In this document: positions 1 to 64,000 of the stretch, one piece after another
Layout of the letters: the number at the start of each line of letters is the position of its first letter
Numbering within the stretch: the stretch's first letter is position 1
NCBI RefSeq assembly: GCF_002864685.1
Contig: NZ_NMQZ01000003.1
Location: 62,001-126,000, forward strand
Direction of reading: 5' to 3'
Length of the DNA stretch: 64,000 nt
DNA from: Alloalcanivorax mobilis
GTDB lineage: Bacteria > Pseudomonadota > Gammaproteobacteria > Pseudomonadales > Alcanivoracaceae
The notes under the pieces: model-generated
The model's input: only the letters and a program-made list of their open reading frames with translations
Database searches by the model: none
Told to the model about the DNA's origin: nothing
Program-made: the position numbers and the translations under genes

Positions 1-405
<405 letters not shown>

Positions 406-432
406 TCACGGTGAGCCGATGGCGCGCACGCC

Positions 433-687
433 TCAGGCGAGGCCCATCTTCTGGGCTTTGTCCCACTCGGCGCGGGTAAAGGTCTTGATGGAGACGGCGT
501 GAATCGAATTGTCGGCGATCCGCGGATTAATGCAGCTGTACACCAATTGCTGCTTCTTCACCGGCATCAAGCCTTCGAAGGCATCGGATATCACGCGGAT
601 CAGAAAGCGATCGCCTTCCCCTTCCACGGCCACATCGGCATCCTCGAAACCGGCTTCCACCAGCGCCTTCACGTCTTCCGACTTCAT
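433..687 (-). CDS. ibaG: BolA-family iron-sulfur/acid-stress protein IbaG
   Basis: An 84-residue BolA-like protein, the same length as E. coli IbaG (YrbA). BolA proteins partner with monothiol glutaredoxins (GrxD) in [2Fe-2S] handling. The C-terminal half carries the family signature around NSIHAVSIKTF, with the histidine used as a cluster ligand. An in-frame upstream methionine exists at 705, but a GGAACGAGGAG ribosome-binding site sits 5 bases before the ATG at 687, so the shorter start is preferred. ibaG normally follows mlaB; here mlaB is absent and a divergent regulator gene lies upstream instead. Confidence 0.93.
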   Translation of the reverse strand: MKSEDVKALVEAGFEDADVAVEGEGDRFLIRVISDAFEGLMPVKKQQLVYSCINPRIADNSIHAVSIKTFTRAEWDKAQKMGLA

Positions 688-879
688 GATCACTCCTCGT
701 TCCAATGAACGGGCAATGATACGCGAGGGCGCGGTGGCTTGTCATTGCGGCCCGCAACCGTGACCCCGGAATCAAGCAGGCTCTTATGACAGCCCGGCTC
801 GCCCGGCCGGGCGGCACGTTCCGCTGTCGCCGCCGCCCACGGACCGTATGCCCGCCAGACCGGCCAGCACATTGCTATC

Positions 880-906
880 GAGTCAGTGCTAATTTAAAAT
901 TGACTC
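880..906. promoter_or_regulatory. Inverted repeat, candidate operator of the HxlR regulator
   Basis: A 27-bp imperfect palindrome has 6-bp outer arms GAGTCA and TGACTC around an AT-rich centre (TAATTTAAAATT). It lies 39 bases before the start of the HxlR gene, where autoregulatory sites of this family often sit. The AT-rich centre stands out from the GC-rich surroundings and may also contain the promoter. Confidence 0.4.
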
Positions 907-944
907 CAGGCCAACCGCGTGCCCCGAGGCGAAGGAGAAGATCA

Positions 945-1466
945 ATGCAGTGGAGCGAGCTGGGTCAGCAATCTTGCTCAATGGCGCGAACCCTATCGGT
1001 CATTGGTGACCGTTGGACGCTGCTCATCCTTCGCGACTGCTTTCTGAAAGTGCGCCGCTTCGACCACTTTCAGGATCGCCTCGGAATTGGCCGTCCTATT
1101 CTGGCGGATCGCCTTCAGAAGCTGGTCGACAACTTCATCCTGACTAAGGTTGCCTATCAGGAGCGGCCGACGCGCTATGAATATCGGCTGACGCAAAAAG
1201 GTCTCGACCTCTATCCCGTGATAATATCCATCGTTCATTGGGGCGATGTGCATATGGCCGGCAAGAAAGGTCCACCCGTTTTGCACCGTCACAAGAGCTG
1301 TGGCCAGCTCTTTTATCCCGTGCAGGTCTGCTCCGAGTGCCAGGAGCCGCTCGACCCTCGCCATGTACATGTGGAGATCGGCCCCGGCGCCCGCAGTCCG
1401 TCGCACCTGCCTATCGATGAACCTGCCGGGAAGGCGGCGCCGGAGAAAAACAAGGCGGCAAAGTAG
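945..1466 (+). CDS. HxlR-family winged-helix transcriptional regulator with cysteine-containing tail
   Basis: A 173-residue regulator. Residues 1 to about 105 form the HxlR DNA-binding domain, recognisable from the early cysteine (QSCSMARTL), the segment IGDRWTLLILRD and the wing motif RYEYRLTQKG. HxlR proteins act as dimers and often respond to reactive aldehydes, quinones or oxidation of the N-terminal cysteine. The C-terminal extension (about 105-173) contains three cysteines spaced C-x10-C-x2-C, resembling a small metal site, then a Lys/Glu-rich end. The ATG at 945 is preceded by GAAGGAG at 7-base spacing. The gene is on the opposite strand to ibaG and mlaC and visibly poorer in GC, so it looks acquired. 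Its target is unknown. Confidence 0.88.
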   Translation: MQWSELGQQSCSMARTLSVIGDRWTLLILRDCFLKVRRFDHFQDRLGIGRPILADRLQKLVDNFILTKVAYQERPTRYEYRLTQKGLDLYPVIISIVHWGDVHMAGKKGPPVLHRHKSCGQLFYPVQVCSECQEPLDPRHVHVEIGPGARSPSHLPIDEPAGKAAPEKNKAAK

Positions 1467-1535
1467 CCAGGCCAGGCCGACCCGAAGCGCCACCGGCGCC
1501 AGAATCGACCCGCTCTGCCCGGGCCATGATTGGCA

Positions 1536-2186
1536 TCAGGAGCCTTGACCGGATTCCACGTCGACCTTCTCTTCCACATCGGCGTTTTTGGCGGACCAGT
1601 TATCGATCACCTTATCCAGGTCGCCGTACTGCTGCATGGACTGGGCGAACTGCAGCTGATAGACGTTGCGCAGATCCAGACCATTGACGTAGACGTTGAT
1701 GACCTTCCACTGGTCGTTGTCCAAAAACAGGGTGAAGAACACCGGCACGGTCTTGCCGGTATTGGTGTTCATCTCCACGCGCACCCGGGCGTAATTGCCC
1801 TTGCGGTCCTCCTCGCGCATCGGCAACACCTTGATCTTCTGCCCCTCGTAGAGGGTCACCCCGGAGGCATAGGTGTTGATCAGGCTTTCCTTGAAGATAT
1901 CCAGGAAACGGTACTTCTGCTCTTTACTGGCCTGATCGAAATACTCGCCCATCACCATGCGGGTGATGCGCTTGAAATCCACCAGATCCACCAGTTCCTC
2001 ACGCACCAGCTGCTGGGCGTAGGCGGGGTCCTTGTTGAGCTTGTCACGCTCCGCGTCGATGCGGCTGGTCATCCGCTCCACGGTCTGCTGCACCAGTTCG
2101 CGCGGGTCCTGGGCCGCCTGGGCCAGCCCCGAGCTCAGCATCAGCAGCACGGCGATCATGGAAACAAAACGTTGTTTAACGGTCAT
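1536..2186 (-). CDS. mlaC: Periplasmic phospholipid-binding protein MlaC (Ttg2D family)
   Basis: A 216-residue secreted protein with a signal peptide ending near residue 24 (GLAQA/AQ). It matches the MlaC/toluene-tolerance Ttg2D family, which carries phospholipids between the outer-membrane MlaA complex and the inner-membrane MlaFEDB transporter. Typical features are the early LVQQTVERM segment, the LVDFKRITRMVMG motif and the VYVNGLDLRN block. An AGGGAG ribosome-binding site precedes the ATG at 2186. The partners mlaF, mlaE and mlaD, normally directly upstream, are absent: kdsD starts divergently 262 bases away. mlaB is absent downstream too. The protein itself appears intact. Confidence 0.95.
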   Translation of the reverse strand: MTVKQRFVSMIAVLLMLSSGLAQAAQDPRELVQQTVERMTSRIDAERDKLNKDPAYAQQLVREELVDLVDFKRITRMVMGEYFDQASKEQKYRFLDIFKESLINTYASGVTLYEGQKIKVLPMREEDRKGNYARVRVEMNTNTGKTVPVFFTLFLDNDQWKVINVYVNGLDLRNVYQLQFAQSMQQYGDLDKVIDNWSAKNADVEEKVDVESGQGS

Positions 2187-2402
2187 TCGTCACTCCCTTG
2201 CGGTTCACGCCCTGATTGGCCCCGGTTGTACGGCTTTCATCACAGGGTGTCCAGGCGTATTCCTGACTGTCGGGTATTGCCCGCTTTCAAGGATTGGAAC
2301 ACGGCGGCGGCGTCAGGTTCCGGGAACGGGGCGCCACCACCATGGTCTGAATCGGCGGCGGGTCAGGTTGCGCCAAAAAGGACCACGGCCGCCGATGAGG
2401 TG

Positions 2403-2408
2403 TATAAT
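2403..2408 (+). promoter_or_regulatory. Likely -10 element for the kdsD-lpt operon
   Basis: A perfect TATAAT hexamer lies 40 bases before the kdsD start in an otherwise GC-rich stretch. No good -35 hexamer sits at standard spacing (the best, GACCAC, is poor). This is the only obvious promoter between mlaC and kdsD on the plus strand. Confidence 0.45.
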
Positions 2409-2448
2409 CGCCGCCGCGACGACCAGGAATTGTGAACAGGCCCAATAG

Positions 2449-3417
2449 ATGAGTTTTGATTACCTCGCCACCGCCCGCCGGGTGCTGGATGTGGAAGCCC
2501 GGGCGGTCACCGCCCTCGCCGACCGCGTCAACGATGATTTCCGCGCTGCCTGCGACACCATCATGGCCTGCCAGGGCCGGGTGATTGTCACCGGCATGGG
2601 CAAAAGCGGCCATATTGGCAGCAAACTGGCCGCCACCCTGGCCAGCACCGGCACGCCGGCGTTTTTCGTGCACCCCGGCGAAGCCTCCCACGGCGATCTG
2701 GGCATGATCACCAGCGACGACGTGGTACTGGCGCTGTCCAACTCCGGCGAAACCGCCGAGGTGCTGACCATCGTGCCGGTGATCAAGCGCAAGGGCACGG
2801 CGCTGATCAGCATGACCGGCCGGCCCGACTCCTCACTGGCGCAGCTTTCCGACGTGCACCTGGACGTGGCGGTGGCCGAGGAAGCCTGCCCGCACAACCT
2901 GGCCCCGACCTCCTCCACCACCGCCACTCTGGCGATGGGCGACGCGCTCGCCATCGCGCTGCTGGAAGCGCGCGGCTTCACCCCCGAGGATTTCGCGCTG
3001 AGCCACCCCGGCGGCAGCCTGGGCCGGCGGCTGCTGCTCAAGGTCGAGGACGTGATGCACGCTGGCGAGCAACTGCCGGTGGTGCGCGAACAGGCCAGCC
3101 TCAGTGAAGCGCTGCTGGAAATGACCCGCAAAGGGCTGGGCATGACCGCGGTGATCGACGCCAGCGGCCGCCTGATCGGCATCTTCACCGACGGCGATCT
3201 GCGCCGCACCCTGGAAAAGGGCCTGGACATCCGCCAGGCCGGCATCCGTGAAGTGATGTCATCGGAGCCGATCACCCTGGCCGCCAACCACCTTGCCGCC
3301 GAAGCCCTGCAGATCATGGAAACCCGCAAAATCAATGGCCTGATCGTGTGCGACGAACGGCACCATCCGGTCGGCGCGCTCAATACCCAGGATCTGCTGC
3401 GCGCCGGGGTGATGTGA
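2449..3417 (+). CDS. kdsD: D-arabinose 5-phosphate isomerase KdsD
   Basis: A 322-residue enzyme converting ribulose 5-phosphate to arabinose 5-phosphate, the first step of KDO synthesis for LPS. The N-terminal SIS sugar-isomerase domain (about 1-190) shows GMGKSGHIG, the HPGEASHGDLG segment and LSNSGETAE. Two CBS domains follow (about 203-260 and 270-320), as in E. coli KdsD. It heads a tight cluster with kdsC, lptC, lptA and lptB, the conserved arrangement that couples KDO supply with LPS export. Its stop codon TGA is followed immediately by the kdsC ATG. Confidence 0.97.
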   Translation: MSFDYLATARRVLDVEARAVTALADRVNDDFRAACDTIMACQGRVIVTGMGKSGHIGSKLAATLASTGTPAFFVHPGEASHGDLGMITSDDVVLALSNSGETAEVLTIVPVIKRKGTALISMTGRPDSSLAQLSDVHLDVAVAEEACPHNLAPTSSTTATLAMGDALAIALLEARGFTPEDFALSHPGGSLGRRLLLKVEDVMHAGEQLPVVREQASLSEALLEMTRKGLGMTAVIDASGRLIGIFTDGDLRRTLEKGLDIRQAGIREVMSSEPITLAANHLAAEALQIMETRKINGLIVCDERHHPVGALNTQDLLRAGVM

Positions 3418-3936
3418 ATGACCGCCAGCCCCAAGCCCCTGACAATCCCGGTCGCCGACGCGCGCGCCTTGAAACTGATGGCGTTCGACGTGGACGGCGT
3501 GCTCACCGATGGCCGTCTTTACTATGGCCCGGAGGGCGAGCAATTGAAGGTGTTTCACACCCTGGACGGCCATGGCTTGAAAAAGCTCGCCGCCAGCGGC
3601 GTGACCCTGGCCCTGATCACCGGCCGTGACACGCCGATGGTGGCGCGCCGCGCCCGTGAGCTGGGCATAGAGCATGTCATTCAGGGCCGCGAAGACAAAG
3701 GCGAGGCGCTCGCCGAACTGGCCACCACGCTGAACGTGCAGCCCGGGGAAACCGGCTATATGGGCGACGACGAACCGGACGTCTCGGCACTGCGCTGGGC
3801 GCGGATCACCGTCGCTCCGGCCAACGGCCACGCCTGTGCCCGGCAAGCCGCCGATCATGTTACCGCCGCACGCGGTGGCGAAGGCGCCGTGCGCGAAGTG
3901 TGCGACGCTCTGCTCGCCGCCCGGGGCCAGCCATGA
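3418..3936 (+). CDS. kdsC: KDO 8-phosphate phosphatase KdsC
   Basis: A 172-residue HAD-superfamily phosphatase that removes phosphate from KDO-8-P to give KDO. The nucleophile motif FDVDGVLTD (D24 and D26), a threonine in LALITGRD and the late GDDEPDVSAL motif cover the HAD catalytic set. The length fits the compact C0-type HAD subfamily that works as a tetramer. It begins directly after the kdsD stop and overlaps lptC in an ATGA, so translation is probably coupled. Confidence 0.97.
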   Translation: MTASPKPLTIPVADARALKLMAFDVDGVLTDGRLYYGPEGEQLKVFHTLDGHGLKKLAASGVTLALITGRDTPMVARRARELGIEHVIQGREDKGEALAELATTLNVQPGETGYMGDDEPDVSALRWARITVAPANGHACARQAADHVTAARGGEGAVREVCDALLAARGQP

Positions 3937-4487
3937 AACGCCAGGGCCTGCTCAGCGTCACCGGCATCGTGCTGCTCGGCCTGATCGTGCTGATGACCCT
4001 GCACGAATGGGACAACCCCCTGGACGAAAACCAGCAGGCGTTTCTCAGCGCCCCGATGATCGTGGCGGGCAACGTAATCGCCAAGACCTTCAACGCCGAC
4101 ACCGGCGAGGTCCAGTACCATCTGACCGCCGATCATCTGGAGCAGTACGACCACGACCCGCTCACCCTGCTGGACAAACCGGTGCTGACCATGGACAACA
4201 AGGACGGCGCCTGGACGATTCAGTCCCTGCATGGTGAAGTGCGCAACAACGGTGATCTGATCGTCTTCCAGAACAAGGTGGAGGCCCGCAACGAGAGGCG
4301 CGGCCTGACCCTCAACACCAATGAATTGCAGTATTTTGGCGACGCCCAGCGGGTGCTCGCCCCGACCGATGTCGACATTCGCCAAACCCAGGGCAGCACC
4401 CGGGCCGGCAAGATGGAAGTGCAGCTCGACAGTGGCGAGATGACCCTCAGCGAAGGAGTGGTAAGTGACTTCAAAGGCACCCGATAA
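3933..4487 (+). CDS. lptC: LPS export protein LptC
   Basis: A 184-residue bitopic inner-membrane protein with one N-terminal membrane segment (about 6-23) and a periplasmic beta-jellyroll. It takes LPS from LptBFG and hands it to LptA. Recognisable segments include the GEVQYHLTADHLEQYDHD region and the late LTLNTNELQYFGDAQ block. The ATG at 3933 overlaps the kdsC stop by four bases, and the 3' end overlaps lptA by 23 bases. Confidence 0.95.
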   Translation: MKRQGLLSVTGIVLLGLIVLMTLHEWDNPLDENQQAFLSAPMIVAGNVIAKTFNADTGEVQYHLTADHLEQYDHDPLTLLDKPVLTMDNKDGAWTIQSLHGEVRNNGDLIVFQNKVEARNERRGLTLNTNELQYFGDAQRVLAPTDVDIRQTQGSTRAGKMEVQLDSGEMTLSEGVVSDFKGTR

Positions 4488-5019
4488 ACCCGGCCGCACG
4501 GCGCTGCTCGGCGCCCTGTTCGCCGCCAGCTTGTTGGTGCCCGTGGCCGATGCCGCCCAGCCGCAAGGCCCGGTGGAAATCACCGCCGACAAAGCGGTGT
4601 TCGAGCAAAATGCCGGCACCGGCGTATACCAGGGCAACGCGGTGCTGGTGCAAGGCAACCGCCGCATGCGCGCCGACGTGATCCGCCTGTTCACCGAAAA
4701 CGAGCAACTGGTGCGCGTGGAGGCCAGCGGCAACCCGGTGCGCATGAACGAAGGCACCGATCTGGAAGCCCACGCGCAAAACCTGGTCTACGACCTGCGC
4801 GGCCGGCAACTGATCCTGACCGGCAACGCCTATGTGAAACACCAGGGCAACACCTTTGAAGGCGCCAAGGTGGAATACAACCTGGATTCCCGCCGGGTCG
4901 ACGCCAGCAGCGAAGGCGACAAACGGGTGCGCCTGGTGATACCAGCCAGCAACTCCGAGAAGGTCGAAAAAGGCGAGAGCCTTGAGAACGGTGACGCCAA
5001 CAAGACGGAGACCCCCTGA
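4465..5019 (+). CDS. lptA: Periplasmic LPS bridge protein LptA
   Basis: A 184-residue exported protein of the OstA/LptA family, with a signal peptide to about residue 31 (VADAAQ) and a jellyroll containing [27 protein letters not shown], split here as [10 protein letters not shown] followed by [11 protein letters not shown]. LptA molecules polymerise across the periplasm to carry LPS from LptC to LptD. Translation starts at a GTG at 4465, inside the lptC 3' end, with AAGGAG six bases upstream. The Lys/Glu/Asn-rich C-terminal tail (from about 165) is somewhat longer than in E. coli. Confidence 0.94.
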
Positions 5020-5021
5020 CC

Positions 5022-5747
5022 ATGGCACATCTGAGCGCCCACAATCTGGCCAAAAGCTATAAAGGCCGCCGGGTGATCGAGGACGTTTCCCTGGAAGTGG
5101 AAGCGGGGCAGATCGTCGGCTTGCTGGGCCCCAACGGCGCCGGCAAGACCACCTGTTTTTACATGATCGTCGGCCTGGTCGGCGCCGACGCCGGCCGCAT
5201 CGAGATCAACGGCAACGACATCACCCACCTGCCCATGCATGGCCGTGCCCAGCGCGGCATCGGCTATTTGCCCCAGGAAGCGAGCATTTTCCGCCGCCTG
5301 ACCGTGGCCCAGAACATCATGGCGATTCTGGAGACCCGCAAGAGCCTGTCCAAGGCGGAGCGCAACGAACGCCTGGAAACCCTGCTCGAAGAGTTTCATA
5401 TCGGCCACCTGCGCGACAACATGGGCATGAGCCTCTCCGGCGGCGAGCGGCGCCGCGCCGAGATCGCCCGCGGGCTGGCCACCGACCCGGATTTCATTCT
5501 GCTCGACGAACCCTTCGCCGGCGTCGACCCGATCTCGGTGAACGACATCAAGGGCATCATCCGCCACCTCAAGGAGCGTGGCATCGGCGTGCTGATCACC
5601 GACCACAACGTGCGCGAAACCCTGGACATCTGCGACAACGCCTATATCGTCAGCACCGGCCACATCATCGCCGAAGGCGATTCCGAGATCATTCTCGGCA
5701 ACCAGCAGGTCCGCGATGTTTATCTGGGCGCGGATTTCAGGCTTTGA
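5022..5747 (+). CDS. lptB: LPS export ABC transporter ATP-binding protein LptB
   Basis: A 241-residue ATPase that powers LPS extraction by LptFG. The Walker A motif [10 protein letters not shown], the ABC signature LSGGERRR, the Walker [11 protein letters not shown] and the switch histidine in ITDHNVRET are all intact, and the family's FRRLTV region is present. It starts two bases after the lptA stop and is the last gene of the kdsD-kdsC-lptCAB cluster. lptF and lptG are not in the window, as is usual. Confidence 0.98.
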
Positions 5748-5762
5748 GGCTTTGATGGGGAC

Positions 5763-5915
5763 GTTGAAAGTTAAAAGTTAAAAGTTGAAACGCGTTCGAA
5801 ACCTTCGCCAACGGAGCCGTAGCGGGCCGCGCCAAAGCGCTTGAGCGCGGCCCGTCGCCCGTCCACCCGCGCGGCGCTCTGCCCGCGTTTTAACTTTTAA
5901 CTTTTAACTTTCAAC
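5763..5915. repeat. Long hairpin with arms of 7-bp tandem units (GTTAAAA type), copy A
   Basis: The left arm (5763-5794) is a run of GTTGAAA/GTTAAAA heptamers ending in CGCG. The right arm (5884-5915) is its reverse complement with one mismatch over 32 bp. The 89-base interval holds a second hairpin with arms GGGCCGCGC and GCGCGGCCC. It starts 15 bases after the lptB stop, between two genes on the same strand, so it may end or protect the lpt transcript. Related elements lie at 58256-58419 and 59805-59920. Confidence 0.85.
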
Positions 5916-5957
5916 TGCTCCCCCCCCCTACATCTTCCCCTCCCAAAATAAAAAATA

Positions 5958-5973
5958 TGGCATGATTATTGCT
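5958..5973 (+). promoter_or_regulatory. Candidate sigma-54 (-24/-12) promoter for rpoN
   Basis: TGGCATGATTATTGCT matches the sigma-54 consensus TGGCAYR-N4-TTGCW, with GG and GC separated by exactly 10 bases. It ends 58 bases before the rpoN ATG. A possible sigma-70 promoter overlaps it (TTGCTT at 5969, TATGCT at 5993, 18-base gap), so the site may be one or both. No activator site was identified. Confidence 0.5.
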
Positions 5974-6031
5974 TAATCATTAACTATATTGCTATGCTGC
6001 CCCGCTCCAGTGTCAGCGACGTTTAGCCAGC

Positions 6032-7486
6032 ATGAAACCCACCCTACAACTGCAAATCGGTCAGCAGCTCACCATGACGCCCCAGTTGCAACAGGCGATT
6101 CGCCTGCTGCAATTGTCGACGCTGGATCTGCGCATGGAGATTCAGCAGGCGGTGGAGACCAATCCGCTGCTGGAGCTGGAAGAAGGCAGTGAAGAATTCG
6201 GCGACGACGATCTGGACAGCGGCGACGACAGCGAGCTGGATCTGGAGCGCGAGGACGCCCTCGAGGAAATGGTCGATTCGCCGGTGGAGGCGGACAGCGA
6301 GTGGGACGATCTGTACTCCGGGCAAAGCAGTTCCAGCGGCGCCGGCGAAGGCGATGACGCGGACGCCTGGCAACAGCGCCACGCCGCGCCGGTGACCCTG
6401 ATCGACCATTTGGCCTGGCAGCTGAACCTGACCCCGATGAGCGACCGCGACCGGGTGATGGCGCAGATCGTGCTGGAGGCGCTGGACTCACGTGGTTACC
6501 TGTCTCTGCCCCTGGACGACATCCTCAGCACCGCCGAGGCTCAGATCGCCGACCCGGACGACCCGGTGGAAGAAGACGAGTTGATCGCCGTGTTGCACCG
6601 CCTGCAGCGTTTCGACCCGGTCGGCGTGGCCAGCCGCGACCTGGCCGAATGTCTGGGCGTGCAACTGGACCATCTGAGCGCCGACACCGAGCACCTGGCG
6701 CTGGCGCGCGCCCTGCTCAAGCATCTGAGCCTTCTGGAAAAACACGACTACGCCGCCCTGCGCCGCCAGCTTGGCGTCGGCGAAAGCGAGCTGCTCGACG
6801 CGCTTGGCCTGCTGCGCACCCTGGACCCGGCCCCCGGTGAACGGATTGGCGGCGAAGTGGCGGATTACGCGGTGCCCGACGTGGTGGTGCGCCCGCATCG
6901 CGGCGGCTGGCGGGTGGAGCTGAACGAGGAAGTGCTGCCCAAGGTCAGCCTGCACGCCCAGTACGCGCGGCTGGCCCGGCAGACCGGCGGCGACGATGGC
7001 CAGTACTTGCGCAACTGCATGCAGGAAGCGAAGTGGTTCCTGAAAAGCCTGCAAAGCCGCAACGACACCCTGCTCAAGGTGGCCACCCGCATCGTCGAGG
7101 TGCAGGAGGATTTCTTCAATTACGGCGAAGAGGCAATGAAACCCCTGGTTCTGGCCGACATCGCCGAAGCGGTGGGGATGCACGAATCCACCATCAGCCG
7201 GGTCACCAACCAGAAGTTCATGCTCACCCCCCGGGGCGTGTTCGAGCTGAAATACTTCTTTTCAAGCCATGTGGACACCGATGGAGGCGGTGAGTGTTCC
7301 TCCACCGCCATTCGTGCCATCATTAAGAAGCTGGTCGCCGCCGAGAACCCTCGCAAGCCGCTCAGCGACAACAAGCTGGCGAGTCTGCTCAATGATCAGG
7401 GGATCAAGGTGGCGCGCCGCACGGTCGCCAAGTATCGCGAGGCGATGCGGATTCCCTCCTCCAGTTCGCGCAAGCGGCTGGTGTGA
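6032..7486 (+). CDS. rpoN: RNA polymerase sigma-54 factor
   Basis: A 484-residue sigma-54. Region I (about 1-50) is Gln/Leu-rich, with LQLQIGQQLTMTPQLQQAIR; an acidic region II follows (about 51-125). The core-binding domain comes next. The C-terminal helix-turn-helix and the RpoN box (ARRTVAKYR, near residue 465) recognise the -12 and -24 elements. Sigma-54 directs nitrogen, motility and metabolic genes under enhancer-binding activators. The position between lptB and hpf-ptsN-rapZ-ptsO is the conserved proteobacterial arrangement. The Shine-Dalgarno is weak (GTTTAGCC). Confidence 0.98.
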   Translation: MKPTLQLQIGQQLTMTPQLQQAIRLLQLSTLDLRMEIQQAVETNPLLELEEGSEEFGDDDLDSGDDSELDLEREDALEEMVDSPVEADSEWDDLYSGQSSSSGAGEGDDADAWQQRHAAPVTLIDHLAWQLNLTPMSDRDRVMAQIVLEALDSRGYLSLPLDDILSTAEAQIADPDDPVEEDELIAVLHRLQRFDPVGVASRDLAECLGVQLDHLSADTEHLALARALLKHLSLLEKHDYAALRRQLGVGESELLDALGLLRTLDPAPGERIGGEVADYAVPDVVVRPHRGGWRVELNEEVLPKVSLHAQYARLARQTGGDDGQYLRNCMQEAKWFLKSLQSRNDTLLKVATRIVEVQEDFFNYGEEAMKPLVLADIAEAVGMHESTISRVTNQKFMLTPRGVFELKYFFSSHVDTDGGGECSSTAIRAIIKKLVAAENPRKPLSDNKLASLLNDQGIKVARRTVAKYREAMRIPSSSSRKRLV

Positions 7487-7564
7487 AGGAGCAACACTCA
7501 ATCTCGGAACGTTCGGATCAAGGCTCGAAATGCATGATTCGAAATTGGGAGCAGGAGCCAGCTT

Positions 7565-7864
7565 ATGCAGATCAATCTCAGTGGTCACCACCTGGACATC
7601 ACCGACGCCCTGCGCGATTACGTGGATGAGAAATTCGCCAAACTGGAGCGGCATTTCGACCAGATCACCAGCATTCAGGTGATTCTCTCCCCGGAACCGA
7701 AATCCCATAAGGCGGAATCCACCATCCATATTGGCGGTGCCGATGTGTTCGCCACGGCGCAAGCCGACGACATGTACGCGGCCATTGATGCCCTGACCGG
7801 CAAGCTGGATCGACAGATTCTTAAACACAAAGAAAAGACGATGGACCGGAATCACGGCCATTGA
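7565..7864 (+). CDS. hpf: Short-form ribosome hibernation promoting factor
   Basis: A 99-residue HPF/YfiA family protein that binds the 30S decoding centre and promotes 100S dimers in stationary phase. The start MQINLSGHHLDITDALRDYV and the segment AESTIHIGGADVFATAQADDMYAAID are family hallmarks. The length matches the short form. A GGGAGCAGGAG ribosome-binding region precedes the ATG. It is 78 bases after rpoN and 18 bases before ptsN. Confidence 0.96.
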   Translation: MQINLSGHHLDITDALRDYVDEKFAKLERHFDQITSIQVILSPEPKSHKAESTIHIGGADVFATAQADDMYAAIDALTGKLDRQILKHKEKTMDRNHGH

Positions 7865-7882
7865 GCGGGCAGTAACCGAACT

Positions 7883-8356
7883 ATGAGAGTAAGAGAACTC
7901 CTCACCGAGGACCGCACCTACAATCAGGTGGCGGTTGGCAGCAAGAAACGGCTGCTTGATCAGATCGCCCAGCTGGCCGCGGCCAGCTGCGGCGGCCTTA
8001 ACGAGCAGGAAGTGTTCGATGCCCTGGTGGCCCGGGAGAAACTGGGCTCCACCGGCATCGGTGAAGGCATTGCCATTCCCCACTGCCGGCTGGGCCACTG
8101 CGACAAAGCGGTCGGCCTGCTACTGAAACTGGAGCAACCGGTGGATTTCGACGCCGTCGACAGCCGCCCGGTGGATCTGGTGTTCGTGCTGCTGGTGCCG
8201 GAGCAGAATCCGGAACAGCACCTGAAAACCCTGAGCCATCTCGCCAACCTGTTCAACGACGACGATTACCGCGCCGAGCTGCGCCGCACCGAGAGCGACC
8301 ATCAGCTCTACCAGGTGGCGGTGGAATCGGAAGCGGAACTGCGTCTGGCTTCCTAG
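7883..8356 (+). CDS. ptsN: Nitrogen PTS enzyme IIA (EIIA-Ntr)
   Basis: A 157-residue PTS EIIA-type-2 domain protein. The phosphorylated histidine is H67, in the motif GIAIPHCRLG. PtsN is the end-point of the PtsP-PtsO-PtsN chain and regulates potassium transport, sigma-54-linked genes and carbon/nitrogen balance by protein contacts rather than sugar uptake. It sits in the standard rpoN-hpf-ptsN-rapZ-ptsO order. Confidence 0.96.
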   Translation: MRVRELLTEDRTYNQVAVGSKKRLLDQIAQLAAASCGGLNEQEVFDALVAREKLGSTGIGEGIAIPHCRLGHCDKAVGLLLKLEQPVDFDAVDSRPVDLVFVLLVPEQNPEQHLKTLSHLANLFNDDDYRAELRRTESDHQLYQVAVESEAELRLAS

Positions 8357-8378
8357 GGCCGGTTCTCACTGGACAGTT

Positions 8379-9233
8379 ATGAAAATCACCATTCTCAGCG
8401 GACGTTCCGGTTCGGGCAAAACCACGGCCCTGCAAGCCCTGGAAGACCACGGCTACTACTGCGTGGACAACCTGCCCCTGGGGCTGCTGCCCACCCTGGT
8501 CACCCAGCTGGAAGCCGAGGAACACCCGCTTAATCGGGTCGCGGTGGGCATCGACGCCCGCAACCTGCCGCGCCAACTGCTGGCCTTCACCACCACTCTG
8601 GACGAATTGCGCGCCAGCCAGGTGGACACCGAGATCATCTTTCTGGAGGCCGAGCCGGCCAGCCTGCTCAAGCGCTTCAGCGCCACCCGCCGGCGCCACC
8701 CGCTGAGCGGCGACAACCGCACGCTGGCCGACGCCATCGAATACGAAGCGCAACTGCTCGCCGACATTCGCATGCGCGCCGATCTGGTCATCGACACCAG
8801 CAGCCTGGACGTGCACAGCCTGCGCAATATGATCCGCCAGCGGGTGGCCCGTCGCGACGTCAGCCTGTCGCTGCTGATCCAGTCGTTCGGCTACAAGAAC
8901 GGCCTGCCCTACGACTCCGATCTGGTGTTCGACGTGCGCGCCCTGCCCAACCCCCACTGGCATAACGATCTGCGCCCGTTCACCGGCCGCGACGAAAAAG
9001 TGGCGGAATTTCTGCGCGGGCACCCGGAAAGCGGCGCCCTGCTCGACGACATCTTCAATTACCTGACCCGCTGGCTGCCGGTCTACGCCGCCAATGACCG
9101 CAGCTACGTCACCGTGGCGATCGGCTGCACCGGTGGCCGCCATCGGTCGGTGTACATCACCGAACAACTGGCCCAGCGTTTGCGCGACGACGGCATTCCC
9201 CTGCACGTGCGGCACCGGGAACTGGACGGATGA
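8379..9233 (+). CDS. rapZ: RNase adapter protein RapZ
   Basis: A 284-residue protein of the YvcJ/RapZ family. The N-terminal kinase-like fold contains the Walker A motif GRSGSGKTT (residues 8-16). The C-terminal RNA-binding domain carries CTGGRHRSVY. In enterobacteria RapZ delivers the sRNA GlmZ to RNase E to tune glucosamine-6-phosphate synthase; in other gammaproteobacteria the target is less clear. The stop overlaps the ptsO start (ATGA). Confidence 0.96.
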   Translation: MKITILSGRSGSGKTTALQALEDHGYYCVDNLPLGLLPTLVTQLEAEEHPLNRVAVGIDARNLPRQLLAFTTTLDELRASQVDTEIIFLEAEPASLLKRFSATRRRHPLSGDNRTLADAIEYEAQLLADIRMRADLVIDTSSLDVHSLRNMIRQRVARRDVSLSLLIQSFGYKNGLPYDSDLVFDVRALPNPHWHNDLRPFTGRDEKVAEFLRGHPESGALLDDIFNYLTRWLPVYAANDRSYVTVAIGCTGGRHRSVYITEQLAQRLRDDGIPLHVRHRELDG

Positions 9234-9499
9234 TCGAACAGGATCTGACCGTCATCAACAAGCTCGGCCTGCACGCCCGCGCCGCCGCCAAGGTGGTCAG
9301 CGTCGCCTCGCGCTACAGTTGCACCATTCAGGTTCAGCACCAGCAACGCCTGATCGACGCCAAGAGCATCATGGGCTTGCTGACGCTGGGCGCCGCCAAG
9401 GGCACCACCCTGCGGGTGCGGGTGGACGGCGCGGACGAACAGCCAGCAATGGGCGAACTCACCGACCTGTTCGCCCGCCGTTTCGACGAAGACGAATAG
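9230..9499 (+). CDS. ptsO: Nitrogen PTS phosphocarrier NPr
   Basis: An 89-residue HPr-like protein. The phosphorylatable histidine is H15 in NKLGLHARAAAK, and the second conserved block AKSIMGLLTLGAAKG contains the regulatory serine position. NPr passes phosphate from PtsP to PtsN. Its start codon overlaps the rapZ stop. The tail ends in an acidic cluster. It is the last gene of the rpoN-linked run. Confidence 0.96.
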   Translation: MIEQDLTVINKLGLHARAAAKVVSVASRYSCTIQVQHQQRLIDAKSIMGLLTLGAAKGTTLRVRVDGADEQPAMGELTDLFARRFDEDE

Positions 9500-9581
9500 C
9501 CCGCCACGCTTTTACCTCCCTTTTTCAGCATGCCGACGCTGCCTGCGGTAAACTCCCGAGTCCCCGGGAAGGAGCGGCAGC

Positions 9582-10940
9582 GTGGACACGCAACGACATA
9601 AACAGAACCTGAAAACGGTGAATCTGGCGCTCGCCGAGGGCACCTTTTCCCAGGTGCGCCTGTTGCTCAACAGCCTGCCCGGGGCGGAAGCCGCCCACTT
9701 GCTGGAATCCTCGCCGCCGCGCGAACGGGAAATCCTCTGGAAGCTGCTCAACCCCGAGCAGGAAAGCGAGGTATTGCAATACCTGGGCGAGGAAGTGCGC
9801 CTGGAACTGCTGCGCGACCGCTCGCCCCAGGAGTTGATCACCCTGGTCGCCGACCTGGACACCGATGACCTGGCCGACCTGCTCCAGGAGCTGCCCGAGC
9901 ACGTGACAGAGCAGGTGCTGGCCGGTTTGGACCAGCAAAACCGGGAACGCCTGGCGCGGGTGATGAGCTACCCGGAAGACACCGCCGGCGGCCTGATGAA
10001 CACCGACGTCATCACCGTGCGGCCGGACATCACCTTCAGCGTGGTGCAGCGCTACCTGCGCCGGCTGGGGGAAATCCCCAGCACCACCGACAACCTGCTG
10101 GTGGTGAATCGCAAAAACCAGTTCGTGGGGGTGCTGCCACTGACCCGGGTACTGATTTCCGACCCGGGCACCACCGTACGCGAGGCCATGGACACCGACG
10201 TCACCGCGATCCCGGTGGACCAGGACGAGCACGAGGTCGCCAAGCTGTTCGAGCGGCTCGATTTGATCACCGCGCCGGTGGTGGACGAAGAAGGCGTACT
10301 GGTGGGGCGCATCACCATCGACGACGTGGTCGACGTGATTCGCGAGGAAGCCGATCACTCCCTGATGAGCATGGCGGGTCTCGGCGAAGACGAAGACACC
10401 TTCGGCTCGGTCTGGCAGACGGTACGCCGCCGCGCCCTGTGGCTGGGCATCAATCTGGTCACCGCCCTGGCCGCGTCGGCGGTGATCAGCCTGTTCGAAG
10501 ACACCCTGGAGCGGGTAGTGGCCCTGGCGGTACTGATGCCGATTGTCGCCAGCATGGGCGGCATCGCCGGCAGCCAGACCCTGACGCTGGTGATCCGCGC
10601 CATGGCGCTGGGCCAGGTTCAGGAGGGCAACAGCCGTTATCTGCTCACCAAGGAACTGGCGGTGGGTTCGCTCAACGGCCTGTTCTGGGCGCTGGTGATC
10701 GGCGCCACCGCGGCCCTGTGGTTCGACGACGTCATGCTCGGCGGCATCCTCGCCTGCGCCATGGTGATCAATCTGGTGATCGCCGCCGGTGCCGGCGCCC
10801 TGCTGCCAATGATCATGAAGCGCTTCGGCATCGACCCGGCCCTGGCCGGGTCGGTGGTGCTCACCACCATCACCGACGTGGTCGGCTTTTTCGCCTTCCT
10901 CGGGCTGGCCACCCTGCTCTACACCCAGGTGGCCGTTTAG
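9582..10940 (+). CDS. mgtE: Magnesium transporter MgtE
   Basis: A 452-residue Mg2+ channel/transporter. It has a superhelical N-domain (about 30-130), a tandem CBS pair (about 138-255) and five membrane helices (about 285-450) containing the family segments VASMGGIAGSQT and AGAGALLPMIMKRFGIDPA. The cytosolic domains sense Mg2+ and gate the pore. It starts at GTG (9582) with AAGGAG seven bases upstream. No M-box riboswitch is visible in the 82-base leader. Its 3' end overlaps the convergent gene by 4 bases. Confidence 0.96.
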   Translation: MDTQRHKQNLKTVNLALAEGTFSQVRLLLNSLPGAEAAHLLESSPPREREILWKLLNPEQESEVLQYLGEEVRLELLRDRSPQELITLVADLDTDDLADLLQELPEHVTEQVLAGLDQQNRERLARVMSYPEDTAGGLMNTDVITVRPDITFSVVQRYLRRLGEIPSTTDNLLVVNRKNQFVGVLPLTRVLISDPGTTVREAMDTDVTAIPVDQDEHEVAKLFERLDLITAPVVDEEGVLVGRITIDDVVDVIREEADHSLMSMAGLGEDEDTFGSVWQTVRRRALWLGINLVTALAASAVISLFEDTLERVVALAVLMPIVASMGGIAGSQTLTLVIRAMALGQVQEGNSRYLLTKELAVGSLNGLFWALVIGATAALWFDDVMLGGILACAMVINLVIAAGAGALLPMIMKRFGIDPALAGSVVLTTITDVVGFFAFLGLATLLYTQVAV

Positions 10941-11902
10941 CTGCCAGAGCTGAGCTGATCGGGCTCGCGGGCTGGCGCCGCCGTGGACTCCGCGGACGGC
11001 TCATCCATGGCGAACACATCCCGGAACGAGGTGTAGATCGAGACCATGCACAAGGCCATCAGGAACAACATCGCCACGATGCCCGCCAGCACCAGCACAC
11101 CATAGAGAATCGCCGCCAGCACGCCCTGGCCCAGCACCAGAGAGACGAAACCGACATACAACGCGGCCACCACACAGAGCACCAGTACCAACAGCAGCGG
11201 AATCACGCCGTACCAGAGCATCGGCAGCCAGTTGATCGCCACCGCCACCAGACTTTCCCACAACGCAGCGAACGGCTTACGTTTTCCCAGATAGACCAGC
11301 GGCAGCTGGAACCAGAGCGCCGCCGCGTACGGCAACATCAATGCCAGGATAATCAGCCCGGCCAGGGCCACCCTCATCATCCCGGTGTTGGCCAGATCCG
11401 GGGGCGCGACGATGTCCTCGCCAAGCGCGCCGGCGGACACCAGATCGGCGATTTCGCTGCCGAACATCAGCAGCACCAGCACCGCGATCAACACAAAAAA
11501 AGTGATCTGCGCCGCCACCTGGGCAACACCGGTAAGAAACAGCTGCCCGGTGGAATGGGAAAAACCCGCGAACAGATTGCCGAATTCAAACGCCTCGCCC
11601 CGCCAGCGGCGATGGGCGAGATCAAATACCCCGGCGGCGAACACCGGCGACAACAGCGCCGGCACCAGATTGCCAAGCAGCGGCACCAACAGGCTGCTCA
11701 GGCTGATGCCCATCAACACCGCCATCAACACCAGCACCGCCAGCGACCACTGCCCCCAGTTACTGACAGTGATTCGCCACGCCTGTTTCCACCACAACCA
11801 GCCATGCCCCAACGGTCGCGCCCGGGCGCGGCCCACTTCGGCAATATCGTCTTGCGCCACCACCGGCGCCCGCGGTCCCTGATACGGATTGTTCGGTTCC
11901 AT
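10937..11902 (-). CDS. BPSS1780-family integral membrane protein
   Basis: A 321-residue polytopic protein. The Pro-rich start MEPNNPYQGPRAPV is followed by the WWKQAW segment and five to six hydrophobic helices typical of the BPSS1780 family. The function is unknown. An AAAGGA site precedes ATG GGG ATG; the second ATG at 11902 has the better spacing. The C-terminal end is Ser/Glu-rich and soluble. It lies downstream of pmbA on the same strand, separated by heptad repeats, and overlaps convergent mgtE by 4 bases. Confidence 0.82.
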   Translation of the reverse strand: MEPNNPYQGPRAPVVAQDDIAEVGRARARPLGHGWLWWKQAWRITVSNWGQWSLAVLVLMAVLMGISLSSLLVPLLGNLVPALLSPVFAAGVFDLAHRRWRGEAFEFGNLFAGFSHSTGQLFLTGVAQVAAQITFFVLIAVLVLLMFGSEIADLVSAGALGEDIVAPPDLANTGMMRVALAGLIILALMLPYAAALWFQLPLVYLGKRKPFAALWESLVAVAINWLPMLWYGVIPLLLVLVLCVVAALYVGFVSLVLGQGVLAAILYGVLVLAGIVAMLFLMALCMVSIYTSFRDVFAMDEPSAESTAAPAREPDQLSSGS

Positions 11903-11921
11903 CCCCATTCCTTTCTTGATA

Positions 11922-11992
11922 GACGCTACACGCAGCACGCTTCACGCATGCACGCTTAAAAACCGGTTTTGACTTAGCTTGCAGCTTGCAGC
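11922..11992. repeat. Heptamer-type repeat tract between pmbA and the membrane-protein gene (copy E)
   Basis: Two clusters of 7-bp-spaced units lie here: ACGCTAC/ACGCAGC/ACGCTTC-like units (11922-11957) and a tandem AGCTTGC AGCTTGC AGC (11976-11992). An AAAAACCGGTTTT palindrome separates them. Reading along the genes (minus strand), the tract starts about 7 bases after the pmbA stop. The arms are only loosely complementary, so it is a weaker hairpin than the other copies. Confidence 0.65.
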
Positions 11993-11998
11993 CGCTCT

Positions 11999-13354
11999 TT
12001 ACCGCCCCGCGATCTTCATCGGCGCGAGCAGCAGTGAGCCGCAGCGGATGTTGCCGCGCGCGTCCACATCGGTGCCGCTGCCCTGCAGGCCAGCGAACAT
12101 CGCGGCCAGATTTCCGGCAAGGGTAAACTCCTGCAGCGGTTTGCCCAGGACCCCGTTCTCAACCCGGAAACCGGCCGCGCCCCGGGAGTAATCGCCGGTC
12201 ACCAGATTGACGCCCTGCCCCATCACCTCGGTGATCAGAATGCCGTTGCCCATGCGTTTCAACAGCGCCGCCTGATCCTCGCCGGTGTCGCTGATGATCA
12301 GATTGTGCACGCCACCGCCATTGCCGGTGGGCGCCATCTCCAGGCGGCGGGCGGCGTACAGACCCAGCACGTAACGGCGCAAGACGCCGTCTTCCACAAA
12401 CGCCTGATCAAAGGTCGGCAGCCCGTCGCTGTCGTAGGGCGCGGAGCCGTTGCCGCCGGGCAAATGGGCCTGCTCGCGCAGATTGATGCCGGCCGGGAAC
12501 AGGCGCTCGCCAAGCCGATCACGCAGGAACGAGGCACGCCGATACAGCGAGCCGCCACTGATCGCCGACACAAAATGCCCGAGCAAGCCGGCCGCCACCT
12601 CCGGCGCGAACATCACCGGCAGTTCGCCGGTTTCCGGCACCTCGGCGCCGAGCCGCGCCAGCGTGCGCAGGCGGGCGCGCTCACCGACGCTCTCCGGGCT
12701 GGCAATGCGGCTTGGGTCGCGGCTGCCGTCGTACCAGTAATCGCGCTGCATGCCCGCCTCGTCCTCGGCCAGCACCGCGCAACCACGGGAATGAAAACTG
12801 CCGGCGTAGCCTTGCAGAAACCCGTTGCTGGTGCCCAGCACCCGCAGCGACGTGCCGGTGGTCACCGACGCGCCCTCGGAATTGACGATGCGCGGATCAT
12901 CCCGGGCCACGCTTTCACTGCGCAGCGCCTCGGCGATGGCCTGTTCGGTGCTGATCTCCCACGGGTGATACAGATCCAAGTCGGGCAGGTCGGTGGCCAG
13001 CAGACCGGCCTCGGCGATGCCGCCAAACGGATCTTCCTCGGTGTGCCGGGCGATGGCACAGGCGGCGGCCACCGCGTCACGCAGGCTCTGCGGGCTGTCG
13101 TCGGAGGTGGTCGAGGCGCCCTTGCGGTTGCCCATGTAAACGCTCACCGCCACGCCCCGGTCGCGGTGAAACTCCACCGTTTCCACCTCGCCCAGGCGTA
13201 CGTTCACCGACAACCCCTGGGCCAGGCTGAGGTGCGCCTCGGCACTGCTGGCGCCCTGCCGGCGCGCCTCTTCGAGCACGAAGGCCACGGTGTCGCGGGC
13301 GGAATTCAGTTGCCGGGGGTCGAGATTGGCTGACGCGCCATGGGGTTCGGACAT
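11999..13354 (-). CDS. pmbA: TldE/PmbA metalloprotease subunit
   Basis: A 451-residue PmbA (TldE) protein. With TldD it forms a zinc protease that matures peptide antibiotics such as microcin B17 and degrades unfolded peptides such as CcdA. PmbA itself lacks the HExxxH zinc site, as here. The segments VNVRLGEVETVEF, RGVAVSVYMGNRKG and DYSRGAAGFRVENG are family blocks. AAGGTGG precedes the ATG at 13354 at 8-base spacing; a GTG four codons earlier is less likely. TldD is 12 kb away, separated by an efflux cluster, although the pair is close together in relatives. Confidence 0.95.
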   Translation of the reverse strand: MSEPHGASANLDPRQLNSARDTVAFVLEEARRQGASSAEAHLSLAQGLSVNVRLGEVETVEFHRDRGVAVSVYMGNRKGASTTSDDSPQSLRDAVAAACAIARHTEEDPFGGIAEAGLLATDLPDLDLYHPWEISTEQAIAEALRSESVARDDPRIVNSEGASVTTGTSLRVLGTSNGFLQGYAGSFHSRGCAVLAEDEAGMQRDYWYDGSRDPSRIASPESVGERARLRTLARLGAEVPETGELPVMFAPEVAAGLLGHFVSAISGGSLYRRASFLRDRLGERLFPAGINLREQAHLPGGNGSAPYDSDGLPTFDQAFVEDGVLRRYVLGLYAARRLEMAPTGNGGGVHNLIISDTGEDQAALLKRMGNGILITEVMGQGVNLVTGDYSRGAAGFRVENGVLGKPLQEFTLAGNLAAMFAGLQGSGTDVDARGNIRCGSLLLAPMKIAGR

Positions 13355-13421
13355 AGAATGAGCCACCTTGATTAACCGAATTCATTGAAACGACGCCTGG
13401 GATCGCCAGCGCCGGGAAACC

Positions 13422-13958
13422 ATGACTGAGTATAACGACACCCCCGCCAGCAAGACACGCCGCAAGCAGGACATGCAGGAGCTCCAGGAAGTGGGGTTGA
13501 CTCTGATGGAGCTGAAACCCGCCCAGCAGGCGCGTCTGCCGCTCAATGACCCACTGCGCAACGCGCTGGACGAAGCCCGTCGCATCAGCAACCTGGACGC
13601 GCGCCGCCGCCACGCCCTGTTTGTCGGGCGGCTGATCAGCGATTCCGGCCCGGACGCCCTGCTGCAGGCGCTGGCCACGCTCACCGACCCAACCCGCCAG
13701 CAACGTCTTCAGCAATGGACCGAACAGGTGATCGCCTGCGAGAACGTCAAGGAACTCGAACCGATTCTCCACCAGGTGCTCGAATTCCACCCCCACGGCG
13801 ACCGCCAAAGTCTGCGCAACCAGGCCCGCAATCTCGTGAAAGCGCGCCTGGACAACCCCGCCGACGCCAGCACCGAGCAACGTGACCGTTTCAAGCGCGA
13901 ACGCAAGAAGTTCCAAGCGTTGTTGAACGACCTGGAAAAAACCGCGCCGTTGTATTAG
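13422..13958 (+). CDS. darP: Ribosome biogenesis factor YjgA (DarP)
   Basis: A 178-residue DUF615 protein associated with late 50S subunit assembly. The start SKTRRKQDMQELQEVG and the C-terminal DRFKRERKKFQALLNDL are characteristic. It is divergent from pmbA with a 67-base gap, the conserved yjgA/pmbA layout. The sequence is highly charged and helical. Confidence 0.95.
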   Translation: MTEYNDTPASKTRRKQDMQELQEVGLTLMELKPAQQARLPLNDPLRNALDEARRISNLDARRRHALFVGRLISDSGPDALLQALATLTDPTRQQRLQQWTEQVIACENVKELEPILHQVLEFHPHGDRQSLRNQARNLVKARLDNPADASTEQRDRFKRERKKFQALLNDLEKTAPLY

Positions 13959-14014
13959 GGGAGGGGGACGGGTTGCAGTGAACAGGCAGGTTGGCGCCGG
14001 AGTTCGATGCCGGT

Positions 14015-14098
14015 GTGGGAGCGGTCCTTGACCGCGAAATGGCGCTGCCAGGCCCGCCTCGCCTTTCGGCTCGGCTCGCGGTCGAGGACCGCTCCCAC
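14015..14098. repeat. REP-type inverted repeat
   Basis: The arms GTGGGAGCGGTCCTTGACCG (from 14015) and its near reverse complement (14076-14098, ending CCGCTCCCAC) enclose a short GC-rich linker with GCCTCGCCTTTCGG. This resembles Pseudomonas REP/BIME elements. A closely similar copy, sharing the linker, is at 24597-24681, so the two flank the efflux block. The rest of the 13959-14248 gap holds scattered GGGAACAGG-type heptamers (about 13972, 14127, and inverted near 14226) and no gene. Confidence 0.8.
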
Positions 14099-14248
14099 AG
14101 GGGCGTTGTAGCGGGCCTGAAACAGGTTGCAGGGAACAGGCGGCGTTGTAGTGGGGTTACCCTTACCGCGTCACGGCGCGGGCATGACCTTTCCGCCAAC
14201 GCACGGCCCGCCCCGTGCTGCCCCCTGCATCCTGTTCCCTGATCCGTC

Positions 14249-15715
14249 TTAATCTTTCTCTTCCCAGGGCCGGGGCGGCTCCACCACCGTTTGAATCACC
14301 GGGTCGTCCAGGTCCCAGCCGCCGCCGAGGGCAGCGGCGAGCTGGATGGCGGCGTCGAGGCGGTCGCTGGCGATGTCCAGTTGCGCGCGGCGCGCTTCCA
14401 GGGTCAGGTTCTGGGCGGTGGCGACTTCCAGAAAGGTCACCATGCCGGCCTTGTAACGGTTGGTGATGACCCGTTCATTGTCCTGCGCCAGCGCCACCAG
14501 GTCGCTCTGCTGCTGGTCTTTTTCGCTGAGGATGCGCGCGGTGGCGAGGGCGTCTTCCACGTCACGCAGGCTCTCCAGCACGGTTTGCCGGTAAAACGCC
14601 ACCTGCTCGTCGTACTGGGCGATGGCCAGGTCGTTGGCGGCGCGGCGGGCGCCGCCGTCGAACAGGGTTTGCGCCAGGCTCGGGCCCACCGACCAGACCC
14701 GCACCGGGGCGTCGAACAGGCGCGAAAAGCTGTCCGCTTCCACACCCCCGGAGGCGCTCAGGGTCAGGTCCGGCAACCAGGCGGCGCGGGCCACGCCGAT
14801 GTTGGCGTTGGCGGCCGCCACCTGCCGTTCGGCCACCACCACATCCGGGCGCCGCGCGATCAGTACCGAGGGCAAGGTGGCCGGCAGCGAGGGCAGCGCC
14901 GGCAGGCCCTCGGCCACCGGCAGCGAGAATTGCGAAGGGGCGCGGCCGGTGAGCACGGCGATGGCGTTCTCCTCGGCGGCGCGCTGGTTTTCCAGGTCGT
15001 AAAGTTCGGTACGCAGCGATTGGCTCTGGGTCTGCGCCTGGATCACATCGGAGCGCGACACGATGCCGGCGCGGTATTGATTCTGCGTCAGCGTCAGGGA
15101 GCGCTCATAGGCGTCCATGGTCTGGCGCAGCAACGACACCTGCAAATCCAGCGCGCGCAAACGCACGTAGCTCTGCGCCAGCGACACCCGGATGCTCAGG
15201 CGCACCGCCGCCAGGTCGGCGGCGCTGGCCTGCAGATTGGCGCGCCCCGCTTCCACTTCCCGGCGCACCCGGCCCCACAGATCCGGCGCCCAGCTCACGT
15301 TCAGTTCAGCGCTGTAGGATTCGCTGATGCGGCTGTTGCTGACGGTATTGCCGGTGACCGTGCTGCGCGCCTCGTCACTGCCGCGACGCTGGCCTTGCAC
15401 CGAGGCGCCCAACACCGGGCTGTAACCGGAACGGGCGTCGACCCATTGCGCTTCGGCGGCGCGGAAACGGGCCTGCGCCTGGGCCAGGGTCTGATTGGCG
15501 GCGGCGGCCTGATCCAGCAGGCCGGTGAGCACCGGGTCATGGAACGCCAGCCACCACTCGCCGCCGGCCATCCAGCTCCGTGCCGGCACGGTTTGCCAGC
15601 CATCCTGGTATTTGAACGTGTCCGGATAGGGCGCGGCCGGACGCTGGTAGTCCGGGCCGACGGTACAGCCGGCGAGCAACACGGCGAGCAGGGCGGAAAG
15701 CGGAAGACGTCTCAT
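14249..15715 (-). CDS. Outer-membrane efflux lipoprotein (OpmB/NodT family)
   Basis: A 488-residue TolC-like outer-membrane factor with a lipobox LLAGC (C17) and the conserved start GPDYQRP. Two repeated outer-membrane-efflux halves follow, with long coiled segments such as RYKAGMVTFLEVATAQ and QYRAGIVSRSDVIQAQ. It should trimerise to form the exit duct for the RND pumps encoded upstream. The ATG overlaps the stop of the upstream permease (ATGA), marking it as the last gene of the operon, as opmB is in muxABC-opmB. Confidence 0.93.
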   Translation of the reverse strand: MRRLPLSALLAVLLAGCTVGPDYQRPAAPYPDTFKYQDGWQTVPARSWMAGGEWWLAFHDPVLTGLLDQAAAANQTLAQAQARFRAAEAQWVDARSGYSPVLGASVQGQRRGSDEARSTVTGNTVSNSRISESYSAELNVSWAPDLWGRVRREVEAGRANLQASAADLAAVRLSIRVSLAQSYVRLRALDLQVSLLRQTMDAYERSLTLTQNQYRAGIVSRSDVIQAQTQSQSLRTELYDLENQRAAEENAIAVLTGRAPSQFSLPVAEGLPALPSLPATLPSVLIARRPDVVVAERQVAAANANIGVARAAWLPDLTLSASGGVEADSFSRLFDAPVRVWSVGPSLAQTLFDGGARRAANDLAIAQYDEQVAFYRQTVLESLRDVEDALATARILSEKDQQQSDLVALAQDNERVITNRYKAGMVTFLEVATAQNLTLEARRAQLDIASDRLDAAIQLAAALGGGWDLDDPVIQTVVEPPRPWEEKD

Positions 15716-18700
15716 GGCGCGGGCTTCAGGGTGTCGGGAGAGTGAACGTTGGCGCGGCGCAGCAGGCGCTGGCGCAGCCGCTCCAGGTAAAGGTAAACCA
15801 CCGGCGTGGTGTACAGCGTCAGCAACTGGCTGAACGCCAGCCCGCCGATGATGGTGATGCCCAGCGGCCGGCGCAACTCGGCGCCCTCGCCCAGGCTCAA
15901 CACCAGCGGCACGGCGCCCAGCAGGCCGGCCAGGTTGGTCATCAGAATCGGCCGCAGACGCAACAGCGCGGCGCGGCGGATCGCCTCGGTGGGGCTCAGG
16001 CCGTCGCGGCGTTCCGCCTCGAGGGCGAAATCGATCATCAGAATGGCGTTCTTCATCACGATGCCGATCAACAAAAACAACCCCAGCAGCGCGATCAGAC
16101 TGAACGGCGTATTGCTCAGGCGCAGCGCCAGCAACGCGCCCACGCCGGCGGAAGGCAGCGTGGACAGGATCGTCAGCGGATGCAAGGTGCTCTCGTAGAG
16201 CACGCCAAGCACCAGATAAACCGCCAGCAACACCGCCAGAATCAACAACGGCTGGCTGATGCCGCCGGTCAGGCTGGGGCCGCCGGAGTCCGGCGCCACG
16301 TGCACGCTGGTGGGCAGCATAATGCGATCCAGGGCGCGGTCGATGGCGGCCTGGGCCTCGGGCAGCAAGACACCCGGGGCAAGCGCGTAACCGATGCCCT
16401 CGGAGGCGAACTGGCCATCGTGGCGCACCCGGTCGTTGGCCATGCCGTAGTGCCAGCTTGCAAACGTGGACAGCGGCACCCGGGCGCCGTCTTCGGTGAG
16501 CACTTCAAGCTGCTTCAGCACCGCCGGGTCACCGGTGTAGCGCGGGTCCAGCTCCATCACCACCCGGTACTGGTTCAGTTCGTCGTAAAGGGTGGCCACC
16601 TGGCGCTGGGAAAACGAGTTATTGAGCACCGAGGCGACCGTCTGCATGTCGACGCCATAGCGGCGTGCCGCCTCGCGATTGATCTCCAGCACAATTTGCC
16701 GGGTTTCATCGCCGCCGGCGGAATCCACATCGACCAGCTCGGGCAGCTTTTGCATCGCCTCGGACACCTTGATCGCCCAGGTTTTGAGGGCCTCCAGGGA
16801 ATCCGAGCGCAGCACCAGCTCATGGTCACTGCGGCTGAACGGCCCGGAGAGCATGATGTCCTGATCCACCATCAGGAACAGAAAGCCGCCCGCCACCGCC
16901 GGCGAGTTGGCGCGCAACCGGTCCAACACCTGCTGAGCGGTGACGCCGCGTTCCGCCAGCGGTTTCAGGCTGATGGTGAGCTGGGAATTGGTCAGGCCAC
17001 GGTCACCGCCGGCGGTGCCGGTGACGTCCTGCACCGCCGGGTCGGCGAGAATCAGTTGCCGGTAGGCTTCGATCTTGGGCTGCATCACCTGGAAAGAAAA
17101 ACCGTCGTCGCCGCGTACGAAGCCACGAATCTGGCCGGTGTCCTGTTGCGGCAGGGTGGTTTTCGGGATCGCCACGTACAGATACAAATTGCAGCCCACC
17201 ACCGCCGCCAGCACCAGCATGGTGATGCGGCGATGGCGCAGCGCCCAGTCCAGCGTGTCCGCGTAGGCGCTTTGCAGATCATCGAACAGCGCCGCGCTGT
17301 GGCGCGCCAGCCGCCCGGGCGCCACCTTGGCGCGATCGCTCAGCCAGCGCGCGCACAGGCTTGGCGTCAGCGTCAGCGACAGAGCCAGGGAAATCAGCAT
17401 GGCCGCCGCCAGGGTGATGGAAAATTCCCGGAACAGCTTTTCCACCACGCCGCCCATGAACAGAATCGACACGAACACCACCACCAGCGCGGTGTTCATC
17501 GCCAGCAGCGTAAAGCCCACTTCGCGGGCGCCTTTCAGGGCTGCCTCCGCGGGCGGCAAGCCCGCCTCAATGTGGCGCTGAATGTTCTCCAGCACCACGA
17601 TGGCGTCGTCCACCACCAGCCCGGCGGCCACGATCAGCGCCATCAATGACAGGTTGTTCAGCGAAAAACCGTAGAAGTACATCACCACGAAGCTGCCGAT
17701 CAGCGACACCGGGATCGCGATGGAGGGGATCAGCGCGGTGCGCGCGCTGCCCAGAAACAGCCACACCACCAGCACCACCAGCAACACCGCGATCAACAGG
17801 GTGCTTTGCGCGTCGTCCAGGGAGGCACGAATGCCCGGCGAGCGATCCATCACCACCGAAAGCTGGCTGTCGGCGGGCATCAAGGCGCGCAACGCCGGCA
17901 GCTCAGCGCGGATCGCATTGATGGTTTCAATGATGTTGGCACCGGGCTGGCGGCTGATTTCCACGATCACCGCTGGCCGGTCGTTGTGGAAGCCGCTGGT
18001 ATAACGGTTCTCCACCGAATCGGTAACGCGCGCCACATCGGTCAGGCGCACCACCGAGCCGTCCTGTTCGCGAATCACCAGCGAGCGGTATTCGCTGGCG
18101 CGGTTGAGCGCGTCGCTGGTGCGCACCTGCCAGCGTTTTTCGCCCTGCTCCAACACACCCAGCGGTTGCAAGGCGTTGGCGTTGCCGATCGCCTGGCTGA
18201 CCTGATCCAGGGCGATGCCCCGCGACAACAGCGCGCCCGGGTCCAGTTGCACCCGCACCGCTGGCAGCGAGGCGCCATCGACGCTGACCTCACCGACCCC
18301 GCGCACCTGCGAGAGTTTCTGCGCCAGCACCGTGGAGGCGGCGTCGTAAAGCTGCGCCGGCGACAGATTCGGCGAGCTCAGCGCCAGGCCCATGATCGGC
18401 GCCTGGGACGGGTTCACCTTCAGGTACTGCGGGTTGCTGGGCATGCCCGAGGGCAATTCGCCGCGCACCGCATTGATCGCCGCCTGCACATCGCGGGCGG
18501 CCTCATTGATATCACGGTCGAGTTCAAAGAACAGCACGATCTCGGTGGAGCCCTGGCCGCTGCGCGAGGAAATCGAAGTAATGCCGGAAATGCTGCCCAG
18601 GGAACGCTCCAACGGCGTCGCCACGCTGGACGCCATGCTCTCCGGGCTGGCGCCGGGCAGATTGGCGTTCACCATGATCACCGGGAAATCCACCTGCGGC

Positions 18701-18810
18701 AGCGGCGACACCGGCAACAAGCGCCAACACAGCAACCCGGCCAATACCAGCGCCACCGCCATCAGGGTGGTGGCGATGGGCCGGTGAATGAACAACCCGG
18801 ACGGGTTCAC
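15712..18810 (-). CDS. muxC: RND efflux permease, MuxC/MdtC type
   Basis: A 1032-residue inner-membrane drug:proton antiporter of the HAE1 family. It begins [20 protein letters not shown] with twelve membrane helices in two homologous halves and two large periplasmic loops. The TM4 proton-relay aspartates are present in [14 protein letters not shown]. It is the second of two tandem permeases, which marks a MdtBC/MuxBC hetero-complex rather than a single AcrB type. It overlaps the first permease by 4 bases. Substrates cannot be read from sequence; relatives export novobiocin, beta-lactams, macrolides or bile salts. Confidence 0.93.
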
Positions 18811-21800
18811 GTTACCGGCCCTTGCGCCTCGGACGGCGCCGCGTCCCGCCGCGCAGCGCGTTGGGCAAGGCGGTCAAAGAACAGGTAGACCACCGGCGTG
18901 GTGAACAGGGTCAGCACCTGGCTGACCAGCAGCCCGCCCACCATCACCAGACCCAGGGGCTGGCGCAACTCGGCCCCGGAGCCGCCGGCCAGCATCAACG
19001 GCACGGCGCCGAACAACGCCGCCAGGGTGGTCATCAGAATCGGACGGAAGCGCAATATGGCGGCGCGGTGGATCGCCTCGCGGGGCGCCATGCCCAGCGA
19101 GCGCTGGGCGTCCAGGGCGAAGTCCACCATCATGATGCCGTTCTTTTTCACCAGGCCGATCAGCAGCACCACGCCGACCACCGCGATCAAATCCAGTGGC
19201 CGGCCGGTGATCAGCAGCGCCAGCAGCGCCCCCACCGTGGCCGAGGGCAAGGTGGAGAGAATCGTGATCGGGTGGATGGTGCTCTCGTAAAGCACGCCGA
19301 GCACGATGTACATCACCAGCACCGCCGCCAGAATCAGCCATAAGCTGTTGGACAACGATGCCCGGAACGCCTCGGCGGCGCCCTGGAAACGGCTCTCCAC
19401 CTCCGGCGGCAGACCGATCTCGTTCTGCACTGTCTCGATCGCTTGCACCGCCTGCCCCAGGGATACGTCCGGCGCCAGATTGAACGACACGGTGGCGGAG
19501 GGGAATTGGCCCTGATGGTTGATTTGCAACGCCGCGCTGCGCTGGGTGACCCGCGCCAGCACCGACAGCGGCACCGGCTCGCCATCGGCGGTGGACACAT
19601 AGGTGCTCTGCAACGCCTGCAAACCGCTGGCGTACTTCGGGTCCACTTCGAGAATCACCCGGTACTGATTGGACTGAGTAAACAAGGTCGCGATCTGTCG
19701 CTGTCCAAATGCGTTCTGCAGCGCGCCGGCGATGTCCGCCACGGTAATGCCCAGCCGCGCGGCGATGTCCCGATCGATATCAATGTAGGCCTGCAACCCC
19801 TCGCTCTGCAGGTCCGAGGCGACGTCCGCCAGCTCCGGCTGCTTGCTCAATTCACGGATCAGCAGCGGCACCCACTCGGCCAACGTAGCGCTGTCCGGCG
19901 TGGTCAGAGAGAACTGATATTGGGTGCGGCTGACCCGATCCTCGATGCTCAGTTCCTGAACCGGCTGGAACCAGGCTTTAATGCCGTCGACCTTCTCCGC
20001 TCTCTCGGCAAGGCGGTCGATGACGTCCTGGGCGGAGTCGTCCCGGTCGGCGTGGGCGGGCAGGTTGATCAGCATGCGGCCGCTGTTGAGCGTGGTGTTG
20101 GTTTCGTCCACGCCGATAAACGACGACAGGCTCTCCACCCCCGGGTCGTCCAGCAGCGCCGCCGCCAGCGCCTGCTGACGCTCGGTCATGGCGGCGAACG
20201 AAATGCTCTGCGGCGCCTCGGTGACCACCTGGATCACGCCACTGTCCTGCACCGGGAAAAAGTCTTTTTTCACCGCCAGATACAACACCGCGGTGAGCGC
20301 GATGGTGCCGAGCATCACCATCAGCGCCGCGGTCTGGCGTGCCAGCACCCAGTCCAGGCCCCGCCCATAGCGCTCGATAATCCGATTCATCAGGCCCGGG
20401 CTCTGGTCGTCGTGCGTGAGCGGTTGGCGCAGCATGCGCGCGCTCATCATCGGCGTCAGCGTCAACGAGACCAGCAGCGACAGACCAATCGCCACCGCCA
20501 GAGTCACGGCGAATTCATGGAACAGGCGCCCCACCACATCGCCCATGAACAACAGCGGAATCAACACGGCGATCAACGACACCGTCAGCGAGATCAGGGT
20601 AAAGCCGATTTCCCGGGCGCCCTTGAGCGCGGCATCCAGCGGTGAGGCGCCCTGCTCCCGGTGGCGGGCGATGTTTTCCAGCATCACGATGGCGTCGTCG
20701 ACCACGAAGCCGGTGGCAATGGTCAGCGCCATCAGACTCAGGTTATTGATCGAAAAACCGGCCACGTACATAAACGCAAAGGTGCCCACCAGCGACAGCG
20801 GCACCGCCACGCTGGGAATGATGGTGGCCGGCACGCTGCGCAGAAACACGAAGGTCACCAGCACCACCAGGATAATCGCGAACACCAGTTCTTTCTGGGT
20901 GTCGCGCACCGAGGAACGGATGCTGTGGGTGCGGTCGGTGAGCACCGCCACGTCCACCGCCGCCGGCAAGGTGCTGGTCAGTTGCGGCAGCAAGGCACTG
21001 ACCCGGTCGGCGACCTCGATCACATTGGCGCCGGGCTGGCGCTGCACGTTCAGCAATACCGCTGGCTCCCGGTTGGCCCAGGCGGCCAGAAAGCGGTTCT
21101 CGGCGCCATCGACGATCACCGCCACGTCGCCCAGGCGCAGGGGCACGCCGTCACGCCAGGCGACAATCAGGTCCCGGTAATCCTGCACCGAACGAATCTG
21201 GTCGTTGGCCTCCAACATGGTGCTGCGAAACGGGCCGTCGAAGCTGCCCTTGGGTTGATTGGTATTGGTGGCGGCAATCGCGGTGCGCACTTCCTCCAGG
21301 CTGACGCCGTAGGCGGCCAGTGCCATCGGGTTAGTCTGCACACGCAGAGCCGGGCGCTGGCCGCCGGCCAGGGTCACCAGGCCGACACCGGAAAGCTGCG
21401 CCAGTTTTTGCGCGATGCGGGTGTCCACCAGATCGTGCACTTCCGGCAACGGCAGGGTGTCCGAGGTGATCGCCAGAGTCAGAATCGGCGCGTCCGCCGG
21501 GTTTACCTTGCGGTAAATCGGCGGCGTCGGCAGGTCCGCGGGCAACAGGCTGTCGGCGGTGTTCATCGCCGCCTGCACTTCCTGCTCGGCGACCCCCATC
21601 TCCATTTCCAGATCGAATTGCAGGGTAATGATCGAGGCCCCGCCGGAACTGGTCGAGGACATTTGCTTGAGGCCGGGAATCTGCCCGAGCTGGCGCTCAA
21701 GCGGCGCGGTAATGGTGCGCGCGGTGACCTCGGGCCCGGCGCCGGGCTGAAAGGTGAACACCTGAATGATCGGGTAATCCACCTGCGGCAACGCCGCCAC

Positions 21801-21902
21801 CGGCAGCATCCGCCAGGCCAGCAGGCCGGCCAGCAACAACGCCACCATCAGCAGCGATGTGGCCACCGGCCGCAGGATAAAAGGCCGGGAAATGCCGCTC
21901 AC
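18807..21902 (-). CDS. muxB: RND efflux permease, MuxB/MdtB type
   Basis: A 1031-residue HAE1-family permease, the first of the pair. The start [20 protein letters not shown], the TM4 motif [17 protein letters not shown] and the conserved second-half block [18 protein letters not shown] are intact. In MdtBC-type pumps the B subunit forms most of the trimer and carries out proton transport while C binds drug (known from E. coli). It starts 28 bases after the adaptor gene. The ATG at 21902 has TCAT context without a strong ribosome-binding site, suggesting coupling. Confidence 0.93.
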
Positions 21903-21930
21903 CCGGTACGCTCCATGACGCGGTCAGTGC

Positions 21931-23100
21931 TCATTCGCCCGCCCCTTCGGCGGGCACCACTTCGCGGCCTTCGCGCAGCCGGTCCAGGCCTTCCATGACC
22001 ACCTGCTCACCGCCTTCCAGACCCTCTTCCACCGCCACCCGGTCGCCTTCCACCGGGCCCAGGGTAATCTTGCGCAGGGTCGCTTTGCCGTCTTGGACCA
22101 GGTACACATAGGTGCCCTGGGAGCCGTACTGCACCGCGTCCGAAGGAATCACCACGACGTCGTCCAGGGTTTTCAAACGCAGGCGCACATTGACGAACTG
22201 GTTGGGAAACAGCACCGACGCCTCGTTATCGAACCGCGCTTTAAGACGCAAGGTACCGGTGGCGGTGTCGATCTGGTTGTCCAGGGTGGTCAATACGCCG
22301 GTGGCCAGCACCCGGCTCTCGTCACGGTCCAGCGCTTCCACGCGCAGCGGCTGATCGCCGTCGCGCACTGCCAACAGCTCCGGCAAACGCCCTTCGGGGA
22401 TGGTGAATTCCACAGCGATCGGTCGCATCTGGGTAATGCTCACCAGGCCGTCGGTGTCGGCGCTGGTCACCAGGTTGCCGGCGTCCACTTTGCGCAACCC
22501 CAGCCGGCCCGAGATCGGCGCTTCGATGCGGGTCCAGGAGAGTTGCAAGCGGGCGTCCGCCACCGACGCCTTGTCGGTTTGCACCGTGCCTTTAAGCTGA
22601 TTGACCAGGGCCACCTGCTGATTGAGCTGCTGGCCGGCGATGGAGTCTTGCTCATCCAGCAATCGATAGAGCTTGAGATCCTCCTGGGCGCCGTTCAATT
22701 CGGCCAGGTCACGCTGGTATTGGCCCTGGGCCTGATCCAACGCCACCTGATAAGGACGGGGATCGATCTCGGCGAGCAGATCGCCCTTTTCCACTTCCGC
22801 GCCTTCTTCGAAATGCACCTTGGTGAGCTGGCCGTCCACGCGGCTGCGTACCGTCACCGTGTTCAACGACAGCACCGTGCCGATCGATTTGACCTGCACC
22901 GCCAACTGGCCCTGCTCGGCGGCGACGGTGCTGACCGCCACCGGGCCATCCCAAGCGGCGCGCCGCCCGGCCGGCGCCGAAGCAGTGGGCGAGCGCCACA
23001 GCAGAAACCACAAAGCCACCAGCACCAGAACCAGCACCACGGCCAGCAGCCAGCGACGCCGGGCCGGGCCGGACAACGAGAAGCGAGAAGAATCGGTCAT
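21931..23100 (-). CDS. muxA: RND efflux periplasmic adaptor, MuxA/MdtA type
   Basis: A 389-residue membrane-fusion protein. One N-terminal membrane anchor (about 15-35) is followed by the lipoyl domain (VRSRVDGQLTKVHFEEG), an alpha-hairpin (about 115-185), the barrel domain (TRIEAPISGRLGLRKVD) and the MP domain. It links the two permeases to the outer-membrane factor. The ATG at 23100 was chosen because residues upstream in the longer frame are not conserved in character; the Shine-Dalgarno is poor. It is the first gene of the four-gene efflux operon. Confidence 0.92.
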   Translation of the reverse strand: MTDSSRFSLSGPARRRWLLAVVLVLVLVALWFLLWRSPTASAPAGRRAAWDGPVAVSTVAAEQGQLAVQVKSIGTVLSLNTVTVRSRVDGQLTKVHFEEGAEVEKGDLLAEIDPRPYQVALDQAQGQYQRDLAELNGAQEDLKLYRLLDEQDSIAGQQLNQQVALVNQLKGTVQTDKASVADARLQLSWTRIEAPISGRLGLRKVDAGNLVTSADTDGLVSITQMRPIAVEFTIPEGRLPELLAVRDGDQPLRVEALDRDESRVLATGVLTTLDNQIDTATGTLRLKARFDNEASVLFPNQFVNVRLRLKTLDDVVVIPSDAVQYGSQGTYVYLVQDGKATLRKITLGPVEGDRVAVEEGLEGGEQVVMEGLDRLREGREVVPAEGAGE

Positions 23101-23212
23101 TGGATCAACCAGCAAGGGGGGCGAAACCGGCGCGCCGGTCCGACCGTCACAACGACCCGCTGGCGTGTCCCTTTGCAAGTGTTTTGCAAGTGCCGCGCCG
23201 GGCGGGATAGAT

Positions 23213-23230
23213 GATAATGAATCGCATTTT
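23213..23230. promoter_or_regulatory. Fur-box-like sequence upstream of the efflux operon
   Basis: GATAATGAATCGCATTTT matches one Fur hexamer repeat well (GATAAT, AATCGCATT) and agrees with about 13 of 19 positions of the classical consensus. It sits 113 bases upstream of the muxA start and downstream of the MFS gene. A direct repeat of TTTGCAAGTG (23172-23192) lies between it and muxA. It may be an iron-responsive operator, but the match is partial. Confidence 0.3.
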
Positions 23231-23325
23231 ATGAGTGCCGGTCGCGCCCGGGCAACCGCGCACCAGCAAGGTTCACAATTGTTCCACAGTTTCACGGCGC
23301 GACGCACTCACCAGCGCCTCGCGGG

Positions 23326-24522
23326 TCAAGCGCGAATCGGCTCGCCGTCGGCGGAATACAACGCGGCGGCGAACTGCACCACCAGCAACCCCACCAGCAC
23401 CGTCATGGGCCAGCGCCATTGGCCCAGCGCATCGTGCAGCGCACCGATCAGCACCGGGCCGCAGGCGGCAAGCAGGTAACCGAGCGACTGGCACAAACCG
23501 GACAGCCCGGCGGACACCCGGGCGTCGGCGCCGCGCACGCCAATCAGGGTGAGCCCGACACTGATCATAAAGCCCTGCCCGATGCCCACCAGCACCACCC
23601 ACAGCATGGGCGCCTGGAGCGTGGCGAAGGCCAGCCCCGGCACACCGATCAGCAGCGGCAAATGCACCAGGGTCATGGCCAGGCGTTTGTTGCCCATGCG
23701 CGCGTACAGAATCGGCCCGAGAAAGGTGGCCGGCACGCCGCACAGATTAAACACGGTGAGCAGTTCACCGGCGCGGGCATCGCTGGCACCGGCGTCGATG
23801 AAGACTTTCGCCAGCCAGGCGGTAAAGGTGTAGAACAACAAACTCTGGGTGCCAAAAAACAACCCCAGCATCCACGCCTGGGGGCGCCGCCACAACGACA
23901 GTTTCGGGCCAGCCAGCGCCTGCCCGCGATCCCGGTAGCGCAGCAGCGGCAGCCAGATCAGCGCCGCCACCAGGGCCAACACCGCGCACGCCGCCAGCGG
24001 GTAGCGCCAGTCGCCATCGAAATGGCCGCGCAGGGGCACCGCCAGCCCCGCCGCCATGGCGGCACCGCCGGCCATGGTCACCGAATAGAGCGCGGTGACC
24101 GCCGCCACCCGTTCGGGGAAACGACGTCGCACCAGCCCCGGGGTCAGCACATTCATCACCGCGATGGCGCAACCAAGAATAGCGGTGCCCAGCACCATCA
24201 GCGGATAGCTGCCCAGCGAGCGCAATAACAGGCCGGCGAACAACACCCATAACGCACAGGTCAGCGCGCTCTCCAGACCGAAGCGCTCGCCCAGGCGCGG
24301 CGCGAACACCGACAACACGCCAAAGCAGAACACCGGCAGCGCGGTCAGCACGCCGAGAGCGGCGCCACTGAGACGCAGTTGCTCACCGATGCCATCGGCC
24401 AGCGGCCCGATCACCACGATGCCGGTGCGCATGTTGGCCGCCAGCAGCAAGATGCCGATCAGCAGCCCCACAGGCAACGCCGCGCGCCGCATGCCAGCGG
24501 GCGGGGGAACAGCATTACTCAT
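23326..24522 (-). CDS. MFS transporter of the CynX/NimT family
   Basis: A 398-residue, 12-helix major facilitator protein. The segments AANMRTGIVVIGPLADGI, PRLGERFGLE and TPGLVRRRFPERVAAVTALYS place it with cyanate/2-nitroimidazole-type transporters. The substrate is unknown. The start at 24522 (MSNAVPP) is preceded by GGGAAAG. It is on the same strand and 226 bases upstream of the muxABC operon, and the TGA lies just before the possible Fur-like site, so read-through into muxA is possible. Confidence 0.87.
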   Translation of the reverse strand: MSNAVPPPAGMRRAALPVGLLIGILLLAANMRTGIVVIGPLADGIGEQLRLSGAALGVLTALPVFCFGVLSVFAPRLGERFGLESALTCALWVLFAGLLLRSLGSYPLMVLGTAILGCAIAVMNVLTPGLVRRRFPERVAAVTALYSVTMAGGAAMAAGLAVPLRGHFDGDWRYPLAACAVLALVAALIWLPLLRYRDRGQALAGPKLSLWRRPQAWMLGLFFGTQSLLFYTFTAWLAKVFIDAGASDARAGELLTVFNLCGVPATFLGPILYARMGNKRLAMTLVHLPLLIGVPGLAFATLQAPMLWVVLVGIGQGFMISVGLTLIGVRGADARVSAGLSGLCQSLGYLLAACGPVLIGALHDALGQWRWPMTVLVGLLVVQFAAALYSADGEPIRA

Positions 24523-24596
24523 CGACTTTCCCAACAAAAATTCCCAACGAGGAGGAACGCCTCTCAGGTTCACATCTGGCAAACAACCAAGCCACC

Positions 24597-24681
24597 GTGG
24601 GAGCGGCTCTCAAGCTTGGCTGGGCTCTTGATGGTCAAGCCTCGCCTTTCAGGCTCGGTTCGCGGTCAAAGACCCGCTCCC
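24597..24681. repeat. REP-type inverted repeat, second copy
   Basis: It begins GTGGGAGCGG and ends CCGCTCCCA, and contains the linker GCCTCGCCTTTCAGGCTCGG shared with the 14015-14098 element. Arms are less perfect than in the first copy. A run of eight A follows (24682-24689), which on the minus strand gives a T-run after a GC-rich arm. Confidence 0.7.
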
Positions 24682-24688
24682 AAAAAAA

Positions 24689-25004
24689 ATCAAAGGACGT
24701 CGCTGGCAGGGCCTGCTCCTACGCGGCGCTGTAGCAGGGCTGTCGGCGTTACGATGCGCCGGTACCGATCTGGAGGGCCCTCCCCTTGTTGTGTCGCCGA
24801 GGCGCGGGACATTGATAGGGTCAGTTGGCCAGGGACGGCCAACTGAGGCGGCGAACAACAGGATGCCGTCTCGTCGCCGACCCGGCCATCAATTTCCCGC
24901 GACTCGGGTACCCGAAGGGCGACACAACGGGGTGTCCTTCTTTGTCTACTTTCTTGGACAAGCAAGAAAGTAGAACGCCCAACAGGGCGTCAGCGGCGAT
25001 GGGA
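24689..25004. repeat. Modular intergenic repeat, copy 1
   Basis: About 316 bp of non-coding DNA that reappears as a reverse complement at 45447-45900. Nested palindromes include GTTGGCC-AGGGAC-GGCCAAC (24822-24845), GAGGGCCCTC, CGGGTACCCG and the CTACTTTCTT/AAGAAAGTAG hairpin (about 24946-24974). No frame in it looks like a protein. Together with the REP at 24597 and a partial repeat at 25060 it fills the 24523-25141 gap between the MFS gene and tldD, which otherwise holds nothing. Confidence 0.85.
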
Positions 25005-25059
25005 GACACCTCATCACACCCGTTACGCTTGCGGACACCATAGAATCTCCCACAAAAAA

Positions 25060-25112
25060 ATCAAAGGATGTCGCTGGCACGGCCTGCTCCTACAGCGGCT
25101 GCGTAGCAGGCC
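25060..25112. repeat. Partial repeat of the left end of the modular element, with hairpin downstream of tldD
   Basis: The stretch ATCAAAGGATGTCGCTGGCA and the following GGCCTGCTCCTAC repeat the sequence at 24689-24722 directly. The GGCCTGCTCC/GTAGCAGGCC arms form a GC-rich hairpin. In the direction of tldD (minus) it is followed by an eight-base T-rich run near 25053-25061, so it could act as the tldD terminator. Confidence 0.55.
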
Positions 25113-25141
25113 GAGGGGCAGACAGAGGAACAGGGAACAGG

Positions 25142-26611
25142 TCATGCCGTGCCGCCCACGGTCAGCGCGTCCACGCGCAGGGTCGGCTGGCCGACGCCCA
25201 CCGGCACCGACTGGCCGTCCTTGCCGCACACGCCGATGCCGGAATCCAGGGCCAGGTCGTTGCCGACCATGGAGATGTTGTTCATTACTTCGGCGCCGCT
25301 GCCGATCAGCGTGGCGCCCTTCACCGGGCACACGATTTTGCCTTTCTCCACCAGATACGCCTCGCTGGTGGAGAACACGAAGCGCCCGGAGGTGATGTCC
25401 ACCTGGCCGCCGCCGAAGTTCACCGCGTAGATGCCACGGTCCAGGCTGGCGAGAATTTCCTCCGGTTCGGATTCGCCGGGCAGCATGTAGGTGTTGGTCA
25501 TGCGCGGCATCGGCAGGTGCGCGTAGGATTCGCGCCGGCCGTTGCCGGTGGGCGCCACGCCCATCAGGCGGGCGTTGGTTTTGTCTTGCATGTGGCCAAC
25601 CAGCTTGCCCTTTTCGATCAGCACGTTATAGCCACTGGGGGTGCCCTCGTCGTCGACGGTGAGCGAGCCGCGGCGGTCCGGCAGGGTGCCATCGTCGACC
25701 ACGGTGCACAGACTGGAGGCCACCGGTAAGCCCATGCGCTTGGCGAACATGGACGTGCCCTTACGATTGAAATCCCCTTCCAAGCCGTGGCCCACCGCTT
25801 CGTGCAGCAGCACGCCCGGCCAGCCCGGCCCGAGCACCACCGGCATGGTGCCGGCGGGCGCGTCCTGTGCCTCCAGATTCAGCAACGCCTGGCGCACCGC
25901 GTCGCGGGTCCAGGTTTCCAGGCGGCCGTCCTGGCGCAGCCAGTCGTAGGCGACGCGGCCACCGCCCCCAGCGCTGCCGCGCTCGCGGCGGCCGTCGCGT
26001 TCGGCGATCACGGAAATACTGAAGCGCACCAGCGGCCGCACATCGGCGGCCAGGGTGCCGTCGGTGGCGGCCACCAGGATCACGTCCTGCTCGCCGCTCA
26101 GGCTCACGGTGACCTCTTTGACCGCCGGGTCCAGGGAACGGGCCAGGCGGTCCATTTCCTGCAACAGCGCCACCTTGATCTCACTGCTCCAGCCGGGCAG
26201 CGGGTCGAGCGCCGCGTAGCGCGCCGGTATCGCCCGGGCCGCCTCGATTCGCACCGGTTTGTCGCCGCCCTGGCGGCTGATCGCCGCCGCCGCGCCGCCG
26301 GCCTGGCGCAGGGTATCCAGGGAAATATCATCGCTGTAGGCGAAACCGGTTTTGTCGCCACTGACAATGCGCACGCCGGCGCCGCGCTCGAGATTGAAGC
26401 TGGCGTCACGCACCAGGCCGTCTTCCAGCACCCAGGCTTCGTGACGGCTGTGCTGAAAATAGATGTCCGCGTAATCGGCGCTGCCGGCCAGCTTGCCGCC
26501 CAGCAGGCTTTGCAAGTGGTCGGTGCCCAGTTGCGCCGGGCCCAGAAGGATGTCGGAGGCCAGCGCGAGATGGTCGTCGCTGGACAATCGCTGTTCGCTC
26601 TCAGAGATCAT
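25142..26611 (-). CDS. tldD: TldD zinc metalloprotease subunit
   Basis: A 489-residue TldD, the catalytic partner of PmbA. The zinc motif [11 protein letters not shown] is intact (near residue 267), and [20 protein letters not shown] and [13 protein letters not shown] are further family blocks. The ATG at 26611 lies inside the nitrilase 3' end (11-base overlap), with a weak GTGAG upstream; a GTG three codons earlier is possible. It is downstream of yhdP and nit, as in Pseudomonas. The stop is followed by a tandem GGAACAG heptamer (25127-25141). Confidence 0.96.
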
Positions 26612-27446
26612 GGGGGCCACTCACTGTGAATCGTTGATGGGTATGCACCGGCAAGCCGGCGCGCACGTCTTCGAGCACTTTCGGGTCCACCGGCCCCAGC
26701 ACCACGCCGGGCTGATCGCCGGTTTCCGCCACCACCCGTCCCCACGGATCGACCAGCATCGAATGGCCAAAACTCTCGCGGGTGTCGCTGTGCCGGCCGC
26801 ATTGGTTGGCGCCCAGCACATAACAGCCGTTTTGCACCGCGCTCGCGCGCAATAACAACCGCCAATGGGCGGCGCCGGTGGTGGCGGTAAAAGCACTCGG
26901 ATAAACAATCAGACCGGCGCCGCGCTCCGCCAGTGCCCGCGCGTGCAACGGGAAACGCAGGTCATAGCAGATCGCCAGGCCCAGCCGCAAACCGGCGGCG
27001 TCCGCCAGCACCACCTGATCACCGGGCTCGAACACGTCGGATTCCCGATAGCGGCCCTGGCTGTCTTTCACGTCGGCGTCGAACAAATGCAGTTTGTCGT
27101 AGCCGGCACGGACCTCGCCGTCCGGGTCCACCAGCACGCTGCGGGTGCGCACCCGTGGCGCCGGTACCGGGCTGCCGTCGCCACGGCGCAGCGCCGGCAC
27201 GCTGCCGCCGACGATCCAGAGATGGTGACGGCGGGCCTGTTCCGCAAGCCAGCCGAGCAGTTCGTCGTAACGCGCGCCGAGTACCCGATAATCGACGCCG
27301 TAACCGGCGAAATTTTCCGGCAGCACCGCCAGAGCCGCGCCGCCATCGGCGGCGCGCGCCAGGGCATCGGCGGCCAGGCGCAGATTGGCATCGGTGTCGG
27401 TGCCGCTGGTTATCTGTACGGCGGCGACGGTAACCGGGGAAGGCAT
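26601..27446 (-). CDS. Nitrilase-superfamily amidohydrolase (Nit1/deaminated glutathione amidase type)
   Basis: A 281-residue carbon-nitrogen hydrolase. The Glu-Lys-Cys triad is visible in [20 protein letters not shown] and [11 protein letters not shown]. The last motif and SARRHH-like context resemble NIT1-type enzymes that hydrolyse deaminated glutathione as metabolite repair (family inference). An AGGAGT site precedes the ATG. It lies between yhdP and tldD, the conserved position of this gene in Pseudomonas. Confidence 0.9.
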
Positions 27447-27475
27447 GATGGAACTCCTGACGGCATGACGAGCGG

Positions 27476-30400
27476 CTATTGCGCCGGGGGGCTGGCTTCT
27501 TTCACCTGCGGGTCTTTCCAGGGGCCGGAAACCCGATATTCCACGCTGGTGGTCTTGTCCAGCTTATCACCCCACAGGCGCTCCACCACAAAGATTCCCG
27601 CGCACACCGCCGGCCCGGCCAGGCAGCCGGCGTACAGATTACTGGAAATCGGCAGCGTCATTTTGACCCGCTGATCCAGGCTCTGGCGGGCCAGATTCAT
27701 CTGCCCGTTGACCTCGAACTCAGCGGACGGTGAATCGATCTTCAGTTCGGAAACCTGCAGCGCCGGCCCATTGAACGCGAACCGGCCGGTGATCGAATCG
27801 CAACTCAGGCCTTTCTTGTACAGGTCGGAAAAGTCCAGCCGCAGCCGACGTTGCAGGGTGCCAATATTGAGCACCCCCAAGACGCGCAGAAACGAGGTGC
27901 GGCGGTCCATCTCCGGAATCCGGCATTCGCCGATTTTCAGGCCGGCGTCGCCATTCAGGGCCAGATAATCCGGCTTCAATGGCCAGTTGTCCCAGGCCAG
28001 ATCCACCTTCGCGTTGGCGTCATTGGTCTCCAGCAGCTCCGGCAATTGAAACGCCTTGAACGCCGCCGCCAGATCGTTGCTGCTGACGTTGCCCTGAAAC
28101 CGGCTGCGTTGCGCGCCCTGTTCCTGACCGGTCCAGGTGAGCTCGCCGTTAACCGCAACGTGGCGCCATTGGCCGCGCAGATTATGCACCACCACGCCCT
28201 CGGCCGTGGGCCGGACTTGGCCGGCCCAGTTGCCATAATCGACGCCGCCAATGTTCAGGTTGCGCAGATCCGCATCAAGAATCGGCACCTTCACCGGGGC
28301 GATCGGCGGCCCGGCCTTGCCCGCCTGTTCCGGTTTCTTGCCGGTCGCCGCTTGCACCAGTTCATCGCTGGCGCGCAGCCGGTCCACACGGATGGTCAGC
28401 GGTTTGTCGCCGCGCGCCTGATAGCCGTCCGGCAGAGTCAGGGTGCCGGCCACCAACGGGCTGGCCAGCCCCAGCTCCCAGCCGGCGCCGGCCGGCGCCG
28501 CCGAGAAGCGGACGTCGTCCAAGGGCACGCCGAACAGATCCAACCGGCCCACCGTGAGCGCCACCCGGTTAATCAGATCGCGGCCACCACTGCCTTGCTG
28601 TGCGCCGCCACCGGGCGCGCCGGTGCCCGTGGCGGGCATCAGACCGGTGACGAATTCAATCCAGTCGGCGGCGCTGGCGGTGTTCGCGCGGCCCTCTATG
28701 GCCAGCCCCCGCGCCGGCATGCCGGGCAACGCGCCATCGCCGAAGCGGATCGCGCCGGCCAGCGGTTGACCCAAGCGCACCCGCCCCTGCCCCAGGTCAC
28801 CATAGGAGAAACGAACTTCCCCACCGCCACCACGGGTCGAAAGCGACAGTTGCGAACCACGCACCTGGGATGCGCTCTTGCCCAGCGGCGCCGGCGCTTT
28901 CACCGCCACGCCCTTAAGCGTGGAGCGCGCCTCCAGACGGAACGGGCTGCCCTGCCAGGGCATCCCCAGGTCCAGCTCCAACGGCAGGGTGCCCGACACC
29001 GGGCTCAGCCAGTCAAAGCCCAGCCATTCGCGCAGCCGCTGCGCCGGCACGCTGCCGGTCAATTGCATCTGGCTGTCCGGGCCCCGGGTCAGCCAGGAGC
29101 CCTCGAAATGCCCGCCCAACGCATCGCCCTTGACGCTGCGCAGGGTGATACCTTTTTTCAGGTGAAAATAAACCGGCGCGCTGACGTGGCTGATCAGCAA
29201 TTTGCGCTTGGCGTTATTGAGCGTGACATCGCTGGCCTGGCCATCGACGATCACCATCGGCGCCACGCTGCCCTCTTTAGCGAGGGGCATGTCCAGCAGT
29301 AAATGACCGTTCATGCGGCCTTTCTGGAAAGCCCAATCAAGCAGTTCGTCTGGCAGCTTCTGCTTCAGCGGCGTGTCTTGGAACAATTGATTCAGATCAC
29401 TGGCCGGGCCCTCGACCTGCCCCTGGATCACGATGTGCCGGGCGTTTTTATCGTCCACGTCCGGCACGTCCACGCTGACCGCGCTGACCCGGCTATTGAG
29501 CAGCTGGCCCTGGCTGGCGCTGGCGCTCACCTGGCGACCGTCGATCAGAACATCGGCGTTGACGCCGCCGGCCAGCGGCCAGCCAGGCAAAAACGACAAA
29601 GCGATGTCGCTGCCCTGAAAGCGCATCTGAAAAGTGCGCTCTTGCTGTTGGTCGGGATCGATCTTGACCGGACCCCGGTAGAGAAAGCGACCATGCTGCA
29701 AATGACCGTCGCGCACCGCCTGGCCCAGCCAGTCGCTGAGCCCGTCGGGCAGTTTTTTCAGGGGAATGTATTGGCGGGCGCGGGCGCCATCGCCGTCGAG
29801 CACGTCCGCCATCAGGCGCAGTTCCGGCACCGACTCACCGCCGCCGCGCAGACTCAACATGGCCACGCCGCGGGCATCGCTGTTCTGCGCCATCAGCGTG
29901 CCGCTGTCCACACGCCAACCGTCGTCTTTCATCCGCCAGCGCATCGGGCCATTAAAGGTGGCACTGAGCGGATGGTCATAGAACCGGGTGAGGGTCAGCT
30001 GCAACGGCTCGCCTTGCAGCCGAGCGACCCCCTCGGCGGGGGTGCCGGCGATCCAGCCGGTAACGCCAGAAACGCCGGGAATCTTGCCCTTGGCGTCCAT
30101 CGACAAGCCGGCGAAACGCGCCTGCAAAGTGCGCAGGGTGCCGTCCACCCCACTCAGATAAACACTTTGCAAAAGACCCCGCGGGTCCTGGGCACGAAGC
30201 TGCTCGCGGGCGGCGCGCAACCCCGCCGGCAAGGGGAACGGCCACTGCGCCAGTTGCTGGGTGAGTGCGTGCACCGCCAGATCCTCACCGTGGGCCCGCC
30301 AATGACGCTGCTCGCCCTCGGCGCGCCAGCGCAGCGCCACCGGCCCGGGCGCCACCGCGCCGGCGGGCGTGGTGCCGGTCAGGGTGGTCAGCGACAACTG

Positions 30401-31348
30401 ACGCTCGCCGTTGCCGGCCAGGCCATGGACCGCCGCGTCCAGTTTGACATCGTTCACCGGCCAACGTTGTTCACCGTCGGTCAGTTCGATGTTCGGCGAC
30501 GCCAGGCTCACCGTGGCGTCGCTGGGCCGGCCCTGTTGGATGCGTGTCCACAGCCGCACCCGGCCGTCCAGCCGTGCCACGTCCAGCGGCCACTGGCGCT
30601 GCGTCGGCAACCATTCCTGCAAGCGCTCGCCGTGCACATCCAAATAGCCATCCGCGTTCACCTGTTCCAGCGCCAGCGGCTCGCCCTCTACCCGCAGGCG
30701 CGCATCCACCGAGAACGGCCGATCACGGGCCTGCACGCGCACCGACAGCGCATGTTCGTCGCCGTCGTTGAGCAGCGCCAGGTTCAAGGACGACGCCGCC
30801 AGCGGCGGCAGGCCCGGCCAATCCAGAGAGAAGCGCGCGTTCTGAATGACAATACGTTGCTGGTGATAAAGGGTGCGCAGAGCGTCTTCCAATGCCGTCT
30901 CTTGGCGCTGGCGTTGCAGTGCCTCGAGGCCACGCAGGCGAATGCGGCCCTGCTCGTCACGCACCAGATGCACATCCACACCGTCGATCAGCAGCTCGCG
31001 CAGATACGGCTTGCGATGCAGCAGCGTCGGCAGTACTCGCACGCTCAATTCGACCCGCTCCAGGGTCAGGGGGGATTCGCCTTCGGTGGCGGGCAACGTC
31101 AGACCACGCAACTGAAAGCGCGGCCACAGGCCGTCCATACTGCCCTGCAACTGCTCGATCTGGATGGCGACACCGAAGCGCTCTTCAACCAGCGTTTCAA
31201 GTTGCTCGCGGTAGTCCGGCACCAGCAGCATCAATTGCCGCGCCACCACCACATAGGCGGCCAGCAACAGCACCGGAATCGCCACCAGCCACCACAGCCG
31301 GCCACGCCACAATCCCAACCAGCGGGTGGTTTTGTTGTTGATCGCCAT
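27476..31348 (-). CDS. yhdP: YhdP-family AsmA-like phospholipid transport protein
   Basis: A 1290-residue giant protein of the YhdP/TIGR02099 family. One N-terminal membrane anchor (about 12-34, LWWLVAIPVLLLAAYVVVA) is followed by a long periplasmic beta-rich groove of the AsmA/TamB type and a C-terminal conserved region (about 1130-1285) containing NIGTLQRRLRLDFSDLYKKG. In E. coli YhdP with TamB and YdbH moves phospholipids to the outer membrane. The length is typical. It lies downstream of maf, with rng missing from the gap. Confidence 0.95.
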   Translation of the reverse strand: MAINNKTTRWLGLWRGRLWWLVAIPVLLLAAYVVVARQLMLLVPDYREQLETLVEERFGVAIQIEQLQGSMDGLWPRFQLRGLTLPATEGESPLTLERVELSVRVLPTLLHRKPYLRELLIDGVDVHLVRDEQGRIRLRGLEALQRQRQETALEDALRTLYHQQRIVIQNARFSLDWPGLPPLAASSLNLALLNDGDEHALSVRVQARDRPFSVDARLRVEGEPLALEQVNADGYLDVHGERLQEWLPTQRQWPLDVARLDGRVRLWTRIQQGRPSDATVSLASPNIELTDGEQRWPVNDVKLDAAVHGLAGNGERQLSLTTLTGTTPAGAVAPGPVALRWRAEGEQRHWRAHGEDLAVHALTQQLAQWPFPLPAGLRAAREQLRAQDPRGLLQSVYLSGVDGTLRTLQARFAGLSMDAKGKIPGVSGVTGWIAGTPAEGVARLQGEPLQLTLTRFYDHPLSATFNGPMRWRMKDDGWRVDSGTLMAQNSDARGVAMLSLRGGGESVPELRLMADVLDGDGARARQYIPLKKLPDGLSDWLGQAVRDGHLQHGRFLYRGPVKIDPDQQQERTFQMRFQGSDIALSFLPGWPLAGGVNADVLIDGRQVSASASQGQLLNSRVSAVSVDVPDVDDKNARHIVIQGQVEGPASDLNQLFQDTPLKQKLPDELLDWAFQKGRMNGHLLLDMPLAKEGSVAPMVIVDGQASDVTLNNAKRKLLISHVSAPVYFHLKKGITLRSVKGDALGGHFEGSWLTRGPDSQMQLTGSVPAQRLREWLGFDWLSPVSGTLPLELDLGMPWQGSPFRLEARSTLKGVAVKAPAPLGKSASQVRGSQLSLSTRGGGGEVRFSYGDLGQGRVRLGQPLAGAIRFGDGALPGMPARGLAIEGRANTASAADWIEFVTGLMPATGTGAPGGGAQQGSGGRDLINRVALTVGRLDLFGVPLDDVRFSAAPAGAGWELGLASPLVAGTLTLPDGYQARGDKPLTIRVDRLRASDELVQAATGKKPEQAGKAGPPIAPVKVPILDADLRNLNIGGVDYGNWAGQVRPTAEGVVVHNLRGQWRHVAVNGELTWTGQEQGAQRSRFQGNVSSNDLAAAFKAFQLPELLETNDANAKVDLAWDNWPLKPDYLALNGDAGLKIGECRIPEMDRRTSFLRVLGVLNIGTLQRRLRLDFSDLYKKGLSCDSITGRFAFNGPALQVSELKIDSPSAEFEVNGQMNLARQSLDQRVKMTLPISSNLYAGCLAGPAVCAGIFVVERLWGDKLDKTTSVEYRVSGPWKDPQVKEASPPAQ

Positions 31349-31385
31349 TCACGCTACCAAGGTGTTCCGGCCTGACCGGGGGAAA

Positions 31386-31970
31386 TCAACGGGGCTGCCA
31401 ATAGGGAATGTCCGCCCACTCAAGCAGCGGCAGGGTGTGCTCCAGCGGCAGCCCGACCACACCACTGTAACTGCCTGTCAGGGAAGCCACCAGCGCCGCA
31501 CCCAGGCCCTGGATGCCATAGCCACCGGCTTTGTCGCGCCCTTCGCCGGTGGCCACGTAGGCGCGAAGCCGGGCCAGCGGCAACTCGCGAAAGCACACCC
31601 GGGTCACCGACAGCGCCGCGCGGCGCTGCCCTGCCAGGCACAAGCAGACCGCGGAGATCACCCGGTGTTCCCGGCCGTTGAGCGCCTCCAGCATGGTCAG
31701 GGCGTGTTCGTCGTCATGGGGTTTACCGAGAATGCGCTCGCCCAGCACCACCGCGGTGTCCGCCCCCAGCACCGCGCCGGCGGGCCGGTGCGCGGCCTGC
31801 CCGGCGAGGGCCTTGGCCGCCGCCAGCCGGGCCACGTAATCCAGCGGCGCTTCGCCGGCGTGCGGCGTTTCATCCACATCCGGTGGCGGCAGCACCGTGA
31901 ACGGCACCCCCACCTGGCTCAGCAGCTCGGCACGGCGCGGCGATCCGGAGGCCAGCAACAACGCCGTCAT
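31386..31970 (-). CDS. maf: Maf-like nucleoside triphosphate pyrophosphatase (YhdE type)
   Basis: A 194-residue Maf protein, a house-cleaning enzyme that hydrolyses dTTP/UTP and modified nucleotides. The motif LLASGSPRRAELL, the DETP segment, GADTAVVLG and DKAGGYGIQG are conserved. The ATG at 31970 shares one base with the mreD stop (TGATG), so it is translated with the mre genes. It is followed by yhdP only 37 bases later. Confidence 0.95.
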   Translation of the reverse strand: MTALLLASGSPRRAELLSQVGVPFTVLPPPDVDETPHAGEAPLDYVARLAAAKALAGQAAHRPAGAVLGADTAVVLGERILGKPHDDEHALTMLEALNGREHRVISAVCLCLAGQRRAALSVTRVCFRELPLARLRAYVATGEGRDKAGGYGIQGLGAALVASLTGSYSGVVGLPLEHTLPLLEWADIPYWQPR

Positions 31971-32467
31971 CAGCGCACCAGAAACCGCAGCTGAGTCCAG
32001 CGCAGGGCGGCGCACACCAGCCGCCACAGCACCGCGCTGGCGGCGGCGGAATAGAGAATGGTATAGGGCGGATACAGGGTGCGGCCCACCGACTCCTGCA
32101 CCAGAAACGCAAGCAGGTTGGCCGAACCCACCAGCAGGAACACCACCGCGCTCTGCTGCAACAAGGGGAACACGCGCATGCGTTTATAGGCCGCCAGCAT
32201 GAAATAGGCACCGAAAGCGTAGGCCAGCGCCCACTGGCCCAGCGTGGTGCCCACCAGCACGTCGTGATACAGCCCCAGGAAGAAGCCCCACAACACGCCA
32301 ATCCGGTGCGGCAATACCAGCACCCAGTAAAGCAGCACCAGCAGCATCCAGTCCGGGCGCACCCAGTTGAGGCTGTCGCTGAGCGGCATCACTTCCAGCA
32401 ACGCCGCCACGATAAAGGTCACCAGGATCACCCCGGTGCCCGCCGGCCGCTCGTTATTGAGCCGCAT
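31970..32467 (-). CDS. mreD: Rod-shape-determining protein MreD
   Basis: A 165-residue membrane protein with about five helices. The start LNNERPAGTGVILVTFIVAALLE and the block GFFLGLYHDVLVGTTLGQWAL are typical. It works with MreB, MreC, RodA and PBP2 in side-wall elongation. The ATG at 32467 lies 14 bases inside the 3' end of mreC; longer upstream starts give an Arg-rich stretch unlike the family. Confidence 0.93.
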   Translation of the reverse strand: MRLNNERPAGTGVILVTFIVAALLEVMPLSDSLNWVRPDWMLLVLLYWVLVLPHRIGVLWGFFLGLYHDVLVGTTLGQWALAYAFGAYFMLAAYKRMRVFPLLQQSAVVFLLVGSANLLAFLVQESVGRTLYPPYTILYSAAASAVLWRLVCAALRWTQLRFLVR

Positions 32468-33368
32468 CGGGCACCTCCACATTGTCGCTGGTGGTATGGC
32501 CCGGCGCCGGCGACGTTTCGGTGCTGCCGCCCTCCGGCAGGCGAGCATCGGGCAGGCTCACCGGTTCCATCGATTGCACCAGCAGCACATGGCTGACCCG
32601 GTCCAGGTGGGCGTTGGGGCGCGCCTGGATCTCGGCGAACGCGGCGCCGGACTGGTGGCTGACACTGACCACCTGGGCGACCGGATAGCCACGCGGATAA
32701 AGCTGCCCCAAGCCGGTGCTGACCAGCAGATCGCCCTTTCTCACATCGGCGGTGTCCGGCACGTACAGCAACCGCAGGCGATTGCCCTGGCCAGTGCCGG
32801 CAAGGATGGCACGCACCCCGTTGCGGTTTACCTGCACGCTCATGGCGTGGCTGGCATCGGTGATCAGCAACACCCGGGCGGAGAGCGGGCCAACCTCCAC
32901 CACCTGACCGATCAGCCCCTGGGAATCGAGCACCGCCTGACCTTGTTTGACGTCGTCGCGGCCACCCTTGTTGATCACCAGCTCCTGGCGGTTGGGGTCC
33001 GGGTCAATGCCGATGATCTCCGCCACCAACACCGAGGCGTCCAGGTTGGCCGATGAGTTAAGCAGCTCACGCAATCGCACGTTCTCGGCTTCGAGCACCG
33101 CCAGGCGCTGCACTTTCTGCTCCAGGATCAACACCTGGCGCTGCAAGCGCTGGCTCGATTCAACCAGCTCCTGGCGGCTGTGGGTCTGGCTGCCGACCCA
33201 ACGCGCGGTGTCCACTGGCAGGTGGGCCAGGTAGTGCATCGGCGCGGCCAGATAGCCAAACGCATAGCGAATCGGGTCGCCCCAGCGGCTGCGCTGGTCC
33301 AGGGCCATCAGAGCGACGGCCAGCACCAGGGCGATGAGCAGGCGGTAGGTGGGGTTGGCGGAGGACAT
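32454..33368 (-). CDS. mreC: Rod-shape-determining protein MreC
   Basis: A 304-residue bitopic protein: membrane segment about 8-24, coiled coil about 65-102, then the paired beta-barrel domain with VAEIIGIDPDPNRQELVINKG, GLIGQV and LLYVPDTADVRKGDLLVSTGLG. It bridges cytoplasmic MreB to periplasmic PBP2. The last 35 residues are Pro/Ser/Thr-rich and probably disordered. It is 19 bases downstream of mreB. Confidence 0.95.
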   Translation of the reverse strand: MSSANPTYRLLIALVLAVALMALDQRSRWGDPIRYAFGYLAAPMHYLAHLPVDTARWVGSQTHSRQELVESSQRLQRQVLILEQKVQRLAVLEAENVRLRELLNSSANLDASVLVAEIIGIDPDPNRQELVINKGGRDDVKQGQAVLDSQGLIGQVVEVGPLSARVLLITDASHAMSVQVNRNGVRAILAGTGQGNRLRLLYVPDTADVRKGDLLVSTGLGQLYPRGYPVAQVVSVSHQSGAAFAEIQARPNAHLDRVSHVLLVQSMEPVSLPDARLPEGGSTETSPAPGHTTSDNVEVPDAAQ

Positions 33369-33387
33369 GCCGGCGGCCGGGACAGGC

Positions 33388-34437
<1,050 letters not shown>

Positions 34438-34657
34438 TTATTTCCTGAGAGATCGTGGAGAAAAGGAGGTTGATGCCAGCATACCACGGCACGCAAGCAA
34501 CAAGATGGCGCAACTCTAGCAACGGCAGGGGAAATCGGCAAGGCGCCATGGCGGTCTCCGCAACCGGCGCCCGGGCCGCTCCCACCGGCACCGCCACCTT
34601 GGGCGGCGGCCCCGGGTATGGTATTTTTCCCGCCTTTCCCGACTCATGGAGACTCCC

Positions 34658-34945
34658 ATGGCGATTGATACCCGGGTGGTGGCTCGCGCCGCCCATCTCG
34701 CCCGCCTGCAGGTGGACGATAACGAGAGCGCCGAGCTGTGCGGCCGCCTCAATGACATTCTTGCCATGGTCGACCAACTCCAGCAGGCGGATGTGGACGG
34801 CGTCGCCCCCCTGGCCCATCCCCTGGAGGTCCACCAACCGCTGCGCGAAGACCGGGTCCGCGAGCCCGACGTGCGCGACAAAGTGCTGCCCAACGCGCCC
34901 GCCAGCGAAGACGGCTGTTTCCTGGTACCCCGGGTGATCGACTAA
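34658..34945 (+). CDS. gatC: Asp-tRNA(Asn)/Glu-tRNA(Gln) amidotransferase subunit C
   Basis: A 95-residue GatC that stabilises the GatA-GatB contact. The segments VARAAHLARL, LNDILAMVDQL, DVDGVAPLAHP and LREDRVRE are family features. An in-frame ATG four codons upstream (34646) overlaps the GGAG that serves as ribosome-binding site for the ATG at 34658, so the shorter start is favoured. It opens the gatCAB operon, which is needed when GlnRS or AsnRS charging is indirect. Confidence 0.94.
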   Translation: MAIDTRVVARAAHLARLQVDDNESAELCGRLNDILAMVDQLQQADVDGVAPLAHPLEVHQPLREDRVREPDVRDKVLPNAPASEDGCFLVPRVID

Positions 34946-34961
34946 GGTGGTCAATTAAGCC

Positions 34962-36416
34962 ATGCATACCAAAACCCTCACCGAACTGAAAGCCGGCTTG
35001 CAGGCGAAGGACTTTTCCGCCCGCGAGCTGACCGAGCACTTCCTGGCCCGCATTGAGCACCATGATGGCACCCTGAACAGCTTCGTCACCGTCACCGCCG
35101 ACCAGGCGCTGGCTCAGGCCGACGCCGCCGACCAGGCGATCGCCGCCGGTGATCACCGGCTGCTGACCGGCCTGCCGATCGCCCACAAGGACATTTTCTG
35201 CACCGAGGGCGTGCGCACCAGCTGCGGCTCACGAATGCTGGACAACTTCATTGCCCCCTACACCGCCACGGTGGTGGAGAAAATGGCCGATCAGGGCGCC
35301 ATCATGTTGGGCAAAACCAATATGGACGAGTTCGCCATGGGCTCCTCCAACGAAACCAGCTTCTATGGCCCGGTGAGAAACCCCTGGGACACCGAGCGCG
35401 TGCCCGGCGGCTCGTCCGGCGGCGCCGCCGCCAGCCTGGCCGCGCGTCTCACTCCCGGCGCCACCGGCACCGACACCGGCGGTTCGATCCGCCAACCGGC
35501 GGCGCTCAATGGCGTCACCGGCCTCAAGCCCACCTATGGCCGGGTCTCACGCTGGGGCATGATCGCCTTTGCTTCCAGCCTCGATCAGGCCGGTCCGCTG
35601 GGCCTGTCCGCCGCCGACTGCGCATTGATGCTGACCGCCATGGCCGGCCACGACAGCAAGGACTCCACCTGTGTCGACGAGCCGGTGGGCGACTACCTGG
35701 GCGGCATCAACCAGGACATCGCCGGCCTGCGCATCGGCGTGCCGGAAGAATTCTTTCCGGAAAACCTGGACGGCGCCATCGCCGACAACGCCCGCGACGC
35801 TCTGCGCGAGCTGGAAAAACAGGGCGCCAAACTGATCAAGCTGTCGCTGCCCAGCGTCACCCTGTCGGTGCCGGCGTACTACGTGATCGCGCCAGCGGAA
35901 GCCAGCTCCAACCTGGCCCGTTTCGATGGCGTGCGCTTCGGCTATCGCTGCGACGATCCGGTCGACCTGGAAGACCTCTACAAGCGCTCGCGCTCGGAAG
36001 GTTTCGGCGCGGAAGTGAAACGGCGCATTCTGGTCGGCACCTACGCGCTCTCCGCCGGCTACTACGACGCCTACTACAAGCGCGCCCAACAGGTGCGCCG
36101 GCTGATCCGCGACGACTTCGCCCGCGCGTTCAAGGACGTGGACGTGATCATCGGCCCCACGTCCCCGGAAACCGCCTTCAAACTCGGCGCCAAAGCGGAC
36201 GACCCGGTCAATATGTACATGGCCGACGTGTTCACCATCGCCGTTAATCTGGCCGGGTTGCCGGCGCTGTCGATGCCCAGTGGCCTGATCAACGGCTTGC
36301 CCGCCGGCGTGCAGGTGATCGGCAACTATTTCCAGGAAGGGCGCATCCTCAACGTGGCGCATCGCTATCAGATGGCGACCGACTGGCACCAGACAATCCC
36401 GGGAGGCTTCGCATGA
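34962..36416 (+). CDS. gatA: Asp-tRNA(Asn)/Glu-tRNA(Gln) amidotransferase subunit A
   Basis: A 484-residue amidase-signature protein that releases ammonia from glutamine for transamidation. The Ser-cisSer-Lys triad is present: lysine in [13 protein letters not shown], and the serines in [12 protein letters not shown] and [12 protein letters not shown]. The length is typical. It begins 16 bases after gatC, and its stop overlaps the gatB ATG (ATGA). Confidence 0.98.
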
Positions 36417-37894
36417 GTCAGTCGTCCATGAATGGCGGATGGGAAACCGTCATCGGCTTGGAAGTGCACGTGCAACTGGCCACCGAATCGAAGATTTTCT
36501 CCGCCAGCAGCACCCGCACCGGCGATGAGCCAAACCGCAACGCCAGCCTGATCGACCTGGGCATGCCCGGCACCCTGCCGGTGGTGAACCGGGAAGCGAT
36601 CCGCCACGCGATCCGCTTCGGCCTGGCGGTGGGCGCGGAGATCGGTCGCCGTTCCGTGTTCGAGCGAAAAAATTATTTTTATCCGGATTTGCCCAAGGGC
36701 TACCAGACCACCCAATTGGCCGAGCCCATTGTCGGCCCCGGCGTGGTCGACATTGAATTGGCCCCGAAGGGCAATGAAGGTGGGCAGGGCGAAAAAAAAT
36801 CGGTGCGCATTCACCACGCTCATTTGGAAGAAGACGCCGGCAAATCCCTGCATGAAGACTTTCATGGCATGACCGGCATTGACCTCAACCGCGCCGGCAC
36901 GCCGCTGATCGAGATTGTCTCCGAACCGGACATGAGCAACTCGGAAGAGGCCGTGGCCTTCGCCCGTAAGCTGCATTCCATCGTTACCTCGCTGGGCATC
37001 TGCGACGGCGACATGTCCCAGGGCAACATGCGTTTCGACGTCAACATTTCCGTGCGCCGCCCGGGCCAGCCCCTGGGCATCCGCACCGAAACCAAGAATC
37101 TGAATTCCTTCCGCTTCATGGAAAAGGCCATTGCCCTGGAAGTGGCGCGGCAAATCGACGTGCTCGAAGACGGCGGCGAGATCGTGCAGGAAACCCGGCT
37201 CTACAACGCCGACACGCACACCGCGCGTTCCATGCGCACCAAGGAAGACGCCAACGATTACCGCTACTTTCCCTGCCCGGATCTGCTGCCGGTGCTGGTC
37301 AGCGAAGAAGAAATCGCCGCGCTGAAAGACGCCCTGCCGGAACTGCCGGATGTACGCAAGGCGCGCTTTATCAACGACTATCAGTTGTCCGGTTACGACG
37401 CCGATCTGCTGTCCGGATCGGTGGCCACCGCGCGGTATTTCGAAACCGCCACCGCCGCCAGCGGCGACGCCAAGCTCACCGCCAACTGGGTCATGGGTGA
37501 GCTGACCGCGCGCCTCAACGCCGAAGACCTGGGCATCGAACACAGCCCGGTGAGCGCCGCGCAACTGGGGCAACTGATCCAGCGTTTGCAAGACGGCACC
37601 CTCAGTTCCAAGATCGCCAAGCAGGTGTTCGAGGCCTGCTGGAACGGCGAAGGCGACCCGGATCGGATCATCGAGGCCAAGGGCCTCAAACAGATGAACG
37701 ACAGCGGCGAACTGGAAAAAATCGTCGATCAGGTGATCGCCAACAACCCCGCCCAGGTGGAAGATTACCGAGGCTCCGACGACGCCAAGCGCAAGAAAAA
37801 AATCGGCTTCTTCGTCGGCCAGATCATGAAAGCCACCCAGGGCAAAGCGAACCCGCAGCAGGTCAATCAGCTATTGCAGCAGAAGCTGCAATAG
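36413..37894 (+). CDS. gatB: Asp-tRNA(Asn)/Glu-tRNA(Gln) amidotransferase subunit B
   Basis: A 493-residue kinase/transamidase subunit that phosphorylates the mischarged aminoacyl-tRNA. The start [13 protein letters not shown], the block [11 protein letters not shown] (visible around residues 84-94), [15 protein letters not shown] and the C-terminal YqeY/tail domain ending [10 protein letters not shown] are typical. It overlaps gatA by 4 bases. One base after the stop, a long heptamer hairpin begins. Confidence 0.98.
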
Positions 37895-37895
37895 C

Positions 37896-37974
37896 GCCAG
37901 ACGCCGGACGCTGGACGCCAGACGCTTACCGGTTTTAGCGTCCGGCGTCCGGCGTCTGGCGTCTGGCGTCTGGC
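37896..37974. repeat. Hairpin made of 7-bp tandem units (GCCAGAC type), copy D
   Basis: The left arm (37896-37926) is four units GCCAGAC, GCCGGAC, GCTGGAC, GCCAGAC plus GCT. The right arm (37937-37974) is five complementary units of CGTCCGG/CGTCTGG. The loop is TACCGGTTTT. The unit differs from the GTTAAAA elements, but the 7-bp period and the position directly after a stop codon are the same. The hairpin fills nearly all of the gap to the next start at 37991. Confidence 0.85.
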
Positions 37975-37990
37975 CCATCAGGAACCTTCA

Positions 37991-38809
37991 ATGAAACCGC
38001 AAACCGCTCGAGATCGCGTCACCCTTTCCATCGAAGACCACATCGCCACCGTCACACTGAACCGGCCAGACAAATACAACGGCCTGGATCTGGAGACGCT
38101 TCAGGCGCTGGTGCGCACGGCGAAGGCGTTGCGCAAGAACCGCGATGTGCGGGTGGTGATTCTGCGGGGTGAGGGCAAGGCGTTTTGCGCCGGGCTGGAT
38201 TTCGCGACGGTCACCAGAACGCCGCTGAAAATGCTGCTGGCGTTCACTAAATTCGGCGTCAGGAAAACCAACCTGTTCCAGCAGGCCTGCTGGGCCTGGC
38301 GGCAACTGCCGGTGCCGGTGATCGCCGAACTGCACGGCTATTGTTACGGCGGCGGCTTGCAACTGGCCCTGGCGGCGGATTTTCGTATCGCCTCGCCGGA
38401 GTGCGAACTGTCGGTGATGGAAATCAAATGGGGCCTGATCCCGGACATGACCGGCACCGCCACCCTGCGCGAACTGCTGCCCATGGACGTCGCCAAGGAA
38501 CTGGCGATGACCGGCCGCCGCTTCGACGCCCGCGAGGCGCTCAGCCTGCACCTGGTCACCCGCGTCGCCGAGGACCCACACGCCGAAGCCCTGACCCTGG
38601 CCCAGGCCCTGCTGGAACGCTCTCCGGACGCGGTCAGCGCCAGCAAAGCGTTGTTCCAGCGCACCTGGCACCAGGCCGAGGACCAGGCGTTCGCCGAGGA
38701 GTCACGGTTGCAATTCACACTCCTGCGCGGCCGCAACCAGCGCGAGGCGATGAGCGCCAACCTGAAGAAACGCGCCCCCGTCTTTCGCGCCCGCCAACGC
38801 GAGTACTGA
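37991..38809 (+). CDS. Crotonase/enoyl-CoA hydratase-family protein
   Basis: A 272-residue crotonase-fold enzyme. The oxyanion-hole segments GKAFCAGLDF and HGYCYGGGLQLALAADFRIA are clear, with MEIKWGLIPDMTGT containing the second acidic position. The first catalytic glutamate of classical hydratases (GGG-C-E-L) is a glutamine here (GGG-L-Q-L), so hydratase activity is uncertain; isomerase or other CoA chemistry is possible. It resembles the PRK07509-type group. CAGGAA precedes the ATG. Confidence 0.85.
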   Translation: MKPQTARDRVTLSIEDHIATVTLNRPDKYNGLDLETLQALVRTAKALRKNRDVRVVILRGEGKAFCAGLDFATVTRTPLKMLLAFTKFGVRKTNLFQQACWAWRQLPVPVIAELHGYCYGGGLQLALAADFRIASPECELSVMEIKWGLIPDMTGTATLRELLPMDVAKELAMTGRRFDAREALSLHLVTRVAEDPHAEALTLAQALLERSPDAVSASKALFQRTWHQAEDQAFAEESRLQFTLLRGRNQREAMSANLKKRAPVFRARQREY

Positions 38810-38860
38810 CAGCCGCGACCCACACCGATCAGAGCGCGCCTGTTCGCCTGCCGTTGCCGG

Positions 38861-38900
38861 TCACTGTCACTGTCACTGTCACTACAGTGGTGATTTTTTT
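38861..38900 (+). terminator. Tandem CACTGT repeat leading into an intrinsic terminator after the crotonase gene
   Basis: Four copies of TCACTG (38861-38884) run into the imperfect hairpin TCACTACAGTGGTGA (38879-38893) followed by seven T (38894-38900). It is 70 bases after the crotonase stop on the same strand, a plausible Rho-independent terminator. The hexamer repeat is a short microsatellite without an obvious role. Confidence 0.6.
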
Positions 38901-38958
38901 CACCGGCACCACCGCTGACGCGATAGCGACCAACGCCACGCCATTGTATTGTCCTGTC

Positions 38959-38985
38959 GGTACTTGGCCCCTGGGTACTTGGCCC
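38959..38985. repeat. 15-bp tandem direct repeat upstream of a sigma-54-like site
   Basis: GGTACTTGGCCC occurs twice, at 38959 and 38974, with a 15-bp period. It ends 17 bases before the -24/-12-like site at 39002. It could be a binding site for a regulator of the cyclic-nucleotide-binding gene, but its closeness to the promoter is unusual for a sigma-54 enhancer. Confidence 0.4.
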
Positions 38986-39001
38986 TGCGCCGTCGCAGCC
39001 C

Positions 39002-39017
39002 TGGCATGACATCTGCT
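39002..39017 (+). promoter_or_regulatory. Sigma-54-like -24/-12 site upstream of the cNMP-binding gene
   Basis: TGGCATGACATCTGCT has GG and GC exactly 10 bases apart and matches the consensus except for one T to C change in the -12 block (CTGC for TTGC). It lies 61 bases before the start of the downstream gene. Confidence 0.4.
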
Positions 39018-39077
39018 TGGAAGGGTGTGAACTTTCCCGGATGTCCGTTCTTTTCTGTTCGCGGAACCGCACTCACC

Positions 39078-39866
39078 ATGATGACTCTCAGCGACGCTCT
39101 TCCCGGCTTCACGGCCCTGGCGCGGGATTACAAGAAACTGGGCAGCGAATTGAGCGCGCCGGTTTCCGCGCTGGCCAGCGCGCGGGCCTGCGCGGCGGGT
39201 GAGCGGCTGACGCCCAACCCGGACTGCCTGTATCTGGTGCGCGGCGGCACGCTGGTGGCGCATCACGGCGAGCGTCGGCTGTTCGCGTGCGACGAAGGCG
39301 ACTGGCTGCCGTTGATGCCGGAGGTGGGCTATCACGCCGAAGGGGCGGTGTTGTTGGCGGAGTATCCCCGCCCGGCGGTCCAACAGCGCTGGCGTGACGA
39401 CCCACGTCTGGCGTGCCGATGGGAGCGCCTGGAAAATCTGCGCAGCCGCCTTCTGGTCTGCATGCTGGCGGCCCGCGTGGGCAGCGAACACCACACCGAC
39501 TCGACGTTTGTTTACGCCCGCCCCGGCGACGATCTGATCCGCCAGGGCGAACGCGCCGATGACGTCTATCATCTGTTCGAGGGGCAGGCACAGGTGTTGG
39601 TGAACGGCGTCGCCGTGGGCCAGGTCGGCGAAGGGGAACTGCTCGGCGCCATCGCGGTACTGACCGGCGCACCACGCAACGCCACGGTGCGGGCGCTGAC
39701 GCCCTGCTCGGCGCTGCGCGTACCCGGCCAGCAGTTTCATCAGTTGATCAGCAGTCATCCTTCATTGATCGAACGGTTGCTGGGCGACATGGCGCGCCAG
39801 ATCACCGGTTTGAACGATCGTCTGGTGGCGCTCTCGGAACCCGCTCAGGGCAATGGCGCGGGCTGA
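39078..39866 (+). CDS. Cyclic-nucleotide-binding-domain protein
   Basis: A 262-residue protein with a first cupin-like/degenerate CNB segment (about 20-110) and a clear CNB fold (about 135-240): FVYARPGDDLIRQGERADDVYHLFEG, shown by the sub-motifs GDDLIRQGE and GEGELLGAIAVLTG with the PRNATVRA phosphate cassette, RxAT-like. No DNA-binding helix-turn-helix follows, so it is more likely a sensor or adaptor than a CRP regulator. Tandem ATGs (39078, 39081) both fit. It is convergent with the hybrid kinase gene and overlaps it by 22 bases. Confidence 0.75.
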   Translation: MMTLSDALPGFTALARDYKKLGSELSAPVSALASARACAAGERLTPNPDCLYLVRGGTLVAHHGERRLFACDEGDWLPLMPEVGYHAEGAVLLAEYPRPAVQQRWRDDPRLACRWERLENLRSRLLVCMLAARVGSEHHTDSTFVYARPGDDLIRQGERADDVYHLFEGQAQVLVNGVAVGQVGEGELLGAIAVLTGAPRNATVRALTPCSALRVPGQQFHQLISSHPSLIERLLGDMARQITGLNDRLVALSEPAQGNGAG

Positions 39867-41668
39867 TCGCCGGCGGCCAGCCACTGGCAAAGCACGGCAT
39901 GCAGTTGCGCCGGTTGCAGCGGCTTTTGCAACACCAGGTAACCCTCACGCTCGGCGTGTTCCAGTGTTGGCGAACGGAATTCGCCGCTGACCATGGCGCC
40001 ACTGGCGTGCGGGCAGGCTTCCAGCAACGCCTGCAACACCTGGAAACCGCTCTCGCCGGAACGCAGACGCTGGTCACACAGAATCGCCCGCGGACGAAAA
40101 CCCCCGCGCAACAGGGCGAACGCCTCATCGCCACCCGCCACGCAACGCACCGATACGCCCCAGGCCCGCATCAGGCTCTGCCAGGCCTGAGTCACCATGG
40201 GGTCATCGTCCACCACCAGACAGGCGCCGGTGAGCGGCGCCAGCCGGATCTCCGCTGCAGTGCCACCACCGGCCGCCGCCAACCCGGCGGCGCCATGCAG
40301 GCGCGCCGCCGCCGGCAACGACAACCAAAAGCGCGAGCCCCGCCCGGGCACCGAATCAAGGCCGTAGCGGGCGCCCATCAAATTGGCGCTGCGCGCCACC
40401 ACCGCCAGCCCCAAACCGTGGCCGGCACTGTCGATGTTCCAGGCGTGGGCGTTGCGGTAAAACAGCGCATAAATGTTTTTTTGTTCGTCGCTGGCGACGC
40501 CAATACCAGTGTCCCACACCTCCAGCATCCAATCCGGGCCGCGCCGGCGCGCCGACACCAGCACCCCGCCGCGCGGCGTGTACCGCAACGCGTTGTGCAC
40601 CAGGTTGACCAAGCAACGGCGAATCAGGCCGGCGTCGCCAAAGGCGACCGCGCTGGTGGTGGCCAGGCGCATGCGCAATTCAAGACCGCGACTGTTCGCC
40701 TCGGCGCGGAACATCGCCACCACATCCTCGACGATGGCCTTCAGCCGCACCGGCTCGCGTTGCGGATTGACCACGCCGGCTTCCAGCTTGGACAGATCCA
40801 ACAGCGAGTTGAACATCAGGTTCATCGAACGCACGCTCTGTTGAAGATCACGGATCGGCGCCGCCAGCGTTTCGTCGCGATTGCGCTGCGCGATCGCCTG
40901 AATCAGAAACCCCATGGCGTGCACCGGTTGGCGCAGATCGTGGCTGGCGGTGCTCAGAAACTGGTTCTTATCCTGCAGAGCGCGCTGTGCCTCATCCCGT
41001 GCCATGCGATAGCGTTCCGCCAGGCGCGCGCCCTGCTCTTCCAGATTCACCTGTTGTACGAAGAAGCGGTGCGAGGTGACACCGTGGCGATACAGGGCCA
41101 CCGCGAACAGCACCGCCATCGGCAACACATACGGCCAATGCTGGGGAAAGCTCCAGGGCACCAGGATCAGTAGGAACAGCCAGCAGGTCAGAAAGAAGCG
41201 TTGAAACACCCCCCATAGCGGCGTCTGGTGGGCGGCGTTGGCGGCCATGGTGCCGGCAATGGACGCGTGCAGCACGGCGGTGTATTCGAAGCTGACCCTG
41301 CCCGCCGTCAGCGTCAGCATCGCCGCCAACCCGAGCCCATGCAGCACGGCGATCCGGTTAACGATTGGAATCCATTTTTCCAGCAACGCCAGGGCAGCGT
41401 ATTGGCAGCGGTCGCGTCGGTAACGCCGGGCCAACACGAACAGCGCCAGCGCCGCCAGGCAGTATATCGCCAGCAACAGGCCCATCCAGGCGATGTCCCG
41501 GTTGAGCAGGTAAAACCAAACGGTATAGGGGACGCCGGCCAGGGGCGTCATCGACACACTGTAGAACAACCGCGAGCGGGTCATGTCCAGCAGGCGTACC
41601 CGGCCCGCGGCGCTGAGATCGTTGATTCGCGGCGGCGTACCCGGCGCCGGCTCCGCCTCGACATTCAC
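39845..41668 (-). CDS. Hybrid sensor histidine kinase with C-terminal receiver
   Basis: A 607-residue membrane kinase. Six hydrophobic segments lie in about 33-200, without a periplasmic sensor domain. They are followed by a coiled linker, a HisKA domain (STASHDLRQPVHAMGFL, the phospho-His in SHDLRQP), a HATPase domain (NLVHNALRYTPRGG, WDTGIGVASDE, GHGLGLAVV) and a receiver domain (ACLVVDDDPMV, with the acceptor aspartate in AILCDQRLRSGESG). Its ATG overlaps the stop of the upstream response regulator, so the pair is one transcription unit. The signal is unknown; membrane-embedded sensing is inferred from the lack of loops. Confidence 0.9.
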   Translation of the reverse strand: MNVEAEPAPGTPPRINDLSAAGRVRLLDMTRSRLFYSVSMTPLAGVPYTVWFYLLNRDIAWMGLLLAIYCLAALALFVLARRYRRDRCQYAALALLEKWIPIVNRIAVLHGLGLAAMLTLTAGRVSFEYTAVLHASIAGTMAANAAHQTPLWGVFQRFFLTCWLFLLILVPWSFPQHWPYVLPMAVLFAVALYRHGVTSHRFFVQQVNLEEQGARLAERYRMARDEAQRALQDKNQFLSTASHDLRQPVHAMGFLIQAIAQRNRDETLAAPIRDLQQSVRSMNLMFNSLLDLSKLEAGVVNPQREPVRLKAIVEDVVAMFRAEANSRGLELRMRLATTSAVAFGDAGLIRRCLVNLVHNALRYTPRGGVLVSARRRGPDWMLEVWDTGIGVASDEQKNIYALFYRNAHAWNIDSAGHGLGLAVVARSANLMGARYGLDSVPGRGSRFWLSLPAAARLHGAAGLAAAGGGTAAEIRLAPLTGACLVVDDDPMVTQAWQSLMRAWGVSVRCVAGGDEAFALLRGGFRPRAILCDQRLRSGESGFQVLQALLEACPHASGAMVSGEFRSPTLEHAEREGYLVLQKPLQPAQLHAVLCQWLAAGDQPAPLP

Positions 41669-42327
41669 AATCGCAAGGCACGGCCGTGCAGCAAGGTAAT
41701 CACCTCGATGCGGTTGCTGACGCCCAATCGTTGCAGAATGGCGGTGATGTGTTCCTTGACGGTCTGCTCGGTGACGTTTAAGGCGCTGGCGATGCGCTTA
41801 TTGGGCAAGCCGCGCAGCATCATCGCCAGCACTTCGCCCTGGCGCCGGGTCAGCCCCAGATCCACGGGGCTGACCTGCAACGGGTGGCGCCCCCGGCCCG
41901 GCGCGGCGGCCTGCCCATCGGCGTCGGTGAACCAGGTTTTGCCCCGCCGCACCGCCCGCACCGCGCGGGCGAAGGTTTCCGGCGGATCGTTTTTATGAAT
42001 GAATCCCCGGGCTCCCGCCGCGCGCACCTGGCTGGCGATGCCAACGCCATCGTCGCCGCTCATCACCAGCACGTTCGCTGCTGCCCGTGCCGCCGAGAGC
42101 GTTTTCAATAAGTCCAACGCGGAACCATCAGCCAGCCAGAAATCGACGATCACCAACTCCGGCTGGCCATGGCGAGCGATCCAAGCCAGGCATTCCGCAC
42201 CGCCGGCCGCGCAGTGCACCCACGCGTAGCCGCAGTGCGACGACAGGTAACCGGCAACGCCGCGCATCACCAGCGGGTGGTCATCCACCACCAGAGCATA
42301 GCCGGCATGTCCGTCACCCTCGTTCAT
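41665..42327 (-). CDS. LuxR/NarL-type response regulator
   Basis: A 220-residue regulator with a receiver domain (VVDDHPLVMRGV; acceptor aspartate in LVIVDFWLADGSALD; conserved lysine in GFIHKNDPPETF) and a NarL-type helix-turn-helix (LTRRQGEVLAMMLRGLPNK, then ALNVTEQTVKEHITAIL). It is the cognate partner of the hybrid kinase it overlaps. The ATG at 42327 has GAAGGG at a good distance; an ATG three codons earlier has none. A perfect palindrome lies 43 bases upstream and may be its own operator. Confidence 0.92.
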   Translation of the reverse strand: MNEGDGHAGYALVVDDHPLVMRGVAGYLSSHCGYAWVHCAAGGAECLAWIARHGQPELVIVDFWLADGSALDLLKTLSAARAAANVLVMSGDDGVGIASQVRAAGARGFIHKNDPPETFARAVRAVRRGKTWFTDADGQAAAPGRGRHPLQVSPVDLGLTRRQGEVLAMMLRGLPNKRIASALNVTEQTVKEHITAILQRLGVSNRIEVITLLHGRALRL

Positions 42328-42369
42328 TGCTCGCATCCCTTCATTGTGCTGCCTCGCCCATGCACGAAA

Positions 42370-42387
42370 ACCCTACCACGGTAGGGT
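42370..42387. promoter_or_regulatory. Perfect 8-bp inverted repeat, candidate response-regulator operator
   Basis: ACCCTACC-AC-GGTAGGGT forms two 8-bp arms separated by 2 bases in the divergent region between the response regulator and the small exported protein. NarL-family dimers bind inverted repeats of about this size. It could control either gene. Confidence 0.45.
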
Positions 42388-42538
42388 GGTCGAGCGCGGC
42401 GGCCGGCGATAGCGTTCCGCTTATGTCGCCGAAGCGCCCGTTGGGGGGAATTGGACGGTATCCGGGCCCTGCCGGTCCGCGCACCAGGTCCCATTATCGG
42501 CGTGTTGGCCTAGTAACCTCATTCTTTGGAGCACACCA

Positions 42539-42793
42539 ATGAAACTCAAAAACAGCCTTATCGCCGCCGTCGCCGCGTCCGCCCTCGGCGTTTCCGTCAG
42601 TGCCCAGGCCGGCTTCCTGGACAAACTCAATGAAAAGATGGATCAGGCTTCCGAGGCCGTCGCCTCGGTGCAGAAAAAAACCGACGACACCATGAACTCC
42701 GTGCAGAGTACGGTGAAATCGGTTCAGGACACCGGCCAGTCGGTGCACGACACCAAAGAAAGCGTCACCACCATCGGCCAGCCTGACCACTGA
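42539..42793 (+). CDS. Small exported protein of unknown function
   Basis: An 84-residue protein with a clear signal peptide (positive start MKLKNSL, hydrophobic core, cleavage near SAQA/GF at 22-23). The mature part is Ser/Thr/Val/Gln/Asp-rich, with weak repeats KSVQDTGQSVHDTKESV suggesting an amphipathic helix or coiled coil. It has no cysteines. TTGGAG sits before the ATG. It is divergent from the two-component pair and convergent with the DoxX gene. I do not recognise a family. Confidence 0.75.
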   Translation: MKLKNSLIAAVAASALGVSVSAQAGFLDKLNEKMDQASEAVASVQKKTDDTMNSVQSTVKSVQDTGQSVHDTKESVTTIGQPDH

Positions 42794-42813
42794 CCGCCGG
42801 CGGCGGTGACAGT

Positions 42814-42847
42814 GGCGAGGGCGAGGGCGAGGGCGAGGGCGAGGGCG
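42814..42847. repeat. GGCGAG hexanucleotide tandem repeat
   Basis: 5.7 perfect copies of GGCGAG, placed between the stop codons of the small exported protein and the doxX gene. It ends one base short of the doxX stop codon. Being outside promoters and coding sequence, it is unlikely to cause phase variation. Confidence 0.85.
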
Positions 42848-42848
42848 G

Positions 42849-43367
42849 TCAATCGATCCCCAGGCGTCGATCCAGCGAGACAGCACCGGCGCCACGGCCG
42901 ATCAGATACAACAGCAAAGCGGCCCACGACAGATGTGTGACCCAGGCATCGGGATAAACAAAGATCTCGATCACCAGCGTCATCGCCAACAACGCCATCG
43001 CCGACAGCCGGGTGAACAGGCCCAGTATCAGCAGTAACGGCAACACATGCTCAGCGTAGGTGGCCAGATGGGCGGCGATCTCCGGCGCGATCAGCGGCAG
43101 TTGGTATTCGTAGCGGAACAGCGCGTAGGTGCTGTCTTTGACGGTCAGCAGGCCACTCACCTTGGTACGCCCGGACAACAGAAAGATCGCCGCCACCGAG
43201 ACACGCGCCAGTAACGCCAGCAGCGTCGGTGTGATCACTCTGTTCAGGCCTTGTGCAAGCCGGTTCCAGCGCCCGGTCAGGCCGCGCGCCGCCGGCGGTG
43301 GGCCGTCGGCATCATGGTGCGCGGCGGCCTTGCCGGCGCCCGTGCTTTGCATGCTTGTGCGATTCAT
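42849..43367 (-). CDS. DoxX-family membrane protein of the bufferin operon (GigD-like)
   Basis: A 172-residue DoxX protein with four membrane helices (from about residue 45: [18 protein letters not shown]; further helices near 90-110, 115-135 and 140-160). A DoxX gene closes DUF2282-DUF692-DUF2063 operons such as the Legionella gig operon; its role there is unknown, and a redox or membrane function is inferred. AAGGAA precedes the ATG at 43367. It starts 13 bases after the DUF2063 gene. The first 40 residues are polar and Pro/Ala/His-rich. Confidence 0.88.
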
Positions 43368-43380
43368 GGCGGGTTCCTTT

Positions 43381-44121
43381 TCAGTGACAATGGGGTAACG
43401 GCTCGGCGGCAAAGGCGCCGGCCTTCAGTAATGTGGCCAGTAACGTGGCCAGATCGGTGCCCGGCTTGTGCTTTAATGCCCGCTCGGCGGCGGCCGCCAA
43501 GGGCAGCCCTTCGGCGCAGGCATTCAGAAAAAACACACCGGCGACCCCCAAAGCCTGCCAGCGCACCTCTGCGCCCGGCCGGGTTAACAACGCGCCTTCT
43601 CCGCGCCAGTGCAGAGGCTCGGGCACGGCCCGTTGTTCCCGGTTGGCGCTCCACAGGGTGAACACCGGCTGATCGTCAAACCAATGCCAACGCGCCGCCG
43701 GGTGAGGGCTCAATACCCGCGCCGCCAGGGCGTCCGGGGTTTGCTCAGCCACCAAGGCGGCCGCCAGGCAGCTCCGGTCGGCGGCCACGTGGGCTTCGCT
43801 CCAACCGCGATCCAACCGGGCCACGCCCGCCAGATAAGGCAGGCCGGCGGCCGGCTCGAAACCGGCCAGGAAATCGGCGAAGCCGTCGCCGTACAGGTAC
43901 AGCCGCGGGTCATTGGGCGGCGAGGTTCGCGCGTATACCAACGCGGCGGCCCGGAACCAGGGTTCGCCGACCAGTCGCGCCACCGTCGGGAAATTCGCCT
44001 GCAGGGCGTCCACGCAGGCTTTCAATAGGGTGTTGCGGTAAACCCGCACGCCGGCGCGGCCACCGTCGGCATCGTAAAGATTCCGCAGAAAATCCCGCTG
44101 AAAGCCCGCCAGCGCTGTCAT
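43381..44121 (-). CDS. bufC: DUF2063 RiPP maturation partner (BufC/HvfC/MbnC-like)
   Basis: A 246-residue protein. The N-terminal DUF2063 domain (about 1-95) shows [10 protein letters not shown], the [27 protein letters not shown] region and FADFLAGF; the rest is the usual less conserved C-terminal domain. These proteins pair with DUF692 enzymes as RiPP-recognition partners that bring the leader peptide to the active site. The ATG overlaps the DUF692 stop (ATGA). The protein ends in PHCH, a possible metal ligand, but this may be chance. Confidence 0.92.
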
Positions 44122-44975
44122 GGCATGCTCTCCAACCGCTCCAGCAACGCCTGGGCGCGTGCCCGTTCCGCCAGCAAAACGTCGAAGCTGGGGATGTTGC
44201 CATCCCGTTCGATCAGGGTAGGCACCGGCCCGGCGCGTTCAATAACGGCGCGATAAAGCTCCCATACCGGGTCCGCCACTGGCTGATCGTGGGAATCGAT
44301 CAGCAGCGTTTCGCCCGTGTCCTCGGCCTGGTCTGGTGCGTCCACGCTGTGCCCGGCGAGATGGATTTCCATCACCGCCGAGAGCGGGAAATCCAGCAGA
44401 TAGCGTTGCGCGTCAAAACACAGATTGTGGGCGCTGATGAACACGTTATTGATGTCCAGCAGCAAACCGCAGCCGCTGCGTTCGCACAGTTCGGCCAGGA
44501 ACGCCTGCTCGGTATACCGGTGCCCCGGCACCGGCAGGTAGTGGGTGGGATTTTCGATGGCGATGCGCCGACCAAGACTGTCTTGAACCCGGGCGATGTT
44601 GTCGGCGATCACCGCCAGCGCCTCATCGCTGCGCGGAAACGGCAACAGATCGGGGTAGTAATGGCCGCCGGTCGCCGACCAGGCCAGGTGCTCGGAAACC
44701 AGCATCGGATCGACCCGTTCGACCAGCTTTCTGAAGCGCCGCAGGTGCCGCGCATCCGGCGGCGCCGGCGCCGCCAGTGACATCGCCACGCCATGCAGCG
44801 ACAACGGATGGCGCTCGGCGATGGCGTCCAGCCACGCCAGGCGCGGGCCGCCGTCGACCATATAATTTTCCGGGTGCACCTCAAACCACAGGCCGCCCGC
44901 GCGACAATCGCGGGCGGCCTGAAAGTAATCCGGCTTAAGGCTCAGACCCGCCCCCGGCCGTATCGGTGCGTTCAT
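44118..44975 (-). CDS. bufB: DUF692 multinuclear non-heme iron oxidase (MNIO), BufB/HvfB-like
   Basis: A 285-residue TIM-barrel enzyme of the MbnB/BufB family, which uses two or three irons to oxidise cysteines in a precursor peptide. Candidate ligands are in LSLHGVAMSL, LVSEHLAWS, IENPTHYL, LLDINNVFISAHN, EIHLAGH and LIDSHDQPV, matching the His/Glu/Asp pattern of the family. The start GAGLSLKPDYF is characteristic. It lies 23 bases after the DUF2282 precursor gene and overlaps bufC. The predicted substrate is that precursor (inference from operon and family). Confidence 0.95.
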   Translation of the reverse strand: MNAPIRPGAGLSLKPDYFQAARDCRAGGLWFEVHPENYMVDGGPRLAWLDAIAERHPLSLHGVAMSLAAPAPPDARHLRRFRKLVERVDPMLVSEHLAWSATGGHYYPDLLPFPRSDEALAVIADNIARVQDSLGRRIAIENPTHYLPVPGHRYTEQAFLAELCERSGCGLLLDINNVFISAHNLCFDAQRYLLDFPLSAVMEIHLAGHSVDAPDQAEDTGETLLIDSHDQPVADPVWELYRAVIERAGPVPTLIERDGNIPSFDVLLAERARAQALLERLESMP

Positions 44976-44998
44976 CCGCGATCAACGCCGTGCGTGGC

Positions 44999-45280
44999 TC
45001 AGGATTCCATCGGCTTCAGAGAGCCGTGGCCGTTCGGCGTCTTGATCGACGTGCAGGTGCCTTCCGGAACCAGGGTCCAGGCGTTGCCCTGATAATCCAT
45101 TTTGGAGGTGCCGGCGCAGCTGGTGCCCGGGCCTGCTTTGCAGTCGTTGTGGCCGGCCAGGGAAACGCCGTAGCATTTTTCCATCGGCTGGTCGGCGGCG
45201 TGATCCTGGGCGGCCAGAGCCACGCCGGACGCCAGGGAAGACACGATCAGAGTGGTGGCGGAAAGGGTCAGTTTGTTCAT
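44999..45280 (-). CDS. bufA1: DUF2282 RiPP precursor, bufferin-1 type (BufA1/GigA-like)
   Basis: A 93-residue precursor with a Sec-type signal peptide (about 1-23, cleavage after VALA). The mature part has four cysteines (C36, C47, C55, C76) in the DUF2282 pattern [15 protein letters not shown] ... SCAGTSK ... VPEGTC. In characterised bufferins the DUF692/DUF2063 pair converts cysteines into copper-binding thiooxazoles, and the product protects against excess copper. The C-terminal tail (from about 80, [14 protein letters not shown]) differs from the usual ending. Only one precursor gene is present, no DUF2282/EGKCG tandem. It is the first gene of the operon. Confidence 0.93.
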
Positions 45281-45322
45281 TTCGATAACACCTCTAACGA
45301 ATCAAAAGGAAGGAAGCTCACC

Positions 45323-45353
45323 GTGGCGGCGATCAACCGATGATCGCCGCCAC
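45323..45353 (-). promoter_or_regulatory. Perfect hairpin in the predicted 5' leader of the bufferin mRNA
   Basis: The arms GTGGCGGCGATC and GATCGCCGCCAC (12 bp, no mismatch) flank a 7-base loop. If transcription starts about 8 bases after the CGAA motif (near 45355), the mRNA begins almost exactly with this stem-loop, which would suit 5'-end protection or translational control. It lies 43 bases before the precursor start. Confidence 0.6.
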
Positions 45354-45362
45354 CCTTTCCAA

Positions 45363-45388
45363 TTCGTTGTCGGTGTGTGTCCGGTTAC
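45363..45388 (-). promoter_or_regulatory. ECF sigma (SigF-type) promoter of the bufferin operon
   Basis: On the minus strand, GTAACC (45388-45383) and CGAA (45366-45363) are separated by exactly 16 bases. This is the GTAACC-N16-CGAA promoter described for the Caulobacter ECF factor SigF, whose regulon includes DUF2282/DUF692 operons. The same exact motif occurs at the ECF sigma gene at 48524. I found no other exact copy by eye. Confidence 0.75.
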
Positions 45389-45446
45389 AGAGGCGAGAAA
45401 AAAGGTTCATCGCGGAATAGCGGGAATTGACTCATGCTGATCCACT

Positions 45447-45900
45447 TCCCATCGCCGCTGACGCCCTGTTGGGCGTTCTACGTTCTTGCTTGTCCAAGAA
45501 AGTAGACACATCCCGCGCAGCGGGTGAACGCACGCAGTGCGGGCCGTAGGCCGGAGCGAAGCGGAGTCAAGAAGGACACCCCGTTGTGTCGCCCTTCGGG
45601 TACCCGAGTCGCCGGAAATTGATGGCCGGGTCGGCGACGAGACGAGCCTGCGGCCCCGGCCCCGAGCCGGCATGCTCGGGGCGCTACGCCGGGCGAAGCA
45701 ATGCTTCGCTTGATCCGGCTTCGCCCTGTCGTCCGCCGCCTCAGTTGGCCGTCCCTGGCCAACTGACCCTATCAATTTCCCGCGCCTCGGCGACACAACA
45801 AGGGGGAGGGCCCTCCAGATCGGTACTGGGCGCGCCGTAACGCTGACAGCCCCTCTACAGCGCCACGTAGGAGCAGGCCCTGCCAGCGACATATTTTGAT
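45447..45900. repeat. Modular intergenic repeat, copy 2 (inverted relative to copy 1)
   Basis: The reverse complement of 24689-25004, with high identity outside two extra modules. Module B (about 45509-45568, hairpins CCCGCGCAGCGGG, GGCCGTAGGCC) and module A (about 45646-45727, with GCGAAGCAATGCTTCGC and GAGCCGGCATGCTCGG) are absent from copy 1. Shared palindromes are CAGTTGGCC/GGCCAACTG (45742-45765), CGGGTACCCG and the TTCTTGCTTGTCCAAGAA hairpin. No protein-coding character was seen. Confidence 0.85.
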
Positions 45901-45903
45901 CTT

Positions 45904-45926
45904 ATGGCTGAGCGGTCCTCGACCGC
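45904..45926. repeat. REP-like fragment
   Basis: TGAGCGGTCCTCGACCGCGA repeats the core of the REP-type arms at 14015-14098 (GCGGTCC-TTGACCGCGAA). Only one arm is present. It is adjacent to copy 2 of the modular repeat, as the REP at 24597 is adjacent to copy 1. Confidence 0.55.
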
Positions 45927-46025
45927 GAACCGGCGCAGCCGGACGGCGTTCCAGTCCTCGCCAGGCTTATTTCCCTGCCGCAACCCGGCGGTGTGATGAC
46001 CCGTGGCGGTGACGCTGCTCAGTGA

Positions 46026-46213
46026 GCGGGGCAAGGGCGGGGCCTGGAGGGAGCAGTTTGGCCAGGGATGGCCAAACAAACAGCGGCCTTGGGTGAGGCA
46101 AGCAGGTTGCGAAGCACTGCTTCGCGCGCCGCCGAACGCCGCCCATCTGCGATGGGTGGCCGGGCCCGCTCGCGGGGCTTGAGCGGTCCCGGAAGGCACC
46201 GCCCTTGCCCCGC
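46026..46213. repeat. Nested palindromic element closed by 15-bp arms
   Basis: GCGGGGCAAGGGCGG (46026-46040) and its exact reverse complement (46199-46213) enclose smaller hairpins: TTTGGCCA-GGGA-TGGCCAAA (46057-46076), GCGAAGCACTGCTTCGC, and CGCCCATC/GATGGGTG. The GGCCAGGGAYGGCC core is shared with the modular repeats. With those, it fills the 1-kb non-coding gap 45281-46294. The remaining pieces (45927-46025 and 46214-46294) show nothing recognisable. Confidence 0.75.
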
Positions 46214-46294
46214 GCCCCAATGGAGCGACCCAGCCGCGAGCCAAAAAAGGCTTCCCGTCAATCCGCGATGAACCCAAAAAACCGGCAACCGGCA

Positions 46295-47101
46295 TTACAA
46301 CGCCGAGTGATCCCGCACCGCCTCTTCCAGGTCCGCTTTCATGCCCAGAAAGCGCTGATCCAATGCTTGCGGGTTTTCCCGGTTCATGGCGATCATGGCG
46401 GCGCGGGCCTCGCCACCACGAATCACCTGCAAGGCACCCTGCTGCATGCCCGCGATCATCGCCTCGGCCACCGCGCCGGGGGATTCCTTGTTGAAGCCCA
46501 GGTCCGGCCCGGCCCGGGATGACCCCATCATCGGCGTGTCGGTGGCGCCGGGGTACAGGGTCATCACCTGAATCCCTTCGCCGTTCAACTCCCGGCGCAA
46601 CGCTTCACCAAAGTGCGACAACCCCGCTTTCACGGCGGCGTAGGTGGTGTAAAACGGCATGCCGATCAGAGCGATGCCGGACGCCACATTGACCACCATC
46701 GCCTCGCCGCTGGCGCGCAGCGCGGGCAAGGCGGCGCGGGTCAGCAAAATGGGCGCCAGCAGATCCACGGTCAGCATGGTGCTGATCTCGTCCTCACTGG
46801 TGTGCTCCAGGCGTCCAGCGCGCACGCCTCCGGCGTTGTTGATCAGAATGTCCAAGCCGCCGAGACACTCCAGGGCTTTGTTCAAGGTCGCCTCGCGGCC
46901 CGCCGGCGTAGCCAGATCGGCGGCCACGCCCTCGACCTGGCCACCGCCGGCACGCAACCGCTCCACCGCCTGGCTCAACGCCTCCGGTCGGCGGCCGCTG
47001 ATCACCAGGCGCGCCCCCGCCGCCGCCAGCGCCTCGGCGGCGGCCAGGCCGATGCCACTGGAGCCACCGGTCAGCAATACTCGTTTATCGGTGAGATTCA
47101 T
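46295..47101 (-). CDS. Short-chain dehydrogenase/reductase
   Basis: A 268-residue classical SDR: cofactor loop TGGSSGIGLAAAEAL, DLAT, the NNAGG motif, catalytic Ser in VNVASGIALIG, and YTTYAAVKAG with Tyr and Lys of the active site. NADP preference is suggested by the Arg pair SGRRPE after beta-2. The ATG at 47101 is preferred to the one at 47104 because GGAGG lies only one base before the latter. It is coupled to the GST gene, so both probably act on the same class of electrophilic compound. Confidence 0.9.
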   Translation of the reverse strand: MNLTDKRVLLTGGSSGIGLAAAEALAAAGARLVISGRRPEALSQAVERLRAGGGQVEGVAADLATPAGREATLNKALECLGGLDILINNAGGVRAGRLEHTSEDEISTMLTVDLLAPILLTRAALPALRASGEAMVVNVASGIALIGMPFYTTYAAVKAGLSHFGEALRRELNGEGIQVMTLYPGATDTPMMGSSRAGPDLGFNKESPGAVAEAMIAGMQQGALQVIRGGEARAAMIAMNRENPQALDQRFLGMKADLEEAVRDHSAL

Positions 47102-47814
47102 CATGCCTCCGGCTTTTGCACAGGGTAATTGGAGGGAAACAAGGCGCGGCGGGTTTCTTCGTCCATGTCCTTTTTAAACGAGTGATCCTTACCGACGGCC
47201 CGCGCCCGCGCCACGGCGGGCCGGCTGTCGACGCGCTCAAACCAGGCCCGCAAATGGGCAAACGCCGCCAGCGGGTCGTCCTCTCCAGCCAGCGCCACCG
47301 GCGCCCGGTCCAGCCATCCCCAGGCGGACATATCGACGATTGAGTAGTCCTCACCCAGCAGGTAATCGCGGCCCTGCAGACGTTCATCGAGCACCTGATA
47401 ATGGCGCTGCACTTCGCGCCGATAACGATTAATGGCGTAGTCGTTCTTTTCCGGCGCCATGTGCTGGAAGTGCACCGCCTGCCCGGAATACGGCCCCACG
47501 CCAGAGGCGATAAAAAACAGCCAGGACAACAATTCCGGCCGGATCTCCGCGGGGCCCAGGAAACGGCCACTCTTTTCCGCCAGATACAACAAAATAGCAC
47601 TGGAATCGAACAGCCGCGCCGGCGCGCCGCCAGGGCCGTCGTGGTCAACGATGGCCGGCACCTTGGCATTCGGATTGATGGCACGAAACGCCGCCAGGTG
47701 CTGTTCGCCCTTGCGCGTATCCACCGGCTTGAGCTGGTATTCAAGGCCGGCCTCTTCCAACATCAAGGCGACTTTCGCCGGGTTCGGGGTGGGGTGAAAA
47801 TAGAAGTCAATCAT
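47101..47814 (-). CDS. Glutathione S-transferase family protein
   Basis: A 237-residue GST with an N-terminal thioredoxin-like domain (FYFHPTPNPAKVALMLEEAGLEYQ region; VPAIVDHD cis-Pro motif; FDSSAILLYLAE glutathione-binding SSA) and an all-helical C-terminal domain (YSIVDMSAWGW, N-capping box). It resembles the YfcG/Ure2p-like nu class rather than detoxifying classical classes. It is divergent from the TetR regulator, the probable repressor, and its stop overlaps the SDR start. Confidence 0.92.
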   Translation of the reverse strand: MIDFYFHPTPNPAKVALMLEEAGLEYQLKPVDTRKGEQHLAAFRAINPNAKVPAIVDHDGPGGAPARLFDSSAILLYLAEKSGRFLGPAEIRPELLSWLFFIASGVGPYSGQAVHFQHMAPEKNDYAINRYRREVQRHYQVLDERLQGRDYLLGEDYSIVDMSAWGWLDRAPVALAGEDDPLAAFAHLRAWFERVDSRPAVARARAVGKDHSFKKDMDEETRRALFPSNYPVQKPEA

Positions 47815-47838
47815 GCTGTCTCCACGAGCGATTTTTCA

Positions 47839-47859
47839 TTTTAGATCGATCGTTTTAGA
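47839..47859. promoter_or_regulatory. Candidate TetR operator in the GST/TetR divergent region
   Basis: TTTTAGA-TCGATCG-TTTTAGA: a direct repeat of TTTTAGA around the palindromic ATCGAT/CGATCG core. AT-rich and placed between the two divergent start codons (101-base gap), as expected for a TetR-family site controlling both genes. Confidence 0.45.
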
Positions 47860-47915
47860 ATAGGCACAATCGCTACCCCGTGACAATACAAAAGCCGCCT
47901 CGCCAAGGAGCCGCC

Positions 47916-48506
47916 ATGGCACGACCGAGACAATTCGACGAGCGCACCGTGCTCGACGCCGCCGTGCAATGCTTTTGGAAGCACGGCTATGAAGCCACCT
48001 CGATTCGCGATCTGGCTCATCACATGAACCTGACCGGCGCCAGCCTTTACAACGCCTTCGGCGACAAGCGCGCGCTCTACCGGCGCGCATTGGATCACTA
48101 CCTCGCCAACAGCTTCGGCGAGCGGGTCGGCCGGTTCGAAGACAAGCTGCCGCCCGCCGAGGCGATTCGCTCGTTTCTCAACGAGATCGTCGAGCGCTCG
48201 CTGAGCGACCCGGACCGCAAAGGATGCATGCTGGTCAATTCCGCCCTGGAGGTGGCCCCCCACGACGCCGATTTCCAGCGCGTGGTGAGCGACATGCTGA
48301 CCCAGGTGGAGGGCTTTTTTTACCGCTGTGCACTGGCCGGACAGCGCGATGGCAGCATTGCCGACGACCAGTCCCCCGAGGATCTGGCGCGCTTTCTGCT
48401 CGGCGTTTTAATGGGCATTCGGGTGCTGGCGCGCAGCCGCCCGGAACCGGCCTTGCTGCACGGCCTGGTGAAGCCGGCGTTCGCTCTGCTCAAGGCGCAT
48501 CGATGA
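47916..48506 (+). CDS. TetR/AcrR-family transcriptional regulator
   Basis: A 196-residue repressor. The helix-turn-helix (about 1-50) shows FDERTVLDAAVQCFWKHGYEATSIRDL, by sub-motifs VLDAAVQCFWKHGYEATS and LTGASLYNAFGDKRALY. The C-terminal ligand domain contains the KGCMLVNSALE segment typical of the YxaF/AcuR-like group that responds to electrophiles. CAAGGAG precedes the ATG at 47916. It is divergent from gst-sdr and probably represses them. The stop is 33 bases before the ECF sigma gene. Confidence 0.92.
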   Translation: MARPRQFDERTVLDAAVQCFWKHGYEATSIRDLAHHMNLTGASLYNAFGDKRALYRRALDHYLANSFGERVGRFEDKLPPAEAIRSFLNEIVERSLSDPDRKGCMLVNSALEVAPHDADFQRVVSDMLTQVEGFFYRCALAGQRDGSIADDQSPEDLARFLLGVLMGIRVLARSRPEPALLHGLVKPAFALLKAHR

Positions 48507-48523
48507 TTTTTTTCCGGCACGGC

Positions 48524-48549
48524 GTAACCGGTAGCCACCATGCAGCGAA
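48524..48549 (+). promoter_or_regulatory. Second GTAACC-N16-CGAA motif, at the ECF sigma gene
   Basis: GTAACC (48524-48529) and CGAA (48546-48549), spacer exactly 16 bases, identical in layout to the site upstream of the bufferin operon. It suggests autoregulation, but the CGAA lies inside the first codons of the longest reading frame (ATG at 48540), so a transcript from it would lack that ATG. Confidence 0.5.
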
Positions 48550-49109
48550 CTGAGAAAGACGCACAACAGCGAACCGAGGCGCGCCTGCGGGATCTTTTCC
48601 TGGCCGGTCTGAACGGTGAGGCGCGCCTCTACCAGCAGTTTCTGGAAAGCCTGAGCGGCCATTTGCGCGCGTTCCTGCGCCGGCGCCTGTTCCATTCCCA
48701 CAACGACGTGGAAGATCTGCTGCAGGAAGTATTGATGGCGGTGCACAATGCGCGCCACACCTATCGGCCAGAGCAACCGCTGACCGCCTGGGTGTACGCC
48801 ATCGCCCGCTATAAGCTGATGGATCACCTGCGCGCGCACGCGCGCCGGGACACGTTCAACGATCCCCTGGAGGATCATCAGGCGCTGTTCGCGGCGGACG
48901 ACGACGAACCGGCCCGCGCCCGCCGTGATCTGCACAAACTGCTGGAGGCGCTGCCCGAACGTCAGCGGTTGCCGATTGTGCATGTTAAATTACAGGGGCG
49001 TTCGGTGGCGGAAACGGCGCGCCTGACCGGGTTGTCCGAATCCGCCGTGAAAATTGGCGTGCACCGGGGTTTGAAGGCCCTGGCGGCACGCATGCGAGAG
49101 GATCAATGA
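48540..49109 (+). CDS. ECF RNA polymerase sigma factor, SigF/ECF16-like
   Basis: A 189-residue ECF sigma factor. Region 2 (about 28-95) has NDVEDLLQEVLMAVHNARHTYRP, by sub-motifs DVEDLLQEVLMAVH and LTAWVYAIARYKLMDHLR; region 4 (about 130-182) has GRSVAETARLTGLSESAVK. The early LFLAGLNGEARLYQQFLESL and the partner DUF1109 gene place it with Caulobacter SigF-type factors, which respond to heavy metals. The ATG at 48540 has no Shine-Dalgarno and overlaps its own candidate -10 element; a non-standard downstream start near LRDLFLAGL (CTG, about 48585) is an alternative. It overlaps the anti-sigma gene by 4 bases. Confidence 0.92.
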   Translation: MQRTEKDAQQRTEARLRDLFLAGLNGEARLYQQFLESLSGHLRAFLRRRLFHSHNDVEDLLQEVLMAVHNARHTYRPEQPLTAWVYAIARYKLMDHLRAHARRDTFNDPLEDHQALFAADDDEPARARRDLHKLLEALPERQRLPIVHVKLQGRSVAETARLTGLSESAVKIGVHRGLKALAARMREDQ

Positions 49110-49747
49110 AAACCGACGAGCTGATCACAATGCTGGCCACCGGGGTGGCCCCGGTACAGCGCCATTCGGTCGGCCGGCGCCTGGGTCTGGCCTTCGCGGT
49201 CGGGCTGGCCGGCGCATTGGCGTTGATGGCGCTGGTGTTCGGGCCGCGCCCGGATCTGGCCAGCGTGGCGGCGACGCCGGTGTTCTGGCTGAAACTGGCG
49301 TTTCCGTTCAGCCTTGTCCTGATCACGCTGTGGGCGAGCAGCCGTCTGGCGCGGCCCGGCGTGCCCGCCACCCGGGCAGTGGCGCTGATTGCCGTGCCCG
49401 TGATCGTGGTGCGGGGAGCGGCCCTGGTGGCGCTATTGCTGGCCCCGGCAACGGCCCGTTCGGAGCTGATTTTCGGCCATACCTGGCGCAGCTGTGTGTT
49501 CAATATTCAGTTGCTGGCGATTCCCACTTTCGTCACCGCCTTTGCTGCCTTGAGGGATCTGGCGCCGACGCGTCCGCGTCTCGCCGGCGCCGTCGCGGGG
49601 CTGTTCGCCAGCGCCACCGGCACGCTGGTCTATTGCCTGCATTGTCCGGAAATGGCCACGCCATTCTGGGCGGTCTGGTATCTGCTGGGCATGGCGGCGC
49701 CGACACTGATTGGCGCGGCACTCGGGCCACGGCTATTGCGCTGGTAG
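49106..49747 (+). CDS. nrsF: NrsF-like anti-sigma factor (DUF1109)
   Basis: A 213-residue membrane protein with six helices and a short cytosolic start (MKTDELITMLATGVAPV) that should bind the sigma factor. It carries cysteines C130 (TWRSC) and C177/C180 (YCLHCPE) in the periplasmic-side loops. In Caulobacter NrsF two conserved cysteines at nearly the same positions are needed for metal-triggered release of SigF. The ATG overlaps the sigma stop (ATGA). The TVYCLHC-like C-x2-C suggests direct metal or thiol sensing. Confidence 0.92.
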   Translation: MKTDELITMLATGVAPVQRHSVGRRLGLAFAVGLAGALALMALVFGPRPDLASVAATPVFWLKLAFPFSLVLITLWASSRLARPGVPATRAVALIAVPVIVVRGAALVALLLAPATARSELIFGHTWRSCVFNIQLLAIPTFVTAFAALRDLAPTRPRLAGAVAGLFASATGTLVYCLHCPEMATPFWAVWYLLGMAAPTLIGAALGPRLLRW

Positions 49748-49778
49748 GCGCGTTCTCCAGGCTTTTTCCCCGCGCACT

Positions 49779-50546
49779 TTATCCCCCACACACCGCGCAG
49801 CGGGAGTCCTTGCGGAAACGGATTTCCCGCCAACTCACGGTGCGGCCGTCGAACAGCCGCAACACCGGCGCCATTTCCTGGCCGGCGATCACCTGTATGG
49901 CAAGCAACGCCTGCAGGGTGCCAATGGCGCCGACCACCGGCCCCAGCACGCCAGCCTCGCTGCAGGCGAGATCACCGTCGGTGCCTTCGCCATACACGCA
50001 GGCGTAGCAGGCGTTGCCGGGATCGCGAAGATCAAACACCGCCAACTGACCGTCCATGCGAATGGCCGCCCCGCTGACCAGTGGTTTGGCGTGGCGCACG
50101 CAGGCCGCGTTGACGATCTGGCGAGTGGCGAAATTGTCGCTGCAATCCAGCAACACCGTGGCGTCGGGGAGATGGCGGTCAAGCCAGTCGGCGTCCGCCC
50201 GCGCCACGAAGGCGTCAACCCGGCTGTCCGGATTGAGCGCGCCGAGCCGGCGCGCCAGGGCGACGGCCTTGGCCTCGCCCAGGTCATCGCCGTGGAAGGC
50301 GATTTGCCGGTGCAGATTGCTCAGCTCAACGCGGTCGTCGTCCACCAACAGCAGCCGGCCAACGCCGGCGCCAGCCAGATACAGGGCCGCCGGGCTAGCC
50401 AGGCCACCGCAACCGACGATGATGACGGTGGCGGTGCTCAGCGCCTGCTGGCCATCCAGGTCGAATTCCTCGACCAGCAGTTGGCGGCTGTAGCGGAGCA
50501 GTTGCTGGTCATCCAGCGTGCGTTGGCGATCGGTGGAGTCAGACAT
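49779..50546 (-). CDS. moeB: Molybdopterin-synthase adenylyltransferase MoeB (ThiF/HesA family)
   Basis: A 255-residue E1-like enzyme that adenylates the C-terminus of MoaD. The ATP loop VGCGGLASPAALYLAGAGVG, DDDRVELSNLHRQ, CSDNFATRQ and the zinc cysteines YACVYG ... CAVCGG are intact. MoeB and ThiF cannot be separated with certainty from sequence alone; the position after prmC supports moeB. Its start overlaps the prmC stop by 8 bases. Confidence 0.9.
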   Translation of the reverse strand: MSDSTDRQRTLDDQQLLRYSRQLLVEEFDLDGQQALSTATVIIVGCGGLASPAALYLAGAGVGRLLLVDDDRVELSNLHRQIAFHGDDLGEAKAVALARRLGALNPDSRVDAFVARADADWLDRHLPDATVLLDCSDNFATRQIVNAACVRHAKPLVSGAAIRMDGQLAVFDLRDPGNACYACVYGEGTDGDLACSEAGVLGPVVGAIGTLQALLAIQVIAGQEMAPVLRLFDGRTVSWREIRFRKDSRCAVCGG

Positions 50547-51360
50547 GGCCCAAGGTTACCCTGTCATTGCCGCCCAGGTCGCGGTGGGTGGCCACCGCCT
50601 GGAAGTTTTTTTCGGCGAGTAGGGTGCGCACCGCGCCGCCCTGATCGAAACCATGCTCAAGCACCAGCCAGCCGCCGGCATTCAGGGCATCGCCGGCCTG
50701 GGCGATGATCACTCTTAAATCCGCCAGACCATGGTCGTTGGCGGCCAGGGCGGCGCGCGGCTCGAAACGCACGTCGCCTTGCTGCAGATGATGATCGTCC
50801 GGGTCCACGTAGGGCGGATTGCTGACAATCAGATCAAAGCGGCCACTCACCCCGCTGAGCCAGTCGCCACACACCAAGCCCACCTCGGCGCCGAGCCGCT
50901 CGGCGTTGTCCCGGGCCACGCGCAGCGCGGCCAGGCTGGCGTCGGTCAGGATCACGTTCCAGGCCGGGCGCTCCAGCGCCAGGGTAACGCCAATGGCGCC
51001 GCTGCCGGTGCCCAGATCCAGCGCCCGGCGCGGTGTGTCGTCAAGCAGGGCCAGCACCGTTTCCACCAGGGTTTCGGTGTCCGGCCGGGGAATCAGGGTG
51101 TGCGGACTGACCAGGAAGGCTCGCCCGTGGAATTCGCGCTCGCCGGTCAGGTGGGCGACCGGCTCGCCCGCCGCGCGACGCGCCAGCAACGCCCCGAACA
51201 GCCGGGTTTGAGTCTCGTCCAGGGTGCGCTCGGGCCAGGTGTACAGATAGGCGCGCGTCTGCCCGAGGGCGCGACACAGCAACAATTCAGCGTCCAGCGC
51301 CGGGCTCGGCGACTGGCTTAGCGTCTCGCGGGCGTCGCGCAGCGCCTGATCAATGCGCAT
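50539..51360 (-). CDS. prmC: Release-factor glutamine methyltransferase PrmC
   Basis: A 273-residue N5-glutamine methyltransferase that modifies the GGQ loop of RF1 and RF2. The NPPY motif (LIVSNPPYVDPDD) and the SAM loop DLGTGSGAIG are present, plus the N-terminal helical domain. It begins two bases after prfA, directly beside its substrate gene. Confidence 0.96.
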   Translation of the reverse strand: MRIDQALRDARETLSQSPSPALDAELLLCRALGQTRAYLYTWPERTLDETQTRLFGALLARRAAGEPVAHLTGEREFHGRAFLVSPHTLIPRPDTETLVETVLALLDDTPRRALDLGTGSGAIGVTLALERPAWNVILTDASLAALRVARDNAERLGAEVGLVCGDWLSGVSGRFDLIVSNPPYVDPDDHHLQQGDVRFEPRAALAANDHGLADLRVIIAQAGDALNAGGWLVLEHGFDQGGAVRTLLAEKNFQAVATHRDLGGNDRVTLGHV

Positions 51361-51362
51361 CG

Positions 51363-52451
51363 TCAGTGGCCGTCGGCCAGCGCCGCCAGTTGCTCGGCCT
51401 GGTGCTCGGAAAGCAGCGCGCCGACCACTTCGTCCAGATCGCCGGCGACGATTTCGTTCAGCCGGTACAGGGTCAGATTGATGCGATGGTCGGTGAGCCG
51501 GCCCTGGGGAAAATTGTAGGTGCGAATGCGCTCGGAGCGGTCTCCGGAGCCGACCAGGGATTTCCGTTCGGCGGCTTGCTCGGCGTGGGCGGCGCTTTCG
51601 CGGGCATCAAGCAACCGGGCTTTCAGCAGCGACATCGCCTTGGCCTTGTTCTTGTGCTGGCTGCGTTCATCCTGACATTCCACCACCACGCCGGTGGGCA
51701 GGTGGGTCAGACGCACCGCCGAATCGGTGGTGTTGACGTGCTGCCCGCCGGCACCGGAGGAACGGTAGGTGTCCACGCGCAAATCCTCGGTGCGGATTTC
51801 GATGTCGCCGGCGGCCTCCGCTTCGGCAAGGATCGCCACCGTGCACGCCGAGGTATGAATGCGGCCCTGGGATTCGGTGGCCGGCACCCGCTGCACCCGG
51901 TGCGCGCCGGATTCGAATTTGAGCCGCGAATACACGCCGTCGCCGGCAATGCGCGCGATCACTTCCTTGAAACCGCCGTGCTCACCCTCGCTGGCGCTGA
52001 TCATTTCCACGCGCCAGCCGCGCTGATCGGCGTAACGGGAGTACATGCGGAACAGGTCACCGGCGAAAATGGCCGCCTCGTCGCCACCGGTGCCGGCGCG
52101 GATCTCCAGATAAACACTGGCGCTGTCACGGGGGTCGCGGGGCAGCATCAGCGTCTGCAGTTGCTGTTCCAGCTGTTCCAGCCGCTGCTCCGCGTCGCGC
52201 GCCTCCTCGGCGCCCATTTCCCGCATCTCCGGGTCGCTGTCGTTTTGCAGGGCGCGCGCCGCGTCGCGATTGTCCAGGGTTTCGCGATAGCGGCGATAGG
52301 TGCCCACCACCGGCTCCAGTTCGGAATATTCCTTGGACAATTCGCGAAAGCGGTTCTGCTCGCCAATCACCTGCGGGTCCGAGAGCAGCGCACTGAGTTC
52401 CTCGAACCGCTCGACCAGTTTTTCCAGCTTGGCGTTCAGCGACGCTTTCAT
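51363..52451 (-). CDS. prfA: Peptide chain release factor 1
   Basis: A 362-residue RF1 that terminates at UAA and UAG. The GGQ motif [10 protein letters not shown], the preceding [14 protein letters not shown] region and the anticodon-like PAT-type loop (here [10 protein letters not shown] nearby) are present. The length equals E. coli RF1. It lies 35 bases downstream of hemA, the conserved hemA-prfA-prmC order. Confidence 0.97.
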
Positions 52452-52486
52452 TGCGTGAACCTCTGAGATAATTGCATGGACGTTAC

Positions 52487-53758
52487 CTAATCGTCGCCGG
52501 CGCTATCGCTGTCCTGGTCGAGCAGAATCTGGCGCGCCATCATCAGGGCGTCGCTGTGGCCCTCGGCGGCCAGTTGACGCAGCGTGACGCTGGGCTGGTG
52601 CAGCCATTTATTGACCAGATTGTGCTTGAAGCGGCGCAGTACCTGCTCGGGATCGCCGCCCTGCTGCAACTGGGCCAGGGCGCGCTGCAATTCCTGGTCG
52701 GCAAGATCGGTGCGCTGACGGCGGTAATCGCGCAGCACGCCGGCGGCCCGTTGCTCGCGGCGGCTGCGCCGGTGCAGGCGGATCGCTTCGGCGATCAGCA
52801 CGGTGGCCTGATCGGCGGCTTCGCGGCGGGCCCGCACGTTTTCCTGAATCGCTTCCTGCAGATGATCGACCGTGTACAGATACACGTCATCCAGCTCGCC
52901 CACCTCCGGTTCGATGTCCCGGGGCACGGCGATGTCGACCATGAACATGGGCTTATGGCGACGGCGCTTGAGCGCGCTTTCCACGGTGCCCTTGCCGAGA
53001 ATCGGCAACGGCGCGGCGGTGCAGGCGATCAGAATGTCGGCGTGCTCCAGCGCCACCGGCAATTCCTCCAGCGCGATGCCACGCCCGCCCACCGTCCGCG
53101 CCAACGCTTCGGCCCGCTCGGGGGTGCGGTTGGCGATCACGATCTCGCGCACCTGCTGTTCCTGCAGATGGCGCGCCACCAGTTGGATCATCTCGCCGGC
53201 GCCGATCAACAGGGCCCGGCTTTTCTTCAAATCCGCGAAAATATGTCGCGCGAAGGACACCGCCGCGTAGGCCACCGACACCGGATTGGCGCCAATGCCG
53301 GTTTCCGTGCGGATGCGCTTGGCCACCGAGAAGACGTTCTGGAATACCCGCCCCAATTCGCCGTTGAGCAAGCCGGCTTCGTGGGCGCGGGCATAGGCTT
53401 CGCGCATTTGTCCGAGAATCTGCGGCTCGCCGAGCACCAGGGAATCCAGCCCGCCGGCCACGCGCATCATATGCTCCAGGGCCTGCTCGTCACGATGGTG
53501 GTAGAGCGCCGCGCTGATCTTATCCACCGGCATGCGCCGGGTGCGGGCCAGCCAATCGCCGAAATCCGGGGCCTCGCCCTCGATCAGGCAATAGATTTCG
53601 GTGCGGTTACAGGTGGAGAGCAGCGCCGCTTCACTCACGCCAGGCAGCTCACGCAACGCCAACAGCGCCTGGTCCGCCTGGTCGGCGGAGAACGCCAGTT
53701 GCTCACGCAACTCCACGTCCGCGGTGGTGTGGTTAACGCCGACGGCGATGAGATTCAT
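52487..53758 (-). CDS. hemA: Glutamyl-tRNA reductase
   Basis: A 423-residue enzyme reducing Glu-tRNA to glutamate-1-semialdehyde, the first step of haem synthesis. The start [19 protein letters not shown], catalytic cysteine in [11 protein letters not shown], the NADPH-binding [14 protein letters not shown] and the [13 protein letters not shown] block are intact. The frame extends 48 residues upstream, but the family start is the ATG at 53758. It is divergent from the TPR lipoprotein gene; the 263-base gap holds promoters for both. Confidence 0.97.
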
Positions 53759-53961
53759 AGTCAAACGAGGACAACCCGGCAAAGGGGTTCTGCCTGATAC
53801 GCGCAAGGGTGTCGCATTTTGCGCGAATCCGCCCTGTAAAACAATGTCAGCGCCGGCGAGCCCGGCCTCTCCAGCCGGCCGGGCCAGCGCCGCCGGGTCC
53901 ACTGCATGGCCACGATCTGGCGGAGCGCCCGCGGCGGTCGGAAAATGGGTTCAAGGCTCCC

Positions 53962-53990
53962 TTGGGTGCACCCCGGCGGTGTGCCATGAT
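53962..53990 (+). promoter_or_regulatory. Sigma-70-like promoter for the TPR-lolB-ispE operon
   Basis: TTGGGT (53962) and CATGAT (53985) are separated by 17 bases. The -10 element ends 31 bases before the TPR start codon. It is the best plus-strand match in the hemA/TPR divergent region. Confidence 0.5.
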
Positions 53991-54021
53991 AGCCGCTCAC
54001 TGAGACCTCGATTGGCAGCCG

Positions 54022-55719
54022 ATGAAATCACGTCCGTCGCTTATTATTGTCGCGCTCGCCGCCCTGGCGGGCTGCGCGCACACCCCGCCCGCGCCCAAAC
54101 CGGCCACGCCGCCGCCCGCCAACCTGCCGCCGATCCGCTACGATGGCGAAACCCTGGGCGACCTGCTGGTGGCCGAAGTGGCCGCCCAGCGGCAAGCGCT
54201 GGATGTGACCATGGCCTATTACGGCAAGGCCGCCTCCCGCACCCATGATCCCGAGGTGATCGGCCAGGCCACCCGCCTGGCCACTTTCCTGCAGGACCCG
54301 GACCAGGCCCGGCGACTCGCCGGCCTGTGGCTTGAGCGCGAACCGGACAACGAGGACGCCCTGCGCCTGGCGGCGCTGGCGGAGATCGAACTGGGCAATG
54401 GCGACGCCGCCGCCGTGCACATCGACCGGCTGGTGAAACGCTCCGGCAGCGACGCCCTGGTGCCTCTGGTGGCCGAGGCCCAAAGCCTGGATGAAGAAGG
54501 CAACCGGCAATTGCTCAGCGCTCTGTCCGGGCTGGCCGAACGCTACCCCGACGAAGCCCCGCTGTGGTATGCGCGGGCCCTGGATCTGCGCCAGCAAGCG
54601 GACCTGGAAGGCGCCATGGAGGCGGTGGAGCACGCTCTGGACCGGCAACCCGGGCACCAGGAAGCGCAGCTGCTCAAGGGCCAGTTGCTGTTCGAACAGG
54701 GCGAGCACAAAAAAGCCCTGCGCCATCTCAGCAAGCTGGTGGACGAACGCCCCGAGGCGCGCCGCCCACGGGTCGCCTACATCCGCCTGCTGCTGGCCGC
54801 CCGGCAGACCGAAAAGGCTGAGCAGCAATTGCGGATTCTCGCCGAGCAGAACCCGGACGACCTGGATCTGCAATACTCGCTGGCGCTGATCGCCCTGGAA
54901 TCCGGCGCCGGCGACGCCGCCGAGGATCTGCTGCGGGGCTTGCTGGCCCAAGGCTATCGCAGCGACGAGATTCGCCTCAACCTGGGCCAGGCGGCGGAAT
55001 TGCGCGACGCCCCGGACCAGGCCATCGACTATTATCTGCAGGTCCAGGGCAGCGACAGCCTGCGCGCCCAGGTGCAGGCGGCCCGCCTCATGTACCGCCA
55101 GGGACGCAGCGCCGAAGCCCATGCCCTGATGACCACCCTGATCAACCAGAATCCGGGCAGCACCGACGTGCTGGTGATCAGCGAAGCGGAAATGAAAACC
55201 GAAAACGGCGACGCCGACGGCGCGCTGGCGATGCTCAAAGAGGCGCTCGCCAACCAGCCGGACAACGCCGACCTGCTTTATTCCCACGGCATGACCGCCC
55301 AGACCATGGGCCGCTTTGAAGTCATGGAGCGCGACTTGAAACGGGTGTTGGAACTGCAACCCAACGACGCCGGCGCTCTCAATGCGCTGGGCTACACCTG
55401 GGCCGACCGGGGTGTGCACCTGGATCAGGCGGAACAAATGATCCGCCAGGCGCTTCAGCAAAACCCGGACGACCCGGCGATCCTCGATTCCATGGGCTGG
55501 GTGCTGTACCGACAGGGCCGGCTGGACCAGGCGCTGCGTTATCTGGCGCGCGCCCACGCGCTTTATCCCGATTCGGAGGTCGCCGCGCACCTGGGCGAGG
55601 TGCTCTGGCAACTGGGCGAGCACGATAAAGCGCGGCTGGTCTGGAAGAGCAGCCTGGATGCGGAACCGGACGCCCCGGCGGTGCGCAACACCCTGAAACG
55701 CCTGGAGGTGGAGCTGTGA
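54022..55719 (+). CDS. TPR-repeat lipoprotein upstream of lolB
   Basis: A 565-residue lipoprotein: signal peptide with lipobox LAGC (cysteine at 18), a Pro-rich linker to about 36, then at least ten tetratricopeptide repeats to the C-terminus (for example LWYARALDLRQQADLEGAMEAVE region; GALNALGYTWADRG; AILDSMGWVLYRQGRLDQAL). This gene is the conserved neighbour of lolB in Pseudomonas (PA4667-like). It probably acts as a scaffold at the envelope; no enzymatic motif is visible. It overlaps lolB at GTGA. Confidence 0.9.
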   Translation: MKSRPSLIIVALAALAGCAHTPPAPKPATPPPANLPPIRYDGETLGDLLVAEVAAQRQALDVTMAYYGKAASRTHDPEVIGQATRLATFLQDPDQARRLAGLWLEREPDNEDALRLAALAEIELGNGDAAAVHIDRLVKRSGSDALVPLVAEAQSLDEEGNRQLLSALSGLAERYPDEAPLWYARALDLRQQADLEGAMEAVEHALDRQPGHQEAQLLKGQLLFEQGEHKKALRHLSKLVDERPEARRPRVAYIRLLLAARQTEKAEQQLRILAEQNPDDLDLQYSLALIALESGAGDAAEDLLRGLLAQGYRSDEIRLNLGQAAELRDAPDQAIDYYLQVQGSDSLRAQVQAARLMYRQGRSAEAHALMTTLINQNPGSTDVLVISEAEMKTENGDADGALAMLKEALANQPDNADLLYSHGMTAQTMGRFEVMERDLKRVLELQPNDAGALNALGYTWADRGVHLDQAEQMIRQALQQNPDDPAILDSMGWVLYRQGRLDQALRYLARAHALYPDSEVAAHLGEVLWQLGEHDKARLVWKSSLDAEPDAPAVRNTLKRLEVEL

Positions 55720-56276
55720 AATACCTGTGGCCCCTGCTCGCGGTGCTGCTGGCGGCCTGCCAGAGCCAGCCCGTGGTGACCACCGATTTCAGCCGCGCCG
55801 ATCAGATTCAGCGCTGGAACATGAGCGGCAAACTCGGTTACCGCACCGCTGAGGACGGCGGCTCCGCCACCTTTGACTGGCACCAGACGCCGCGCAACGG
55901 TGAAATTCACTTTTCCGGCCCGCTCGGCTTTGGCAGCGCCGAGTTGACCTGGCGGCCCGGCGTCGCCCGGCTGCGCACCGGCAAAGGCGAATGGCAGGCG
56001 CGCAGCCCCGGCGAGCTGGCCTGGCACCTGACCGGCTTCTGGCTGCCGGTCTCGGCGCTGCAGTACTGGAGCCGCGGCCTGCAGTGGCCGGGCGCCCCCG
56101 GCGAAGCGCAGACCAACGACGCAGGCCAGATTACCGGCCTGCGGCAATTGGGCTGGCAACTCGAGTTCGACCGCTATGAAAAGGTCGGCCGGGTGGCGTT
56201 GCCGCATCGCATCAAGGCGGTCCAGGGCGACGATCGCTTTACCCTGCTGATCAGGGAGTGGCAACCGCTGCCATGA
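55716..56276 (+). CDS. lolB: Outer-membrane lipoprotein insertion factor LolB
   Basis: A 186-residue lipoprotein with lipobox LLAAC (cysteine at 15). It receives lipoproteins from LolA and inserts them in the outer membrane. The segments WNMSGKLGYRT, HFSGPLGFGSAELTW and ELAWHLTGFWLPVSAL, with the exposed hydrophobic loop, are typical. It starts at GTG (55716) overlapping the TPR stop, and ends in an ATGA overlap with ispE. Confidence 0.95.
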   Translation: MKYLWPLLAVLLAACQSQPVVTTDFSRADQIQRWNMSGKLGYRTAEDGGSATFDWHQTPRNGEIHFSGPLGFGSAELTWRPGVARLRTGKGEWQARSPGELAWHLTGFWLPVSALQYWSRGLQWPGAPGEAQTNDAGQITGLRQLGWQLEFDRYEKVGRVALPHRIKAVQGDDRFTLLIREWQPLP

Positions 56277-57151
56277 CGCGCTTCTCTCTGCCGGCGCCGG
56301 CCAAGTTGAATCTTTTTTTGCATATCACCGGCCGTCGGCCGAATGGCTTCCACGAACTGCAAACCCTGTTCGCGCTGCTCGATCACGGTGACACCCTGAC
56401 CTTCGAGAGCGCCGAGCGATTGAGTCTGCGCTGTGACGACCCGGCCCTGGCCGACGACGACAACCTGGTGCTGCGCGCCGCGCGCCTGCTGCGCCAACAG
56501 ACCGGCTGCGCCGCCGGCGCCCGCCTGACCCTGACCAAGCGGCTGCCCGCCGGTGGCGGCCTGGGCGGTGGCTCCTCCGACGCGGCCACCGCCCTGTGGG
56601 GCCTGGACCAGCTGTGGGGGCTGAATCTCGGTGAACAGCGGTTGGCCGAATTGGGCCTGATGCTGGGCGCCGACGTGCCGGTGTTCGTGCGCGGCCGCAA
56701 CGCCTGGGCCGAGGGCGTCGGTGACCGGCTGACACCGGTGCCGCTGCCGCAACAGTGGTTTCTGGTGGTGGAACCGGGCATTAGTGTTTCAACCGCTCGA
56801 ATTTTCAACGACCGGCAATTGACAAGGCACACCCCCACCATTAAATTACCGGCCTCGCTTGGGGCGGCCACCCTGGAAACGCTGCACAACGATTGTGAAG
56901 CCGTTGCCAGACGCCACTTTCCCGCCATTGGGGAAGCCCTGGACTGGCTCCAGCGAGAAGCGGGTAACGCCCGCATGACCGGCACCGGCGCTTGCTGTTT
57001 CGCACGCCTGACCGGAGAGCAATCAGCGCAGCCATTGCTGCAGCGATTGCCACAACACTGGACAGCTTTTGTAGCTCGAAGCACTCAAATCTCACCTCTT
57101 CATGAGGCACTGGCGACGCTTCGAGCCACGCAGAATTCAGGTCAAACCTGA
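56273..57151 (+). CDS. ispE: 4-diphosphocytidyl-2-C-methyl-D-erythritol kinase
   Basis: A 292-residue GHMP kinase of the MEP isoprenoid pathway. The ATP motif LPAGGGLGGGSSDAATAL, the start LPAPAKLNLFLHITGRRP (sub-motif PAPAKLNLFLHI) and the C-terminal ARMTGTGACCFA are conserved. The ATG at 56273 overlaps the lolB stop. Codon use and GC fall in the last third (from about 56770), which is more AT-rich than the neighbours. The tRNA-Gln gene follows 13 bases later. Confidence 0.96.
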   Translation: MTRFSLPAPAKLNLFLHITGRRPNGFHELQTLFALLDHGDTLTFESAERLSLRCDDPALADDDNLVLRAARLLRQQTGCAAGARLTLTKRLPAGGGLGGGSSDAATALWGLDQLWGLNLGEQRLAELGLMLGADVPVFVRGRNAWAEGVGDRLTPVPLPQQWFLVVEPGISVSTARIFNDRQLTRHTPTIKLPASLGAATLETLHNDCEAVARRHFPAIGEALDWLQREAGNARMTGTGACCFARLTGEQSAQPLLQRLPQHWTAFVARSTQISPLHEALATLRATQNSGQT

Positions 57152-57164
57152 GGCAAGTTAGTGT

Positions 57165-57240
57165 TGGGGTATAGCCAAGTTGGTAAGGCAGCGGGTTTTG
57201 ATCCCGTCATTCCCAGGTTCGAGTCCTGGTACCCCAGCCA
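57165..57240 (+). tRNA. tRNA-Gln (anticodon TTG)
   Basis: A 76-base tRNA including encoded CCA. The acceptor stem is TGGGGTA/TACCCCA with discriminator G, the D arm contains AGTTGGTAAGGC, the anticodon loop TTTTGAT gives TTG at 57198-57200, and the T arm CCAGG-TTCGAGT-CCTGG is standard. It lies between ispE and prs as in Pseudomonas. Confidence 0.97.
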
Positions 57241-57292
57241 TATTTTCCCGCATCATACCCAAACTCATTAAGCCATTCCCCAGGGGGCGCCA

Positions 57293-58252
57293 GTGTCCAA
57301 ACTCGTCGTTTTCACCGGGAACGCCAACCCGGAACTGGCCGAGGCCATGGTCAAACAGCTGAACCTGCCCATCGGCGACGCCGAAGTGGGCACCTTCAGC
57401 GACGGCGAAGTGGCCGTGGACATCCAGGAAAACGTGCGCGGCAAGGACGTGTTCATCGTCCAGTCCACCTGCCAGCCCACCAACAACAACCTGATGGAAC
57501 TGCTGGTGATGGCGGACGCCCTGCGCCGCTCCTCCGCCGGCCGCATCACCGCGGTGATGCCCTACTTCGGCTACGCCCGCCAGGATCGCCGGGTGCGCTC
57601 CGCGCGGGTGCCGATCACCGCCAAGGTGGTGGCCGACATGATCACCGCCGTGGGCATCGACCGGGTGGTGACCGTGGACCTGCACGCCGACCAGATTCAG
57701 GGTTTCTTCGACATTCCCGTGGACAACGTCTACGCCACGCCGCTGATCGTCGCCGACATCGAGCGCCAGAAGCACGACGACCTGATGGTGGTGAGCCCGG
57801 ACGTGGGCGGCGTGGTGCGCGCCCGCGCCCTGGCCAAGCAACTCAACGACGCGGACCTGGCGATCATCGACAAACGCCGCCCCAAGGCCAACGAATCCCA
57901 GGTGATGCACATCATCGGTGAAGTCGAAGGCCGCACCTGCGTGCTGGTGGACGACATCGTCGACACCGCCGGCACCCTGTGCAAAGCCGCCCAGGCCCTC
58001 AAGGACCACGGCGCCGCCAAGGTGTTCGCCTACTGTACCCACCCGGTGCTCTCCGGCCCGGCGATCAAGAACATCGCCGCCAGCGCCATGGACCAGCTGG
58101 TGGTCACCGACACCATCCCTCTCAGCGAAGAAGCCCGGCGCTGCGGCAACATCCGCGTGCTCAACCTGGCGCCGATGCTCGCCGAGACCATCCGCCGGGT
58201 AAACAACGAAGAATCCCTGTCCGCCATGTTCGACAGGTTGGAGTTGGTTTAA
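57293..58252 (+). CDS. prs: Ribose-phosphate pyrophosphokinase
   Basis: A 319-residue PRPP synthase (class I) giving PRPP for nucleotides, His, Trp and NAD. The PRPP-binding signature [12 protein letters not shown], the flexible-loop/ATP motif [10 protein letters not shown] and [14 protein letters not shown] are intact. It starts at GTG (57293) with CCAGGGGG upstream. The stop is followed after 3 bases by a heptamer hairpin. Confidence 0.98.
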
Positions 58253-58255
58253 GGC

Positions 58256-58419
58256 GGTTGAAAGTTGCAGGTTAAAAGTTGAAAGCGCGGCCAGGCTCTT
58301 CTGCCCGCGTTCAGCATCGGAGGCCGCGCCCATCGCCTGGACGCGGCCTCTTGCGTTTCGGCGACGCCCCTCTGATCACGCGCCTTCAACTTTTAACTTG
58401 TCACTTTTAACTTCCAACC
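58256..58419. repeat. Heptamer hairpin (GTTAAAA type), copy B
   Basis: The left arm (58256-58289) consists of GTTGAAA/GTTGCAG/GTTAAAA units ending GCGCG. The right arm (58379-58419) is the complementary series with one extra unit. Between them is an inner hairpin GAGGCCGCG/CGCGGCCTC. Same design as copy A, including the inner GC-rich hairpin. It fills most of the prs-rplY gap; a CATAAT -10-like hexamer for rplY lies at 58451-58456. Confidence 0.85.
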
Positions 58420-58545
58420 CCAACGTCTGGCCTCCTGGCCAGATTTCCGGCATAATCCGCCCCCTTCCGGGCATCCGTCCGGGGTTATCAATCTCTTCGT
58501 CGCGCCTGGTCGCGGGGTGGCGGGGGGCATAACGGAGACATCATC

Positions 58546-59202
58546 ATGTCCAATGCATTTACGCTGACTGCTGAAAACCGCAGCCACGCGGGGAAAGGTG
58601 CGAGCCGCCGCCTGCGTCGTCTGCACAATAAAGTCCCGGGTATCATCTACGGCGGCGAAGCCGAGCCGGTGATGGTTTCCCTGGAAATGCGCGAACTGAA
58701 GAAAGCCCTGGAAACCGAGGCCTTCTACAGCCACGTGCTGACCCTGAAACTGGATGGCAAAGAGCAGCAGGCGGTCCTGCGGGATCTGCAGCGCCACCCG
58801 GCCACCGGTTTCCCCGCCCACATCGACTTCCTGCGTGTGGATCAGAGCCACAAGATCACCATGGTGGTACCGCTGCACTTCACCAACGAAGAGAAGTGCA
58901 TTGGCGTGAAGAAACAAGGTGGCGAAATCCACCACAACATCGCCGAAGTGGAAGTGAGCTGTCTGCCGCAGAACCTGCCGGAATACCTCACCGTGGACAT
59001 GACCGCGGTGGAGCTGGACCAGGTGATTCACCTGTCCGACGTGAAACTGCCCGCCGGCGTGGAACTGACCCAACTGGCCCTGGGCGAAGACCACGACCAG
59101 CCGGTGGCCGCGGTACACACTCCGAAAGTGCGTGCCAGCGCCGACAGTGACGAAGAAGAAGCCGCCAGCGGCGGTGACGCCGAAGCCTCCGACGAGGATT
59201 GA
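58546..59202 (+). CDS. rplY: 50S ribosomal protein L25/general stress protein Ctc
   Basis: A 218-residue long-form L25 (Ctc type): the N-terminal 5S-rRNA-binding L25 domain (about 1-95, start [15 protein letters not shown]), a C-terminal TL5 beta domain (about 100-190), and an acidic tail of Asp/Glu/Ser. ACGGAGA precedes the ATG. It lies between prs and pth, the conserved order. Confidence 0.97.
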
Positions 59203-59210
59203 TCAGCGTC

Positions 59211-59798
59211 GTGGCGGAGTCGGTTCGACTGATCGTGGGCCTGGGTAACCCGGGCCCCGAATACGACGCCACCCGCCACAACGCCGGTGTCTGGTACATC
59301 GACGCCCTGGCCCGTGCCCAGGGCGTTTTTCTGAACGAAGACAAGAAGTATTTCGGCCTGACCGCCACCTTCCAGTTCGACGGTGAAACGGTCCGCCTGC
59401 TGGTGCCCAACACCTTTATGAATCGCAGTGGCCAGGCCACCTCGGCCCTCGCCAACTTCTTCAAGATCCCGCCTTCGCAAATGCTGGTCGCCCACGACGA
59501 ACTGGATCTGCCGCCCGGTGTGGCGCGCTTCAAACAGGGCGGCGGCCACGGCGGCCACAACGGCCTGCGCGACATCATCGCGCGCCACGGCAACAGCCGT
59601 GATTTCCATCGTCTGCGCATCGGCATCGGCCACCCCGGCAGCGCCGACCTGGTGACGCCTCACGTGCTCAACAAACCCTCAAGACACGACCGCGACCTGA
59701 TCGACAAAGCCATCGACGAAGCGGTCCGCCACACACCGGACCTGTTACGCGGTGAGCTGAACGCGGCGATGAATGGGTTGAATGGGTTTCGGGCTTAA
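59211..59798 (+). CDS. pth: Peptidyl-tRNA hydrolase
   Basis: A 195-residue Pth that recycles peptidyl-tRNA. The start [21 protein letters not shown] with catalytic histidine in [16 protein letters not shown] and [10 protein letters not shown] are intact. The start codon is uncertain: GTG at 59211 gives the family N-terminus ([10 protein letters not shown]); a TTG at 59199 overlapping the rplY stop is the alternative. It is the last gene before a convergent GST. Confidence 0.95.
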
Positions 59799-59804
59799 CT
59801 GAAT

Positions 59805-59920
59805 AAAACCGTTGAAAGTTAAAAGTTGAAAGAACCCGCCCCCTGCGATGCAGCGCGGGCAGCACGGCGCCGGCGGGATCTCGCGCCTTCCCGCGTTTTA
59901 ACTTTTAACTTTCGGTTTTT
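59805..59920. repeat. Heptamer hairpin (GTTAAAA type), copy C, between convergent genes
   Basis: The left arm (59805-59832) begins 6 bases after the pth stop; the right arm (59894-59920) ends inside the stop codon of the convergent GST gene. The arms pair AAAACCG, then AAAGTTAAAAGTT units. The right arm ends in CGGTTTTT, so it can act as a two-way terminator. Confidence 0.8.
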
Positions 59921-60659
59921 ACCGGTCGGTCCGATAGCGCTCCAACACCCAACGGCCCACCGGCCGCTCACGCAAATCCGCCAGTTGTTTGTCCAGCGCC
60001 GGCGGCAGGCTGCCTTCGGCGAACATGTCCCAGGGTGTGCCGGGCGGCGCGACCAGTGGCGCCAGCAGGCTGGCGGCGGCGATGTCCGCCAGGCTCAAGC
60101 GCCCGCCCACCAGGTACTCGCCGCCGCTGCGCGTCAATTGCGCCTCCAGCATGGCCAGCCCCTCTTCCAGACGCTGCTCCGAGCGCATCACCGCCTTCGG
60201 CTCGATGCGGTAAAGCCGCCGCGTCCCCTCGCGGGTGATCGGCGTCAGCCAACGCTGAATCGGTGCCGGCAGCCGGTAAGGATCGAGCATCGCATTCATC
60301 ACCTCCGGGCGATCAATCACCTGACCATAGAGCCAGCGGCGCACGTGCACGCCGTAACGGTCCATCTGCTGTTCAAGCTCGATCATCGCGGCGCGCTGGT
60401 CGGCATCGGCCGGGGTCAGGCTGCGCTCCGGGTAATACTTCTCCAGGTAATAGGCGATTTTGGTGGAATCGCCCACCACCCGCTTGCCATCACGCAGAAT
60501 CGGCAGCGTGTTGATGCGCGCCAACCATTGGCTGCGCAGCCGGTGCGGGCCGGGCAGCAGGTTGCGAATGCGGTATTCCAGCCCCTTGTGGTCAAGCTGC
60601 CAGCGCGACTTCTCGCAGTAGTGAGAAATCGGAAACTGATAGAGGATACGCTCGCTCAT
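59919..60659 (-). CDS. Glutathione S-transferase-like protein
   Basis: A 246-residue GST-fold protein. The N-terminal thioredoxin-like part has ISHYCEKSRWQLDHKG, with a Cys-x2-Ser active-site arrangement, and GDSTKIAYYLEKYYP; the helical C-terminal domain has LSLADIAAASLLAPLV. Cys-type GSTs (omega/beta-like) usually do thiol transfer or disulfide reduction rather than conjugation. CAAGGAGGGAAGG precedes the ATG at 60659. It is convergent with pth; substrates are unknown. Confidence 0.88.
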   Translation of the reverse strand: MSERILYQFPISHYCEKSRWQLDHKGLEYRIRNLLPGPHRLRSQWLARINTLPILRDGKRVVGDSTKIAYYLEKYYPERSLTPADADQRAAMIELEQQMDRYGVHVRRWLYGQVIDRPEVMNAMLDPYRLPAPIQRWLTPITREGTRRLYRIEPKAVMRSEQRLEEGLAMLEAQLTRSGGEYLVGGRLSLADIAAASLLAPLVAPPGTPWDMFAEGSLPPALDKQLADLRERPVGRWVLERYRTDR

Positions 60660-60855
60660 GGTGTCCTTCCCTCCTTGACTGGCCAGTCTAGCCGCGCCCG
60701 CCCCGCCGAGGGACGGCGCCAGAGCCTGTGCCGGCGGTCTCCCCAGCAACCCGGGGCGAGAAACAGTTCTGGCAAGTGGCGGAACAACCGCCGTGCCGGT
60801 CGCTTTTTGGGCACGCCTTGAGTAGCATTGCGCCCTCGAAAACGGAGGTGCGGAT

Positions 60856-61947
<1,092 letters not shown>

Positions 61948-61967
61948 TCACTGCCCGAGGCGCACGC

Positions 61968-62459
61968 TCAAGAGACGGCACCGGCCTCGAACAGATTCTG
62001 AATGATCGCCAGCAAGCCACGGTGCATGATGCGCCTCTCCTCTTCGGAGAGGCCGCGCACCGCCACTTCGTTGAGTTCCTCGGCGATCGGGATCAACTCG
62101 TCCTTAAGCGCGCGGCCTTTGTCGGTCAGGTAGATGTGCAGGTTTTTGCGATTGCCATCCTGATGCCGCCGCTCGATCAGCCCCTTTGCCTCCATCGCCT
62201 TGAGCGCGGTAAACGTGGTCGGCTCCATCAGCCCCACCTGCTCGCTAAGCTCCCGCTGCGTCAATCCTTCGGAATACCAGAGCACGCGCAAAAAGGACCA
62301 GTGCCCGAAACTGACCGAATACTCGGCCAGCCGCACTTGTAAGCTCTTTGCTAATACCCGTGCCGCGTCGCGCACCAGGTGGGCGAGGCGGTCCTCGGGG
62401 AATTCGCTTTGCCAGTGTTCCAGTATACGTTGTGCGGCGTGATCGTCTCGTCGGCCCAT
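61968..62459 (-). CDS. MarR-family transcriptional regulator
   Basis: A 163-residue winged-helix regulator. The DNA-binding part is LTQRELSEQVGLMEPTTFTALKAMEAKGLIERR, shown by LTQRELSEQVGLMEPTT and GLIERRHQDGNRK (wing). MarR dimers are released by aromatic compounds. It is convergent with ychF and divergent from the semialdehyde dehydrogenase operon 548 bases away, with two matching palindromes between them. Confidence 0.93.
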   Translation of the reverse strand: MGRRDDHAAQRILEHWQSEFPEDRLAHLVRDAARVLAKSLQVRLAEYSVSFGHWSFLRVLWYSEGLTQRELSEQVGLMEPTTFTALKAMEAKGLIERRHQDGNRKNLHIYLTDKGRALKDELIPIAEELNEVAVRGLSEEERRIMHRGLLAIIQNLFEAGAVS

Positions 62460-62523
62460 CAGAGAGTCCGTCTCCTTTTCCGATTGCGGTCAATTGTCCC
62501 GTGCATGATAGTGGATTTTTAAG

Positions 62524-62535
62524 TTAGTTTGCTAA
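62524..62535. promoter_or_regulatory. Candidate MarR operator O2
   Basis: TTAG-TTTG-CTAA, the same TTAG-N4-CTAA layout as the site at 62758. It is 64 bases upstream of the marR start, where it could mediate autoregulation. Confidence 0.5.
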
Positions 62536-62733
62536 GTAAATTGTCTTGCCGCTGCCTCGTCCTGGGCGGCGCGCCGTGCCGCGCATAGACTTGCCGTTCC
62601 CCGCAGTTCGCTCCCCGTTCACGAAACTTCTCCCGCCTGAGCCCGCCAATCCGCACCCCGGAAAATCGTCATACCAGCACGAGCCGCGCCCTTTTTGTCG
62701 TTTCCGGTGCCAGAAAAACCCAAAAAAAAGAAG

Positions 62734-62761
62734 TTGACAGCCCACTGGCAATTTATATTAG
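62734..62761 (+). promoter_or_regulatory. Promoter of the semialdehyde dehydrogenase operon
   Basis: A consensus -35 TTGACA (62734-62739) and TATTAG (62756-62761) at 16-base spacing. The operator palindrome at 62758 overlaps the -10 element, an arrangement fit for repression. The remaining leader to 63007 (about 245 bases) contains no gene that I can see. Confidence 0.6.
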
Positions 62762-62769
62762 ATATCTAA
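62758..62769. promoter_or_regulatory. Candidate MarR operator O1
   Basis: A perfect 12-bp palindrome TTAGATATCTAA overlapping the -10 of the plus-strand promoter, followed by a further CTTAGAT half-site. Confidence 0.55.
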
Positions 62770-63007
62770 CTTAGATAGCGAAGCATTTGTCCGCAACGCT
62801 TTCCAAACCAGTATTGGCCACCCCAGTTTGGTGGTCAGGCGGACCTTTCCAACGGCCTGCCCGAAGCAACGAAAACAGCGGTTCCGCGGGTCGATCCGGC
62901 CCGCGTTTTTTCCGCCTTAATCAATTATTGAGAGGCCATCTCAATAGTTAAGAACAACAACGCACGGCATCGCGATGCGCTCGCGGTGCCGGCAGACGGA
63001 GCCAGCC

Positions 63008-64000
63008 ATGCAACAGATCAGGCACTTCATCAACGGCGAGTATGTGGAGTCCTCCAGCGGCCGCCGTTTCGACGATATCAACCCCGCCAATGGCGAGCGC
63101 ATCGCCGAAGTGCACGAAGGCGGCCAGCGCGAGGTGGATGCCGCGGTGGCGGCGGCGCGCGCCGCGTTACAGGGCGACTGGGGGAGCATGCCGGTGGAAC
63201 AACGCATGGCGCTGTTGCACAAGGTCGCCGACGGCATTACCGCGCGCTTCGATGAGTTTCTTGAAGCGGAGTGCCTGGACACCGGCAAACCCGCCGCCCT
63301 CGCCTCGCACATCGACATTCCCCGTGGCGCCGCCAACTTCAAAGTGTTCGCCGATCTGGTCAAGAACGTCGCCACCGAGAGCTTTGTGACCGATACCCCG
63401 GACGGCCACGGCGCGCTCAATTACGCGGTGCGCAAACCCCGCGGCGTGATCGCGGTGGTGGCGCCTTGGAACCTGCCGCTGCTGCTGATGACCTGGAAAG
63501 TGGGCCCGGCGCTGGCCTGCGGCAACACCGTGGTGGTCAAACCCTCGGAAGAAACCCCGCATACCGCGGCTCTGCTTGGCGAGGTGATGAACCAGGCCGG
63601 CATTCCCAAAGGGGTCTATAACGTGGTGCACGGCTTCGGGCCGCAATCCGCTGGTGAATACCTGACCCGCCATCCGCACATCGACGGCATCACCTTCACC
63701 GGCGAAACCGGCACCGGCCGCGCCATCATGCAAGCCGCTTCGCAATCCCTGCTGCCCCTCTCCTTTGAACTGGGCGGCAAGAACAGCGCCGTGGTGTTCG
63801 CCGACGCCGATCTCGATAAAGCCATCGAAGGCACCCTTCGCTCGGCCTTCGCCAACTGCGGCCAGGTGTGCCTGGGCACCGAGCGCGTGTACGTGGAGCG
63901 CCCCCTTTTCGATGCCTTTGTCGCCCGGCTCAAACAAGGCGCGGAACAACTGCGGCCGGGCTGGTGGCGCGACGAAGGTGTCAGCTTTGGTCCGCTGGTC
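63008..64000 (+). CDS. Aldehyde dehydrogenase, 2-hydroxymuconic/2-aminomuconic semialdehyde type (cut by window edge)
   Basis: The first 331 residues of an NAD-dependent aldehyde dehydrogenase; the gene continues past base 64000. PWNLPLLLMTWKVGPALACGNTVVVKPSE, given by PWNLPLLL and GNTVVVKPSEETP, forms the cofactor site; FTGETGTGR and the catalytic glutamate in SFELGGKN and cysteine in NCGQVCLGTER are intact. The start MQQIRHFINGEYVESSSGR is like dehydrogenases of the meta-cleavage pathway of aromatics. ACGGAG precedes the ATG. The divergent MarR regulator fits an inducible aromatic-degradation operon, but the specific substrate is inferred. Confidence 0.9.
   Translation, partial: MQQIRHFINGEYVESSSGRRFDDINPANGERIAEVHEGGQREVDAAVAAARAALQGDWGSMPVEQRMALLHKVADGITARFDEFLEAECLDTGKPAALASHIDIPRGAANFKVFADLVKNVATESFVTDTPDGHGALNYAVRKPRGVIAVVAPWNLPLLLMTWKVGPALACGNTVVVKPSEETPHTAALLGEVMNQAGIPKGVYNVVHGFGPQSAGEYLTRHPHIDGITFTGETGTGRAIMQAASQSLLPLSFELGGKNSAVVFADADLDKAIEGTLRSAFANCGQVCLGTERVYVERPLFDAFVARLKQGAEQLRPGWWRDEGVSFGPLV

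Follow-up and report, generated by a model that had tools for sequence, protein, structure and literature searches.

Bufferin gene clusters are built on a core of four genes, for a precursor peptide, an MNIO, a DUF2063 protein and a DoxX protein, to which a sigma factor and NrsF are added in Buf1 clusters (PMC12452194). In Caulobacter vibrioides the genes of bufferin 1 (CCNA_03363-03366, with SigF CCNA_03362 and NrsF CCNA_03273) belong to the SigF regulon and are induced by copper, and a sigF mutant is copper-sensitive (PMC8224329). The gigPABT-rpoQ-rsqA genes of Cupriavidus metallidurans have been described as a divergon, in which an rpoQ deletion led to higher, and not lower, expression of gig when cells were treated with metal (PMC10304878); the names rpoQ, gigP and rsqA are all absent from PMC9045368. 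The locus described here lies in a stretch of 64,000 nucleotides from Alloalcanivorax mobilis (the window), and is very probably an ordinary, complete Buf1 (DUF2282) bufferin/captophorin operon accompanied by its cognate sigma and anti-sigma factors of the ECF16 group. Its features are as follows.

42849..43367, minus strand: DoxX membrane protein (bufD/GigT), 172 residues from ATG; PF07681, 63.1 bits (cut-off 23.6)
43381..44121, minus strand: bufC, DUF2063 and RRE-like partner protein, 246 residues, four-base overlap with bufB; DUF2063, 67.0 bits (cut-off 27.2)
44118..44975, minus strand: bufB, MNIO maturase, 285 residues; PF05114 (MbnB_TglH_ChrH), 319.5 bits (cut-off 25); NF050167 (MNIO_BufB), 349.9 bits (cut-off 310)
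44999..45280, minus strand: bufA, Buf1/DUF2282 precursor, 93 residues; PF10048, 90.3 bits (cut-off 22.4)
45363..45388, minus strand: promoter box for bufABCD of the SigF (ECF16) type, GTAACC-N16-CGAA; 0.12 matches expected across the window
45404..46274, no strand: multicopy palindromic repeat with 23-nt arms, between the bufA promoter and the SDR gene, outside the operon
46295..47104, minus strand: SDR oxidoreductase of the interposed block, four-base overlap with the GST gene; PF00106, 162.9 bits
47101..47814, minus strand: GST-like protein of the interposed block, divergent from TetR; GST_N_2 and GST_C_2
47880..48506, plus strand: TetR regulator of the interposed block, 33 bp before the sigma gene; PF00440 and PF16925
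48524..48549, plus strand: box of SigF type that overlaps the sigma gene at its 5' end, the sigma ATG lying between the -35 and -10 boxes
48540..49109, plus strand: SigF-like ECF sigma factor, 189 residues from ATG, start uncertain; NF009188, 303.9 bits (cut-off 250); Sigma70_r2 and r4_2
49106..49747, plus strand: NrsF anti-sigma protein, 213 residues, four-base overlap with the sigma gene; PF06532, 249.9 bits

A sequence-only reading of this DNA had proposed a bufferin/GIG-type copper RiPP operon of four minus-strand genes: a 93-residue DUF2282 peptide with four cysteines, a DUF692 iron oxidase, an overlapping DUF2063 partner, and a DoxX protein after a 13-base gap. All four genes were found where it placed them; the overlap of bufB and bufC is exact, and the gap runs from the bufC stop to the ATG at 43367 (the longest DoxX ORF begins at a TTG at 43412). 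The DUF2282 and DUF692 profiles, whose failure to match had been named in advance as grounds for rejection, both score well above their cut-offs, and chance is excluded as the cause of the four-gene profile matches. The main reading is thus supported by profiles, gene order, conserved residues, the fold of the partner and promoter boxes. Among 80 named relatives, found through BufB, homologues of BufA and BufC occur in all and DoxX in 78; these counts, like others over the same set, are not independent, because the relatives are mostly Pseudomonas by title. A search of positions 42500-50000 gave no Rfam match, and a terminator-like fold 3' of DoxX was no better than those of shuffled sequences (z -0.72).

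The cysteines of the precursor (Cys 36, 47, 55 and 76) are each kept in 99-100% of 81 aligned rows, and its N-terminus, judged by eye, is Sec-like, leaving a mature part of about 69-70 residues. The description of this peptide as a single precursor holds for DUF2282, which has one match in the genome, but not for MNIO substrates at large, since a second, HvfA-like MNIO cluster elsewhere in the genome is accompanied by another kind of precursor. Its C-terminal tail, earlier thought unusual, turned out to be the common one of the clade and was rejected as a distinctive trait: GSL follows the last cysteine in 75 of 115 precursor rows, and the pattern G..GSLxP in 64 of 115, a set in which the window's locus appears twice, some loci are near-identical and locus L055 is represented by two fragments. 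The precursor of L058, ending in TPHGHGSLTPMES, exemplifies this kind of tail, as does that of L026. Searched against HvfA, bufA gave no match at E 0.001 or better; the BufA2 equivalog (NF050166) scored 22.7 bits against a cut-off of 60, and comparison by sequence with solved structures gave nothing significant for BufA.

BufB aligns with the solved structure 3bww (E 3.3e-37), and its candidate metal-binding or catalytic residues (H96, E141, D174, H205, D227, H229, E256 and D258) are present in 80 of 80 rows. Through the 3bww alignment, D227 and H229, within a DSH motif, are the putative counterparts of HvfB D242 and H244, the loss of which abolishes activity (PMC13419390). Scores for neighbouring functional classes fell short of their thresholds, the HvfB equivalog giving 218 bits against 360. 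Kinship with MbnB, which belongs to the same enzyme superfamily and is detectable both by profile (TIGR04159, 46.2 bits) and with the solved chain 7dz9 (E 5.6e-8), could suggest a chalkophore-like peptide that, in the manner of methanobactin, collects copper for cuproenzymes when the metal is scarce and does not serve to buffer an excess. This is highly improbable, however: the MbnB cut-off stands at 325 bits, the precursor belongs to DUF2282 and has an N-terminus that looks Sec-like, regulation follows the SigF/NrsF stress type, and an excess of copper or gold induces related operons (PMC8224329, PMC5413113).

The predicted fold of BufC matches TglI and NGO1945, and the protein is a DUF2063 partner with an RRE domain (PME type 1); compared by sequence with solved structures it had no match. 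Its profile is weakly related to the partner of the second MNIO cluster (probability 10%, E 0.003), and the DoxX protein scored 45.1 bits against the HvfX family, under the cut-off of 80. An older view would have the DUF2063 protein bind DNA as a regulator and DoxX oxidise Cu(I) as a subunit of a quinol oxidase, in line with the Pfam name of PF09836, still "putative DNA-binding domain", and with the hypothesis put forward for GigT (PMC10304878); we consider it scarcely credible.

Regulation by a SigF-type factor is indicated by the pattern GTAACC-N16-CGAA, which precedes both the sigF-like gene and bufA; the region originally delimited for the operon in fact ended at 45388, the first base of the bufA box. 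Among relatives the box lies upstream in 77 of 83 bufA rows, the reversed pattern in none of 83, and the spacing is 16 in every strict match; of 70 relative sigma genes, 63 also have a strict box within the stretch scanned. In DUF2282 loci of the genome's own order, with about 1.5 kb covered on each side, it preceded bufA in 0 of 29. A genome-wide scan found the pattern 17 times and its reversed form 31 times, and a match outside the two sites therefore says little. Comparison among loci, more useful here than a single copy, yields a clear-cut rule for the promoters of bufferin loci of the SigF type.

The sigma factor adjoins an NrsF protein with two conserved cysteines, the arrangement that marks SigF/NrsF (ECF16) pairs, although NrsF scored 132.3 bits against NCBIfam NF042994, under the cut-off of 300. 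Cys130 and Cys180 are both present in 69 of 70 rows, the remaining row having a gap, and by their numbering they probably correspond to Cys131 and Cys181 of Caulobacter. The pair is divergent from bufA and lies 3.3 kb upstream, the palindromic repeat and the TetR, GST and SDR genes coming between. Distant sigma control had been singled out as special; the distance is indeed less usual, but control by this sigma factor is the normal one of the clade. The sigma gene is found less than 2 kb from buf in 65 of 80 relatives, 5-6 kb away in five, and nowhere within the examined stretch in ten. Because the box is kept in eight of these ten, it may allow sigma control to be assigned where no sigma gene is adjacent.

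A pair split by some 3 kb might no longer cooperate, which would leave the operon as an acquired relic without sigma control. The genes and repeat interposed would accord with this, as would the confinement of the set to this genome within the genus: the island beside moeB is absent from the 12 other genomes, and the sigma factor occurs only in the window's genome of the 13, its best match elsewhere having at most 35% identity. Against it, neither promoter box departs from the pattern, the reading frames are uninterrupted, and the candidate catalytic and sensor residues are intact; a relic of this kind is very unlikely.

The arms of the repeat (23 nt) are 87% complementary, and positions 45400-46290 have at least 101 matches in the genome (best 40 of 213 candidates scored). 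Genome G012 carries GST and TetR genes at the same chromosomal site without buf. A TetR homologue occurs in 8 of 80 buf loci, which by our count would represent four lineages (L046, L048, L049 and L050 hardly differ from one another, and L025 resembles L033). Such a frequency greatly exceeds the roughly 0.006 expected. That figure was calculated from the presence of TetR in at least 9 of 398 Pseudomonadaceae genomes, taking about 19 kb for each locus and 5.5 Mb for each genome, and is rough in that the eight loci are not all from Pseudomonadaceae. Of the nine TetR-bearing Pseudomonadaceae genomes, two have buf beside TetR, and buf was not found around TetR in the other seven, for two of which the stretch was short (8,150 and 14,000 bases). 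Within the genome's own order at least 1 of 390 genomes has this TetR, the window's genome alone among the candidates scored; this count and the 9 of 398 are lower bounds, since no more than 7 or 8 candidates were scored in each genome. When 28 genomes were compared at E 1e-40, TetR appeared only in the six loci preselected as TetR-positive, and at E 1e-30 in two further genomes, away from buf. The TetR/GST/SDR block was accordingly not accepted as a fixed part of the system, TetR mostly lacking buf beside it in Pseudomonadaceae and being so sparsely detected in the own order. TetR does recur near such operons, and may have a part in the bufferin system. The words "TetR" and "glutathione" are absent from the main text of PMC12452194, and a literature search combining bufferin, TetR and GST gave, among the matches listed, only unrelated papers ("bufferin" also matching "buffering").

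The main client of the system could be a different metal or a reactive species (Cr, Cd, Au, Hg, HOCl), with copper secondary: Caulobacter SigF responds to dichromate and cadmium (PMC3511200), the gig genes were identified as gold-induced (PMC10304878), and the TetR, GST and SDR genes are interposed at this very locus. We think this unlikely, the Caulobacter sigF mutant being sensitive to copper but no more sensitive to Cr or Cd, as far as is reported in PMC3511200 and PMC8224329.

The preferred reading, with copper as client, can be set out as a sequence of steps in which modification, export, copper binding and induction would follow the family. On the model of Caulobacter bufferin 1, inner-membrane NrsF would hold the sigma factor until its Cys130/Cys180 encounter envelope copper or some other thiol-reactive metal; the freed sigma factor would then start transcription at the box upstream of bufA. 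Before export of the precursor, BufB and the RRE-bearing BufC would oxidise its inner cysteines, Cys47 and Cys55, to 5-thiooxazoles, two heterocycles that correspond to a predicted loss of 8 H. The modified peptide would leave by Sec, its outer cysteines, Cys36 and Cys76, would form a disulphide at the cost of a further 2 H, and in the periplasm it would bind excess copper. For a mature peptide cleaved after ALA the monoisotopic mass is calculated as 7235.23 in unmodified form and as 7225.16 once heterocycles and disulphide are in place.

Autoregulation of the sigma gene may differ from a simple scheme. Its ATG falls in the spacer of its own promoter, and a SigF-made transcript therefore cannot carry it; the next in-frame ATG, GTG or TTG lies 113 bases after the -10 box, with in-frame CTG codons at 35 and 50. 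At the same offset an ATG is present in 58 of 68 loci, counting that of the window, and 57 of those 58 have it in frame; a start codon so placed provides a testable point on the feedback of such sigma factors. The tetR, sigma and nrsF genes are co-directional. Conceivably, the bufferin sigma factor has been wired to a second sensor, such that both the TetR ligand and envelope copper acting through NrsF are needed. On this view the only source of full-length sigma factor would be a transcript that starts upstream, at tetR, and is controlled by the small molecule of TetR, possibly an electrophile on which the divergent GST and SDR enzymes act; the SigF-made transcript would mainly yield NrsF, closing a negative feedback loop. 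We offer this scheme tentatively and regard it as rather doubtful.

Among known systems, the layout had been likened to those of Legionella, Haemophilus and Caulobacter; the likeness stands for Legionella lpg2105-2108 and Caulobacter, but Haemophilus hvf has another type of precursor (PMC13097082). Caulobacter bufferin 1 shares the DUF2282, DUF692, partner and DoxX genes, the sigF/nrsF pair, the promoter GTAACC-N16-CGAA and two conserved NrsF cysteines (PMC3511200, PMC8224329); compared by description, the window differs in the 3.3 kb and the TetR, GST and SDR genes and repeat that part its sigma pair from bufA. C. metallidurans shares the four genes, with a 94-residue, four-cysteine precursor, and a divergent sigma/anti-sigma pair (PMC10304878), a divergon that is interrupted in the window. 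Legionella pneumophila GIG has the same DoxX, DUF2063, DUF692 and DUF2282 genes (lpg2105-2108), located, however, on an integrative conjugative element (PMC5413113). The oxazolin and fontiphorin systems (hvf, fon) likewise use an MNIO and a DUF2063-RRE partner to make 5-thiooxazoles, but on precursors with EGKCG repeats (PMC13097082). Pseudomonas and Paraburkholderia buf loci (L020, L021, L058), with at most 69.0% identity in BufB and 68.5% in BufA, have the same kind of tail and the same promoter, and differ in that their sigma gene lies mostly within 2 kb. The locus thus adds a further host, with an unusual arrangement, to a bufferin class that has been described as widespread (PMC12452194, PMC13097082).

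The locus is a Buf1 bufferin operon accompanied by an intact SigF/NrsF pair, from which it is split by an interposed block, and it belongs to a kind that is already known. A second captophorin-type cluster lies elsewhere in the same genome (contig 43, locus L166). The features concerned are as follows.

42849-43367 (from ATG), minus strand: doxX, fourth gene
43381-44121, minus strand: bufC, third gene
44118-44975, minus strand: bufB, second gene
44999-45280, minus strand: bufA, first gene of the four-gene unit spanning 45388-42849
45363-45388, minus strand: SigF box before bufA
45404-46274: palindromic multicopy element, between the two SigF boxes
Between the two SigF boxes, minus strand: SDR and GST genes
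33 bases upstream of the sigma ATG, plus strand: TetR gene
48524-48549, plus strand: SigF box at the sigma gene
48540-49109, plus strand: ECF sigma gene (NF009188, 303.9 bits)
49106-49747, plus strand: NrsF gene (PF06532, 249.9 bits), overlapping the sigma gene by 4 bases
L166, 6527-8447: precursor, HvfB-type MNIO and HvfC partner

All four products score far above Pfam cut-offs (DUF2282 90.3, MbnB_TglH_ChrH 319.5, DUF2063 67.0 and DoxX 63.1 bits), the first two supplying the DUF2282 and DUF692-type matches expected by the sequence-only reading, and the coordinates agree with the 4-base bufB-bufC overlap and 13-base bufC-doxX gap that it had described. The precursor tail it called unusual is, on the other hand, the ordinary one of its clade. 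By NCBIfam the MNIO is BufB (349.9 bits against a cut-off of 310); it scores below the cut-offs for HvfB (218 against 360) and MbnB (46 against 325). The DUF2282 match is the only one in the genome. The other MNIO, at L166, is HvfB (417.7 against 360), and lies with an HvfC partner (318.2 against 142) and a 94-residue precursor bearing four EGSCG repeats, with Ser in place of the Lys of EGKCG, and an HvfA domain (20.6 bits against 19.5); the host therefore has two captophorin-type clusters. Five tandem CTCGCC units (minus strand) occupy 42814-42843, immediately past the doxX stop codon. Multiple copies of related genes occur elsewhere: 3948-12062 of the Pseudomonas ceruminis locus holds two bufA copies and two NrsF genes with two other genes between, and the Dyella locus has three NrsF and two MNIO genes.

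The distant sigma control previously proposed can now be identified with the ECF sigma gene and its NrsF partner, which diverge from bufA here as in relatives. GTAACC-N16-CGAA has been described both as the box of Caulobacter SigF (PMC3511200) and as the promoter of ECF16 (PMC3420878). The window contains it twice, against 0.12 expected by shuffling. Among named loci, with some 600 bases scanned in each, the strict box was found in 77/83 bufA rows and 63/70 sigma rows, always with a spacing of 16, a looser form in 81/83 and 68/70, and the reversed pattern in none of either; these loci are mostly Pseudomonas, and the counts are therefore not independent. None of 29 DUF2282 loci surveyed in the order to which this genome belongs has the box before bufA. 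A further box, in the middle of L004 (contig 11, 8517) where an open frame of 264 codons begins, possibly marks a regulon member, or arose by chance.

The two boxes in the window lie 3.1 kb apart. Of 80 related loci, 65 have a divergent sigma gene less than 2 kb from bufB and five have the gene 5-6 kb away; ten had none within the stretch covered, some stretches ending at contig ends, and eight of these nonetheless carry the bufA box. The element at 45404-46274 is a composite repeat with 23-nt inverted ends and modules scattered over many sites, having at least 101 genome matches when 40 out of 213 candidates were scored, some of these matches falling at the ends of contigs; another copy lies near 24656-25093. 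TetR and the divergent GST-SDR genes occupy 46295-48506, the TetR start being probably ATG 47916 rather than GTG 47880, since its homologues have MARPR near the start. TetR homologues accompany eight of the 80 buf loci, by our count four lineages, and seven of the eight also have GST or SDR; in the Dyella locus the SDR, sigma and nrsF genes share a strand and overlap, and TetR diverges from them. We regard the association as an enrichment rather than a rule, because in seven of nine Pseudomonadaceae genomes that carry TetR the stretch retrieved around it shows no buf.

Within the genus, moeB is present in 13/13 genomes, a sigma factor of this kind in the window's only (others are at most 35% identical), and DUF2282 in two, the second a distant subtype. 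Neither buf nor sigma genes adjoin moeB in the 12 relatives (stretches of 6.5-11 kb, longer for six). In four of them (G005-G008) the flanking genes from both sides sit together (kinase, response regulator, the small protein of 42539-42793, then moeB), with an unrelated gene between them in G005, the one read; in a fifth (G012), GST and TetR without buf lie between two of them. We infer that the buf region was acquired as an island and that G012 has lost part of it. The hybrid histidine kinase and LuxR-type response regulator adjoining it (39845-42336) are common to G005-G008; the kinase's top NCBIfam match, a NahK/ErcS-related domain, falls below its cut-off.

The sigma ATG sits inside the gene's own SigF promoter, in the spacer that separates the -35 box from the -10 box, and a transcript starting from this promoter cannot include it. 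An ATG occurs at that offset in 58/68 sigma genes with a nearby box, the window's included, and is in frame in 57. Across 56 of these loci, variation in codons 5, 7, 8 and 13 is greatest at the third base, the pattern of coding sequence, but codons 6, 9, 11 and 12 vary at all three, for which reason this start is probably, not surely, used. An alternative start codon lies at most 26 bases past the -10 box in 51/68; none occurs within 60 bases in seven, including the window's, where the first ATG, GTG or TTG is 113 bases past it and CTG occurs at 35 and 50. At B. japonicum ecfF, the start site overlapping an annotated ATG was read as misannotation (PMC3420878).

By analogy with described systems (PMC12452194, PMC13097082, PMC13419390), BufB-BufC would convert Cys47 and Cys55 to 5-thiooxazoles, Cys36 and Cys76 would form a disulphide, and the exported peptide would bind copper. 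NrsF Cys130 and Cys180 are retained in 69/70 rows, the remaining row being a gap, and correspond, by numbering alone, to Cys131 and Cys181 of Caulobacter NrsF, replacement of which raises SigF-dependent expression (PMC3511200). In Caulobacter, induction by Cu is known and a sigF mutant is Cu-sensitive (PMC8224329).
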